DNA of 64,000 bases from Allacma fusca (lineage: Eukaryota; Arthropoda; Collembola; Symphypleona; Sminthuridae), in the NCBI GenBank assembly GCA_947179485.1, contig OX359248.1, positions 53,330,386-53,394,385 on the forward strand, written 5' to 3'. Below the pieces are notes generated by a model, which made no database searches, was not told where the DNA came from, and worked only from the letters and a program-made list of their open reading frames with translations. Numbering within the stretch: the stretch's first letter is position 1; every line of letters starts with the position of its first letter. Below, one piece after another: positions 1 to 64,000 of the stretch. Position numbers and translations under genes: made by a program.

Positions 1-1088
1 GAATTGTTGTTGTTATTTTGGATTTTATAACAAGTAGTCGCATTATGCCCCTTTTTGGAACAAAATTGACATACTTCTGTGAAATTGCGGACTTGAGAAT
101 CATCTTTCTTGTCATTATTATTTTTCTCAGATTTGATTTCTTCCTTAGGAAGGGTGGCTACTGTAAGAGTAGTGACTGGAGTTGGTGTTGTATTTTTCAG
201 AGTTAATTCTGTTTCTCCATCCACAATAATTTGTAATCGAGCCGAAAAGACAGATAAATTTTCTCTGTCTGGTTCGAAAATAAATCTCTCAAATTCATAT
301 GGAATCTTGCGTAGCATTTGACTTATTTTCTTTCTTTCTGTGAATGTACCATCAACTTGAGAAAGTAGATCGCATGAGTCAATGATGAACGTAGTAATTG
401 GCTTTTTAGGATCAAAAATGTATTTGTCCCATGCTTTCTGTGCTACTTCTGATCTTTTGTCATTTTTGAAATGTTTGATGAAATGTTCACAGAATCGGGT
501 GAGTACTTCATAAGGACCTAACTCTGCTCTCCATGATTGAAATGTACTATCTATGCTTTCGTACCAAGCTACGACTAATTTTGATTTCGAATTTTTGAAA
601 AAATGATGTAAAATAGGTACTAAAAATTCTGGATCAATATCTAAATTTTGACTTTCCTCAAGGAAATTAGTATGCCAGAGTTGTGCATCTATTTTGATGT
701 CATAAGGTAATATACGTTCTTTCAATACCTTAAATAATTTCTGATTCCTCTGAATCCTGGTTAAAGTGTCATCCGTAGACGAACCTCTGTCTTGATTTTG
801 AGATTGAAAGAAATTTCTGCCAGACCTGAATTTAGATCCCCAATTGAAAGAAGTATCTCCCATACGATGGACAAAAGGAACCTTCTGTTTAGGTGGTTCG
901 GTTGTCTTGGGAGCCTCAGGAACCTTTCCGGTCTTCTTCTGCAAAACATCCTTCTTGGCCTGTATTCGGTCCATGTCGCTTTTTAAAGAAATTAATTCCA
1001 AGTCATACTGCAACATTTCGTCAATGTCATCTTTGTCATCAGTCTTGTTGGTCTCTCCAAGATTCTCAACTTCACCGTTGTTAGACAT
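1..1088 (-). CDS. gag-like protein of the LTR element (partial)
   Basis: An open minus-strand frame starts at ATG 1088 and is still open at the window edge (about 362 codons visible). The N-terminus is acidic and Lys-rich (MSNNGEVENLGETNK). A capsid-like middle holds hydrophobic and Trp-containing helices (e.g. LVVAWYESIDSTFQSWRAEL). Near residues 340-353 there is a zinc knuckle C-X2-C-X4-H-X4-C (CQFCSKKGHNATTC), typical of nucleocapsid. Gag packages the element RNA into particles. The assignment rests on the knuckle plus the LTR/PBS context; family-level placement is uncertain. Confidence 0.75.
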   Translation of the reverse strand, partial: MSNNGEVENLGETNKTDDKDDIDEMLQYDLELISLKSDMDRIQAKKDVLQKKTGKVPEAPKTTEPPKQKVPFVHRMGDTSFNWGSKFRSGRNFFQSQNQDRGSSTDDTLTRIQRNQKLFKVLKERILPYDIKIDAQLWHTNFLEESQNLDIDPEFLVPILHHFFKNSKSKLVVAWYESIDSTFQSWRAELGPYEVLTRFCEHFIKHFKNDKRSEVAQKAWDKYIFDPKKPITTFIIDSCDLLSQVDGTFTERKKISQMLRKIPYEFERFIFEPDRENLSVFSARLQIIVDGETELTLKNTTPTPVTTLTVATLPKEEIKSEKNNNDKKDDSQVRNFTEVCQFCSKKGHNATTCYKIQNNNNN

Positions 1089-1479
1089 CATAAATATTAT
1101 GTATAGTCAATAGTCTTAAATGAAATGTACTGTTCAGAGTTTCAAACTCAAATGGTGCACTGAAATTATCACCAAAGTTATTTTCCTATACTGTTCAATG
1201 TAAAAATTTCCTCTCTCACTCCTCAGGTGCACTTTCTATAGTTTAACACAGCACGGAGAGAAATTGAGAAAAAGTAGGCGTTGCCTATAGGCGTGTCTTA
1301 ACACTGATTGGCTGTTCATATGTCCAGATGTTAAGCACTGAAAAATATTTTTAACGTGGTTGATACGGCACTGCGGCGTGTTCAAAATGGCTACCACGGA
1401 GTTGGATTAGTTTTTAACACACTATTTTTCAAAATTTTACTGTTTTTCGGAGATCACTTCACAAAAACACCCGGGAATC

Positions 1480-1497
1480 GACTTGCATCCTCCACCA
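1480..1497 (-). promoter_or_regulatory. Candidate tRNA primer-binding site
   Basis: One base after the LTR end, the minus strand reads TGGTGGAGGATGC..., i.e. it would pair with a tRNA 3' end of the form ...GCATCCTCCACCA. The TGG start and its position next to the LTR are what a reverse-transcription primer site should show. The tRNA species was not identified. Confidence 0.5.
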
Positions 1498-1498
1498 G

Positions 1499-1993
1499 TG
1501 AAACATAATGATGTTTAGTTGCTTATTATTAAATAGGGTTTCTAATTGTTCCTTAAGCTTATTATGCAACAAGGAGTAGTTTCACGGAACTCCTAATGTA
1601 AGATGTTTAGAACACTCGCAAGTAAGGGGGTACTGTCTAGGGTGACACGGGTATTTTGGAAGTGTAATGTCAATTATGGATTGTGTAATAAATGTGATGT
1701 AACTGTGTGTAAAGATAATGTTTAATATACTTAGGAACTGTATATTTATTCTGAAACTTAATATCTTTCAAACTTATAATTCTCTTTCACAAGTTAGAAC
1801 TTAGCTCTCGATCTTCCAATATCCAACTGACTCTCGCCAGTTGTACATTCTCTGATCTCGCTTCTAAATCTCTATTCAATTTACATTCTAATCTTTATCA
1901 TACATGCAAATACTATTCCTTAGGAATAGTTCGAACCTTGAATTCATCCTTAAATTCCTATTCTAATTTAACATCTTATTTGTATCCGTCACA
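1499..1993 (-). repeat. 5' LTR of the retrotransposon
   Basis: On the minus strand the LTR begins TGTGACGGATAC (at 1993) and ends GTTTCA (at 1499), the usual TG...CA ends. It is about 495 bp long and directly precedes the primer-binding site. Boundaries are set by those ends and by the PBS position, since the partner LTR is not available for comparison. Confidence 0.6.
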
Positions 1994-3742
1994 ATATGAT
2001 TCATATGTATTTTGTGTAATGATCCAAGAATAGTGAGTTCATTGTGAAATGCGTACTTGGGTATTTTATTAGTATTGCTCCACATGAATTTAGGATTTTC
2101 ATAGGGACTGGAATTATTGTGAGGGCACATAAACTTTATTATACAATATTGAACATTATTTCCAACTTCAGACTGGATCGTGAATTCAAGACATAATTTA
2201 TTTGAAATGGTATAATGTCTCTGCAGGGTCGGAAATTATGTTATTGGTATAGTGTTAATAGTGGTGGTCACGCAATAGTACTGCTAAAGTTTATATAGTA
2301 TAGTATTGAATTGTTAATGACTAAAGTGCACTATCTTTGTAAGAGCTCTGTGCATGTACATACATACGTATGTAAAGGAAAGGTACATGCTTTGGCCGTG
2401 TCCATAGATTTTGCAATGGGAAGACTCACTTTGCATGATTAATTATTGTAGCTGGACCTGTTGGATCCCTAATTGGAAATTGGAATTCATGTCGTTATCT
2501 GCTTGGTCGGTTCATATAGGAAAAATGACATTTTATATAGAGCTCGTGCCAATAGGTATTACCTGTTGATACAGACATTTATCAAGGGACCTGTAGTTAT
2601 AAGCATGATGTGACCGAGCTCGGGTGAATAATTAATAGATTTCGAATATTTGAAGTTGAACTACACTAGGAATCTGAAGTTTTGATGTACAATTGATGTT
2701 GTTTCGTGTTTGGGACTCCTTAGCTTAACCTCACAGTCTCACACATATTTTGATGGCGTGTATGTGGAACTCTGCAACTATAATGTCATGCCCAGTTTAC
2801 TCACTCTATAATAGATTGTTGGTAAAGAGTAGGATAGTTTCTGGATTTCCCTAACAACTTTTTTAAACACAACTGATCAATAATTGACAGTAGTGCAGTT
2901 GTTATTCCTGTTCTATTTTTTTTTACATTATAGGGGTAGATACTCCATTATAATTATGTAACAACTGAATTTCTACAATGACCTTGGAAAGTTGTGCTGA
3001 TATTGTGGATTCATATTTAATGTCAATCCAGGACCGATAGTGTAGCATGTAATTTGTATCTATGTAATTTTTACATACAGTCAATTCCTTCTACAGGAGC
3101 AAACCTAGAGGTACAAAAATGTAACTCTAAAAATGGCATGCCCTTATCAGGAAAAGAATTAACATTGGGTTAAAGGGAAATGTACCAAATAATAGTAATA
3201 CCCCTCAAGTAAAACCCCTCTCCAATATGGAATCTGCTATAGGAAGAGTTTTCAATTTGAATGACAACTTATAATGTTATAATAAAATTAATTACGTGCA
3301 AATGCATCAATAATACGAATGAAATTTTGTTTTGTATTACAGAGTCAGCACAAGGATTTAGAAATGATGACAGGAAATCGAGGACGCCGGACCAGTGACC
3401 CATGTTGAGTGTAAATTGGAACATAATTTTTGGGGTCACGTGGAAAGTGAATTAATAATTTGAGGCTATCATTTTTATTATTGAATAATTTGGTTCACCC
3501 ATTATTTTTTCCAAATATTGTGTATTCAATTTTCATGGGACAGGTGTGTGGGAAGTAATTAAAAAAAGTGTGCTTGGTGTGCAAATATTAAAATATACTG
3601 ACACCATCAGAATACCAAACTCCGCCAATCATCTCTACACTTGGGCAAATTAAATGACTGGGATAAATTTAATGTACGTGGCGAGACATTATTTGTGTGG
3701 TGTATACTGAGTTCCGTACTTTTTGTGTGCCTATGAGCTCTT
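1994..3742. other. Intergenic, no gene recognised
   Basis: AT-rich sequence between the LTR element and the flippase upstream exon. No convincing coding stretch. A pyrimidine-rich acceptor-like site ends at 3342 and could open an untranslated exon of the flippase, but no clear donor follows it. The short string tgtctctgcagggtcggaaa (about 2216) recurs with one change near 7008; its meaning is unknown. Confidence 0.4.
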
Positions 3743-3751
3743 TCTCTTCAC

Positions 3752-3760
3752 TTTATATAA
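3752..3760 (+). promoter_or_regulatory. TATA-like element upstream of flippase exon 1a
   Basis: TTTATATAA lies about 310 bp upstream of the short-form start codon. A TCAGTT string resembling an arthropod initiator lies at 3817-3822, which is too far from the TATA-like box for one core promoter. Suggestive only. The start site could also lie further upstream, because a strong acceptor (pyrimidine run then CAACAG, ending 4040) suggests a spliced 5' leader. Confidence 0.2.
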
Positions 3761-4067
3761 TATGAGTCAATTGAAGTTAAAATACTCCAGCTGGGAAATT
3801 ATCGATAGGAACAGTGTCAGTTTGACTGTCATCCGAGCTAAGTGACTACTGTAGACTTGAGAACGTGTGAGGAACATCAAGTGTTGAAGACGACAGTTGA
3901 GAATAGGCTTGATGCCTCTGGATTGTGCCTCATTCAAATCAGTGGATGAATGGACACATGGACGAGGGTGTTGCCAGCCTGACATCCGTGGGTCATTATC
4001 ACTACACTCCTGATTTCCCCCTTATTTCTTTTGTCAACAGATTGTCACTGCATTCCACATTGCCAGC

Positions 4068-4107
4068 ATGGTCTGGTTCAGCGCGAGGAAAAATGATGAT
4101 ATCAAAG
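4068..4107 (+). CDS. ATP8B: Flippase alternative first coding exon (short form)
   Basis: ATG at 4068 (context gccagcATGG: A at -3, G at +4) opens [13 protein letters not shown] and ends in phase 1 at a GTAAGA donor (4108). Exon 2 (22633) starts in the matching phase, giving [18 protein letters not shown]. This reads like the short charged N-termini of ATP8B proteins just before the conserved R-x-N-D segment. A pyrimidine-rich acceptor ends at 4040, so the 5' leader is probably spliced. The exon is only 40 coding bases, so support comes from the phase match, donor, start context and the normal total length it produces. Transcript evidence is not available here. Confidence 0.7.
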
Positions 4108-7100
4108 GTAAGAATACACACGGTCTCTTTTCTCTATCTATTTTTTTTTCTCAAAACACATCAATCAGGTCTACATCAAGCCAAATAACACGTTGTTTTG
4201 TGCTGAGAGTTGAGACACATATAAATATTACGTAAGTACTAGAGCTCCCGCGTATGTACCTACAATCATTGGGTTATCACATTTATACATTGTCAGCTAA
4301 GAAGAAATTCGGACGTTTGCCAATTATCTATTTGGAAAGCCAGGATCATCAGGTCACGGAAATTTTTAACGTTAAAAAATTTGGGTCTACTTGGGATACA
4401 ATTTCCTTTGAAAGAATTGTGCTCCTTATTAGCACATAATTTTTACATATTACAAATTTTACAGATACTTTCGTTTTTTCTTAAATCAGGTGCATTTGCC
4501 CATTACAAATATTGCAGGGACTTTAGTGTTAATTTTTGATTCTTACAAAAATGACTGGATATTAAGTTGACGTGTTTAAGATTTTACACGAATAAATAAT
4601 AATTTTTCTTTCTTAGAAGTACGGCTTTTGTAGATCTATGCCTCTTCGCTGTAAGAAATTGTTCCATGTGCTCCTTATTGGTTCTTAGCGGATGATCGGT
4701 GATTGGAAAACATATATCAGACAATTTCTCTGTATTTTATGCTGACGCTTGGACTTCAAAGCAAATCCAGGATTTTTCTCTGCTTTCGGTGCCAGAATAA
4801 AATATTGACAATTTTGTATAAGGGCAAGTTCAGCCTGGTACACTATGCAAAAGTAATTTATGTAGATTACCTGTATTAGCACCCCATGTAGATACATACT
4901 TGTTTAGTGCTTCTTGACGTATGTATCTATGTATCTACGATAAATTGATCTTGCTTCTCGTTCAAAGGCTTGTTGCTATTTATACAACTTTCCCAGGCCT
5001 TGGTAGTTCCCTTGCATATTGTGATGGGAACATTATGTTCTAGTACTTTCCAGAACCTACTCAATATCCGTTAGAAAATGTGTATAATTATTTGGGGTTT
5101 TACAACACATAATTTGACGTGAGAACATTGAACAGAGTAAATTTAATTTTCTGGGTAAATCGTCGAATTTCATGTGTAAGTTCGTCTGCTGAATGGTTGT
5201 AGGGCAGGGAGATTTTTGAAATAATGTTGCTATACAAATGTGCAATTACATATAGGCATGTTGACTTATGTACATATCTATACGTACCAGATACATAACA
5301 AGTAGATACACAAATATATGAGCTCCCATTATATAACTGCAGTAGTATCTTACGCCTTGAAAATTAACTTCAATGTTATCAAAATAATTTATGACTGTAA
5401 ACAAATATAGTGAGTAAAATCAGATAAAAGGAGTGGATTAGACCAAAGGTGTAGACGCTTAAAATTCGTTTACGAAACTTTCCGCAAATAGTTTCCACAT
5501 GTTTCAACATACTTGTGAATTTATGTTCTATATGTAACTACTTACCAGACATATAAAAAAAAATCATTTAAAGCCAAATATCGTGTGCTAATTTTGGAGG
5601 AGTCTTGTCGCCACATTTATTCCCTGTAGAATGTAGAATAGCTAGATTAGCTTGAAACATGGATTGAAAAAATCCCCCAACTTGGTAAGAAATTTTCTTC
5701 AACAGCAACTCCTAAAATTTGATTTGCATCTATAGCTGTAGGTCAGGATTTTGTGCTGTTGCTGTGCTGAGAATTACAATTATGTGGGAAAAAGTCAGTC
5801 AGTGGCCAGAAGTAATAAATTCATTCATTCACAACTTTCTGGGGAAAATCCAGACTTTATCCCATTCGTGAATGAATGAATGAAAGAGACGAAAGGGTTC
5901 GGCTAAAACTAAACGTTCCTGGGATTTTTCCCTGTTGTTTCTGAAATATATCCAGTAGTAGGGTGGATGTTGTATGTAATTGCCGTGTAATTAGTGTCAG
6001 CGTAAATGTAATTTGTCATTATTAAGCCTGATTATCAAGTTAAAACACATTTTTACAATTTACATTCCAAATGTTTGTCGAGGGTTTCTCAAAGTTGCCC
6101 GAACTGTTCCGTGTAATTAAATACTAACAAAAATGTTCTTTTTTTCACCCTTATGTACAAATGTGAGACTATACTTTGGCGGCAGGACATTCATAAGAAA
6201 TGAGAGCGAACCATATGTCAGCCCCTATCCACATTGTACTAGTTCTTGTTTGATTTATTACTTTTTTAAGTACATGCGTTTGGTGAGTCATGACATTACC
6301 GCATGTGTTCTGTGCATATCGGTCATGTTCCAAAATCCACCTTTCTTAACCAATGTCCTCAATTGGCGATATGCAAATTTTACTTCAAAACTTCCCTTCT
6401 GACAGTGTCTACGACTGTACGAATATAGTGCTCTGCTCTTTTAGCGTTTTCCCTCCTGCATTACTAACTACTGTTTATTTGCCCATAGGAATTTCCTGCC
6501 TTATATGGAGTATGAATAATTATCCAAAATTATAAATTATTATGAATGTTTTCCCCAGAAAAGTTAAGTGCGGCCTAATTCTCCATGTTGGTTTAGGGTA
6601 ATTAGGCTCATTTTTTTTAAATAGTAATTTAGAGTCTACCACTATTCTGCATTTTTTGCCACAAGATTTTTATTTTCTATGTAATCATTTTGGTCACGTC
6701 CACTGGAGAAGGGATGCTGACATCTGGCAATTTATTTTAAAGTATACTCTCTCTACAATAGCACTCCTCAAACTAAGTGAGGCTTTGCTTCTATAGTAGT
6801 ATGATCTTATAATTGTTACCCTTGCAATATTTGTCAATGCGTTCAATCCCATGGTACAACCAGTACGCGTGCTATAGATGAATGTAATTACAATATTAGC
6901 TGTAATACAAATTTCAAAATAAAACGGGAATACCCTTTAGTTGAGATCTCTAATTATGTATGTATGTAGTGTAGTGTAATCATTTGTTCATCCGTCAAAC
7001 GAGTCCTGTCTCTGTAGGGTCGGAAATGTCTGGGAAGACCCCGTCTTACGTCTAGGTACCAGCATTTCTAAAAAGACTGCACCGCCAACTAGCAGCTACT

Positions 7101-10100
7101 TCCGGAACTAGAATTCTACCCGGTAACGGTTCCTCAAAGCTCGGGCACGTAATATTCCCGAATCTCACTAGAGGCTCCATGAAGTCATGTTTTCAATTCG
7201 TCTAGAAGAGTAAAATGTCAGAAGTGCGAATACAATTTATTTACCTTCGTGTACATGTTGTTCTGTACAGTGGGCTGTCAGTATAAGAGCAGTCCTGGCA
7301 AGAGCCTTTTATTTACAGCGACAATAATTTGTAAAGTCGGGGTCAATTATTGAAATGTTATTTTCTATAGGAATTGCAATGTATGATGTTATTTGAGTCA
7401 AGTGTGCTGCTCTTGGCAGGGACTCTCGTCGAGAGAGAATGCACTGTATATACAGTTACTATATCCAACAATCTGGAACAAGTTCTCACTGGGGAATCCG
7501 GTACTTTATTATTTGACTTGCACAAGGTTGTCATAAAGGAGGCACTGCTCCTGCTAGTTATTAGTCCGTACCATATTTGATGTATGGAGGCCTGGAAGGA
7601 ACCTCTACCTCTAGCACTTCATGTGCTACACTTAACAAAAACATACATCGAAAATGTAGGGCTGTGGTGCAGAGTGCAGAGAACATGTAAAATAGCTCCT
7701 GGATGGTCATACCGAGGGAAATTGCCTTGTCCAAACACGGTAATTTCACCAAGCTTTCTCCTCATAAAGTTTATAGACTGAGGTAGTTTTAGGTGAATGA
7801 TCTTATTTTTCTGGTCGACAAATATGTCTGGAACTCTCAAGTCAAAATTGCCGGCTTTCTCCACCAAGTCGCAGACTCTTATGGAAGGGAGTTTATATAT
7901 TCTCGAGCAGTAGGTCTTACCAATTGAGTTTGATTGATGAATGTCTTTAATTTGAATTTTGTAAAGGCTGATTTTGTCAGTAATTCGTACTTTATATAAT
8001 TTGTACGTGCCAGGCTGTTAGTTTTATTATGACTGGATGCAAATTTCTGAGATATGTTGGTGCTTTTAACGCCATTACTTTTAATTAGATAGTGTATTGT
8101 AGGAATACATAAATATATAATTGTACATACACATATCTATATGTAATTACATGACTCATGCACTTATAGGAACATGTTTTTATAAGGAGACAAGCCATCC
8201 TTCCCTCAAACGGGAATGTATCCAAATATTTTTTCCTTATTGAGAAATTGCTCCAACAAGGGCTTTATGGTAGGGAAAGTTAACTGTATTCTCTTACAAG
8301 GAGAGAAATTAAGATAGGGGTACTAGGGAAACGTGTCCAACTGTATTTATCATTCCGAGAAAGTGGCTCTATATAAGAAGTCCTTTATACAGATTAACTA
8401 GAATAATTTTAACATATTGCCGTGGTTGCTAGGAAATGAAAAGATGATGGATGGGGTATAGCTGGAGATCAGTACAGCTCTACTTGGATTTTATTTAACC
8501 GAATAAAAGAATGGCAAGATGGCGAGAGCGGTTGTCAGATGCACCAGACACTGACACGATCAAAACGAGGGGGAAATTTTCATTTTCTCTTGAACGGAGA
8601 TACCCGATCTGTACAGCCGTTGTAGCAATATGAGCTATGACGTACCAATAACAGAACATAATTTTAAATATCATGTAAGATTAAACGTGAGAGCTAAAAT
8701 GTATAACTTTAATTAAACATGATAAGAATGATGACGCTACATGATTTTTGCAGCTGCTGACTTTTGAAGGATTTCATGATCGTTCACTCATTGCAATAAT
8801 TGCTATTTGATTTACTTTCATTAGCCTATCCATTCGACTAGGGAGATATTTGATCGTGGTCAGCCCTTATTTCCCCGTTTTATCTTTGTACTAAAATTCA
8901 TGATGATAGAACCATCCGCGACCACAGCAACGTAATGTTAACAAAATTGTAGTTCCGTAGGAATGACGAATATATTTTCAACGTGATTGATACACCCCAT
9001 TTGATTGTAAAACTATGTTCCAAGAAACCTACCACAAGATACGACTCTTAATCTCATGTTTCTTCCATACATTGGGGACTGAATTCTAGTTCCAGAGAAT
9101 TGGCGGTTTCACGTATTGGCTCATGCTGTACACTGCTGTCGTTGATTTTGTCCACTTGTATTAGAAAAAAAAATCGTATATATTTATCATATCACCGCAG
9201 GGTAATATAAACACATGCAGTGCAATTTCTCAAAAAATCCTTAATAGACGGAGAGTAGCGTTATGTTTGTTCATGCTCCATCGGTTCTAGTGCACGTGTA
9301 CTTAATTCAGTTTTGAACAAAATTCTAAATTCCCACCCCTTTGCGAAAACCTGTACGGAAGATTTGGTCGTTCAAAGTCCCTATTACGAATGTCGGAGTG
9401 TCTGCTTGTCTGCCAGGACGATAGATGCCGAACTAAGGGCACCAGGCAACTCAAATTTTTTGTAGGGACAGTTTGCATAAAAAATAAGAAGCCTCTTATT
9501 TTTGATGAACATCGGGTCTTCTGACCGTTTGACCTCAGAAAATTAAATTAATTCACATATAAACATACGAATATATGTATACAAAAGTTGCGCCATCTAT
9601 AAAATTGCATTTGTTGCTTACATTAAATTCTCTCTCATATCAGCCGGTAGATGTCGCATAAACTGGCACATGCGTAATTTGAAAATGAGTGCTAACGCTT
9701 ACCAAAATTTGTGTACGCCTACACATTGCGTTTACACCCCGGAATTTTAATTAATCGTTAGACAATATAGTAGCCACGGTGGAAATGGATGTCTATGTTC
9801 GTATTAAGTATGAGTTCATCCCCAAACGTTTTAATGCGCACCGGTGTGCCTAATCGTTGTACTGACTAATAGTCAACGCTCACTGGTGTATTTATAAATA
9901 TTTTAGTTTATTTATAGGGTAACGTATAATTGCCTTCTTATGCTATTACATCCTATGGTGGCGCTTCCCCCCGTAGCCACTTAGCCACGTAGTAGTGCTG
10001 ATCACAGATAATTTTGAAGATGTGGATGTATGTGTGATTGCGCGTGCTTACTTTTTTTTTACCTTTTTTAATGTCCTGAACTCAAAAGGATGGCCCAATT

Positions 10101-13100
10101 TTCTCCAAATTCAACAGAATTCGAACTGTTTGGTATTATGTAAGAAGTTTAATTGTCCGGTGAGTCAACAGTGACCGTGACGAAAACAGGAAATCAAGCA
10201 TCGCTACGATAGTAATAGGCAATAGTGATACACGTCCTTTCATTTTGACCCCAAATAGGCATCTGAGTGTAAATTGTAATAATACAGTAGGTAGATGAAG
10301 TGAAAAGAAGTTCCCTATTGTGAGCATCTGGTTGTTTGCTATCTGTTTACCCGTCATCACAATATTCGAGCAAACCGTTGCAATTGCAATGACACCAGAC
10401 AGTTCAAATTGTTAAAAAATATTGGCACGTTACCTTTGCAGTCAGAAATCAATTGATTTTAGAAGAGATTAAGCTATTATCCGTTCGACCTCAGGAAATT
10501 AAAAGAGGGCACCATTGTATAAACTCATTTTAATGTACATACTTATATGACTTGGACAAAAGGCGCAGCCTCCAGATACCCCATGGTGTACAAATGTATG
10601 TACACTGTTACAAAATCAACCTCTAGATGTCATGTAAACCTGATCTGATCTGCAATAGGAGCACGTACCATTCTAAGTGGGGAAATGAAGCGCACGGAAT
10701 TTCAAATTATTAGAGATTTGACATAATGATCAGCTCGCTATCATAAAAGTGTCATTGCTTATAGGATGCACTGTGGTGGTGGTGCATGGAGCCAGTAAAT
10801 TGAATTTCAATTTAAAATTGCACAAAGTCCCATGCTCTTCTAAGTTCTACGTTCAATCAGTATATGGCTCAATACTTCTCAGAATTGAATTAAACGTTCT
10901 TTGATGCATTATTTTTACTCTGCCCTCCATGCTCATAGTAGGGATAGTACAGTATTCTACTTTGCCCATTTGTAACCTATTGTTAGTTTTTATCATCGAG
11001 GATTCCGTCCACGGAAGGATTTATAGCGGCGTATTTCCTTTGCAAATGTTTCCTTCTACTCTTCCAAATAGCAGACTAACCGAATTTTAATAAGGAACTG
11101 ATTCAGACGGGCGTTCCGACTGATAAAATGCTCCTCATCTTATGTGTCTCATTCGTTTTCTGAACTATGAGCAGGAGCAACTTCCTCTGAGCGTAGAGTC
11201 TATTAGAGTCTATTTAAGGGAGACATGCTGTTGGAAGCACATATGTACTTATGTATATAATTATGTATAATACGGTCTCTCTGTATTCCCGTAAGTATAA
11301 CCCCGGATGATTGACTATAGTTTGCACATGTAATTTATGGGTATCTACATTTACAAAGAAATTGCACACATTCTTAATACAGGGCGTTCCTTCTATTAGG
11401 GACTCCATCACACGAGCATGTCCTTTACATGTCCATATACATATTTGGACGAATTTCCTTTATTTACAACCTTAACATTGTTATCCCTATAAGAGCATAT
11501 ACAACTGTAGAAGCCCCACTTTCCTCCAGCCAGAAGTGTTCCCCTACTGGGAGGAAACTGTATATGACTTGACGCTTCTGTAGCAGTTTGATAAAATACA
11601 CAGGACCAAATAGGATTTTCATTGGTATTAGTTCTCATCTAATTTCCTTGGGAAAACCTATCTTCTAAAGTGAACATGTGCACAGCGTAGACACCATAAG
11701 GTAACTAAGTTTCAACTCTGCACTTTAGTCTCGCTATGAGAGGCCCCCTTAGAAATCCATTGTCTCTGTCAGGGTTTGAACTGAATCATCTTTTTAAGAA
11801 TTTTTGGAACCATGCCTCACCAACATTGTTGTCTTTATAAAGGACATTTCAATTTTTAATGCATCAATTATGGGGCTCTCAGAGGTTCTTATCCTCAAAG
11901 GCTCTACTGTATGTGTCTTTAATTTATTTATTCACGGCATGCTTTTTTCCGGCTTTTGTGCACGGACAGTGCTGTCAAACTTTGTTCATATTACATTGTC
12001 TGATGCGTGGGTTTAAATGCATTCATACAGTAGGGACTTCATTGAGCGGACCTTTTAATTCGCTAAAATCCTGCTACTACGAACGGGCTCCGTTTTAAAA
12101 GGGACATTCCCACGGGAACGGAAGTGAGTCACTGCATGAACAAATTCCCAAAACCGTTGGAACAAGATTGCCCTTTTAGAGGGCGTCACCCTAAAGTGAA
12201 ACCTCTGTACAGTGGGGATAGTGAATTGGGCCTGTATTTTTTTTTATCCCTGAACGCATTCACCTGTATAATAGTAAATACACGAAGGTACATATACAAG
12301 CACCTATCTATAATTACTTAGACATGTTCAGCCGGCCCATTCGTTCCCCATATCCAGCAAAGCATGAATGAGAGAAAGAGGTATTTGCCCCTTAAAATGA
12401 AAGAAGTTGTGGGTTGTTTGTGCATTTATAGTTACATTTTCCGAGCTACTTTCTCCATGAGGCTCAAACGACAATAAATGTCAGGTCTCACTGGAATTTT
12501 TCCCATAAAAAGTTTACCTGGCAGTTACGGCCTGCCCTACACACAGGATACACGATACGACGATGCCGTAAAAATGTACTTCAGTATTTGGGAGCGCCAA
12601 GGCTCCTAGAAGCTCACCAGAAGTTGTTAATACTCCGGGCTTTCAGCATAGCTTAAGGGGGGCGATCAAACAATAGCACATGTATATTTAAATAATCCAA
12701 GTATAATATTATACACATGTGTGGAGTACATATTCTGTGCTCTGACTTTTCGTTCATATCCATTACTTTCCCTGGTCAAGTCCAACCGGGAGTTCCAGCT
12801 CGGTTGGAGTGTAAGTAATTATATAACAGTATTTCAAAAACTGATTTCTCTCTATCTTCTCCTTGGGCAATTATGTTGTCATCGTGCATTAAAAATGTAC
12901 AGTACAATAATTACTCTATAGTCTAGCACCCATAAAAGACACAACATTTGATCCTTATAATTATTTGGTCGATGAGTGGAAAGTCCACAATTATTCATAT
13001 ATTTTTTCCGGAAAAATGTTATTATAAGAAATGCTTGTATAAGGAAGAGGAATATTAACATACTGGGCTACTTGGGAAATGGGAAAATATGTTTACTCCT

Positions 13101-16100
13101 ATGGAGACAGTGCTCCTATGGAAGGGGTCTCCTGTAACTATGTATAGTATGTAGTGGAGCAGTGTAGTACACAATTATGTCTGTAATTTATATGAAGCTT
13201 TCCCCCCGGAAGTGAGTCGTGAAAGCATGAAGGGTATTATTGCACTGTATCGGCCCAAAAGGAAATTAAGGGTGTAAGGATAATCCAAGTAGTATTAAGG
13301 ACTTATGTATGTTAAGCATTATAAGTGACCTTGGTTTTTGACTTGATGGTGCCATTTGGAGCGTTGGGGGGATTACTTCCTTATATAAATGATTGCCTCA
13401 GGGAACCTTTGTAGCCTTCGGATTATGCCTAAGCCCTCCATGCAGTTTGACAAAGAGGTGTTGACTTTTCTGATTCCCATGATTTCCCTCCATCTGCCCA
13501 ATAAGTGTCGGGTATAAAATCTAACGCATCCCCTATATCGACAGTTGTGGATTTTCTATCCCCTCGTTACCGCTTCTACTGTCGGGGTTGCTCCGAATAA
13601 ATTTTAATGTGACTGTCATTTTGCTTAAAAATAAAAGAGCAAATGTTTTTTTTTCTCTCTGAATGGATCCTCCTGTTTTTTTGTTGTTGTTGTTTAGGGA
13701 ACGTTCCCACTAGGGATTACGCTTTCCAACGACGGGGCCACACTTAATCATTTGGTACTACAGTATTTGCATGAAAACTCCATTTGATACAGTTGGAAAT
13801 TTAGAGGGTAAGAATGGACCTTGCTCCATGGATTTGGGAAAATAAATCATATGTAAAGATATTCCTGTGTAGTATAATGCTAATGATGATCCTACTGGGA
13901 AGACTAGTCTTTCGTCAGGGATCAAAGTCCTCATTGAAGGTCTCTAAGATTTCACACCTCATTTTTCATCCGGGATGTTCCAACTCGGGTGCATTGTTTC
14001 CTTCATCCTCTTTTATCTTCTACATTTTTCTCCTCTGTCGTCAGTTTGCACAAGGGCTCTTTTCACAATCTATTACTTATCTTCCAGTGTCCGTTGTGGT
14101 TCTAGTGTTCAGGAAGGGAGAAAGGAGCTCAAGCAGAAATTTAATGCAATTTGGAAGAAATATGGTGTGAACTAGGGATGTAAAAGACCCCCGCTCACTA
14201 TACGCGTGGTTTTTACAGTGGTAATACTGTGATTGAGGAATTTTCCCCAATTTTTCAATGCAGTTGTATGAGTTACATTTCACTCCTTTTAAGGGTGTTC
14301 CTGTAAAGAGAGCGGACGTTATAGACTACAGCGGTTTTTCGCTCTGAGTCAACCATTAGTTGTTATTTGTTATATTCGGGGAGGAAGTACGTATGCACAT
14401 GCATGTACATAGGTCTATATATAATTATTACATTGTAGACAAACGCATGTGTCCAAGCTGGTTGAAAGATGAAAGCGTGATGGAAACCATAATAAAAGTC
14501 AGGGAAAGGATTCCCATTTGTTCTAGGGGCTTATACATTTAACTCCACTCCTACACCCGTGTAGAGTGGTGTTGATGCTCATGGATATGTTTGTTTACAT
14601 ATCTGGCCATAAACAATGTAATGTTCCGTATGAAATTGCATGTGCATTGCACTCACTCTCACTCATAGTTCAGTTGTTGGACCAAAGATTGTGACTTTGA
14701 TTTGTTTTGGTTTCTGGGGACTCACTACACACACACACACACACACTCCTACATGTTAACAATTATTTGTGGGAGCATTTATGTATAATGGTCTCATGCA
14801 TAAATGTAACTGCTCAACGGACTCTTCCTATAAGAGACCTAATGGTCGGAATAATTATGTTCTCTATAGGAAGACAACTAACTGTATTTGCTTACATTCC
14901 CCGTTTACCACGATGCTAATTTTTCTCCTCATAATAGTGAATACACATTTAAGAGTCAGATTTTGGTCTTTGTACGTTGGCTCTTATATAGAAGTAATTA
15001 TGTATATCTATGGAGAAAGTACTGTATGGATATTAGCAGGGTCCTTGAGGAGGTACTCGGATGAGAACGGTTCTTTGAACTTCTCCTCTACTAGAACTGC
15101 TTCTAGCACTCCTCAACTGAACTCAGGATCCTGGATTGGGTAGGGGGTAAACTACTGGACAACGTTCTGGGGATTACTGGATATGCACAGAGGGCTTGCT
15201 CTTTCCTATATGCCAGGGCTGTTGTAGAATATTCAAATTTTAATAAGGGAACTAACAATAAGTAAAGGGGAATAATACACTCTATGCGGAAATTTAATTG
15301 CTTGAGCGGAGTTCTACTTTTGGAAATTGCATCCTGCGAAATTACATATTGTATCAAGGGAAGGGACGAGAGGGGTACGGAGCATTTTCCAAATGAACTA
15401 CACATTCGCCTATGCTGAGTTATACTTATATTAGGTCAGATTGCAAAACTGGATAAAAAAAACCGAGGGTATGCGGCTTTGGGGTGGATCTCCTACTACT
15501 ACACGGAGTGTGTTCCTCTCTCTCTCTCTCTCTGTTTTGTAGTAGTAAGTATATTGTAAATGGGAATGAAAAGTGGGATGTGGATGTAAGGGCTGGATTC
15601 ATATATAAATATATTTATATGTGATACAAGATTAGATTTTAGTATATGGTGTGTGAGGTCTTTGCGCTGGGCTGCTCCGCTCAGTTCTCTTATCGATTAA
15701 GAGACCCAACGAGTGTGTCTGCTCTTCGTGACGTAACCCACACAACACTTGGTTTTCGTGGAGTACTCCACCCGTATTTTCTCCGGAGCTGCTCCTTCAT
15801 ATATATGTAGATACATATACGTAGATACACATATGTGTATAAGTACCATAAATTACGTGCATGTACAGATATATTGTGAGTAGATTTTTTTTCTAAGTAT
15901 TTATGAATATTCTGCAGTCTCGTTATACATGGGTCTCCTTATAGTAGTATTTACTCCAAAGTAGTAATGACGGTTTCATACAGTGACAGCCATTAAATGA
16001 CAATTTTAATGTTTCTCCCTATAAGAGGAACCCCCTTTTCTTGGAACCGGAGTTTGCTCCTTGTAGGGGTCCTCCTGTGTAAAGACAGTTCACTGTATGT

Positions 16101-19100
16101 CACTTTTGGCTTTCAAATATCTACTCCACGATCTGCGTGTGTGGACATACAATAAGCATAACAAGCCGTGTGGTAGTTTGTAGTACATCTGTGAGAATGT
16201 GCTGCTGCAGTGTAGCAAGAGGGAGAACTTGTGTGTTTATTAGACTCAGTCCGTATGCAAAATGTATTTGTTAAAAATGTACCTATTTCCTGTGTATATT
16301 GTGGGATATAGGGGAGGTTAGCTATGGGTGAAGGTACTTTGTATCAGTAGATACAGATAGATATGTGTGTGTGTGAGTATCGAGGGATGGCATGTATGCG
16401 CTTATATAGATAGTTATGATATATAAGGAAAGCATGTGGAGTAAAGGAAAGGAGGATGGGTTCCTTTCCCGGATTTTGAGTCTGTCGGGTTTCCATCTAG
16501 CTAGATTGGGGAAGACGGCTCGTTTTTAGTACAGTTGTACCGAGAGTTCCGAGAGGAAACTTTCGCCTTCGTCTCTCTCCCCTTCATCACGTGGTCATCG
16601 GAGAAATGCTAAACCAGTCCCGTTTAACTTCCTCCAGTGGAAGCTCTGTAGGAAATTCCCTCTCATAACTGAAATCATTCTTTCATTCAAAAACTAGGAG
16701 TCCTGTTCCTTCAGAAAATTCCCCATTATTTGTTTACATCCGGTCCCTACACAATTTTAAACCTCTTGTATTAAACATATAGATACATACATACATACAT
16801 ACATACACGTACTTCACTGAGTTCCCAGACTTTCGCCGCAGCTGGGAACTAGTAAATTCATATGTGACTTAATAAATGTGAAATTATTCAAAAAGTGTGT
16901 TCATCTCAACGAGAAACTGCAGGCTTGGAAGAACCATCCTTGTGTCGTGTTTTTTCTACAGTAATTCACTAGTCATACATAAATTGTATTACTTTCCGTG
17001 TTATGACATTCTGTGTTAGACTCAGTTAGAGGTTTCCTCTGTTGTCAACAATACCTTCGAGATCATGGGTGAAAATCTCATGGGAAATATTTATCGCCCT
17101 GTATTCCTACCAATGCTGGTCTTGAACAATGGATCCCTAAACAATGAGACTATATTGACGCGATATTAGCATTAAACTCAGCAAATGTGGATTGTATTCC
17201 GGTGTATCCTATCGAACGGAAATGCATTAGATGCGCATTTCTCTCTCAGTAATATTATTGTACTGTGTATTGAACAAACTTGAGAATTGTTATGAGAGCA
17301 CAAAGGGACAAATGTTTACAAAATATTGGTCATCGTGTGACATTGTGATCTTGGGAGGAATAATTCCGTGACAATAATAAAAACATTTGATTTACTCCTG
17401 TGGACATGAAACCGGATCAAAACAATGAGCTAATTTAATGCCTAATATCTTTAAAGGAAGCTTGTTATCCTGTGAAAGAACAACTTTCCCTTTGAATTGA
17501 TACCGGCTGATATTATTTGGACACTGTTGTTTCTGAACGCATTTGTAATCCTTTGTTAAGCATATGTATTCCCTGGAACGGTAATATTTAATTACTTACT
17601 ACAGACTTAAGTTGTTCCCATTGAAAATTACTGCTGAAGCCAAGGATGGTATCTACAAACTTCTGTTTTTTTGTGGAAGTGTTCCATTTGGAGACGTGAC
17701 TACTGTTGGAAAGGTCATCCACTGAGAAGTCACGTCTGGAAAGGGTGTTCTGATATGCTACCTGAGAAGTCCGTGAGTACTTGTAGATCACTGGACCAGC
17801 AGTCGTCTCCACTCAATTATTATTTCAACTCCTCAGTTGACACATATAATTATTATCCCTTTACAAAAACCCGCAACCACATCAGGATGATTTTGTATGA
17901 TTTCCGAAGAGCCTTTGTAAATGGTATTTGGAATGTATTGGTAGGGAGTCAGTGTGGGATTGGGAAACAGCTTGAGGAGTCTCCCACTATTTAGCATTTG
18001 TGTGTGTGCTTGTCTCCGTGTGGATGACACTTTATGGGGAAAGTAACAATAAAATAAATTGGATTTGAATCCAACACTTGCATCTGACATTACTCCAAGG
18101 GACATGATACTGTCTTTGTACATGAGAAATGAAATTATAAACTTGAAATAAATTGGGTGCCATGAGCAGTAGGAGTGGGAAAATAAATCTCATAGGATAT
18201 AGTTTTACGAGAAGAAAATACAATTATTGTGAAATTCCTTCAATCCTTGTGGATTGACTTCACACATCAAATTTCCTTCCTTTGATGTTCTATTTTCTGT
18301 GTTCTACTGTAGTGTGTGTGTGTGTGTTTATGAGGACGTGGGTTTCAAGTCAATTTTCTAGTCTTGAGGTGATAGATATACTCTACATACACGTGGACTT
18401 GTGTGTGTGTGTATGTGGATCTGTAGATATGTATGTCACAGTGTAGACTGCTCTGGTAATAACAATGTTGTATCTATTGGAAGCAAGACGAGCCTACACC
18501 TACACATATGTTTATTTGACACAATTGTGTGAAGTATAGCCAAGCCCAGACCCGTAGTTGTTGAGCAGTGCGGTGTGGTGATGGTAATTTGCTAGGGACA
18601 AAGAGATCAGACTGCGAATGAATTGTGGGACGTGATGTCTTCATCAGATGATGTGGTAGAAGTTTTTCAAATCAAATCAGCCAGTCGACGGAAATCATCC
18701 TCACATTTACTGACCTCCAAAGAGTCCGCCTCTGCCTCATCATCCGGAGTGAAAACTCGTTTGCTCATTCGGAAGGGCAAGAATAGTAATGGTGGTGGGG
18801 GAGGGAGGACGAAAAGTTTCCTTCAGTCACCTCGAAGTAGTCTCAAGAAGCGCAAGCCTAATTATTCCCCCCACCTCACTGATGATGATGAGGAGCTGGA
18901 TGATCAGGGAGTAGATAACGGAGCCATGAGACCCTCGTCTGCTGGAGTTCCTCCAATAACCACAAACTTGTTCAAGTCCAGGACAGATCTGTCCGAACAT
19001 CCCTCATCGACTTGGAGACAAGTTCCAAAAGTTTCTGTAACAACAACAAGTTGCACCAGTAGCAGCAGTGCGGATATCCTCAAAATCCGTGCAAAAGTAA

Positions 19101-22100
19101 CAACCCTGGAGGAGATCCTGAGGTCACAGTCCATGCCAATGCCGGAAATACAGAGGGGGAGCAAGGAGACACGGACTGAGAGAGGTGTTGATGGAACTCA
19201 TCCCATTACCATAACAACATCCCGAGCAGATGTTCCTGCTGGCGGTGTTGGAAGGAGTCGGAGTGCAACTGTCCTCACGTCATCCATAAATAAATCCCCG
19301 ATGAGTATGCAGATGATGGGCGGGGGTTCCAAGCCCAGGTCTTCCTCAGCTGTGCTGTCGTCTCTCAAGTACTCAAGTAATCTGCCGGATCCATATCCTT
19401 CCTCCTCCAAATCCTACCGACTTCACCATCCCCTCTCATTCAGCAATGATCCCTCATGTAGTGGGATGAGTAGTAGTGGGACGGGGAAATGGACTACCAA
19501 GTCCATGGGAAGGAATGAGCCCATAACGGAGGAGACTATGTCGGACACCGGGGATGGGAGCGGGAGTGAGCCTCCCACGAGTGGGGAGGGGAGGGAGGAG
19601 ACTTCAGGAGGTCACTGCTGTGACTTGACCTGCTGGTGCTGTGGCTGTCAGGGCTCCTCCAGCTGCTCCCGGAGGAGACCCCCTCCTCGCACATTTCGCT
19701 GGAGGGACTGCTGGGCCCGCTTTTTGAATAGAATGCCTTCCTGTGTCCATAGCATTCTGGGCTTTATTACTAAAATTTACTGGAGACTCGTTGATGGAGT
19801 CTTCGGCATCGAACCACCCTATAGGGATCACAATGGAGAAGGTAATATGGTAGAGACTAGATACCTGTCACATATGTTTAGCCCTAGCTATTATCCCTAT
19901 ATTTACAACATGTACAGAGCCTACACTGTTCCTTCTATAATAATTAAGTGTACGGTACATTTCAATGCTTGTAAATATCCAATTATGTGTATAAGCTCTC
20001 CATTCAAAAATATATTTATCTACAGTGTAGAAATAATTATTACATAAACAAGACCCATACTTTAAAGCTTCGGGGTGAAGACAGGACAGTCAATGCACTG
20101 TTAATGGTATGAAGGTCCGATTACATGCAGTTGTATTAATCACAATAAGCTAAAAGTCTCGGCATAGCATCTCATCCACGAGTTGCTATAGTGATGAATG
20201 GGGACGATAAATAAATGAAAGCCCAGACAAAGTCGCCATGACTACAAAAAGATACTCTGATTATATTTCGCATGAGTAGGCGTATTGTCATAATGAAATC
20301 CGGCACATGGCTTTTATTACCTCAGTGTCATATCTCCGATGCCTTTCGGCCAGTTATTTTCATCCAAGCAGATTCACTCAAGTATACATGGAAATTTCAA
20401 TCATAAATTTATTATCTCAATAATGCTTATAGTCTGGAAAAATATGAATACACTGGGTATATAATTACACAGTAAATACATACATAGTGCAGAGGATATT
20501 GTCTGTTATAATTAAATGTAGGTACTTATATGTACATACGTACCAAAAATATGTGTATGTAGGACCCACAAAATAATACATCGAAGGTTGTTCAGACTTG
20601 AGTCGGGTTCTTATCGTCTTGGGTAATACGATCACTGTTGCTTCTAATGTAATAAAACTACGGAAATAGTTGTATATTTTTGTCTGGATTTTGTTAACAT
20701 GTCTCTTTTTTCCTTCCCTGAAAATCTTCCAAGCCTTGGGCTCTTATTGGATTTTTTAAAGCTGTGGCGTCGTGTCAGTAAAGTTCTCCCCATCAGCCGT
20801 AAAAATACTTTGACTGGGTTCATTCGATTAGATTTTTGCAATATGAGTAGATACAGTAGATATATTTATATGTACTAAATATATGGGCTTCAAGGGTTCT
20901 TCCTACTCCGTCATGTACCCTAAATACCAGTCACCTTTCAACTCTAAATTGCTGGCATGCACTCCAGCACTCATCGGGCGGCATAGGGATTGGAATTACT
21001 GAGGCGAGAGAAATGTAAGCATTTGCATTATCCCCCAAATGCTTCTGCATAAGATACTTGTGTAGAAAACGATTTCAGTCAGTCTGGCTCCTATGTAGAT
21101 ACGTCTCACCATCCCTAGTTTTGACGGTGCTCTGAAAATGAGCATCACATTATAATGTTGGTGTGTGTGTGGGACAAGTGTTTCAAATGGAGAAAGTTTT
21201 CCAAAGATGTTCTCATCTAGGTTCATCCCAGTACTGTAGAAAAGTTTGACATATCTGTCAAGTCTAGCGGATGAATTATTTCAAAACATTTCCAGACGCC
21301 CCATTATTAAAGATAAACCATCCGTACATTACAGCGGAGTCGGATGGGGGGACAATTTCCTCCGAATTCCTACGTATTGTCAATCTACCCAACAGAAAGC
21401 TTATTATTCTTTTGTGGATGGACGAGAACCTAAAGAGACTTTGGCAATTTAAAAAATTCATACCCTGGTCACGTTTGAAGTCATAAATAGAGGGAACTTT
21501 GACACACTTTCTTGTTTACTGTTGTATATTTGAGGTAATTACCTTTCATAAAAAGACGGTTCCCTCTGTATGATTGCATAAACTTCATTAGCAAAATTAT
21601 TTCAAATGTTTATTTTAGTCGTATGGACTGTAGTCGTAATTTATGTCTGCATGTATACATACATACGTACATATGCATGTGCATGCCCTGTCGTGCTGTA
21701 TTGCCTTACTAGGAGAGACACCCTGATAATAGGACTTTCTCTATAGAGGAGCAACAATATTTGGACGCTTTTACTGTATACCTTTTCCTCCATGTTATTT
21801 TTCCTCATTTGAAAAGCCTACCATTCCAAGAGTAAATTTGTGCTGCTTTTAAGGGTGCCCTTATAGACAGAGTGCTTTGTAGGGCTTCCGACTCTACCGA
21901 ACATTCCTTAATTTAATATCTCAAGCGAGAAAGCATACGTAGATACACATGTAGATATGTATGTATGTGTAATGTGTACTAATGATTTTAGACTTGTAGA
22001 GGGTCCGGAACTTGGTGCTAAAAACTGTTATGTCATCATAAAATAAACTTGTCTTCTGACATAATTAACTAACAAGCTCCATTTTAGGGATGTAATTTTC

Positions 22101-25100
22101 TAAAATGACACATTTAAGAGTATTTTACTGACTAAGCCCTTATTCACATGGAAATGCTTCGTAGATATAGTATGACTTACCATAAAAAAATCTGCTTCCG
22201 CCAGAAAGTTTCCCGAACAAATCTGTGTTTGATGTGTGTCAGAAAAGTAGGTCATATTAACCCATGCATGTCTGTATGGCCCTGTGAATTGTCACCGTAC
22301 ATTGTGGGCTGGAGATTATTTGACAGCGGGAATGTGTAACGTTTCCCAATAATATGTAAATTCCCAAAGACGACTAAACTTATGTGAGTGGTTCCGAGGA
22401 GGAAGGGATTCAAGCAGGAAAGATATAGACGTGTGTCCATACGGTATTTTTGGGAGCAGTACTCACTTCTCACCTTTTGTCACTTCGTCAGTGTCTGTAA
22501 TTGCGTACGGGACGGGGTCATGAAATATGTATAATTACTTTGTCTGCACTTGTACGTATGTACATGTTAATTATAAGGCATCACGCTGTACCTCTGACAC
22601 TAATTTGTATTTATTTTATTGTATTTTTACAGAGACGGAGCGTCGGATACGACCCAATGATCCTGCATTTAATTCCAAATTCGCCTATGCGGTAAGTTCT
22701 GAGTTTACTTAAATCTCTATGAAAGAGGAAAAAAATCTGAAAAAAGTTTTGATGCTCCCCTTTTTATGCATTCAGACAGCATTTCGTGTATAACACAAAG
22801 GAGAAATTTTGTATGATTAAGTTTGGTCGACGGGCTTTGCTATTCTGATCAAAGTTAATGGCTTAAAGTGCGTTCGTTGAGTCGGTAAATTAAAAATCTA
22901 TTTTCCAATAACTGTTTCCCGCTCTTACAATTCTATAACCCCACAGACCCATTGACCTGGATAGGAAAATCACACGAGAAATGTAAATTAGTCTAAAATC
23001 TGGGAGCTCTTATACAGATATGTAGCTACCTATAGAAGATTTACGTTCTATCCTCCGTGAAGAGGCAAAATAGAATAGATGCACAGCCCTAAGATTACTT
23101 TGCTTGTAGTGAAAGCCGGTTAGAACTCATTTTGCTTTTACAAAGGCGTGCATCTAGATCACTTGGCCTCTACACTGATGATATAATACAAGAGTAAAAT
23201 CTCATAGGAAGGGGTTCGTCCGGGTTGGAAAATTTTTGTCCTTGTATAAACAGTACCTTAAAAACCGGTTTTTAGCATTTAGGAATATAATTTAATAAAT
23301 GGACGGCGGGACTGAATAAATGTGTGTTTTGTAACGAGAAATCCATTAGTCCGTCCGTTATAATAACAGGGTTTGACTCTATCTCATCTCCTCTGTCTTT
23401 TTGACGCTGAGACTTACAGTCGTGGATAGTTTTGAAGGTTATGAGCATTCGCTACCTGGATGATTGTACGGAGTATGCACAGTACTACATATATTGAGGG
23501 TGTGAGGAGGAAGAATCGATAAACTCTTGAGTCCATTAAGGATGAGCATGGGATGTTCTATACATAAGTATTCGTGATATGAGAGGGAAGGGATACATAT
23601 ACATAAGTATTCGTGATATGAGAGGGAAGGGATACATATACATAGATCGGGTGCTTAATTGATAATACTATTACCTAGAATTTAAGACATTTGCCGATAT
23701 TCCCTGGCACATGGGCAAGAAGTTCCTTGCTGTTGAAGATAGAACGTCCCATGGGAGGATAAATATATTTTGCTCACTGTATGTATCTGTGTATATATCT
23801 ATACAAGTATAATCTATAGATATATTCACAGGGAGAGGGAAAACTTCTAGAGATATCTATTTTGTGGTAGTTGCTGGGAAAAGTCAAATTTAATGTTGAA
23901 TTTAATGTAACTGACAATGAGTTGAACGTATGAGGATCATTCTGGAGCTTCCATTTAGAAACACTCTAAAAGAAATAGCATTTGGATCTGGTTTCCATTC
24001 CTACATTTTGTCACATAGTGTCATTGTACAGAACACTAACACTATGGGGCATCTGTGCTTAAGAGCATTCCTTCTATAGACAAAAATATATTTCTACACA
24101 TTCCACCATTTGACCACATCCTGAATTTGTCATCTTGTGGAGGAGCAAACTAAAAGGGCCTTTTGCTCGTTTGTGAGGCTGCTCTTATAGGGAGAATGTC
24201 CTTTACACTACGCAGTACGTATTTAGTGTGTGCCTGTGTTGTGAAGGGAAATACACTCTATGGATTAACTTGTTACCTTTTCTTGTGCAACCTGAGAAAT
24301 AGACTTGCTTCTATTTTGTGGATGAGGAAAAAGTTTCTCGTACGAGAGAGCACTTTGTAAGAGAGTGAAGGAGTGACTTGTGTAGGGAAGTTCTGTCTCC
24401 TCTTTTATAGTCTCACATATGTCTTTCCTCAAGGAAGCTACATATATGTATGTATAGTATCAGTAAATGTGGATCTTGATATTTAACTAGTGAAAGGATT
24501 CTTCTTATTGTACACAATTCTGCTGATTTTCCCGTGGAGTGTTGCCAAATGTGGAGGAGATAGAATTATTCTAGGAAAAATTATCCCCGTGACTGTATTT
24601 ACAGGATGACACTCAACTTTTCCCCGTCGTCTCCTCTTCCTCCTCCAGCTTGATAATTAGATCTGCATGAATGGAACAGGATCATTTCCTCTGTTTCATA
24701 GCTTTTCCCAGATTGTGTAAAAACGTACTTGATTTTTTTCACATGTACATTTACTCAAGTCTACTAGGTTTGCGGTCAGGTACATTTCTACTGGTCAGAA
24801 TTCAAAGAGAAAGTCTGCACGTTTTTTCAGTAAAAGGACTATTCCATCTCCTCAAAGAATATTCTAACCTTTTCTCATACTCTTTATTGTAGTTACAAGT
24901 GGTGACCTATACGTGACAATTAAAGGTCAGGAAATTATAAAGAAACTTTTATATAGGGGCAGACAATATTTTAATGCTACCATGTCTTTTCCTAGTAAAC
25001 TAAGAACTTTCACTTTTCCAGCTTCTCGCCAACTTTCACTAACCCGTATGTACATATGTCATAATCTTCCCAGGAACTTTACTCCACATTTTTGACTCTC

Positions 25101-28100
25101 TCTTTGATATTTATTACCTCCAGGGCTTCACATGACATCAATGACACAATGGAGCTGGGCTTATTTGAAAAGTCATAATATTTGGTAGAAATTAGCGTCA
25201 AAATATATTAAATAGGGAATTGAGCTTGGAATTTGAAAGTACGAGTTTAAATAATTATCTGAAAAATATCCGGACTTAACCTAACAAGATCAAACACTTT
25301 TGACCTCAACTTGACTTTTGCTCAATGAACTTAGGTTTAGAAAATTTAAGAACATAATGTGTAAATTAAGACCGGAGCTGAAAACTTTATAACCTACTTT
25401 TGCTTCCATGAGTGGGACGATATAAGGAGAACAGTGTTATTTAGCTCCCTGTATGTATGGATATATCTGTAGGTATAGATACTTTCTGTATCTATGTAGC
25501 CGTTACTCTGGAGGAGCATCTTCTAAATATGAGACTCCAAGTGTTAATAATTGATGGCAGGAGAGAGTAGCCCGTCGTAATCATGATAAAACAGCTTTTT
25601 GTCTATCTCTTATACTTGCTCTCTCTCTATCCCTATCTCTGTCTGTTACTTTGTGTTCTCTTTCTCCCTCACAACTCCGTCCAGTGAGCCGTGTCTGAGT
25701 TAAGGTTTAAATGACAGGAGGACTGAATCCATTCGTGTACCTACTACTATACTCAAATAAATGTATACCACAAGAGCATTTGTCTTCCCAGACCTATAAA
25801 TTTATGTTACTTACATATACCCATGCTTACATGTTCAGAGGAATACAAACAGGATCGAGGGTGCCTATATAGTCTCAGTTTCACCAGTTTAAGACAAGCC
25901 TGCTGTACTCGTTGGGTTATAATTACTAATGCAGTAGCATGTTGAACTTAAGGGCCTCTTATGCTAATTGTGAGTGAAGGCGGGGGATCTTTGAGACAAC
26001 TGTTTAATTTCCGGTGTTTGTTTTCTATTACAGAACAATTTAATCAAGACGTCCAAATACACAGTGTTGACCTTTTTGCCATTAAATCTTTTTGAACAAT
26101 TTCAACGTCTAGCTAACTTCTATTTTCTGTGCCTGCTGGTACTCCAGGTAAGTCTTTCGTCCCATTTTTTATCTCTTCATATATAATTATATATATGCAT
26201 ATATTTATATATAATTACATATATCATGCCTCTGGTTTCCTCCCATTTAGGAAATGAAGGAAGGATTTAAGTTAAAGGGGTTCCAAACCCTGTTTTTTAA
26301 GAATCTTAGCCAATTACTATGGACATTGGTTCTGAATTCAAATAGGCATTGTATAGTTATGTCCGTACGTTTGTACAATCGATTTTGGAGTCAAGGACTG
26401 ACTGTATGAAGACACTGTCCATATAACCAAGGGCTGAAAAACTCACGGGATTTGACTGTAATACATAATTGATTCCTGTCTCGAATATAAAGTTCCATTG
26501 CGAGCATTGACAATGTCTCTTAAAGTTTCTCTTCCAGTATCCAGTAAATTTGGAGTCTCCTGTACTGAGAGTGCGCTATATAATAACGAGGGTCGAGCGC
26601 CCTTTATAGCATCAAAGCCTTTAGTGTAAAACTGGTATCTGTGGTTATATGGATGGTGAGAGGTACATACAAGTATCTATGTGCATTCATTTGTATGGAT
26701 GTAATTACCATTTTTATAGAGATGGTGTTTTCTGACCTGGGAAATCGGGTCATATACATACATATATAGCTACTCTTGGGTGTACTAATTATACGGGCCA
26801 TGCATTGTAATGTCTAATAATGGTATGTGAACTGTTGCAGGTGATTCCTGTGATTTCTTCGCTAACCCCGCTAACAACTGCTGTGCCTTTGTTCCTAGTG
26901 TTAGCATTGACAGCGATTAAGGATGCCTATGATGATTTTGTGAGTGCGGTTGAAGTTGACTTCATTTCCGTTTTTATTATTATTACTTTATTACTACTTC
27001 AATATCACAAATCCAAGCTGGGATAAATGTCATTGATGTACATATGTAATAATTACTATAGATAGACTAAATTCCCCCGAACCCTATACCTGTCCTATTC
27101 TATAACGTCAGTTAAGAGGCAAAATGGATTAGATGATTTTTTTTCTGCTTTTATTGGGATCAAAATGATCTACAGGCAGGGTCACTCAATCTGAGATGGC
27201 TCAAGAGCATTCATTATTAAAAGCAAAATAGACTGAGAGCGTTAAATATTAAAAACAACTCATAAGTATACATAAGTAATTACTAAAGTTTTATTAAAAA
27301 TAAAATCAAAATTCAAAAAATGTATGAAATAGTAGTAATAATTATTGTAGGGAAGTGAAATTATAAAAGATGTATTAAATATTAAAATCAAAATCCATCA
27401 CTTGCAATTTACCCTAAAATTTAGAATGAACCTCTGGCACAAGGACTTTTAGGATCTTACATCATTTCCATACATAGTTGTTTCTCCTTCCGAGTAATAT
27501 CTCCCTACTTGAAATCCTTTTTTGAATGTAGGGATACTTTCGTTTGGTTCCTTTTGACTTTAAGCGAAAAAGCATGGAGATCATTTTACTCCCAGTTGAA
27601 AGTGTACCTTAGCTCTATTTTGCCTCAGGACCGACAATGCGTCAGAGTATATTTGCTCCTATGTACGACGAAAATAGATGATAAATATAAAATAATAGTA
27701 ATATAACAAACAAGTAATGTCCGTACAATGACCGGCTTTCTTTGAATTGTTTCAGCAACGCCATCGAAGTGATTCTCAAGTGAACAATAGGAAATCATTA
27801 GTACTTAGAAATGGACTTTTGCAGGAAGAGCGTTGGTTTAAGGTACGTTCCCATTGTTTCCTTACCCTATACACAAGTACTATTTTCCTCGAAACGGAGC
27901 TTTTTACATTGTCTTTAGATTGAAGTGTTGTTGTTTCTACTCCATTATATAGCTCAAGTTGCTAATGAGTTGTGCATTAGTTTTACAAACTTATACATAC
28001 ATACATACAATTGAGTTTGCCCCTGTTATTAGATACAGTATACTCCGATAAGAGCACCCCTTTAAGAGCCAACAACTTGACTCTTATAAAGGGACGTTCT

Positions 28101-31100
28101 TAGAAGGAGACAAAAGGAAAGATAATTACATGTGGTGTGTGCAAACATTATGTTTTTGCTCTGTATAATACGGTCCCTTATAGCAAGGCTGCACTGTGCG
28201 CGGGCATGTGTCTATCTTTTTGAATTGACTGTTTATACAGTAAAAAAAAGTAGAGGCCATTAGTGGCAGCTCCCATTATTGACGTTCGTTCAAAGGAATA
28301 TTTTCAAATAAGCAATCCCCTTTTATGAGCATGCGTCTGCACCTTAATAAAAGAAATTAAGGTGAGAATGCGTAAGGATTTGTCATTGACATTTGGAGTT
28401 ATAAATGTCAGGGGATATTGGGAGGGTTAAAGTGTTCCAGCATCCTTTGGATTTGGGGAGGAATCTGGGTCACTTCCTACATTAAGTATGTGTACTCAAT
28501 ATCCTTGTAACGGAGCAATTTTCCGCTTTGGTAACTTTCCTGTTGTGGTTTCATTTGCTTTAATAGCAATGGTCCCGGGAGTAGTTGCTATTCGATTTCC
28601 TATCCCTTTTCCCTGTTTTACAGGGGCACAGGGGCCCAGACAACATTTCTCTCTCACCTTCCGGATACAGGATTTATTTCTCGTCCTTAATTTGTTTCAT
28701 TGACCTGAACATGACTTGTTTCTGTGAAACACATTTGTTTGACTTTATTAACGTGTGATTCCGAGATCAGTACAGTCCCACCACTGTAGACACCGCGTCG
28801 AATGAGAATACAAATTAAAATCTCTCTCTCTGTGTCTAAGAGCACTCTTGGCAAGGTTTAAAAAATTAACTATTTAATTTGCTACAAACCACATATGTAA
28901 TTATTATACCAAGGATTTGGGATACACGCTGTTAAGCCCATAATGTAGCTTATTTATGATCCTGTAAAATTCCCTACAAACTAGTTTCAGGAATTATTAC
29001 ACTTTCACAAGTTGTACTTTTATACTTTTGAATAAAAAGTTCATTCAAGATTTTTCCGATAAAAAAACCCAACTTTTTCCAACAACACTTAAATGTGTGG
29101 GAAATGTGGGTGTTGAATTATGTATGTAATTGAAATTGATTTTAGGAAATCTAAAACAAAAGCTGAGACTAGGATAGAGAATATTTTGAAGTGGGGTGTA
29201 ACAACTCATTTTCAGAAGGAAGAAGAGGTTTTTTGGGTTCCGGTATAATTATGTAAAGTGACTTGACTTGATACAAATTCGTATTATTATTAAAGCAGAT
29301 ATAATACGGAAGTTGGGAGTTCTTTTCTCGTTGCTATTTGTCACTTTTCCTATTAGCAGTCCCTAATGGGCTCAACCGCCTCACTAGCAAATGAATTGTT
29401 TCCCTTACGTTGGGGATATTTGATGAGAGGTAGAATCCTTGAGTCATTAGTACAAATGAAGTAAGACTATACATGAGATGTTTGAGTAAACAAATGATGT
29501 CGGGATACAAATCAAGTTGGATGAGGCACAGAATGAGATCGTCGTGCGTGTCTCTAGGCACATACATAATTACATGTACAGTAGTACAGGCATATAAGTA
29601 GATACATATGTAGAGCTCCACATTATAATCCGTGTGTACTCAGCTCCCTAGATGTTTTAATATGGAAATTACATTTGGATTTTAGGTACAAGTCGGGGAT
29701 GTGATTCGTATGGAAAATGATCAGTTTGTTGCGGCGGGTGAGTTTTTATCTTGTTTTTTCCTCTCACAATTCGAGTGTATTTTGTAGGAAGACTCATTTA
29801 TGAGGCTGGGCCTATATGTGCAGATAATGTGTAGTCCACATTTTGTTTTATGTTGAGTTGACGGAATTTCCCAATAAAAAAAAGTAACTTAGTCAAACCA
29901 TGTTTTATTTTCAGACGTGCTTCTTCTTTCCTCGAGTGAACCTAATGGCTTAACATTTATAGAAACTGCTGAATTGGATGGGTAAGTTCGTATGAGATTT
30001 TTCCAAATTGCCGATTTATATGAAGGGCATAGAACCCATACGACCTAAGTTTTTTTTTCGAAATTCCTTTTGTTTCATAATAAAATACTCCAGGGCTAGG
30101 GATCCACGGGTGGAATTATTGTAAAGGTCAAAGGTACTCAGAAATGGGTACCACAACCAAGTCAAGAAATGAAATGGATCCGAAACGAGCCCAGCCCAAA
30201 GGCTTGTTATGTATGTACAAGTCGGTACTTCAATTTACGAAACTATTCTTGCCCCTCCAGATGACAAGCTCTTACTTGATTAATTTAAACTCGTTACTTT
30301 AATTGGCTTATTGACGCCAAACGGTGTCATTTCAATTTCGGACAAACCCCGATCCCCGATCGGATTCGTCTACGCATTTGGGCTGGGATTTTCGCAATAA
30401 TAATACATAGAAGATATTTATATTTAATTTAAATTTTTTTTAGAATCTTTTAATTCTCGACCCTGTCGGATTGTAGGAAGTTTGGTGCTTCAAAAATTTT
30501 ATTGAGCTTAAGCCCTTTTGGTTCTATACTCTTCGTTCTTGTGATTCTTGTCAGAATCCGTAATGGGATTCTTGTTAAGATGTTCGTCTCGCCCCTGTAT
30601 GTATGTGTACATATAGCTGACAGTCCTGTTGAATCGTACAGTATATTTAGGGAATTTCTCCCTATAACGTACATACGTTCTAGCATGGACAGCTGACGCT
30701 ATAAGTATAACTAAACCGTCACATTCACATACGTTCCTTACACAGTGTTTACTACATAATGTTGAATAACCGTTGAGAAAAAATTTATTATAGGGACATG
30801 TTCCCTATACAGCCGCTGTCATCTGTGATAGGGAGATATTTCCGTACATTATGTTTATGAAAGTAGATTTATCTGAATGAGTGTTTTGTTTCATCTACGA
30901 CTATCATAGTCAGGGGAACCCCTTTGTAAAAGATTCCTGGAATACAGTAGTCTCATAGTATACAATATTGATTTTACAATGGGGCACTCTGAGATCATTG
31001 CGGTGAGGTACTCAGGAAAGTCTCGTTCTTTTTCGATAATTACTCATTTCCATACACAGTGGAGTATATTTGTAGGGGCTATTTAAGTATGTTTCGAAAT

Positions 31101-34100
31101 CCATTCGTTATAAAAATATTCCGACTTGCGGTAAAACCTTTCCACGCCGTTTTTGATTCATCCATTCTTGTCGTTATGACAGCTTTACATTGTCCCCAGT
31201 CTACAATTAGCTCTGCGCTAATACAAGCATCCTTTATATATGTAGATAGGGATTTATACATAATGACATTCAACGCATACGACAAGGACAAGGCTTGCCT
31301 TCTGAGGTCTGACTGTAGAAAGTTATTTGACGAAGTGTTGTAGGCTGGGAATGAGTGTAAACGATGTGCTATTTTTTATTCCACGAATTCCCTGAACAGA
31401 CATTTGACATCTCTAGAAAAATACAAGGAAGGCTCAGGATATACACATGTTGTAGTACAAACATAATTATATATACCAGTGGAGTCCTTATATATGTTTT
31501 TCATGACTCCAATTTTTTTGAAAATAATACAGGGAGCGGGAGTTTTTTCGGAGGGAATAAGAAATGATGGGTTTACATAATAGTATTAATATATGATTGT
31601 GAGCTTATTCATGTTCATGTATATTTTGGATTGCAGAGAGACGAATCTAAAATGCCGCCAGTGTCTTATCGAGACGGCAGATATGGGTCAGGAGCCGGAG
31701 AAGTTGGGTTCATTTGATGGAGACATTATCTGTGAACCACCTAATAACCATCTGAATAAATTCGAGGGAACGCTTACATGGAGGGGGAAAAAGTAAGGGA
31801 AAATTGTCAACTTGCATTTTCTCCTTAAATTTCTCCAAGTCTCTTCTGACATTCCATGAACATGAGGACGCATATCCTTTTTCCGCTTTCTAATATGTAC
31901 AGAGTGATCTCTTTGCTCAAGAGTCTCCTTTTTAAAAGTATTTTTCCTATAGGGGCAAAAATATTCCCACAAATTCCTCCCCGTTTACTCCAATGTTATT
32001 CCCTCTCCGTACAAAAACCTACGATTTTGGAGGAATCTAAGTGTGTACAGTGTACCATGTGCAAGTGTGCCTTTATAGTGAGTCTGCACTGTATGCCTAC
32101 ATTTTGGTGCATACCAAAATTTATTTATTTTTTGGATGATAGAATCATAGCCAGGCACGTACACTGCACTCTCTTTAAAGGAGGTGCCCAAGATAAAGGA
32201 ATGGTTGGCTCCTTGTAAGGACTTCCCTTACAAGGAGATAAAACTGTATGGTGGGGAAAGGGTATTTGTTCAAAAATTTGTCTCCTATCTGTCGAGAAAA
32301 TGATCTGGTGGGATATCTCGTATGGTAAGAGTCTACTATGGAGACTAGGTCCTTGTATACCTATAATGTACTTATAGTAACCCTGGTGAGAGCAGTACGA
32401 CCGAGAGGGATAGAATGGGATCATATATGGACATTCTCTTGTGCGTAAATTTCAGGTATCCGCTAGATAATGACAAGATTCTTCTCCGAGGCTGCATCCT
32501 TCGGAATACACAATGGTGCTATGGCGTCGTGATATTCGCGGGTCGGGACACGAAGCTCATGCAAAATTCGGGGAAAACGAAATTCAAGAGAACTAGTATT
32601 GATCGCTTGCTCAATTTTATTATCCTAGGAGTAAGTTCCTGGAGCTCTCAATAATACTTATTCGTATGGCTTAATTATTCACACTACTGCTCTAACGATC
32701 ATTTCCTGTGTCGCTCCTGCCTCATCACCAGACAGAGATCCCTTAATTTTCTAAAGCCCCAATTATTTTCCATATATAATATATAAATATTATATGAAAA
32801 TATATATATAAAAATATATATTTCAACCTATTTGTATCCCATTCTTTGATGGGGAATTTTGAAGGGGAAGGCATAAATTATGTTACTCTGTCTTTGTCTT
32901 GATTCATTCCTACAGAATTGTATAATATTCGTATATTATTTACATGAGATATATATGTTTTATGTGTGTGCGCACCGTCGGATAAGAGACACAAGGGAAT
33001 ACGTGCGAAAGAGATCTCAAAACAAGGGAAGATGTGGGGATGAATGTGGGGTTGTACAAATGTTACAAGTCAAAAGGAATTGTAAAATAAACATTTGTAG
33101 GAAGAGGAATATCCTGAAGAAAAACAAAGATTCTTCCTTGGGATTTGTCAGAGATGTTCCCACACTTGTGTCTCTTAAGCTGACAGTGGTCCCTAATTAG
33201 GATACATATGTGGGGCTCAGTTAGACCAGAACTGGGCTTGCTAATTTACTAATAGCTGGATTTCTTTGGTCTGATTTGATTTTGTCCGCAGATTGTTTTT
33301 TTCCTGCTGTCCATGTGCCTGTTTTGTACGATTGCCTGTGCGGTTTGGGAAACGATGATTGGGCGTTTTTTCCGTAAATATTTACCATGGGATACATTAA
33401 TTCCGTCGGAGCCAGTGGAAGGAGCTGTCATCATATCCTTGCTGGCCTTCTTCTCATATGCCATTATTCTCAATACGGTCGTCCCCATTTCCCTTTATGT
33501 GAGGTAACGTCTTCTTCGAGTCTCCCGTTCACTTTTACAACAGTATGTCATGGGACTGTGGCAGTATTCCATTTTCCGTTTTAAAAGTGAATGCCATGCA
33601 GAGTGCATTCGTCCTCAGGATTTATTGCCATGGGTTCACATTACATATAGACTATATGTTTTTTCCACCCTCGATACTAAGTTGTCTTCCTCTTCCATGC
33701 AGTTTATCAGCTCTGACTATAGGAGAGTCCTATAGGGGACTCACCTCTAGTCACTATAATACCTATGTCAAAATCTACATTTTTTTGAGCCCTATAATTG
33801 AGTACGTATCGTCGGTGAAGGGGCCAAATGGACTGGATATATTTCCTGGCAAATATTCAAGCGATCTCTGAAATAGTACTTGCTATTTCACTAAATGCGT
33901 TGCAAACGGAAAGCATGGAGATCCTTTTCCTAGCTTGTAATCTAAAATACATCAAGTCAATTTTGGATCTTCACTGATGCTATAAACTTTATAAGGAATC
34001 ATGAGTAGATGCTATTATGTACATACGTATGTATGCACATATAATTATATGCATTAGATTTTGCTTATATGCTGACTTGGAAGGATTTCCTCCCTCCGTG

Positions 34101-37100
34101 TGACAATGGGAAGTAAAGGCTATGTATATCTATAGGAAATAAACGGAGGACTCTCTTGAATGAGATTTTGTGATTTTGGAATAATTTCAGTGTGGAGGTG
34201 ATACGACTCCTCCAAAGTTTTCTGATTAATTGGGATTTGAAAATGTATCACGAAGCTTCGGATACACCGGCCAGAGCCCGAACTACCACTCTCAATGAGG
34301 AGTTGGGCCAAATCGAGTACATATTTTCAGACAAAACTGGAACTCTGACACAAGTAAGATTTTCTCTTTTTTTTTATTCTTTATACGCCCTTCCTCTAGT
34401 AAGTTTGAAAACTCGGGATCTACTTAGATCTATAAAGAATTCTTTTGAAACCAACTCTTGGGGAAGGGTTCCTTTATATTAAAAAAATTCCTCCCACAAA
34501 ACTCTCTCCACTTGTAGAGTGATGTAGATACATATATATAGAACATGGACGGAAATGATACTTGAATAAATAGCGGGGATAAAAAATGAGGCCTTGATTT
34601 TATATTGGCCCTGGCTCCCTCCCCTCTGTATATGTATGTATAGTGAATGGGACAAGAAGTAAATCTACCAGACACTGTTTCTCTCTCGATTTCAGAATAT
34701 TATGACATTCAATAAAGCCACGATTGCCGGGAAGTCCTACGGAGAAGTAATCGATCCGCAGACTGGTGAGGTGATTGAACACCTGGAGGTAAGGCTCTAT
34801 GATCCAATAAAAATCCTGCTTGACTCACTATAGATATAATTTGCATCTTTACATTGTCTAATTATACCCATAGCTTATACTATCCTTATGCTATATCTAT
34901 GTCTCTCCCCTATACCCACTCATATTACACTTGTGTTTTTGAGTACGGACCTTATTACATGTCTCTATATAATTTTTATTCGTGCAATATAGCACTAGGG
35001 TTTTATGCTACATTTTTATTTTATTTCAAAATATATTGCAATTTTGGGGATATTCTCATGTCCTTGAGATTTGTCTTCTTTTTATACTCTGCAATTATCT
35101 TGTATGCATGTATCATGTAGGGATCAATAGACATCTCGTCATATCTTTTCTGGACGTAAGTTCAACAGGGACCCATTTTGAGGCCATCTCGTACTCAGAA
35201 ACCCTTTGGATTGAATTTCTCTTAACTCTGCTGTACCTCCTTCAATATTTTATTTCTCACGTTCCTTGTAAATTCTGTGACTTGAGCCGTACTGTTCCTA
35301 GAGTGCATGTTCTGTCTCTCCTGCTACTCTGTACTGGTTTGTTACACCTGCATCAGGTCATATGTCTTTTTGAGTTGTGTATAAGTCCAGGGTGATGTTT
35401 ATTTAAATGGTGCATTACTATTACAATAATTAAAATCTAATAATTTTGCATTGCATATCGTGTCGCGTGCGAACTAATCGCTATTAACGCTTCGTCAATG
35501 TCGCTCTTTACAGAGACTACTAAATGCGAGTGGATGTATTTCTGTAGGAAGGTGTTTGGTAGGAACGACTCTAGCGGAATTAACATAACTTGCTTGCATG
35601 TGTCTGTAGATATTAAAATAACATATAGTATAGCTCTACTCAAATAAGTCATTACATATACAAGTCATTGACATTCCCCATTACATCCCCTTTTCGGACA
35701 AGTACCTATCATCACTTATGAGGATTACGTTTCCTATGTCTGAGTGTACACAAATAATTATATTACTACATATTGCACTTGTTGGGAGGACACTTCCGTA
35801 GTGAACGTTAACGCTTTGAACTACTCACACAATCCCAATCCGTACATTTTGTGACCATGAACTTGACTCCCATGGATCAGGACTGTTACTATTAATAGAC
35901 AGATGTAATACATTCCTGAGCTTTACTTACTACTGTATGCGTCCAGCTTATTGCTGTCATATAATTACGTGATGGGATGAGCAAGATACGGAATATTTTT
36001 GGCGCATCAAACCATAGGATTTATGGAAATATATGCTTGGGCAATGATGAGGATACACTGTAGCTCTTACTGCAGTCATATATGGATGGGAGAGACCTGG
36101 TTTCATACGCATGAGAGCCATGCGATTTCATACGGAAGAAAAAGACACGATTTCATACGTAGGATTTGCACCAAACCATTTTCGGGCTATTGCGTGGAGT
36201 AATTGTGATGCGCTTTTTTAATAAAATCCACTGCACCAATTTAGCATCACTTCGTGATATGGGGAAATCCTACGTGCATATTTATTGTGACTCCATGTGT
36301 ATGAGGGAACGAACCGGGACTACACTGTAGTAGTAATAATTGCTCGGGCCAGTGACTCTGTGACTGAAATAATTGAGTCTCCTCGTGGTACTCTGCTCTG
36401 CATCTCATCCGATCCTTCATGCGGAAAAATGGACCATTGCAATTAACCCGTTAGTCAGAGTCTGTTTAGCTGTCAGTGTATTTTGTTATATGAACATGCT
36501 TATATTGTAGAGATCCTCTATGCTTATCAGCCTTCCTTCGTACACATTTCGCCCGTCAAGAACCCAAAACGCTTGTCCCGAAAATAACTGAAGAATTAAA
36601 TCAATTGCCTGCGTAAAACAGTTGCTAAAAACCAAAACAGAATTCACTTAGAAATTTTTGTTTGTTACTGAGGTACTCCTAGTACTATTTTTTCTAAGGA
36701 ATTAGCATTCAAGTTGCAATTAGCATGTAAGATCATGTGAAATTGTATGAATGAGGAAACTCAGTTCTTTGCAACTACACTATTTGAAACCGCAGCTCCA
36801 ACGTGCAACCAAACGAGATCAAATTTTGAATTAAATTTTAAAGGGTTATTAGAGCACCCCTAGTACAATGTCGAATTTTACTGTATGAACATTTATAAGC
36901 TCCTGCACAATTACAGTAGTGGTAGATGTCCCTACAAAGTTCTGTTCGTACTTTGACAAAAGTAGATATAGCGAAGTCATATGTAGCAGGAGTATCCCCT
37001 GTAAAATATGTTGTTTCTATCTATTTAGCATACGATTCCTTTTTAATATATTTATTTGTACTCATGTCACGAGCATGTTTCACGCTAAATTAAGCCCGAT

Positions 37101-40100
37101 GTCACTTGTTAGGTGTCCTTCTAATTAAATTACAGGGTGTTTTCTGGAAGGAAGAGTACCCCGCATAGACTAAAAAATTTGGTTGTTACAGTGGTAATCT
37201 CCAGGATACAAAAATAATAATGTTCTTGTAAGCGGGAGTGTGCCCCTACATTTTTTTTTCTCCCAAAGTGAAAATGCTTTTACAAGGATTCTCTGAAAGC
37301 AAGAGGTCAATGTACAAGCGCAAACTGTATTAGGGAATGGAATCACAAGATATAGATATACATAATGGTGCATTTGGTTACAAAGTGTGGTATTGTCCTC
37401 TTCATTCGGATTTTTGGAACAACTTCTTTAAAATCTGTAGCTTTTTCTCCTTCGACCTCACTATATCACTGTCATTTTGACAAACGTCCATGCCTACATG
37501 GATACGTGCGGAAATGTAGAGATGTAGTTGGTTCGGATCATCTGACCCTGTTTTCTTCTAATTTTCTTCCTGTCTTCATTTTTATTCTTTGGTTTCAATG
37601 TGGGTTTCCGTGCCACCTTCCACAATTACTGTGTGTATCTCTATGTATTTCTGTTGTTTGCTATAGTCTCTCTATATTTCCTTTTGTAGAGTTTTACCCG
37701 TCAATTCTTTTTTCGTGAGTTTTTCTCTACAGATTTGAAGTCTTTTTATAGTATCGTAGCAGTTTTAGTACTAAACAAAAAAGCATTACTATAAATCTTG
37801 CTGTATTTATATTTAGTTCTACTGTAGGGAGTGGCATTTATCTATATATACTTACTTATATATTGATTTAAATTAATATATTTGGTTGTTGTTTTTTTTA
37901 TTTTTTCCTCTTTGATTTGACATTGGGTGACGTGTGGTTTATGATTGATCTAAATCTGTACACGGAAGACAATTGATGAAGTTACGCTTGTTGATGAGGG
38001 AGATCCGGCAGAGAGTGAATGTGTTGAGAAGAAGCAGCATCATGCATTATTATGTGGATCAGATCGTGCCGAGAGTGTTGAACCTGAGCCTGAGAATCGT
38101 CAGCTTTTACAACCACCTAAATCATCCGTAAACATACCCATGAAGCCATTGAAACAGAATCATGTATGAGGATCTCAATCGCACACTTAACAAAAAAATA
38201 CACAAGTATCATATCATAGGAAAATATATATGAAAATAAAAGAGAAGTAGTTCCAGTATGTAGATGTATATATAATATCCAGAGAGTATCTTCTCGAGAC
38301 GAAACTAAACGCAGCCGTCGGACTCTGACATTTACAATAGATTCCCTCTGTGTGAGTGCCCTTTAAAGTAGGAAATTTAGACTCTTACTTAAAAGCAGTC
38401 TAAACGAGAGAAAATCCCCTCCCGCTAAGTGCCAATTAATTTACGAACTTAAGGGAATCCACTCTTACACTCACTCCTATACTCAGAGCTCATTCAATGG
38501 TCAAATGTCATACTGCAGTGGCTTGCAGAATATAATCAAATAGTATTATTTACCTATTGTGTACACATAATTCCTAGTTTCGGGGCCATCGGAATTGTTT
38601 GTATCTCTTGCATCCCGGATGCCTAAGTACCTAATTACAGTATATAATTTTTCACCAATGAGTAAATATCCCGAGTGTACTCTCTCTGTCTCTCTCTACG
38701 TCCCGCAACTGAACATTGGAACTTAAATATTGCTCTTTTGGGAGACAATTAATTTTGCTGACACAGCTAACGTCTTGAAATATTTTTCCCCACACGTACT
38801 CAATAAATGTCAGTTGACATTGAATTTTCTTTACAAGAGCACTTCTCAAAAAAAACTCTTTACGCAGATTTCTGCGCTTTTTTTTTTCAGGAGGTTGTGG
38901 GAATGAGCCCAGTTAATTTTGCTTTGAAGAGAAAAGGCTCTAATAAGGACTTTGTTAGCAGAAGTCCACTGTACTAACATACAGATAACAGGTGACAAAT
39001 AATTGGAGAGTGACCTTTCTGGTCTAATTGTAAGTTGTATGTCTCTTGATGTCTGGAAATTTCAAAGAGTATCGTAGTAGTTGTCGGTTGCGTTTCGTTA
39101 TAGTTTCACCCGCATAAATGCATTTATGCAATACAATTTTACTGTATGTAATTACAAATGAGAGTGTAAGGGACCCACTACATGTCCACATTTTGCTCCC
39201 TGCTATATCAGATGAATGAAACCATCCCTTCGTTTAGATTGGGTTTTATTTTCTCCGGTCGAAATTAAAACAAAACATACACACCCACACACACACACAC
39301 AAGTACACATTACAATTCCAGTAGAGAAAAACAAACATGAACAGAAAAACAAAATGAATACTGCTTATATGCTATCGAAGCAGATGTAATGCTAGTTAAT
39401 TAAAATGTAGTAAAAATTCATCCGCAGTTTTGTCGTATTTAGAATTTGGATATCTATTGCGGGTGGTAGTCACTTAAATGCAATTAATATTAAAGTAATT
39501 TACGGATGGCGCCTATACTTCAAAGCGTCTGTTGATGGGGCACAGGTTCGGCGAAAGCCTTGAATTTGTTGACTGTCCGGGTAAAATCATGCTGTATAAA
39601 CTTTAAATTATTTATTTTGGAGCACTTTGGAAGCTTTTCTGCCACTCTGCTGTAGTTAACTTTCACCAGATAATATGCGCCTTGCATTTATTATTGCCCA
39701 CAATTGATCCAATTACAATGCCTTTTATTTGCGTTTTGCATTTTTAGAGCCTTTTTGTTAAATTGACAGTATGCTGACAGGCAGGAGGGTGAAGTTTCTG
39801 GAATTGGTGCTGGAGAATTGATAGGATAATTTTAAAAATATTTTTGCAGTTACTGGTATTATTTTTGTTTGTCATTTTCGAAACGTTTTAAAAATTTTAA
39901 ACAAACTGTTCAAATAAATACTATTTTTTTTAAGTATCGTAGGAATTAAAAATTTTGAAAAATTCGTAAAGATTTTTTTGCATATACCAATATTTTGGTA
40001 TCCAAAGATTGGTATTCCAAAGAAAGTAGAAAAAGTTTGGGAAAAAATTTTATTGCTGAAATTTGAGAGGGTATGGATATTTGGCGCTGACTTATTGCGG

Positions 40101-43100
40101 TTGTTAATTTACTTAGTAGTAATAATGGGAGGATTGCTGTTGAGACAGATTAATTAGTTGTGACTAATGAAGTCTTTGGTGGTTTTATTGTGTTGGTCAG
40201 AATGTCGCCCCGATTGACTTCTCCAGGAATCCACACTATGAGGCCAAGTTTCGTTTTTACGACCGTTCCCTGCTGGATGCAGTGAAAAATGGTGACCAAG
40301 ATGTTCATATGTTTTTCCGACACTTGGCCCTTTGCCATACGGTCATGGCAGAGGAACGAAGTGGTAAGTAATTATTTAAAAAGCCGGAGCGACGTCATTT
40401 GATAATACTAAGCTGATTAATGAGAGGGCTACATTTGTATTTGCACGTGGCTGGATCATGTAAATAAGAATTAAGTATTAGTAAGATTTTTGTTTGTTTT
40501 ATGACAACATTTTAGTGTATCTTATTTTGCAGAATTTATTCGAATAGAAATATTATCTACAGTCGATTCTTCTCATAAAGGTTCTCTCTCATAAGGATAA
40601 AGAAACCCCGGGGGCATGAAATTATATGACGTTGAAAGGCGATTGTCGTTATACTAGTGATATAATGTCGTACGTGAATATCTGCTTCTTAGACATTTTG
40701 CAATTTAGTGTGTCGTTACAGGGAATATTTGCTTCCAATGGACGTTCTCTATAAGAGCATGCCTTAGTGGAGCAAAATTTGACCCTTATGGGGTCAAGCT
40801 CTACGAAGGATAAAATTTAGATGAATGTCTTATCGTGAGGGTAGAATGTAGACTCTATAGTGAGATTACACTTTTGTCTGGAGAATCTTTACAGGGGGAT
40901 TACACTGTATCTGGAGAATCTTTATAGTGAGAGTCAACTGTAGGGGATTCCATGTTTATATTTTTATAGTTTTGACCTTTTTTGTGAGGGTTAAAAGGCA
41001 CCCAGGACAGACTTGCCTGTGTATTACATTTTTGATGTTTTTTGACAGGTCATTTGGAATACCAGGCTCAGTCTCCGGATGAAAGTGCTTTAGTCTCTGC
41101 TGCCCGGAATTTTGAGTTTGTATTCAAAGAGCGCTCCCCTGACAGTATTACTATTTCAGTTCAAGGCCAAGAAGAAGTGTATGACTTGCTCTGCATCCTA
41201 GATTTCAATAATGTGAGGAAACGGATGTCCGTGGTAGTTCAACGAGATGACCGGATTTTATTGCTGTGCAAAGGTGCCGACTCTATTATTTACGAAAGAC
41301 TTGCGATGGGCACGGATGATATCAAATCACGTACTCAGGAGCATTTAAATGTGAGTCACATTCCTCCAATTAATTTTGTCGTTCATAAGGACGCTTTGCT
41401 AAAAGCAATTATGGGGTGACTTCAATGCATGAAGAAATTCGGAAATCCACTTTGAAAGCTCATCATTCTTTTTAAATTAAGTTTTTCACGGATTTATGGG
41501 ACTTATGTTATTTAGTAATTTTTTTGTCTAGAAATTCGCGGGTGAAGGCCTCAGGACACTAGTTCTGGCTGTGAAAGTTCTAACTCCGGAGTATTTTGAA
41601 AATTGGAAACTCCGGCATCATGAGGCTGCTTCTTCCTTGCATAACCGAGAAGAGAAATTAGATGCAATATATGAAGAAATTGAGAGGGATATGACTTTGA
41701 TCGGGGCTACTGCAATCGAAGATAAGTTACAGGATGGGGTTCCCACATGTATTGCGAACCTTATGTTGGCCGGAATCAAGATATGGGTTCTGACAGGAGA
41801 TAAACAAGGTATTGGAAAAATATTCTTTCGAAATACAGTCTACTCTTTTTATTAGAAATCTCCTCCTAGATATGTAGCAGTCATATACTTCTTTAGGATC
41901 TACTCTTCTAGAGAGAGAGTGTCATTTTATTACTCGAGCGGACCTTGTATCAGTTGATATAAAATATTAACATTGCTGGATGGGATTTCTTGTATTTTGA
42001 TAATTATTACAGCTGTTTGTTTGGGTATCTACATATCTCTGCTGATTAGGGCTATTGTTTGTTGAGTGTTACAATAAATAGTGTTGACGGATGAAGCTCA
42101 TTGTTAAATAGTACAGCATGATGGAGTGTTTGCGATGCATGAGTCTGACATGGAATTATCGTTGTTTTATTTTCAGAGACAGCCATCAATATTGGATACT
42201 CTTGCCAACTGTTAACGGACGAGATGAACGATATTTTTATCGTTGATGCCTATACCTTTGAAGATGTAAGTGGATTTTGAAACCCGTCATTGATATTATG
42301 TATGTAGCTCCAGAGGTGTGAAGTTGATGAATTTGTTTCAAACCAGAATATTGGAGCATGCACTTGACGTCACTGTTTTTGAAGTATTGAGTATCTACAT
42401 ATTTGTTTGTCTCCGCCAGGTAAAAACTCAGTTATTAAAGTATTTGGAGGCGCTCCAGAAGGGATCCTGTGCCCCGTTGGAGAACCAACGAATGGGGGAT
42501 GTGAGCATGGTGACATTTAGTGAGTCCGAGTACGGACCCGGCTACCATCCAGGAGATGGAGATAGTTCCCATGACCATGAAGGCAACGGTGGTTACGCAG
42601 TCATTATCAATGGCCATTCACTTGTGCACGCACTGAATCCCCAGTTGGAGCTGTTGTATCTGGAACTAGCGTCTCAGTGTAAGTTGAATGTGGATGATAT
42701 GAAAATAAAAAGTTAAATTCATGAGTCTCTCGAGAACTCAGATTGATGAGAATGTGATGGAATCTCTTGGGTGCACTTGGGCCGGGTGGCTGTCAAGTGT
42801 CCGGGACATGTTTGATTGTGGGCACGTTTCATGCTAAATGTCTTACTTCATTGGATTTGTGTCCGTCTGTGTAGGTAAAGCTGTGATCTGCTGTCGTGTG
42901 ACCCCACTTCAAAAAGCTCTGGTGGTAGAGCTGGTGAAAAAGTACAAAAAAGCTGTGACATTGGCCATTGGCGATGGTGCTAATGATGTTTCTATGATAA
43001 AAAGTAAGTTTGAATTTTTTACACGTACGATTTCAAAGAACACAATCATTCCCAAGTCTGACGTGACATAATGGGTAACTTACTGCTTTCAGCTGCGCAC

Positions 43101-46100
43101 ATCGGAGTGGGTATCAGCGGACAAGAAGGCCTTCAAGCTGTGCTAGCTGCCGATTATTCTATAGCCCAATTCCGCTACTTGGAGAGATTATTACTAGTAC
43201 ATGGGAGGTGGTCCTACTACAGAATGGCGAAATTCCTCCGCTATTTTTTCTACAAAAATTTTGCCTTTACACTTAGTCACTTTTGGTTTGCCTTCTTTTG
43301 TGGCTTTAGCGCTCAAGTAAGTTTTTTCCGCGTTTCGGGTGATACTCCATTCCATTGTCTTTGTAAGAGAATATCTCAAAGTTGACTCTTTTGAGGTCAT
43401 ATTCTTATAGGGTTAAGAGTTCAAAATGGGGCACATGGGGATGTATCTAAATATGTTTGACCTTACTGAGAACGCATACTCCTATACGCGACGTCAGAGT
43501 TTATTTTGAGAACTACATTTTGTTTACTCCTATTTTGAGAAAGAAGTTACAATTTATTATAAATAAGCAATTAATGAAACAATGACTCTTCTTTCTTTCA
43601 GACCGTTTTTGACCCTATGTTTATTTCCGTGTATAACTTATTTTATACGTCCCTGCCCGTTCTGTCGATTGGAGTGTTCGATCAAGACTGTAATGATGAG
43701 TACAGCTTACGGTATCCTAAATTGTATACGCCGGGTCATCGAAACCTCTTGTTCAATAAGAAGGAGTTTTTCAAATCTGCACTCCATGGATTCGTCACAT
43801 CATGTGTTCTTTTTATTGTACCATATGGTAAAGATCCGGTCACTTTTTAATCATTTAAAGTAGGAAATGTAATCATCTTCCACTCAAGAATGTTATGGAA
43901 TCAAGTACAAGCTGATATAAGTATACAGTACATACTCTGGATTTTTTCTCCCCATAAACAGGCACTTACAACCACGCGATAACCGCTGATGGTCAAGGAT
44001 TGTCAGATCATATGCTGTTTGGGAGCGTGGTCTCTACTATTCTAGTCGTTGTTGTTACAGCTCAGGTACACACATTTTCTAAATGGATTTCCCATATTTG
44101 TCCAGGTGCTATTTTTAGCTGCCAGACAGAGGCATAATGATCATGCTCACAGTCATGTTCTGTTATTTGATCCTGCAGGTTGCGTTGGATACCTCGTACT
44201 GGACAGTATTCAACCATGTGACCATTTGGGGCTCATTGCTATTTTTCTTCATACTTCACTATCTGTACAATTTTGCCATCCAAGGGAAGTACTTGGGCTC
44301 CTTGACGAAGGTACTTGAACATTTGAAGCATCTATTGATGTCGTAGATAAAGTTGAGGGGAAAGAACATGTTAATTGATTTTTCTCATACGGTCTCATAT
44401 ATATGAAGGAATAATTTTGATTTGAATTTCAGGCGCTGCAAGAGGCAAGCTTTTGGTTTACTTTGGTCCTGACGGTGATGATTTTAATAATTCCAGTACT
44501 AGCGTGGCGCTTTTATTTTCATGACGTTCATCCTACTTTGTCTGATCGTGTTCGGCTAAAACAAAGGGTTTCGTCTGCCAAGTAAGAACAGACATTGACA
44601 GGCATATAGTCTTGTTGGGCTGTTGACATAATCTTGTTATTTCTCAGTCTAATGTTTGGTAGCGACAATCAATTTTCCAAGTGTCTCTGTAGTATTAAGT
44701 ATTTATTAATGATATGGATTTGGCACAGAACAAGACATTCAGGAGACAAAGCTTTCCGTACGCCTTCGGCTAGAAGAAGCCGCCGATCACTCCGTTCGAG
44801 CTATGCATTCGCACACCAGGAAGGATTCGGTCCTCTTATTACCTCTGGCAAGATTATGCGAAAGGTACATGAATAGCATTTTATGGCTGAAGATTTGTGA
44901 ATTATTGCATGTCATTTTTCGTCGGTGAAGAGGTAAAATGGTTTCGATTTTGATTAGAAGCCAAAAGATGTACACGTAAAGCCTGTAACGTCACTAAATG
45001 CAAATTGGACGAAGAGCAGTTTATCCTAAAACAAAATCCATTAGATGCATCTTCGAATGGAATCCAAAAAAAATCTGCATGCTGTTTCATTATAAATGCA
45101 AAATGGTTCGAAATTAAAGCAAATGGGACCAAGTGCAATTTACTCCTTCAAACAATCTACGAGATGCATTTTCCATTTAAAGCAAAAAGATCTCCATACA
45201 GTTTCTAACATGCAAAATGGACCAAATGCATTCAAAATGTCAAGCAAAAAGGACCATGTAAAGTTTATTCTCAAAGCAAAATGTAATACTGGCATCATAT
45301 CTTTTAGTATAGCTCAAAATGCACGTACATGTACATAGTTGATTTTGCTGTTAGAGAAAACTACGTGTTGTTCATTTGCACGTAAGAAGACTTGCACTTG
45401 GTTCATTTTGCCATGACGCGATGTCAGATTTAGGCAACTCTTGCTATAAAGTATCTGTAAGAACCGTTGATTTTTCCCTTTAAAGGTTATTCGTTTTGCT
45501 TGGATGTACTAGCCCTAGTTAATGTTTATTCGAACCAGATGAGGAATATGCGTCCCTTATATTATTATTATATCCCCTACAATAATTACATTCAGTCAAC
45601 CATTATAATAAGAGTTGCCGGTGAATCATTTTAGTTTTAATTGAAAAGCCACATAGAACGTTTTGCCTGTAAAAAAATTCGAGTAGTTCATTTTGCCTCT
45701 TCACCGACTGCTCAACTTTCTCATCATATTAACTTTCTCGTATGCTTCTAATGTATACCTAACTTATTCTTTCCTTTTCATCTGATTTCGGTATGGGCTT
45801 GGGCTTGGCTGTCTCTCTCTCTCTCTCTCTCGCTACCTGTGTATCTAAATTTCTGTGTTCTTTCGCTATCTCGCTCTTTCCATCTTTCTATCTTCTGTCA
45901 CGTTCCCTGTTACTGTACTAACCAAAAAAAAAAGAATTCGTCAGTATAATCGAGATTTTGCACAGGCCAAGAGCAACAACAATCACACGGCTGGTTCCAC
46001 AGTTGCCAGCCTTGTTTCCAGTGTGACAAGTTTTGGAGCCACGACAAATCCGGCGATTCCGTCGAGCTTAAAAAACCCTCGAATCACAATGGTGACGCCT

Positions 46101-46139
46101 CAAGATCCGAAGCAGTATCATGATTCCGTTCGTTTGTGA
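4068..46139 (+). CDS. ATP8B: P4-ATPase phospholipid flippase, ATP8B group (whole gene)
   Basis: A multi-exon gene for a class-1 P4-ATPase, which moves phospholipid from the outer to the cytosolic leaflet, normally with a CDC50/TMEM30 partner. Constant exons: 22633-22691, 26034-26147, 26841-26939, 27756-27842, 29686-29737, 29915-29981, 31637-31792, 32456-32630, 33292-33503, 34191-34353, 34696-34788, 40201-40363, 41049-41350, 41532-41808, 42177-42265, 42420-42678, 42875-43003, 43093-43316, 43602-43827, 43962-44065, 44179-44310, 44433-44581, 44729-44864, 45945-46139. All introns are GT-AG and all phases join. With first exon 4068-4107 the product is 1233 aa, the normal family length; with 18635-19841 it is 1622 aa. 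Landmarks are [31 protein letters not shown] and [11 protein letters not shown]. The tail motif [11 protein letters not shown] favours ATP8B over ATP8A. Family assignment is very secure; the orthology subgroup is less so. Confidence 0.95.
12028..12207. mobile_element. Small TA-flanked inverted-repeat element (MITE-like)
   Basis: Ends are CAGTAGGGACTTCA... and ...GTGAAACCTCTG, preceded and followed by TA. The two ends are an imperfect inverted repeat of the type seen in the better copies at 59742 and 62896. Diverged and without coding sequence. Confidence 0.35.
14727..14746. repeat. (AC)10 microsatellite
   Basis: Uninterrupted AC dinucleotide run inside the long flippase intron. Confidence 0.9.
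15516..15533. repeat. (CT)9 microsatellite
   Basis: Uninterrupted CT run inside the long flippase intron. Confidence 0.9.
15981..16095. mobile_element. Short TA-flanked inverted-repeat element (MITE-like)
   Basis: CAGTGACAGCC... to ...GACAGTTCACTG, flanked by TA on both sides (15979-80 and 16096-97). Only the outer bases of the ends match well. Internal 'ccctataagagg' and 'gctccttgtagggg' strings are typical of the dispersed family. Confidence 0.35.
16783..16806. repeat. (ATAC)6 microsatellite
   Basis: Tandem ATAC units within the long intron. ATAC/GTAT-rich strings are common throughout the window. Confidence 0.85.
17605..17772 (+). other. Possible untranslated exon upstream of the flippase long form
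   Basis: A good acceptor (attacttactacag, ending 17604) and a strong donor (CC|GTGAGT at 17773) bracket 168 bases about 0.9 kb upstream of the long first exon. All three frames contain stops, and splicing it onto the short first exon would give an early stop. If real it is more likely 5' UTR of the long transcript or a non-productive exon. Splice-site appearance is the only evidence. Confidence 0.2.
18635..19841 (+). CDS. ATP8B: Flippase alternative first coding exon (long N-terminal extension)
   Basis: First in-frame ATG is at 18635, with an in-frame stop upstream at 18593. It gives 402 codons and ends in phase 1 at GTAATA (19842), the phase exon 2 needs. Composition changes along it. Residues 1-320 are Ser/Thr/Gly/Arg-rich, apparently disordered, with basic and acidic patches (TDDDEELDD near 85). 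Residues 327-344 form a Cys cluster ([12 protein letters not shown], then SSSC). Residues 353-402 are Trp/Arg-rich and amphipathic ([13 protein letters not shown], then [16 protein letters not shown]), leading into [15 protein letters not shown]. The higher GC and long open frame contrast with the surrounding introns, so coding is likely. The cluster resembles S-acylation or metal-binding sites, but the function is unknown. I recognise no named domain. Confidence 0.82.
22633..27842 (+). CDS. ATP8B: Flippase exons 2-5: N-terminus, TM1-TM2
   Basis: Exons 22633-22691, 26034-26147, 26841-26939 and 27756-27842. Exon 2 gives [17 protein letters not shown]. Exon 3 gives the family signature [20 protein letters not shown] and starts TM1 ([10 protein letters not shown]). 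Exon 4 gives the luminal turn ([13 protein letters not shown]) and TM2 ([18 protein letters not shown]). Exon 5 gives [20 protein letters not shown], entering the actuator domain. Each junction falls at a consensus donor and acceptor and restores the known P4-ATPase order with no gap, so exon calls are firm. Confidence 0.93.
23052..23179. mobile_element. GTCGGTGAAGAGG-family inverted-repeat element, copy A
   Basis: Left end CCGTGAAGAGGCAAAATAG, right end (reverse complement) ATCAGTGTAGAGGCCAAG. The ends are imperfect inverted repeats shared with copies at 27107, 33811 and 44921. About 130 bp, no coding sequence. Confidence 0.45.
23561..23644. repeat. 39-bp tandem duplication
   Basis: Two nearly exact 39-bp units (beginning tacataagtattcgtgatat, at 23561 and 23600) plus a few bases of a third. 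High identity suggests a recent slip or a young satellite seed. Confidence 0.9.
27107..27635. mobile_element. GTCGGTGAAGAGG-family element, copy B
   Basis: Left end GTCAGTTAAGAGGCAAAATG, right end (reverse complement) GTCGGTCCTGAGGCAAAATA. 529 bp, inside the intron before exon 5. An internal string 'gcatggagatc' is shared with copy C. Diverged and non-coding. Confidence 0.45.
28036..28196. mobile_element. TA-flanked inverted-repeat element (MITE-like)
   Basis: Begins CAGTATACTCCGATAAGAG after TA; ends ...TATAGCAAGGCTGCACTG. Reverse complement of the end is CAGTGCAGCCTTGCTATAAG, an imperfect inverted repeat. The right flank is TG rather than TA, so the boundary is less sure. Confidence 0.4.
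29686..32630 (+). CDS. ATP8B: Flippase exons 6-9: actuator domain
   Basis: Exons 29686-29737, 29915-29981, 31637-31792 and 32456-32630. They encode [18 protein letters not shown], then [18 protein letters not shown] with the TAELDGETN loop split across the exon 7/8 junction (gg|a). This is the P4 equivalent of the TGES dephosphorylation loop: DGET, with the Glu present. Exon 8 has [20 protein letters not shown]. Exon 9 has [33 protein letters not shown] and the start of TM3. All key residues I can check are intact. Confidence 0.93.
31900..32091. mobile_element. TA-flanked inverted-repeat element (MITE-like)
   Basis: CAGAGTGATCTCTTTGCTCA... to ...CTTTATAGTGAGTCTGCACTG, with TA on both sides (31898-99 and 32092-93). 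The right end closely matches that of the 28036 element. Internal 'ccccgtttactccaatgtta' recurs in diverged form near 24.1 and 14.9 kb, showing a dispersed family. Confidence 0.5.
33292..34788 (+). CDS. ATP8B: Flippase exons 10-12: TM3-TM4 and phosphorylation site
   Basis: Exons 33292-33503, 34191-34353 and 34696-34788. Exon 10 carries the rest of TM3 ([17 protein letters not shown]), a luminal loop and TM4 ([19 protein letters not shown]) with the P4-specific PISL. Exon 11 continues [15 protein letters not shown] and reaches DKTGTLTQ at its 3' end. The phosphorylated Asp is residue 401 in the short form and 790 in the long form. Exon 12 gives [18 protein letters not shown] and ends in phase 0 (IEHLE). 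The catalytic Asp and flanks are intact. Confidence 0.94.
33811..33978. mobile_element. GTCGGTGAAGAGG-family element, copy C
   Basis: Left end GTCGGTGAAGGGGCCAAATG, right end (reverse complement) ATCAGTGAAGATCCAAAATT. 168 bp, within the intron before exon 11. Confidence 0.5.
37969..38163 (+). CDS. ATP8B: Flippase cassette or alternative terminal exon (candidate)
   Basis: 195 bases, exactly 65 codons, open in phase 0 and fitting phase 0 on both sides (exon 12 ends, exon 14 begins in phase 0). Starts after the only AG (37967-68) downstream of an in-frame stop at 37951; ends at CAT|GTATGA. It begins [20 protein letters not shown] and has Pro/Glu-rich ([16 protein letters not shown]) and basic (MKPLKQNH) parts; acidic, disordered-looking, no domain known to me. 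GC and codon-like texture exceed the flanking intron. If not spliced out it adds one codon, stops at 38167-69 and meets AATAAA at 38235, giving a short truncated protein of about 505 aa. The acceptor has a weak pyrimidine tract. Real coding sequence is likely; cassette versus terminal use is undecided. Confidence 0.55.
38235..38240 (+). promoter_or_regulatory. AATAAA signal after exon candidate
   Basis: AATAAA 66 bases after the in-frame stop that follows the 37969 exon. It would permit intronic polyadenylation. A hexamer alone in AT-rich DNA is weak evidence. Confidence 0.25.
39286..39301. repeat. (CA)8 microsatellite
   Basis: CA run in the 5.4-kb intron. Confidence 0.85.
40201..41808 (+). 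CDS. ATP8B: Flippase exons 14-16: nucleotide-binding domain
   Basis: Exons 40201-40363, 41049-41350 and 41532-41808. They give [20 protein letters not shown], then [16 protein letters not shown], the [19 protein letters not shown] nucleotide-pocket segment, [18 protein letters not shown], and the KGAD loop ([14 protein letters not shown]). Exon 16 gives [20 protein letters not shown] and returns to the P domain with [14 protein letters not shown] and VLTGDKQ. The wording of these blocks is closest to ATP8B-type flippases. No key residue is missing. Confidence 0.95.
40560..40940. mobile_element. TA-flanked inverted-repeat element with internal end duplication
   Basis: Left end CAGTCGATTCTTCTCATAAA and right end (reverse complement) CAGTTGACTCTCACTATAAA match well, with TA on both sides (40558-59 and 40941-42). 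The right-end string 'tctggagaatctttaca/ta' occurs twice in tandem, so one end has been duplicated. Lies in the intron before exon 15. Confidence 0.55.
42177..43316 (+). CDS. ATP8B: Flippase exons 17-20: P domain hinge and TM5
   Basis: Exons 42177-42265, 42420-42678, 42875-43003 and 43093-43316. Exon 17 gives [20 protein letters not shown]. Exon 18 is a variable segment (Gly/His/Asp-rich [18 protein letters not shown]) before [10 protein letters not shown]. Exon 19 gives [18 protein letters not shown] and the Mg-binding [11 protein letters not shown]. Exon 20 gives [40 protein letters not shown] and TM5. Small introns (about 0.1-0.2 kb) separate these exons. Catalytic hinge residues are intact. 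Confidence 0.95.
43602..44864 (+). CDS. ATP8B: Flippase exons 21-25: TM6-TM10 and C-terminal regulatory stretch
   Basis: Exons 43602-43827, 43962-44065, 44179-44310, 44433-44581 and 44729-44864. TM6 is [22 protein letters not shown]7 lies around [21 protein letters not shown]8 around [17 protein letters not shown]9 around [17 protein letters not shown] and TM10 around [18 protein letters not shown]. Exon 25 is basic ([12 protein letters not shown]) then [18 protein letters not shown], a block conserved in the cytosolic tails of ATP8B proteins. Its reading frame is fixed by the split Lys codon aa|a at the 24/25 junction. Confidence 0.94.
44921..45708. mobile_element. GTCGGTGAAGAGG-family element, copy D (longest)
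   Basis: Left end GTCGGTGAAGAGGTAAAATG, right end (reverse complement) GTCGGTGAAGAGGCAAAATG: 19 of 20 match. 788 bp. The interior is built of loosely repeated 'gcaaaatgga(cc)aaatgca'-like strings and has no long open frame. It is the best-preserved copy and defines the family ends. Confidence 0.65.
45812..45831. repeat. (TC)10 microsatellite
   Basis: TC run in the last flippase intron, upstream of the last exon acceptor. Confidence 0.85.
45945..46139 (+). CDS. ATP8B: Flippase last coding exon
   Basis: Phase-0 exon after the MRK end of exon 25. It encodes [20 protein letters not shown], a Ser/Thr-rich stretch and [13 protein letters not shown], stop TGA 46137-39. A TACTAAC branch-like string at 45915 favours the acceptor CGTCAG ending 45944. 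A second in-frame acceptor, GCACAG ending 45965, would remove 7 residues. The tail is low-complexity and poorly conserved in the family, so the exact start is uncertain while the stop is secure. Confidence 0.75.
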   Translation, partial: YNRDFAQAKSNNNHTAGSTVASLVSSVTSFGATTNPAIPSSLKNPRITMVTPQDPKQYHDSVRL

Positions 46140-47133
46140 TATTTCATCTACGGGGTCGTTTTGAATCAATATCGTACGACAATATCAACCATGAAATCAA
46201 TTATCCATATATACATGAATGTATCACCTATATTCCCACATTCCGTGTAGTGATTAGTGAAACAATCTGCAATGTAACGTAATATAAATGCAAATTTTAA
46301 TTTTCTAAAAGAATTAAAGCGCTACCAATCAGTTGGTTTTTTCATTTACCAAGCGGAAGTTTTCTTGTGGCACTGTTTTATTGACGCATCTTGTATTTTA
46401 TTATTTCGGTTCTTAATTTGAAAATGAGGAAGTACCAAGCTGGAAAAAAACATGCCTACGAATTGCAAAAACGAAATTGACAAAAACACTATTACTGCAG
46501 AAATATTCTCCTATTTGAATCTGTGTTTTATAAATGTTCATTTTAATGAACATTCATGTTTATTTTTATTTGAACAAATTCATATGTATACCTTTCAAGG
46601 GACTAAACTTTGTCTGGTACAATTACTTTGCCCACTGCCAAGTTCATTATATCCTCAAATCCTCGGTCGTTAAAAGCATGAAGAAATCAAGAAAATCATT
46701 TACATAACTTTGACTGACTTGAGAATTCCAGTTGTATAATAGACTTGCAACATACATATTCAATGTATGTACATAGTATAATACACAGTTGTCCAGATAA
46801 TACAAAAAACTCTAGTACTTAAGCTAAAAATGACGCGATGAAATAAATTAATTTGAACTCAGTTTATGAAATACGCTTCTTCGAGGTTCTTTCGACACCT
46901 TGTGGAATTATAGCTCTCTACCCCTACGTTTCTATTGCACTGCAAGGAAATTCTATTTAAGGGTGGAAATAAACGGTTAAAGTTAAATATATTATGTAGA
47001 ATTTATATTTAATTGACAAATGGATTACTCTACTTCATCACGGGATCAAGGTCTTCAGACTGCACTCTAATCACTCAATCACATTCTCGAGTTGTAATCC
47101 CAAGAACTCCTCCTTAATACATACACACATATA
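46140..47133. other. Flippase 3' UTR and intergenic
   Basis: Downstream of the flippase stop. AATAAA occurs at 46842-46847, and an ATTAAA variant lies near 46312; either could end the transcript. No other gene recognised. Confidence 0.4.
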
Positions 47134-47141
47134 CATATGTG

Positions 47142-48217
47142 CAGGCGCGTAGCCAAGGGGGGGGCAAAGGGGGCAATTGCCCCCCCCTTTCGAAATAAAA
47201 TACTCTCAAATCACTCAAAAAGTTAAAAATAAATCAGTCCATACCGAGACATGCAAACCTTTTTAGTAATTTGGCAGTACAATTTTTTTTATTTGTAAAA
47301 AAAATCAGTTCGAAACTCAACATATGCAGTATTTCATGTAAATATCTGTGTATAAACAGCATAACTCTAGAATCACCCATGAAGTTTCCATGTTTCGTGT
47401 GAATGATTTATTACCCACGGCTCCTCCCGTCATTAATTGACCCATCCATACGCGCGAAAATCGTATCCATTGCGAGAGCAAAGGATTTCTAGATCAATAA
47501 ATTTCTATCGAAATGGAAAAGCATTTCAATACGATTTTCGCGAGTATGAGTATGGATGGGTCAACTTTTGACGGGAAGAAGCCGTAGGTAATAAACCATT
47601 CAATAAAGAGACGTTTTGGGTGATTCTAGAGTATATTTTTATTGTGTTCATTCTTGCTTAGCGGGTGATTTGAATGCATTGCGAAATCCCGATTTCACTT
47701 TGACCTTTGCCTCGTCGATTTGACTTCAACCTTCAACGGCAACAAAAGTATGGTAACAGCGGCTTTAAATATTTTCATATTAAAAGCATTTAGCTTCTGT
47801 AACTTACACGCATCGCTTCGAGGGAATTTTTAAGCTGGATAGAATTATTAAATTAGTGAATTGTATTTAATTCTTCATTATGAAAAGGTCAAGCACGCCT
47901 GATATCCGCAGTTTCTTTTCGAAGCAAAGACGTGTGTCACAGGAACAGTAGGTTAAGCACCAGCTGAAACGATAAAAGCGAACCCAGGTCTCGAAATTCT
48001 CCGAAATCGGATCAAGCCCAATTAAAAATCTGGTCCAAAATTATTCAAATTTGATGGAATCGTAAAACGTGGAGAATTTTAAAATCTGAAATTCAGTTTG
48101 CAAAATTTGATGCGTTTTACATTCGTGAATTGGATTTCCCATAGAATGTGTCAGTTTACATATGTACGTTCTAATTAATGTTGCCCCCCCCTTGGCCAAT
48201 TCCTGGCTACGCGCCTG
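47142..48217. mobile_element. hAT-type DNA transposon remnant with 8-bp TSD
   Basis: The element is flanked by exact CATATGTG direct repeats (47134-41 and 48218-25), the 8-bp duplication of hAT insertion. Ends are inverted repeats: CAGGCGCGTAGCCAAGG on the left; the right end reversed is CAGGCGCGTAGCCAGGAATT. Near 47880 a short frame starts MKRSSTPDIRSFFSKQRR, resembling the N-terminus of zinc-finger hAT transposases, and stops soon after, so the element is a deletion derivative without a working transposase. A fold-back element (47364-47632) is nested in it. The exact TSD suggests a fairly recent insertion. Confidence 0.85.
47364..47632. mobile_element. Fold-back (palindromic) element nested in the hAT element
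   Basis: Ends ACTCTAGAATCACCCA and TGGGTGATTCTAGAGT are perfect inverted repeats, and the arms stay complementary for much of their length (e.g. 'gacccatccata' against 'tatggatgggtc'). A possible 3-bp duplication ATA flanks it (47361-63 and 47633-35). Superfamily not determined. Confidence 0.65.
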
Positions 48218-48225
48218 CATATGTG

Positions 48226-49571
48226 TATATCCCGTAATTACCAAAGCCTGTTTAAATTTTTAGTACAATTAGCCTGGTATCCAGTGATTTTTAGTACACT
48301 TAACTGGTTTTGAGTTTTTTGTAAATAAGTATATACTCAAGGTATTGCAAATTCTATAAATGGGCACAATAAATAGGTTAGAGCCTTCTTTGGTTATAAG
48401 GAAGTGTTTTTAATTTCTTCGTTTTGTAGTATATGGGCTAAAAGGGGCAAAGAGATTTCCAACACTGTTACAAACATTCAACGGATCCAAGTTCAAAATG
48501 TTATACGATATAAATTAGCACCATTTAGGATTTTAAATAAGTTGACCACGGTATGTTTATTTTTTGGATTATATTGAACATTGACCATTTTAGGAGTTAT
48601 CTGTAGTTTTTTGGTAGCTATATTTTGACGTTTTGCTATTTATGAAACAGGATTTACATCGATTATAACGAATTCTTTCGAATTCGATGTTATTGTGATT
48701 ATATGTAATTTTGGTTTGTTTCAAGATTAACTCCACTTGATGTAATACACGACGCATTTACAAAATAAATATTTATTTTAAAACTGGAGTAATTATAGGA
48801 CAATTATGATCAAGCTGGTGCGACTCCTTTTTATTATCTGGTGTCTCTTCATCCCTATTGTTAATGCCATCTCGTTTCGACACAGGAGAAAAACAAAGCT
48901 ATATTCCTACAGATTTTACGTTTACAATTAAAACTTCCTCACCTTCCCAGCAAATGAAGTTCTGGTTCCCTCGTCATAACGTCCAACAGTAATTGAAACA
49001 ACAAATTAAACATTGAACTGCATAACAGCAGGATGCCTGTGAACACAATTAATTATGAGATTCAGCTAATTGGCTTGACGCCGGTGATTCGTATAAGTAC
49101 GTACCATGCATGGAAAAATATTTGCTAACTTACTCAAGGTATTGCAAATTATTTCTCAAGATACATAGATACTGTTGATCATATATAATTACTAGTTATA
49201 GATCATATAATGAGTATATAATATTTTTTTGTCCAGGAGAATTCTAACCGGAAGAGTTTGGCATAAACTTACATAATATATAAACCATTGGGAAATAACT
49301 GATATTAGAAACATAACAAATTATAGATGTCCTGCATTATAGGTATGTATGTTTGCACTTGAATCATTAGAAATTTTAGCTAAAAGATCCAGAGTAGCAT
49401 AAGCAGATTGAATTCTTACGTTATACTTCACATTGCTGTCCTCAGTAGACTGTGAATATATTCTCTGACCTGTTATTCTCAATGATACGGTCCAAGTCGT
49501 CGGAGGTGCAGGGAAATCGGAAAGAAATTTGTCAAATATCAGCGTGGTTTTCGCTCAGTTTTTAAAACAAA
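48226..49571. other. Intergenic upstream of the elongase
   Basis: AT-rich, no gene recognised. The string tactcaaggtattgcaaatt occurs at about 48334 and again at 49131, a short dispersed duplication. The elongase promoter is presumably within the last few hundred bases; no clear TATA box was chosen. Confidence 0.4.
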
Positions 49572-51104
49572 ATGACAGCAGTTGACGATATCAATATCAA
49601 TAGAGCAGTCAAAGTATCAGAATTTATAGAAGCGTACGATTTTGAAGTGTACGATATTTCAAGGACTCTTGCATATTTGGAGGGACTTAGGCCGCTGTTA
49701 TTTCTAAGTATCGCCCTGTATTTATCCGGGGTCTACTTTGGTCAGAAATGGATGAAGAATCGTCCTGCTTTCAAATTAGAAAAACCCTTATTTTTCTGGA
49801 ATTTGGGGCTGAGTATTTTTTCAATCGTTGCTACGATCAGGGCATTCCCGGAAATTGCACATCTCCTCACAATACCTGATGGATTGTATTTAGCTGTGTG
49901 CTCTTTGTAAGAATATATGATTTCCCCAGTGTTTGTAGTGCCTTACACAATATTCATATAATTATTTTTATATTTAACTATTCAAATAGGTTTTTAAAAA
50001 ACAGACTTCTGACAGAAGTTTTTCTTTTTCCTCGGGAAATTTGTCCCAGATTTGTTTTGTGTATATTTCCAGGGAACAACATAACTTTGCTACATCTTTC
50101 TGGGGAGTGATATTCCTGCTCTCGAAATTTGTCGAGCTCGGTGATACGGCTTTTATTGTTTTGCGGAAGCAGAAGCTCATTGTTTTACATTGGTAATCTT
50201 TCTACTATTTTTAGAAATAATTATTGAAATAGTTTAGAAACAATTATTTACGGACATTTCATTTAACAATCATAAAAACTGTGCAATAGTCCATCCCTTG
50301 TGATAATACTTTCGAACCTTGATGTCAAACATCATCAGGATTTTTTATTGTCACTCAACTATCCCTTATTGTTGTTACTTAAGTGCTAATCATAATATTT
50401 GAAACACTCAAACTGTACAGGCTCCACCACGTCATCACACTCGTAGTGGCCTGGGCTGGAATGGAATATTATGATACCCACGTCCGGTTCTACTTAATGA
50501 ATACATTCGTTCATTCCTTCATGTACACTTACTACGCTTTACGGGTAAATTAAAGAATATTGATCTGATTTAATATAATAAGGATAGGACAATAAGTTTA
50601 AAGTTATATTAAAGCTAGTATTGTAATACATTTTTAATGGATTTGTTTCTCATCCAGGCGTTAAAATATAGAATACCAAGGAGACTGGCCATGACACTCA
50701 CAACTCTCCAGATCTTCCAAATGATATGTTACATTTTTGTAAATGGATACTCCCTCTATAAAATGGGCAAGTCAAAGTTTTATTTGAACCAATTTAATTT
50801 ATGATTTTTTCATTAAAACAAGTCTGAAGAGTCAAAATAATCTATTGTTATTTTTGTGTTGAATATATGTATGCATATAATGTGCGAAATAGATTATAAC
50901 CTATTTTCTCTGAAAGTAAAATTAACTCTATTTTTAACTAAAACGTATTCATATTTTATAGGTCAAGGTCTCCCTTGCAACAGGCACAAGAATGTGATTT
51001 ATTTGGTGGTGCTCGCCGCAGCTACATTCGGGGCTCTTTTCGTAAACTTTTTCATCCGCACGTACCTGAGGCGGTGGAGAAATACGAAGACTCATTGTCA
51101 GTAA
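49572..51104 (+). CDS. ELOVL6: Very-long-chain fatty acid elongase, ELOVL3/6 type
   Basis: Five exons: 49572-49906, 50073-50192, 50421-50544, 50658-50766 and 50962-51104, giving 276 aa, close to the usual ~265-270. ELOVL enzymes condense malonyl-CoA with acyl-CoA in the ER membrane; the 3/6 branch favours saturated and monounsaturated chains. Signatures: [20 protein letters not shown], the histidine box H151-W-L-H154-H155 split across exons 2/3, [15 protein letters not shown], and [17 protein letters not shown]. About seven hydrophobic segments. All junctions are GT-AG except intron 4, whose donor is GCAAGT (50767). The short C-terminus ([11 protein letters not shown]) lacks an obvious Lys-rich ER-retrieval signal. 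Start ATG has A at -3. Family call firm; ortholog name less so. Confidence 0.92.
50767..50961 (+). other. GC-AG intron of the elongase gene
   Basis: The donor reads ATGG|GCAAGT and the acceptor TTATAG. Only this GC donor keeps the frame (KM-G-QGLPCN). The nearby GT (gtcaaa, 50771) would shift it. The rest of the donor matches the U1 consensus well, as is usual for GC donors. Confidence 0.75.
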
Positions 51105-51179
51105 TGAATTAATTATTTTATTACTCCTATCACAAACCACAGTCATATTATTCTAACTTATATTCTGCTTATTGTGATG

Positions 51180-51185
51180 AATAAA
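51180..51185 (+). promoter_or_regulatory. Elongase polyadenylation signal
   Basis: AATAAA 75 bases after the elongase stop codon, at a typical spacing for a compact 3' UTR. Confidence 0.55.
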
Positions 51186-51683
51186 AATATTTGACAAATT
51201 AAATTACTGCAGCAAACCCAAGACAAGTTTATAAATTTCTTTTGCCGATTCTTCCGACTGCTACAAATAGATACAAGAAATGTGCTAGTAAATAAATAAC
51301 CTCAAGTGTATGATTGGTCTTAAAAAGCGGACCGTTTTGACGTAGGAATTTGGAACAGTCACAGATATCTCGGAAACTCTCGGTGTGCAATTTATCACTG
51401 GAAATTGCAACTCTCAATTACAAGGGAAATTATTTCCTGAATTTCTCCAGACATCAATTTAGGCTTAACATTATATTATATCCCCAGGAGTTTTTGTTTT
51501 AGTATTTTTAGTTCTAAATACTTTTACATATATAGACGCATCAGGCCACAGAATAATTGTTTCTGGGATTTCATATTTCCGTATTTCAAAAATGTAAGTA
51601 TGCTATCAAGAACAGCAACTTTATACGTACAGTATTACACACACATCCTTTCACATTATGAACGGAAAGTAATGACAACAGGA
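51186..51683. other. Gap between convergent genes
   Basis: About 500 bases between the elongase poly(A) signal and the DUF229 stop. A minus-strand open frame (51229-51417) was considered as an extra DUF229 exon and not accepted. The minus strand has AATAAA at 51117-51122, so the two 3' UTRs may overlap. Confidence 0.4.
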
Positions 51684-53520
51684 TTAGTAAAATTTCCCCG
51701 TAACACTTCTGTTTGTACGACAGGCACAATTATTTTCACGGATTTTAACATCGGCGCAAGTTCTCTCCTCATTGACTGGAACTAACAAACTGGACCTTTC
51801 TCTAAAGGACGGCAAAAAATTGAAAATTGAGACTAGCTCAAAGGTAGAGAAATCTGTAGCCTCCACCGTCACATTTTCCTGGAAATTCATTCCATTGAGT
51901 ACCAGCAAATGTTTCAAAGTGTGATTAATGTCATACCCGGTGACCAAACGTTTAGTATTTAACTCCAAAGAATTTTTCATGTCTTCGTGAGGATATTTCT
52001 GGAATAAGTGTTGGGGGGCTCTTATGAATAAGGCGGAGGAAGGCCTCTCAAAAAATCCTCGTCCGTGTGTGACGTTCTGGGTGTTTTCGTAATTAGTCCA
52101 GTTACTCCCAATAATTATAATCATAGTTCGCTCCAGAATATCCAAAGATCCAATAGCTTGCAGAAGCAATGCAAAGTCGTTGTCCATTCTACCAAAATAG
52201 TCTGAGTCATGGAAATCGACCTTGTTCCACACAAACGAAAAGAAAGGAGTGTCCTCAAATTTAGTTAGGAACCTTTGGACATAGTCGAAGATAAATTTCT
52301 GGGGATGGTACTGACCCATGCAGAGTTGACTCACCCTAGACTGGGAGTTTTCCTGACGGAATTTACCTCTGGACTGAAACAATGGATAGGTATAGTAGTC
52401 GGTGGGGTTTCGACGGAAACCTTCTCCAAGATTCCAACTGAACGTCGGACTGTCATCCCCAGTGAACATACTCACGAAATTATTTTCATTGTAATATTTC
52501 CAAACAAAAGGACAAGCATCAAAAGTACTATTGGGGGAGCTTGGAGCACATTTTCTTAACACAGTTGATGTTTCCATACCAGTGAGAAGTCCTAGAAAGT
52601 TTTCAACACTAGAGGGCGCCACAGACTGGAAGCCTTTGAAGTCCAGAAAACCCATGGTTGTTAATAGTCTCAGAGTTTGAGGAAGGCGACGAAAATAATT
52701 TCTAGGGAAGCTATCAAAATTCAGGGACAGAATGCTGATTGGACGATTCTTTTGTGCTTTCCAGTGGTTAATCTTTCTTTGAATTTTAGTCTTTACCAGG
52801 AAGTTTGCCTCAAGGTTGTAATATTTCCCACAACGTGCCATGAGAAATTCCTTTTCGCTAATATCCGCCACATTGTCCTCGAATTTTTCTGGCTCTGAAA
52901 ATCTGAAATAAAACCAAATAATAATGTCACCATTAACTGTCTATGTAACGTCATTCTGTGAACTTGAAAATGTTCTAAGATTTTTAAATGAACTTTGCAA
53001 GACGTGATGTTTTGCTTCTTACATAGCTACATCTTAATTAATTTCAAAGCATTATTTTAAACTAACTTAATCTGGCCAACATTTCCATCCGGTCTGGTAA
53101 CTTCGCTGAGAAAGCACTCCTGATCGGAAAATTCTTCATTCAAGGAAAGAACCTGAGTAATTATTTCATTTAATGAAGTCCAATGATAAGCACTACTGTA
53201 CAATCTATAAATTGTATTAATCTCCTTAGTATTACCTGCTCATCATCATTCAAAGATACGAGATTCCCCAAATTGGAGCACTCTGAGAACATCCCTATTT
53301 GTTTTGAATGTATTTGGAAATCATGGCTTATGTCGAAAGTATTGCAACCTGACGTTTTAATTAAATAATGTATTGGTTTATTTTCCGATAGTTCAGTCAT
53401 CCAGGAATTACTTGATTTACGAAGGAGTCCAAAATGAAACAAGAGGCTAGACACTGTAAAAAGTAGTAGTAGTAGAATCGACACGATGACGATTCTCCGG
53501 GGACTTAATCGTAAATACAT
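51684..53520 (-). CDS. DUF229 family protein, type II membrane protein
   Basis: Three exons on the minus strand: 53520-53236, 53152-53067 and 52902-51684, total 529 aa, phases joining cleanly. Residues about 9-32 form a signal anchor (IVIVSILLLLLFTVSSLLF) after a basic MYLRLSPRR, so the bulk should be luminal or extracellular. The large exon shows the DUF229 pattern: ISILSLNFDSFPRNYFRRLP, QTLRLLTTMGFLDFKGF, FLGLLTGMET, FVWNKVDFHDSDYF, and a late Cys motif TCADVKIRENNCAC. DUF229 has an alkaline-phosphatase/sulfatase-like fold; substrate is unknown. The protein ends soon after the CxC motif, where many relatives continue, so it is short at the C-terminus. Start is ATG 53520; the codon further upstream in frame is TTG. 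Confidence 0.85.
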
Positions 53521-55522
53521 TTTATACCAAATTATCAAATTAGCCAGATTTTGTGTAAAAATATTGTCTATCCTAAATATACACCTGGCGCACTTACCCT
53601 ATAGAATGTAATACCTGCTTTGCTCCGGACTTATTCCTGAAGGAATGAGTTGTCCAGTAATACAACTGAATATAGGAAGTTTCAGTTGTAGGAAATTATT
53701 AACTTCATATATGTACATATGTATATCTCCAGCCCCAATTCTAATATTGGTTTCCTTCTCAAGTCACAATCAGTGGCACATCAGCAGCGAGCTTATAGTC
53801 GATCGATTGTGAACAATATTGATGCATTCGGGGTTCCTGTATCATTTATTTTTTTCCCAGGACAACTCAACGCATAACATGACGGAAACCGTAGGGCGAA
53901 CGAGTTGAGTGCATTGTAAAGACAAATTTATTTACCGATTCAGCAAAAATATTTGTTACGAAAAACTTTGCCCAGACATCAATATATAAAATTGTAGTTA
54001 CAGATTGCACACATTTCCGCTTGAGCTTTGTGTTGTTTAAGCATTATTTTCCTGCATTCTTTTGGCTTCACCGCAGCTATTCTTTCGTATAACCCCTATA
54101 GTATACTTTTATGGAAATGAGAGATTTCTCTTTAGACTTTAAAAACCATGTTGTGTGCTGAACTCTTCAATTCTTTTGTTCATAATAATATATATTAATA
54201 AATATATAACAATGTATAGATACGCAATATTATAATAAATATGTAATAATAAATATATATTAACATATACATGCATAATATTACAATAAGTATATAATGA
54301 TATATACATATATGTATAGTGTTGTAATAAATGTGCAGTACTAAATATATATTAACATATAGATGCATAATATTACAATAAGTATATAATGATATATACA
54401 TATATGTATAGTGTTGTAATAAATGTGCAGTACTAAATATATATTAACATATAGATGCATAATATTACAATAAGTATATAATAATGTATAAACTGTATAG
54501 CAATAAATTTGTAATAATAAATATAATATAATGTAATAATAAATATACTGAGCAATGTTGAGGTGTTCAAAATTAGTGGTCAAAGTTGCAGAGTAAAGTA
54601 CTCTATTCACTCCTTTTAATAACTTTCATAACAGATTTATGTTGCAAGATGAAATGCACTTGGATGCCGTAGCTCATATACTGTATATTCGACATTACAA
54701 TTTGTGAAACATCTGTTCATGTTATGGCAATGCTTACAAGTATCTACATAATTAAATTATTCAAGAAAATGTATTTCAAAACTATAGACAACTTCCTGGA
54801 CCGATGCATCTGGGCCTACATATACATGTACATATGCATGATACTAAAGGGCGTTCAGAGATATTTTATCTGTTGAACTTGGACCTTTACAGTAATTTTT
54901 ACTTCGCACATGAAAATTACAAAAATCAAACTAGGCCTTTTGCGGCGTCACTTTTTCTTCTCGTATCTCTTTCTGCATATCAATCAAGATATTTTGAAGT
55001 AGCAAACTGCAGACAATTTCAGTTTCAATGTATACACAATTAACCACAGAATTCAGCTTCACCACCTACAGAAAATTCCCACCCCACTTAGCTCTGGTGT
55101 GTTTTTGACTACACAGATCTAAACAAAAGGAAAAACATTCTAGCTTACCAGCAGTGATGCATCATGCGTGTATATCTAGACATTTATTTTCATGCGGATG
55201 ACAAATTATATCACCCCACCTCATTAAAAATAAATTAAATTGGCTATGATTGTTTTTGCAGTTATAACATATTAACGAACAAGCAGGGAATAAGACATTC
55301 ACAATTGTAACTTTTAACCTTGGCGCCCCACACATTTGGCTGAATATACTGAATCTAAGCTAGTGATTCAATTTTACTGCTCAGAATCCATTTTTCCATT
55401 ATCACAAATAATGTCAACCATGATAATGCCCAACTTTCCCTGCCCAAAATGCCCAAAACGGGGCTTTTCTAAAACTGACCATCTGCCCAAAAACGGAACA
55501 TGTGGGCAGACATTTTTGGGCA
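53521..55522. other. Intergenic, right of the DUF229 gene
   Basis: Contains the presumed DUF229 promoter, the AT-rich tandem repeat at 54185-54545 and otherwise unassigned AT-rich DNA. From about 55420 the strings 'gcccaaaatg' and 'gggcattttc' begin to recur; these continue beyond the inserted hAT element. Confidence 0.5.
54185..54545. repeat. AT-rich tandem repeat, unit about 92 bp
   Basis: The landmark gcataatattacaataagta recurs at about 54273, 54365 and 54457. The last two full units (through tatagtgttgtaataaatgt) are almost identical. About three units plus diverged edges. The open frames here are an artefact of repeat composition. Confidence 0.85.
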
Positions 55523-55530
55523 TTTTCAAT

Positions 55531-56477
55531 CAGGGACGGGAATTCGAATTCGAATCGGAATTCGAATCGGAATTATATTCAAAAAGTTCGGGTATCCGAA
55601 TCGATATTGGAATCGGAAAAATAGTCTCAGAGGTATTTGTATTCAAAATCGGATTCGAATAAAAACAAGGGTATTCGAATCGGTATTCGAATATTTTTTA
55701 TGAATTCCGATTCCAATAAAGTATCGATTTCATTCGGTTTTATATTGCCACGTGCGAGAAAAACTTCATAGGAAGCGCTTTTTGAAAGCGAAGTTCCGAA
55801 CGGTTGGTAAACGAAAAGTGTATGCATGTTAATGGACAGTGAGTTGAAGCCCGTTTTTGTAAAAATTCCTGCAAACAGGATGAGATAGCTGCATAGTTTC
55901 GGTCTTACAGGACTGTTAACCACTATTAACAATAAGTTAATCAAGTTTCTCACTTCTTAAATCTTGCTCTCAAGTACATTCTAATTACGATGTGTTATCA
56001 AACAAATCGATTTACAAATACTGTTAGAAGGAACTTATCCGAAAAGTAGTTATAATAAAATGGATTCTACTGAAACCAATTTAAATGTGAAAAAAAATTA
56101 CTCCAATTTTTTAGAATTGTTATGGGATCACTCCTTGCTTTTCGAGTTACTCAAATTTCAGCTGAGTGTGTGTTTTCTGTGCTCAAGTTTATTAAAAATG
56201 ATTTGCGTGGTAATTTTGCCTTGAAAAAACTTAATGTGTTATGTATTGCTTATATTTTTGCGATTAAATTATTCTTTTGAATAAATTCCCATTTTTTGTA
56301 ACAATATCCGAAAAGTATTTTAATCGGAATCCAAATTCAGGAAGTATTCAAATATATTGGAATCCGTATCGGAATTCAAATTTGTAAGTATTTAAAAAAA
56401 TAATTGAAATTGAAATCGAAATTAGAAAGTATTCGAATCCACATTTAAATCCGTATTTTTCCGATATCCCGTCCCTG
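55531..56477. mobile_element. hAT-type transposon remnant with 8-bp TSD and decayed transposase C-terminus
   Basis: Exact TTTTCAAT flanks (55523-30 and 56478-85) and inverted ends (CAGGGACGGGAATTCGAA; reversed right end CAGGGACGGGATATCGGAA) mark a hAT insertion, 947 bp. Both ends carry runs of 'gaattcgaatcgg'-like repeats. Around 56100-56280 plus-strand frames give SAECVFSVLKFIKNDLRGN and LKKLNVLCIAYIF, resembling the hAT C-terminal dimerisation domain. The N-terminal and catalytic parts are missing, so it is non-autonomous. Confidence 0.85.
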
Positions 56478-56485
56478 TTTTCAAT

Positions 56486-57397
56486 CGACATACACTAGTT
56501 GTGGCTATACAATTTTTTAAAACTGATTTTTGAAATCCTTAAAACACTTGTAATAGTTTTCATATAATTTTCGTAATTTTTTAAAACACTGACTATAAGT
56601 AATGAATTGGATCAATCAAAAATATTATAGAAAATCAACATTACAAATTTCTAAAACTGGGTGGGTTTAATTGTGCCATGAAAAACTCCTTTGTAAGTTA
56701 AAGGAGCAATAGTGATCATGGTGCATGTTTCTACCAAAATGTCCAATGTGCCGAAAATGCCTGCCGATTAAGATCTGGAAGAAAATCGTTGGCTAAATTC
56801 TAAAAGGTACCATTTTCATTTCACAACCTATGCTTTTTAAACGGGTTCGAAAATGAAAATGGTACTTTTTAGAATTTAGCCGACGAAATGTGATGCAAAA
56901 TAGGAGAATATATTTTTACCCTTGTCCCTTCTGCGGGCTACTGGGGAAGCTATTCCCGTATCCTATAAATATCTATGGAATTATTGATAATGCGTACAGA
57001 CTGCACAAAGGAAAATGCCCTGGGTTTTATGCCTGCCCACACCTGAAAATGCCCTGACAATGACCCAAATGCCCTTAAAATGTCTTACTCTGTAAATTCC
57101 TGGCATTTTGGGCTTTTTCAGGGCATTTTCATGTGTGCAGGCATGTTTCGTTAGAAACGGGATAACTTATGTTCCTGATAGATGAGTGACTTATGGTATG
57201 AGATGGAAATATGGAGCCAATGTGTTGTAATAAAGGGGAGCAAACAACAATAGGTTAAACCTCAATAAGACTCAATTTAATTACAGCAACAAGAATAGTT
57301 ACTACAAAACACTAAGTTAAAGGGTTATAAATTAAATACGGAGCTTTGGAAAAGATACACTCCAAAGTGAACTTAGGTATGGTGAGTATAGTGAAAA
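56486..57397. other. Repeat-rich intergenic with two short palindromes
   Basis: Two inverted repeats: 56790-56882 (arms 'ggctaaattctaaaaggtac' and 'gtactttttagaatttagcc') and 57031-57142 (arms 'gcctgcccacacctgaaaat' and 'attttcatgtgtgcaggc'). The string 'gggcattttc' and its complement recur on both sides of the hAT insertion at 55531, so that hAT probably landed in an older repeat. No gene seen. Confidence 0.55.
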
Positions 57398-57949
57398 TAC
57401 TTGGTAATGTCAAGGGGGTAAAAATACGTGGTAATGTCAAGCAGTAGAATTACAGCGCAAAAATGCGTGGTAATGTCAAGCAGTAGAATTACACAGCGCA
57501 AAAATGCGTGGTAATGTCAAGCAGTAGAATTACACAGCGCAAAAATGCGTGGTAATGTCAAGCAGTAGAATTACACAGCGCAAAAATGCGTGGTAATGTC
57601 AAGCAGTAGAATTACACAGTGCAAAAATGCGTGGTAATGTCAAGCAGTAGAATTACACAGCGCAAAAATGCGTGGTAATGTCAAGCAGTAGAATTACACA
57701 GCGCAAAAATGCGTGGTAATGTCAAGCAGTAAAATTACACAGCGCAAAAATGCGTGGTAATGTCAAGCAGTAGAATTACACAGCGCAAAAATGCGTGGTA
57801 ATGTCAAGCAGTAGAATTACACAGCGCAAAAATGCGTGGTAATGTCAAGCAGTAGAATTACACAGCGCAAAAATGCGTGGTAATGTCAAGCAGTAGAATT
57901 ACACAGCGCAAAAATGCGTGGTAATGTCAAGCAGTAGAATTACACAGCG
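57398..57949. repeat. 41-bp minisatellite, about 13 units
   Basis: The 41-bp unit contains aaaaatgcgtggtaatgtca then agcagtagaattacacagcg and c. Units start every 41 bp, with gtggtaatgtc at 57508, 57549 and on to 57918 (11 full units). A 39-bp unit precedes them and a degenerate one lies at about 57402. Nearly all are identical apart from single changes, so the array is young or homogenised. There are no spacers, so it is not a CRISPR array. Confidence 0.97.
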
Positions 57950-59741
57950 TAAGGTGTAGGAAGTTGGAGAAAAGACACCCACTAAATTGAGGTCCTAACA
58001 ATGGGAAGGCTGGAGAAGAAGTGCTCTCCGAGTTGTATTCTCGGAGCCTTTTTATAGGTTGAGGTTTCTTTGTCTTTTGGAGGAAAATGTACTACAATCC
58101 AATAATTATGAATAAAAGGTAATTTACTATACAATGGTGTAGCGCTTAACTAGGTTAGATACATACATATGTGAGAAGGCATATAAAATTAGTACATAAA
58201 TACATACAAAAATAATTCATTAGTTTGTAGGTTTGAAGAAAAAGTCAATTAGAATAATGTCCAGGTATTTTAGAAGTTAGGAAAAGGTACTGACATTGGT
58301 ATCTGCGAGCAGAAGCCCCAGGTGAGCTAGTTAAATAGACGCTGTAAACAAATGCAAGCATAATCTGTACAATGAGAACTGCAAATGAGTCCCAACGGTA
58401 GGCTACTCTGTGTAAAAAGGGAGCTGGACTTCAGCTAAAAAATACAAATATAGTTTAGGCTAATGCAGCCTGAACAAGGCATAATCAAATAATCTAACTA
58501 TTATTACTATAAGGGATTTTTTTATTAAGTTGCAAGTAATTTAAAGCACTACTAATGCTTGTTTGCTATACATACTTCATTTTGCTTGATTTGATCGATT
58601 TCCGAAATTGCGGAGTGCATTTACTATATACACGTAACCCTGATAATGGTGTGCAACATGTGCTTTTCTATGAACAATCCTGGCTCTCAATAGGACACAG
58701 AGAGTATGAAAAAGAACAAAAGTGAACTGGGAATCACATTAGATTAATGTTTCTCTATCCTGTGTGGAAAATTAAAAAAATAGACTCCACTGGGCGGCGT
58801 CTATATTATTACGTATTTGATTTAATCTGTTTTGTAAAACGTTGTCACAGTGAGCGGTCAGTAAATTTAATTTTAGACCATAGGACTCTCGAATCTCACA
58901 AATTATAATATTATTATTTACATTATTCAAATAAAAGCGTCCACTTTCAATCTATTTTTCAGTTCGTTGACGTATGTTAAAAAGCACATTGAAGCACTTC
59001 TTGCTTATGGAGTCAAACGTTACTAAGAAACTTGTAGCGGAAAGTTTAAAAGCAATACTTCTAACGAATGTTGTCAAGCAAATAAGGTCCACTTTTTTAA
59101 CTATTAAGGGGTTAAATATATCCTTGCGAAGCGCTACTGCTTGTTCATATGGTTCATCAAAATGACAGGTTTGAGTAGCAAATAATCCATATATTAAAGT
59201 TGAATGTGAAAATCATTGATGTATGTTTCATCCGCATAGTTAGACACGCTATACCCAGAGTTTTTGAGTCCCAATGATGGTACGAATTTGGACAAAAATT
59301 GAAATATATTTGTTACAATCACAATCGAATATTTTTTACATTGCAACTTCTATAAACTAGGAAAGAAAAATGTTTGGCAGTACCCTGTATTAATGTTTCA
59401 CATAAATTTTGCAATGCTAACTATTATTTCGAATTTTCAATAATTATTACAAGTTTCTCGCCAAACATTAATACCGGCATTATTTATACAATCAGAGGAT
59501 ACAGACGGTGAGAGGGGTCGCTAATTTGCTCTAATGACAACCGGGAGAATTGATTTTGTACTAGTTGTAACTTATTATTGAGCAGGAACTATAAATACAT
59601 ACATTCAGCTTCCCTATTGCAATCCCTCATAACCAAACTCTAAATGCCTGCCTTCTAAAAGTTTTTACCTATGCTCCGATGGAGATTACTTGCTACGGTA
59701 TAGTTTCAGTTTTTCTGCATAAACTAAAATATTACCAGGTA
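57950..59741. other. Intergenic, no gene recognised
   Basis: AT-rich sequence after the minisatellite. A small stem (ctccgag/ctcggag, 58024-58047) followed by T-rich sequence is present but has no clear role. Short open frames here look random. Confidence 0.4.
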
Positions 59742-59913
59742 CAGTCAAATTTCACCATAACAAATGACTTTATAATGAATTTTATAGATATACATATAAC
59801 GTAGAGTTTTAGCAGTCACAAGTCCCGTACACGCAATGCTTAAGAATAACGGATATTTTTAGCGCATAAAAATTGGCTCTCCCCGTAGCCCACGTTATAA
59901 TGAGATTTAACTG
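59742..59913. mobile_element. TA-flanked inverted-repeat element (MITE-like)
   Basis: Left end CAGTCAAATTTCACCATAAC; right end reversed CAGTTAAATCTCATTATAAC. 172 bp, TA on both sides (59740-41 and 59914-15). No coding sequence. CAGT ends with TA duplication fit Tc1/mariner-pogo-type elements. Confidence 0.65.
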
Positions 59914-62040
59914 TATCTACGTGTGCATCATGCAATACAACAAAACATTAAAAATTCTTCAAGATCACAGCGGAATTGATGGAAAAAGTATGAGGTGAGG
60001 GAATAGGCTGATTTGAAAGTTTAAGTGCAAGCACACACTTATGTTTTCCAAGTGCATGTCTGAAAATTAACTTTGTGTTTAAAACTTTTTCCGCGTTTCC
60101 AGTTCATACTGTATTAGGTACTAATATATAAAGTATACCTATTACTCTTACAGGAGACCCACATAAATTGATTTTTCTAACAGAATTATCTAACAAAAAA
60201 GAACGTTACATTGCATTTAACTTATAAAAAAATATGATGAACGTTGCAATTAACGAAATTATCACACATTCTGTCAATGAGTCATACATAAGTACTTGTA
60301 GTGCTTCATATGCGCGCAGAAAATCTGAGCCGACGGTCCTGTTATTTCAAAATCATACTCCCATTTTTTTTCAAATTTGTGCCAATGAAACACTTCAAAA
60401 CTCTGTAAATAGAGCTGCAATGACATGGGAAAGTTATATAAAAAACTATGGGGAAAATTTCTTAGGTGGTGGTTCTCAAGGGATGGCAACACCTGCTAAA
60501 AAGGAGATGCCACCATATTTTACTAATTACTATACATATAATGGAAATGATATCCTGGGGAAAAGATTCCATTGTAAAGGGAATTTCTTCTAATTGTAAG
60601 AGGAAGCCACAATATGGGAAATGCACTGTACACAAGATGATGACAGATAGGGAGGATAATGACAATAGATAACCGGATTAATGCACTTACAATTAGAAGT
60701 AAATGCGAATAATCTATATATATACTTAATATGTATATATAGTTAATTTCTATAGTAATTGTGCTTGTCAGGTTATTCGGTTGCAGCAAGTTAACAGATA
60801 CATTAAGTATCAACTTTATAGTAGGGAAAAAAATGTTTAGGCAAACTTATATGCAGAACCAGTACCTGTTATGTCCAATACTCATTTACAGATTTATCCT
60901 ACAGTGGTAATCCCAGTAATACTGATTCCCGTACGAGCACTGCATGAACCAGCGTGAAAGCAAAAGAAAGTTCGTGGTCAAAGGAAAACTTTCAAAAATA
61001 TTTATCAAAGGTTATTTTTGCCTACAAATCTTTGGATTACTCTGGAAATATTCTGCGCATTCCTGTCGAGAACCAATTTGAAGTTTTAACACAAAAATAT
61101 TTGCACATTAAGGAAAAATAAAAACGACCTAATGACGTTGAAAATAATTTCGAGAAGCTGCTCAATTTGGTTCTCGCAAGTGGCAAAACAGGTCAGTGTG
61201 TCCTGCTCGCATCGTAATTTCGCCGAAACAAACCTGACAACAAATCTCTTGATATATAACTTGATATATTGTGACCTTTAGTGTACGTGTGCTAGTATAA
61301 TTTTGTAATTACTTTAAACTGAAGTTTAAGCTTTAGACGCCATAACAGTGACAAACTCTCAGACTCTCTTGCAAATCAAATGGTACGAAATTCTGTACTC
61401 TTCTAGGGTCAGTGGTTCAACCAATTCCATTCAGAAAATTTCATTTCGAGTACTAGGGGACGTTTTACATTGCTGACGTCTTCATCTGTCTTGTCTTGAA
61501 TAAAAATATTGCATTCAAACAATTCGTAAGTACAACTCTCCTTATTATTAGTTATTGAAAGCATATTACTTAACTAACTGTAACATGGATGAAGATTTAT
61601 TCAATTATTACTTAAAATGAACCACAGCGACTTCCTCTCTATAGTGTATCCATAAATACAGAGCAAATTGGGTGACAGTTCGTAAATACAGAGTTGGTAA
61701 AATAAAGGTAATAATGTTCTCGAAGGGTAAAACTGCAGATAGCTGGAAATAATATAATATGTAGGGTGTAAGTTGTTTCGGAATAAGGACAATGTTGTAT
61801 AAAAGGCGGAGTAGCTTAGGGATGTACACATATCTGTATAGGGTATGTTGTACATGATGGTGATGGAAATTTGTAGAGAGTAAAAGTTTGGGGGGGGGAT
61901 CAACACATGTTTTTTGAGTGGTTATTGCGTTCGTGTAATTACTTGACTTGTCAAGTTCGAGTAATCAAGTAAATTTTCAAAGACCGAACTTCATCAAGTA
62001 GTTACAGTTCCAAACTTGACTTGAACTTAAACTTGACTTG
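59914..62040. other. Intergenic with one unexplained open frame
   Basis: Mostly AT-rich. An open frame at 60234-60593 is listed separately. Near 61890 there is a G9 run. From about 61925 the repeated word 'cttgacttgaa' builds a short simple array into which the next hAT element inserted. Confidence 0.4.
60234..60593 (+). CDS. Unrecognised open frame, 119 codons
   Basis: ATG 60234 to TAA 60593. The second half (MTWESYIKNYGENFLGGGSQ, then ATPAKKEMPPYFTNYYTY) has a more protein-like residue mix than most chance frames here, but I recognise no family and see no convincing splice sites around it. It lies in a transposon-rich stretch and could be a chance frame or part of an unknown element. Confidence 0.15.
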   Translation: MMNVAINEIITHSVNESYISTCSASYARRKSEPTVLLFQNHTPIFFQICANETLQNSVNRAAMTWESYIKNYGENFLGGGSQGMATPAKKEMPPYFTNYYTYNGNDILGKRFHCKGNFF

Positions 62041-62048
62041 AACTTGAC

Positions 62049-62751
62049 CATAGGTGTCCATCCTTCGAAGGATTTCCTTCAAAGAAGGCTTCTTTGAACG
62101 AATTAAGCGTTAGCTTTGGCAATTATGAAGGGAACGGAAGGAAGGCTGGAAAGGAAACGAAGGCTGAACGAAGGCCTCTGCTCTTTGCAGAAATAATGGA
62201 ATGTGAAGGAACATTTTAATTTTACAGCCTTCGAAGGCCGTTGGAACTTACAATCCCATCTACTATATTTTAGGCAAATTCCTTCCGTAACTAAAGTTCA
62301 TGTACGTAAGTACACCGTTACTCCGCTGAAAAACATTATTCTGGCGGGTCTGCTTAATGTTATTCTAGAAACATTTATCTCACAATGGCAGAATGGTACC
62401 TGGAGCATGTACGAAATTGTATTCCCTTCACTGTACATATGTACATACGGATAATCTGCAATAATTGTAATTAACTACAAATTAATTATTAGTTTTTCAG
62501 AGGTAGTTTAAAACGACTTTGTGACTTGTGTTAAAATATTTGGGATAAATACATGAACATGGCAGGAAGGTAACGTATGAAGGGCATTTAAATATTTTTT
62601 GAAGCCTGAAGGAAGGATTATAGCAGGATTTGAATGAAGGAAGGGTAAATATTCAGAAGGCTTCATTTTACAGAACGATGAAGGAACGGATAATTGGAAA
62701 CGGTCACCCTTCTGAAGGATGAACGAAGGCGATTTGAAATAGACACCTCTG
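62049..62751. mobile_element. hAT-like non-autonomous element
   Basis: Left end CATAGGTGTCCATCCTTCG, right end reversed CAGAGGTGTCTATTTC; flanked by AACTTGAC (62041-48 and 62752-59), an 8-bp duplication. The flank is itself a simple repeat of 'aacttgacttg', so the duplication alone is weak. The inverted ends and the sharp change of sequence at both borders support it. The interior is full of 'gaaggaagg'/'ttcgaagg' words and has no transposase. Confidence 0.6.
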
Positions 62752-62895
62752 AACTTGACTTGAACTTGACTTGAACAACAAATAAAATATGGTCACAATA
62801 ATTTGTTGAGCTAGCATCGGCAAATTATTTCCTTATTGTTACTACTATTTTTTATTTTAAACCATTTGAGAACATCCTTGCGCTTATTCTGAATA

Positions 62896-63083
62896 CAGTA
62901 AAAGCCCGACATAAGGGATTCTCAATGGAATGTACAATTTAGTCCCTCATAAAGGAATTTTCCTTATAAGAAACTTCTAAAGCACATTATAGTAAATGAA
63001 AGTTGAAAGTTGGGGCTAAATAAATACTTCACTTATATCGATACATTCCTTAAAAGCTGAGCCCTTATAACGAACTCCCACTG
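62896..63083. mobile_element. TA-flanked inverted-repeat element (MITE-like)
   Basis: Left end CAGTAAAAGCCCGACATAAG; right end reversed CAGTGGGAGTTCGTTATAAG. 188 bp with TA at 62894-95 and 63084-85. Same class as the copies at 59742, 40560 and 31900. Confidence 0.6.
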
Positions 63084-63469
63084 TAGATCTGACTAGTATT
63101 ACACGGAGTCAAGATTTATTTAATGTTCATGCGCTACCTACAGTATTTAGCAGCACTCTTAAATTAATATTTAAACAAGTAAACTAGTATTTACTTGTTT
63201 ATTAAATGCTGTATGTAAAGGGCCATCCAAACCAACTGGGGTTTGTTAATCGTCATTTTCTATCTTGCTGGGATGGTGACTTCAAGTGCTTTAACAAGTT
63301 CCCAGTTCCTGATGCCATTTGCTTAGAAAAATGTTTTCTAATCATAAGAAACTATGGACTTAAGTAATAAAATTATTACTACTTTATCTCCGGTACAATA
63401 TTACTTAAAAATTAAAAAACGCTTTTGAACAGGGGTTTCACAAGTATTTGACCTCACTGAAATGTACCC

Positions 63470-63810
63470 TTGTAAACTGCTCTCTTTATCAAGTGCTTTT
63501 ATTATAAGTATAACGCAAAATGCTGTTATTATAAGTACAGCGCAAAATGCTCTCATTATCAAGAAACGCAAAATTATTTCTTTATCATGTAGCGCATCAT
63601 ATTCTCATTAACAAGTAGAGCAAAAAGCTCTTTTATCAAGTACGGCAAAATGCTCTCATTATCAAATAGCCAGAAATGCTACAATGAGCAAGTATCGAAA
63701 AATAATATCAATATATAGAATACCAAAAATTGCTCTTTATATTAAGTAGCGGGCAATCCCCTCATTATCATGTAGCGCGAAATGCTATGTTTATCAAGTA
63801 TAATCCTAAT
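63470..63810. repeat. Degenerate short tandem array
   Basis: About ten diverged copies of a roughly 30-bp word of the form 'atcaagtagcgcaaaatgct' plus 'ctcatt', with many substitutions and length changes. It looks like an old minisatellite. The right end of the window (63860-64000) then carries 'gttccgttccg' words of another, unidentified repeat. Confidence 0.7.
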
Positions 63811-64000
63811 GCGGCCATTATTAAGCTACGCATACCAGATTCTAGAGCTTCCAATGTGTTCAACATTTCTGTTCCGTAGGAAATTCCGTTCCGTTCCGAA
63901 ACCTACAAATAATATTGGTCCCGGTTCCGTTCCGGCTGTCGGGACATCGGAACATTTGAACTGACACCGTTCGGAACACAGGAGTAAAGTATTTTTTCCG

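Follow-up and report, generated by a model that had tools for sequence, protein, structure and literature searches.

Predicted short and long N-terminal forms of an ATP8B-class flippase encoded by one gene of the springtail Allacma fusca

The window analysed here, a stretch of 64,000 nucleotides, contains a flippase locus on chromosome 4 of the springtail Allacma fusca, a source organism that replaces the erroneous crustacean label of the initial annotation. Two coding first exons, designated 1a and 1b, precede a common series of exons, and the features of the locus are arranged as follows.

3801 to 4040, forward strand: candidate promoter or 5' leader of the short form, proposed from a local rise in G+C and a candidate non-coding-exon donor at 3866 (CGT/gtgagg)
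4041 to 4107, forward strand: exon 1a, with a 27-nt leader after the acceptor, the ATG at 4068, 13 codons and a phase-1 donor
18635 to 19841, forward strand: exon 1b, with 402 codons and a phase-1 donor; the encoded stretch is Ser-rich and includes an acidic patch and a cysteine cluster, and helices are predicted at its end
19616 to 19669, forward strand: cysteine cluster, residues 328-345, read from the sequence
19700 to 19804, forward strand: putative membrane-proximal helices, residues 356-366 and 368-390, from AlphaFold2 prediction and hydrophobic moment
22633 to 22691, forward strand: exon 2, the first common coding exon, from sequence and splice scores
26034 to 44581, forward strand: common exons 3-24 with the P4-ATPase core, from the gene model, including 37969-38127
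44729 to 44864, forward strand: common exon with a C-terminal segment that is the candidate counterpart of the ATP8B1 AYAFS autoinhibitory motif
45966 to 46139, forward strand: final coding exon, closed by the TGA stop at 46137-46139

In a script-built gene model, the short form comprises 1279 residues and the long form 1668, which bears out the 389-residue difference proposed earlier; the short-form length of 1233 residues given alongside it could not be reproduced, the model yielding 1279, or 1226 if the doubtful exon 37969-38127 (53 codons, weak-looking splice sites, skippable in frame) is omitted. Residues 1-647 of the short form score 608.9 bits against TIGR01652, the model of phospholipid-translocating P-type ATPases, above its cut-off of 431.25, and the translation carries a ten-residue segment with DKTGT, the phosphorylation motif of P4-ATPases. 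It also contains VVPISLYV, which includes the PISL motif ascribed to P4-ATPases in the flippase literature. Among 20 listed PDB sequences, the core matched ATP8B1 chains ('Phospholipid-transporting ATPase IC') at 1144-1176 bits, the next-best protein being 6k7g (884 bits), which we take to be human ATP8A1, and the others remaining below 830; because the best ATP8B1 score of 1176 bits stands against 884 for 6k7g, the protein is assigned, by bit scores among these listed sequences, to the ATP8B class of P4-ATPases. The C-terminal segment reads SYAFAH, which keeps the YAF core and deviates at its first and last positions from (G/A)(Y/F)AFS, the ATP8B1 autoinhibitory motif described in PMC9045818.

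The anatomy, phase and frame of both forms can be read directly from the DNA, and the earlier claim of two coding first exons, both ending in phase 1 and both joining exon 2 in frame, stands. From the ATG at 4068, the frame runs through 13 codons and one base to AAAG/gtaaga at 4107, and from the ATG at 18635 through 402 codons and one base to GAAG/gtaata at 19841; the exon 2 acceptor is tttttacag/AG at 22632/22633, and the joins 4107-22633 and 19841-22633 both continue without a stop through 25 shared exons as far as the terminal TGA. By splice-site scores derived from 22 introns of the same flippase gene, donor 4107 ranks 5th and donor 19841 a moderate 92nd among the 1496 GT sites of positions 1-22600, and acceptor 22633 ranks 3rd among 1226 AG sites. 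Splicing of exon 1a into exon 1b, which would put both stretches into a single protein, was set aside: the sole phase-1 AG from the opening of the frame to the ATG at 18635 (exon start 18606) scores -6.7.

Exon 1b sits in a frame of 483 codons that stays open until 20047. This is far beyond chance, as the longest forward frame in simulated sequence of intron-like composition (about 36% G+C; 40 runs of 22.6 kb each) averaged 115 codons and reached at most 145, a comparison to be read alongside the 51% G+C of exon 1b itself. Composition drops to 30% where the exon ends, and the in-frame codon score, summed over its 402 codons, is neutral at -0.6 bits, whereas the two remaining frames give -151 and -197. 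The only genomic match to the long exon is the exon itself, with no second copies found in the genome, and a tblastn search against plasmids, which is uninformative for an animal gene, gave no match.

Doubts about the two first exons concern the fate of the long frame and the reality of the short one. The long frame could belong to a separate nested gene, or could splice from donor 19565 or 19949 instead of 19841; it continues to 20047, past the proposed junction, and among its other in-frame phase-1 donors, 19565 (5.9) and 19949 (6.4) outscore 19841 (5.2), with 19376 at 5.0. Composition nevertheless favours 19841, codon scores collapse just beyond it (-12.7 and -12.8 in the 30-codon blocks from 19856), the use of 19565 would drop both the cysteine cluster and the helices, and the phase 1 of 19841 matches exon 2 exactly, so that we regard this alternative as quite unlikely. 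The evidence for exon 1a is weaker than that for exon 1b, because exon 1a is short, and its 13 codons could be a chance pairing of an ATG and a donor, the real product being the long form alone or the long form plus another, unseen start. In 52.6 kb, 148 candidates combine an ATG with a phase-1 donor scoring at least 5; ten of these have a donor of at least 8.5, and three of the ten also have an acceptor of at least 6 within 80 nt, so that under this looser rule 4068 does not stand alone. When position -3 must also be a purine and the acceptor must lie no more than 60 nt away, 4068 is the only candidate in 22.6 kb and control sequence totalling about 122 kb yields none, under limits chosen after 4068 had been seen. 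The length of exon 1a also agrees with the R18 numbering of short isoforms in the fly, and a chance pair accordingly seems to us to carry little probability.

Equally relevant is the question of how the choice between the two forms is made. Separate promoters are a candidate reading, and one promoter combined with alternative second exons would suit the sequence equally well, because a good acceptor lies 27 nt upstream of the exon 1a ATG and candidate acceptors also precede exon 1b. Exon 1a probably begins at this acceptor, 4041 (score 6.1-6.5), and may for that reason not be the first exon of its transcript. The transcript might then start with a non-coding exon, at about 3.8 kb or farther 5', which is joined to acceptor 4041 in the short form and, in the long form, to one of the acceptors preceding 18635, with the same protein products and control exerted through splicing; donor 3866 (6.4) and acceptors 18313 (8.1), 18427 (6.1) and 18596 (4.2) would serve such an arrangement, and human ATP8B1 is reported to have a 5' region with four untranslated exons and twelve splice variants. 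Against it, the raised G+C before 18635 (44.5% across 200 nt) would suit a local leader as well, and we consider control by splicing from one promoter possible, if on the whole doubtful. Near the short start, the G+C of 3801-4107 (45.6%) is matched by 0.4% of 307-nt windows over positions 1-22300 with the long exon excluded, at three places including 3801-4107; CpG is not enriched in this segment (observed/expected 0.50 vs 0.72 for the whole window), and the candidate start region of the long form is likewise not CpG-rich. Spliced-leader trans-splicing, prompted by the crustacean label and known from copepods, could have supplied a leader at acceptor 4041 and rendered a local promoter needless, but the genome belongs to a springtail, and the core sequences of two published leaders from copepods gave 0 matches each in it with up to two mismatches allowed, which largely refutes this explanation and leaves it exceedingly improbable.

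The extension encoded by exon 1b is Ser-rich, with a ten-residue acidic patch, and matched no Pfam or PDB entry; a PDB search with the acidic patch alone likewise found nothing. Seven of the 11 cysteines of exon 1b fall in residues 328-344, and we infer that this cluster is acylated. AlphaFold2, run on residues 301-402 without an alignment, gave a block of pLDDT 71-82 over 351-390 within a model that is weak overall (mean pLDDT 63.7, pTM 0.36), and the two helices predicted near the end of the exon are amphipathic by hydrophobic moment. The acidic patch bears a weak likeness to the human ATP8B1 tail (local alignment score 39; 4-11% of shuffles score as high); the two share the hexamer ELDDQG, which arises in 0.06-0.2% of shuffles and was spotted after the fact, so that homology, while suggestive, is kept merely as a lead. 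Taken with the putative acylation and helices, the extension may be a membrane-anchoring regulatory tail.

The reading preferred here, which we hold to be probable to a modest degree, is that of a springtail ATP8B-class gene with two N-terminal forms selected by promoter choice, the long tail being regulatory and attached to the membrane. The two proteins would be identical from exon 2 onwards and differ in an N-terminal tail of 13 residues (exon 1a) or 402 (exon 1b), with the form set by which of two promoters is used, one near 3.8 kb and the other immediately upstream of 18.6 kb. The long tail would be mostly disordered and open to phosphorylation; the helices adjoining exon 2, together with the cysteine cluster, would fix it to the cytosolic face of the membrane beside transmembrane helix 1, and the attached tail would shift both the location of the flippase and the hold of the C-terminal YAF-type tail on the inactive pump, leaving the short form as the plain, presumably more easily activated enzyme. 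Vertebrate ATP8B paralogues have different tails. On a broader and rather unlikely view, the choice between short and long ATP8B would be an ancient hexapod (or older) switch with a freely evolving extension: the springtail long form would combine an acylated, helix-backed anchor with an ATP8B1-like acidic clamp, making a tethered, strongly autoinhibited enzyme out of a freely activatable one, and the vertebrate paralogues would have split between them two states of a single ancestral gene. If one arthropod gene does make ATP8B with and without a long N-terminal tail, comparing these natural forms would test the role of that tail directly.

The closest parallel is found in the fly, where odorant-receptor function depends on dATP8B (CG14741), stated in PMC3961175 to be the sole ATP8B representative of Drosophila. 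That paper lists seven predicted isoforms, and a single nonsense mutation in the first coding exon common to them is numbered R18-X for five and R197-X for the other two; because one mutation bears both numbers, short and long N-termini are already annotated for this gene in an insect. By this numbering, 17 residues precede the mutated arginine in the fly short isoforms and 196 in the long ones, and exon 2 of the springtail encodes arginines that become residues 17 and 18 of its short form. The layout, with either a short or a long N-terminus on one body, is the same in both, the fly isoforms being predicted, although the two forms differ by 179 residues in the fly and by 389 in the springtail. 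The earlier proposal that two coding starts yield one flippase without and one with an N-terminal extension is well supported, chiefly by this annotated pair, and the arrangement looks real and old rather than new. Its presence in both springtail and fly argues that it has been kept for a reason and is not annotation noise, and the springtail adds another case to it. Fly CG42321, treated in PMC6326971, is another gene and was dropped as an ATP8B counterpart. Among the matches listed, up to 20 per search, by titles and the beginnings of abstracts and with most subscription papers outside the scope, no paper on alternative coding starts of arthropod ATP8B appeared besides the isoform list of PMC3961175.

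Human ATP8B1, the best core match among the listed structures, also has regulatory N- and C-terminal tails, and its regulation by them is a live question (PMC9045818, PMC10657443). According to the former, the N-terminal tail not only binds to the A, N and P domains but also makes C-terminal autoinhibition stronger, by a factor of about 270 in peptide IC50; the N-tail is described as visible only with the C-tail bound. Its 5' region likewise has multiple exons, some up to 71 kb upstream, and three putative promoters have been examined, but these variable 5' exons are reported to be untranslated, unlike those of the springtail; its N-terminal tail is much shorter (the YANN segment starts at residue 92) and has no cysteine cluster in residues 1-131. 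The literature basis also includes PMC3518472, PMC4937031, PMC13212812, PMC4664967 and PMC10427803. ATP9A and ATP9B, whose location is reported to be set by the N-terminal cytoplasmic region, offer a precedent for such a region deciding where a flippase resides, although they are two genes rather than two starts of one and belong to another P4 class. By analogy with the ATP8B1 and ATP9 precedents, it is plausible that the springtail extension alters the location or the autoinhibition of the long form.

The two coding starts of the flippase gene are real at the level of the sequence. Read directly, the short-form first coding exon (exon 1a) runs from an ATG at 4068 through 13 codons to AAAG/gtaaga at 4107, and the long-form first exon (exon 1b) from an ATG at 18635 through 402 codons to GAAG/gtaata at 19841, as the initial annotation had placed them; each stops one base into a codon (phase 1), and exon 2, starting at 22633 behind the acceptor tttttacag, supplies the two bases completing the split codon, both forms being in frame and stop-free. 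In a gene model rebuilt with translated stretches as anchors and each border shifted to its GT/AG pair, 25 exons are common to both forms, the stop codon lies at 46137-46139, and the predicted proteins comprise 1279 (short) and 1668 (long) residues. The model reproduces the proposed 389-residue difference; the proposed short-form length of 1233 is not recovered exactly, the model giving 1279, or 1226 without a 53-codon exon whose skipping preserves the frame and which is possibly a second alternative exon. The positions concerned are:

G000:C12:53330386-53394385, the window
3866, candidate donor of an upstream non-coding exon
18313, 18427 and 18596, acceptors before the long ATG at 18635
37969-38127, the 53-codon flippase exon, with weak-looking sites (acceptor cacggaag, donor TCC/gtaaac)

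By sequence comparison, the core is an ATP8B-class P4-ATPase: it scores 1176 bits against human ATP8B1 and 884 against the next-best protein, 6k7g (which we take to be human ATP8A1), and its TIGR01652 score exceeds the cut-off. A 98-residue, one-exon probe matched four places in the genome (window 204 bits, next 62) and revealed no second ATP8B-like copy. The assembly searched (392,743,791 bases, 91 contigs) differs slightly from the published one, described as 392,786,974 bases in 95 scaffolds (PMC10427803). The window's contig, C12, corresponds to chromosome 4, listed there at 58.81 Mb beside X1 (55.59), X2 (48.07) and a mitochondrion of 14.94 kb (PMC10427803). Allacma fusca being a springtail, the gene is hexapod, and its earlier crustacean label was wrong. 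Its neighbours include an ELO-family fatty-acid elongase exon (49566-49907, +) and, on the opposite strand, a DUF229 protein (51684-52940, -). Elsewhere in the genome, COX1 matches total 13, pieces included (the pieces on C8), with one match on the mitochondrial contig C91 and four near-full-length ones elsewhere (C12:58139742, C12:57617062, C5:4638854 and C8:22971501); their in-frame stops are all TGA, two of the four read through with the mitochondrial code, and these copies are apparently recent nuclear mitochondrial insertions.

Exon 1b is more than chance. Its open frame spans 483 codons, whereas across 40 simulated stretches of 22.6 kb with intron composition the longest forward frame had a mean of 115 codons and never exceeded 145. 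G+C drops from 51% within the exon to 30% past the donor. The in-frame codon score is neutral (-0.6 bits), versus -151 and -197 in the other two frames, and it collapses in the two blocks past 19841. That donor is the best choice on composition, though not the sole one, because three more phase-1 donors share the frame (19376, 19565 and 19949), two of them outscoring it.

The sequence-only case for exon 1a is weaker. Its donor ranks 5th of 1496 and the acceptor 27 nt upstream of its ATG 37th of 1226, within a G+C rise equalled by 0.4% of windows. Under a loose rule three of ten strong-donor candidates qualify, so exon 1a has company; a stricter filter, chosen with the candidate already known, leaves it alone in 22.6 kb, with none in a control of about 122 kb that excluded the transposon-bearing sequence L006. 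Two ATG-to-phase-1-donor stretches (12717-12810 and 15284-15374) with strong donors and upstream acceptors are probably chance, though they may be further starts of the gene.

Separate promoters had been proposed to select the forms; a single promoter followed by alternative second exons is an equally good fit. Since exon 1a has its own acceptor, its transcript may start in an upstream non-coding exon, for which 3866 is a candidate donor, and the three acceptors before the long ATG accord with the same arrangement. Human ATP8B1 is described as having both several putative promoters and twelve variants that arise when its untranslated 5' exons are spliced differently. CpG in the two candidate start regions is 0.50 and 0.55 versus 0.72 in the window, neither being rich. 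An LTR-retrotransposon-like element with long uninterrupted frames (window 1-1106 plus about 6.8 kb upstream, - strand; C12 about 53,323,600-53,331,500) stops some 3 kb short of exon 1a and so bounds the candidate short-form promoter region.

The extension encoded by exon 1b matched nothing in Pfam or the PDB, no second copy was found in the genome, and its function is putative. Serine accounts for 73 of 402 residues, and a cysteine cluster lies close to the exon's end, near which an alignment-free model of the final 102 residues (mean pLDDT 63.7, pTM 0.36) predicts two helices (block pLDDT 71-82), amphipathic by moment; with a best 19-residue Kyte-Doolittle mean of 1.24, this stretch is too polar to qualify as a clear transmembrane helix. 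The likeness of one patch to DDETEDELDDQG of the ATP8B1 tail, its alignment score equalled in 4-11% of shuffles, is a lead only. Most likely, the long form would gain a membrane-attached regulatory tail beside TM1 that the short form would lack. This reading draws on the human ATP8B1 N-tail, reported to contact domains A, N and P and, in peptide assays, to strengthen C-tail inhibition about 270-fold (PMC9045818), and to be visible only with the C-tail bound; on the N-terminal cytoplasmic region described as setting the location of ATP9A/B; and on the C-terminal SYAFAH segment, present in both springtail forms.

According to the fly isoform annotation, Drosophila dATP8B likewise places short and long N-termini on a common body, so that the springtail layout has an annotated precedent in the homologue. 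In the short form, residues 14 onward come from exon 2 (ETERRIR...), which places arginines at 17 and 18; the predicted 13 codons of exon 1a thus fit the length implied by the fly short isoforms, provided that the arginines correspond, since one fly nonsense mutation is reported as R18-X in five predicted isoforms and as R197-X in two (PMC3961175).
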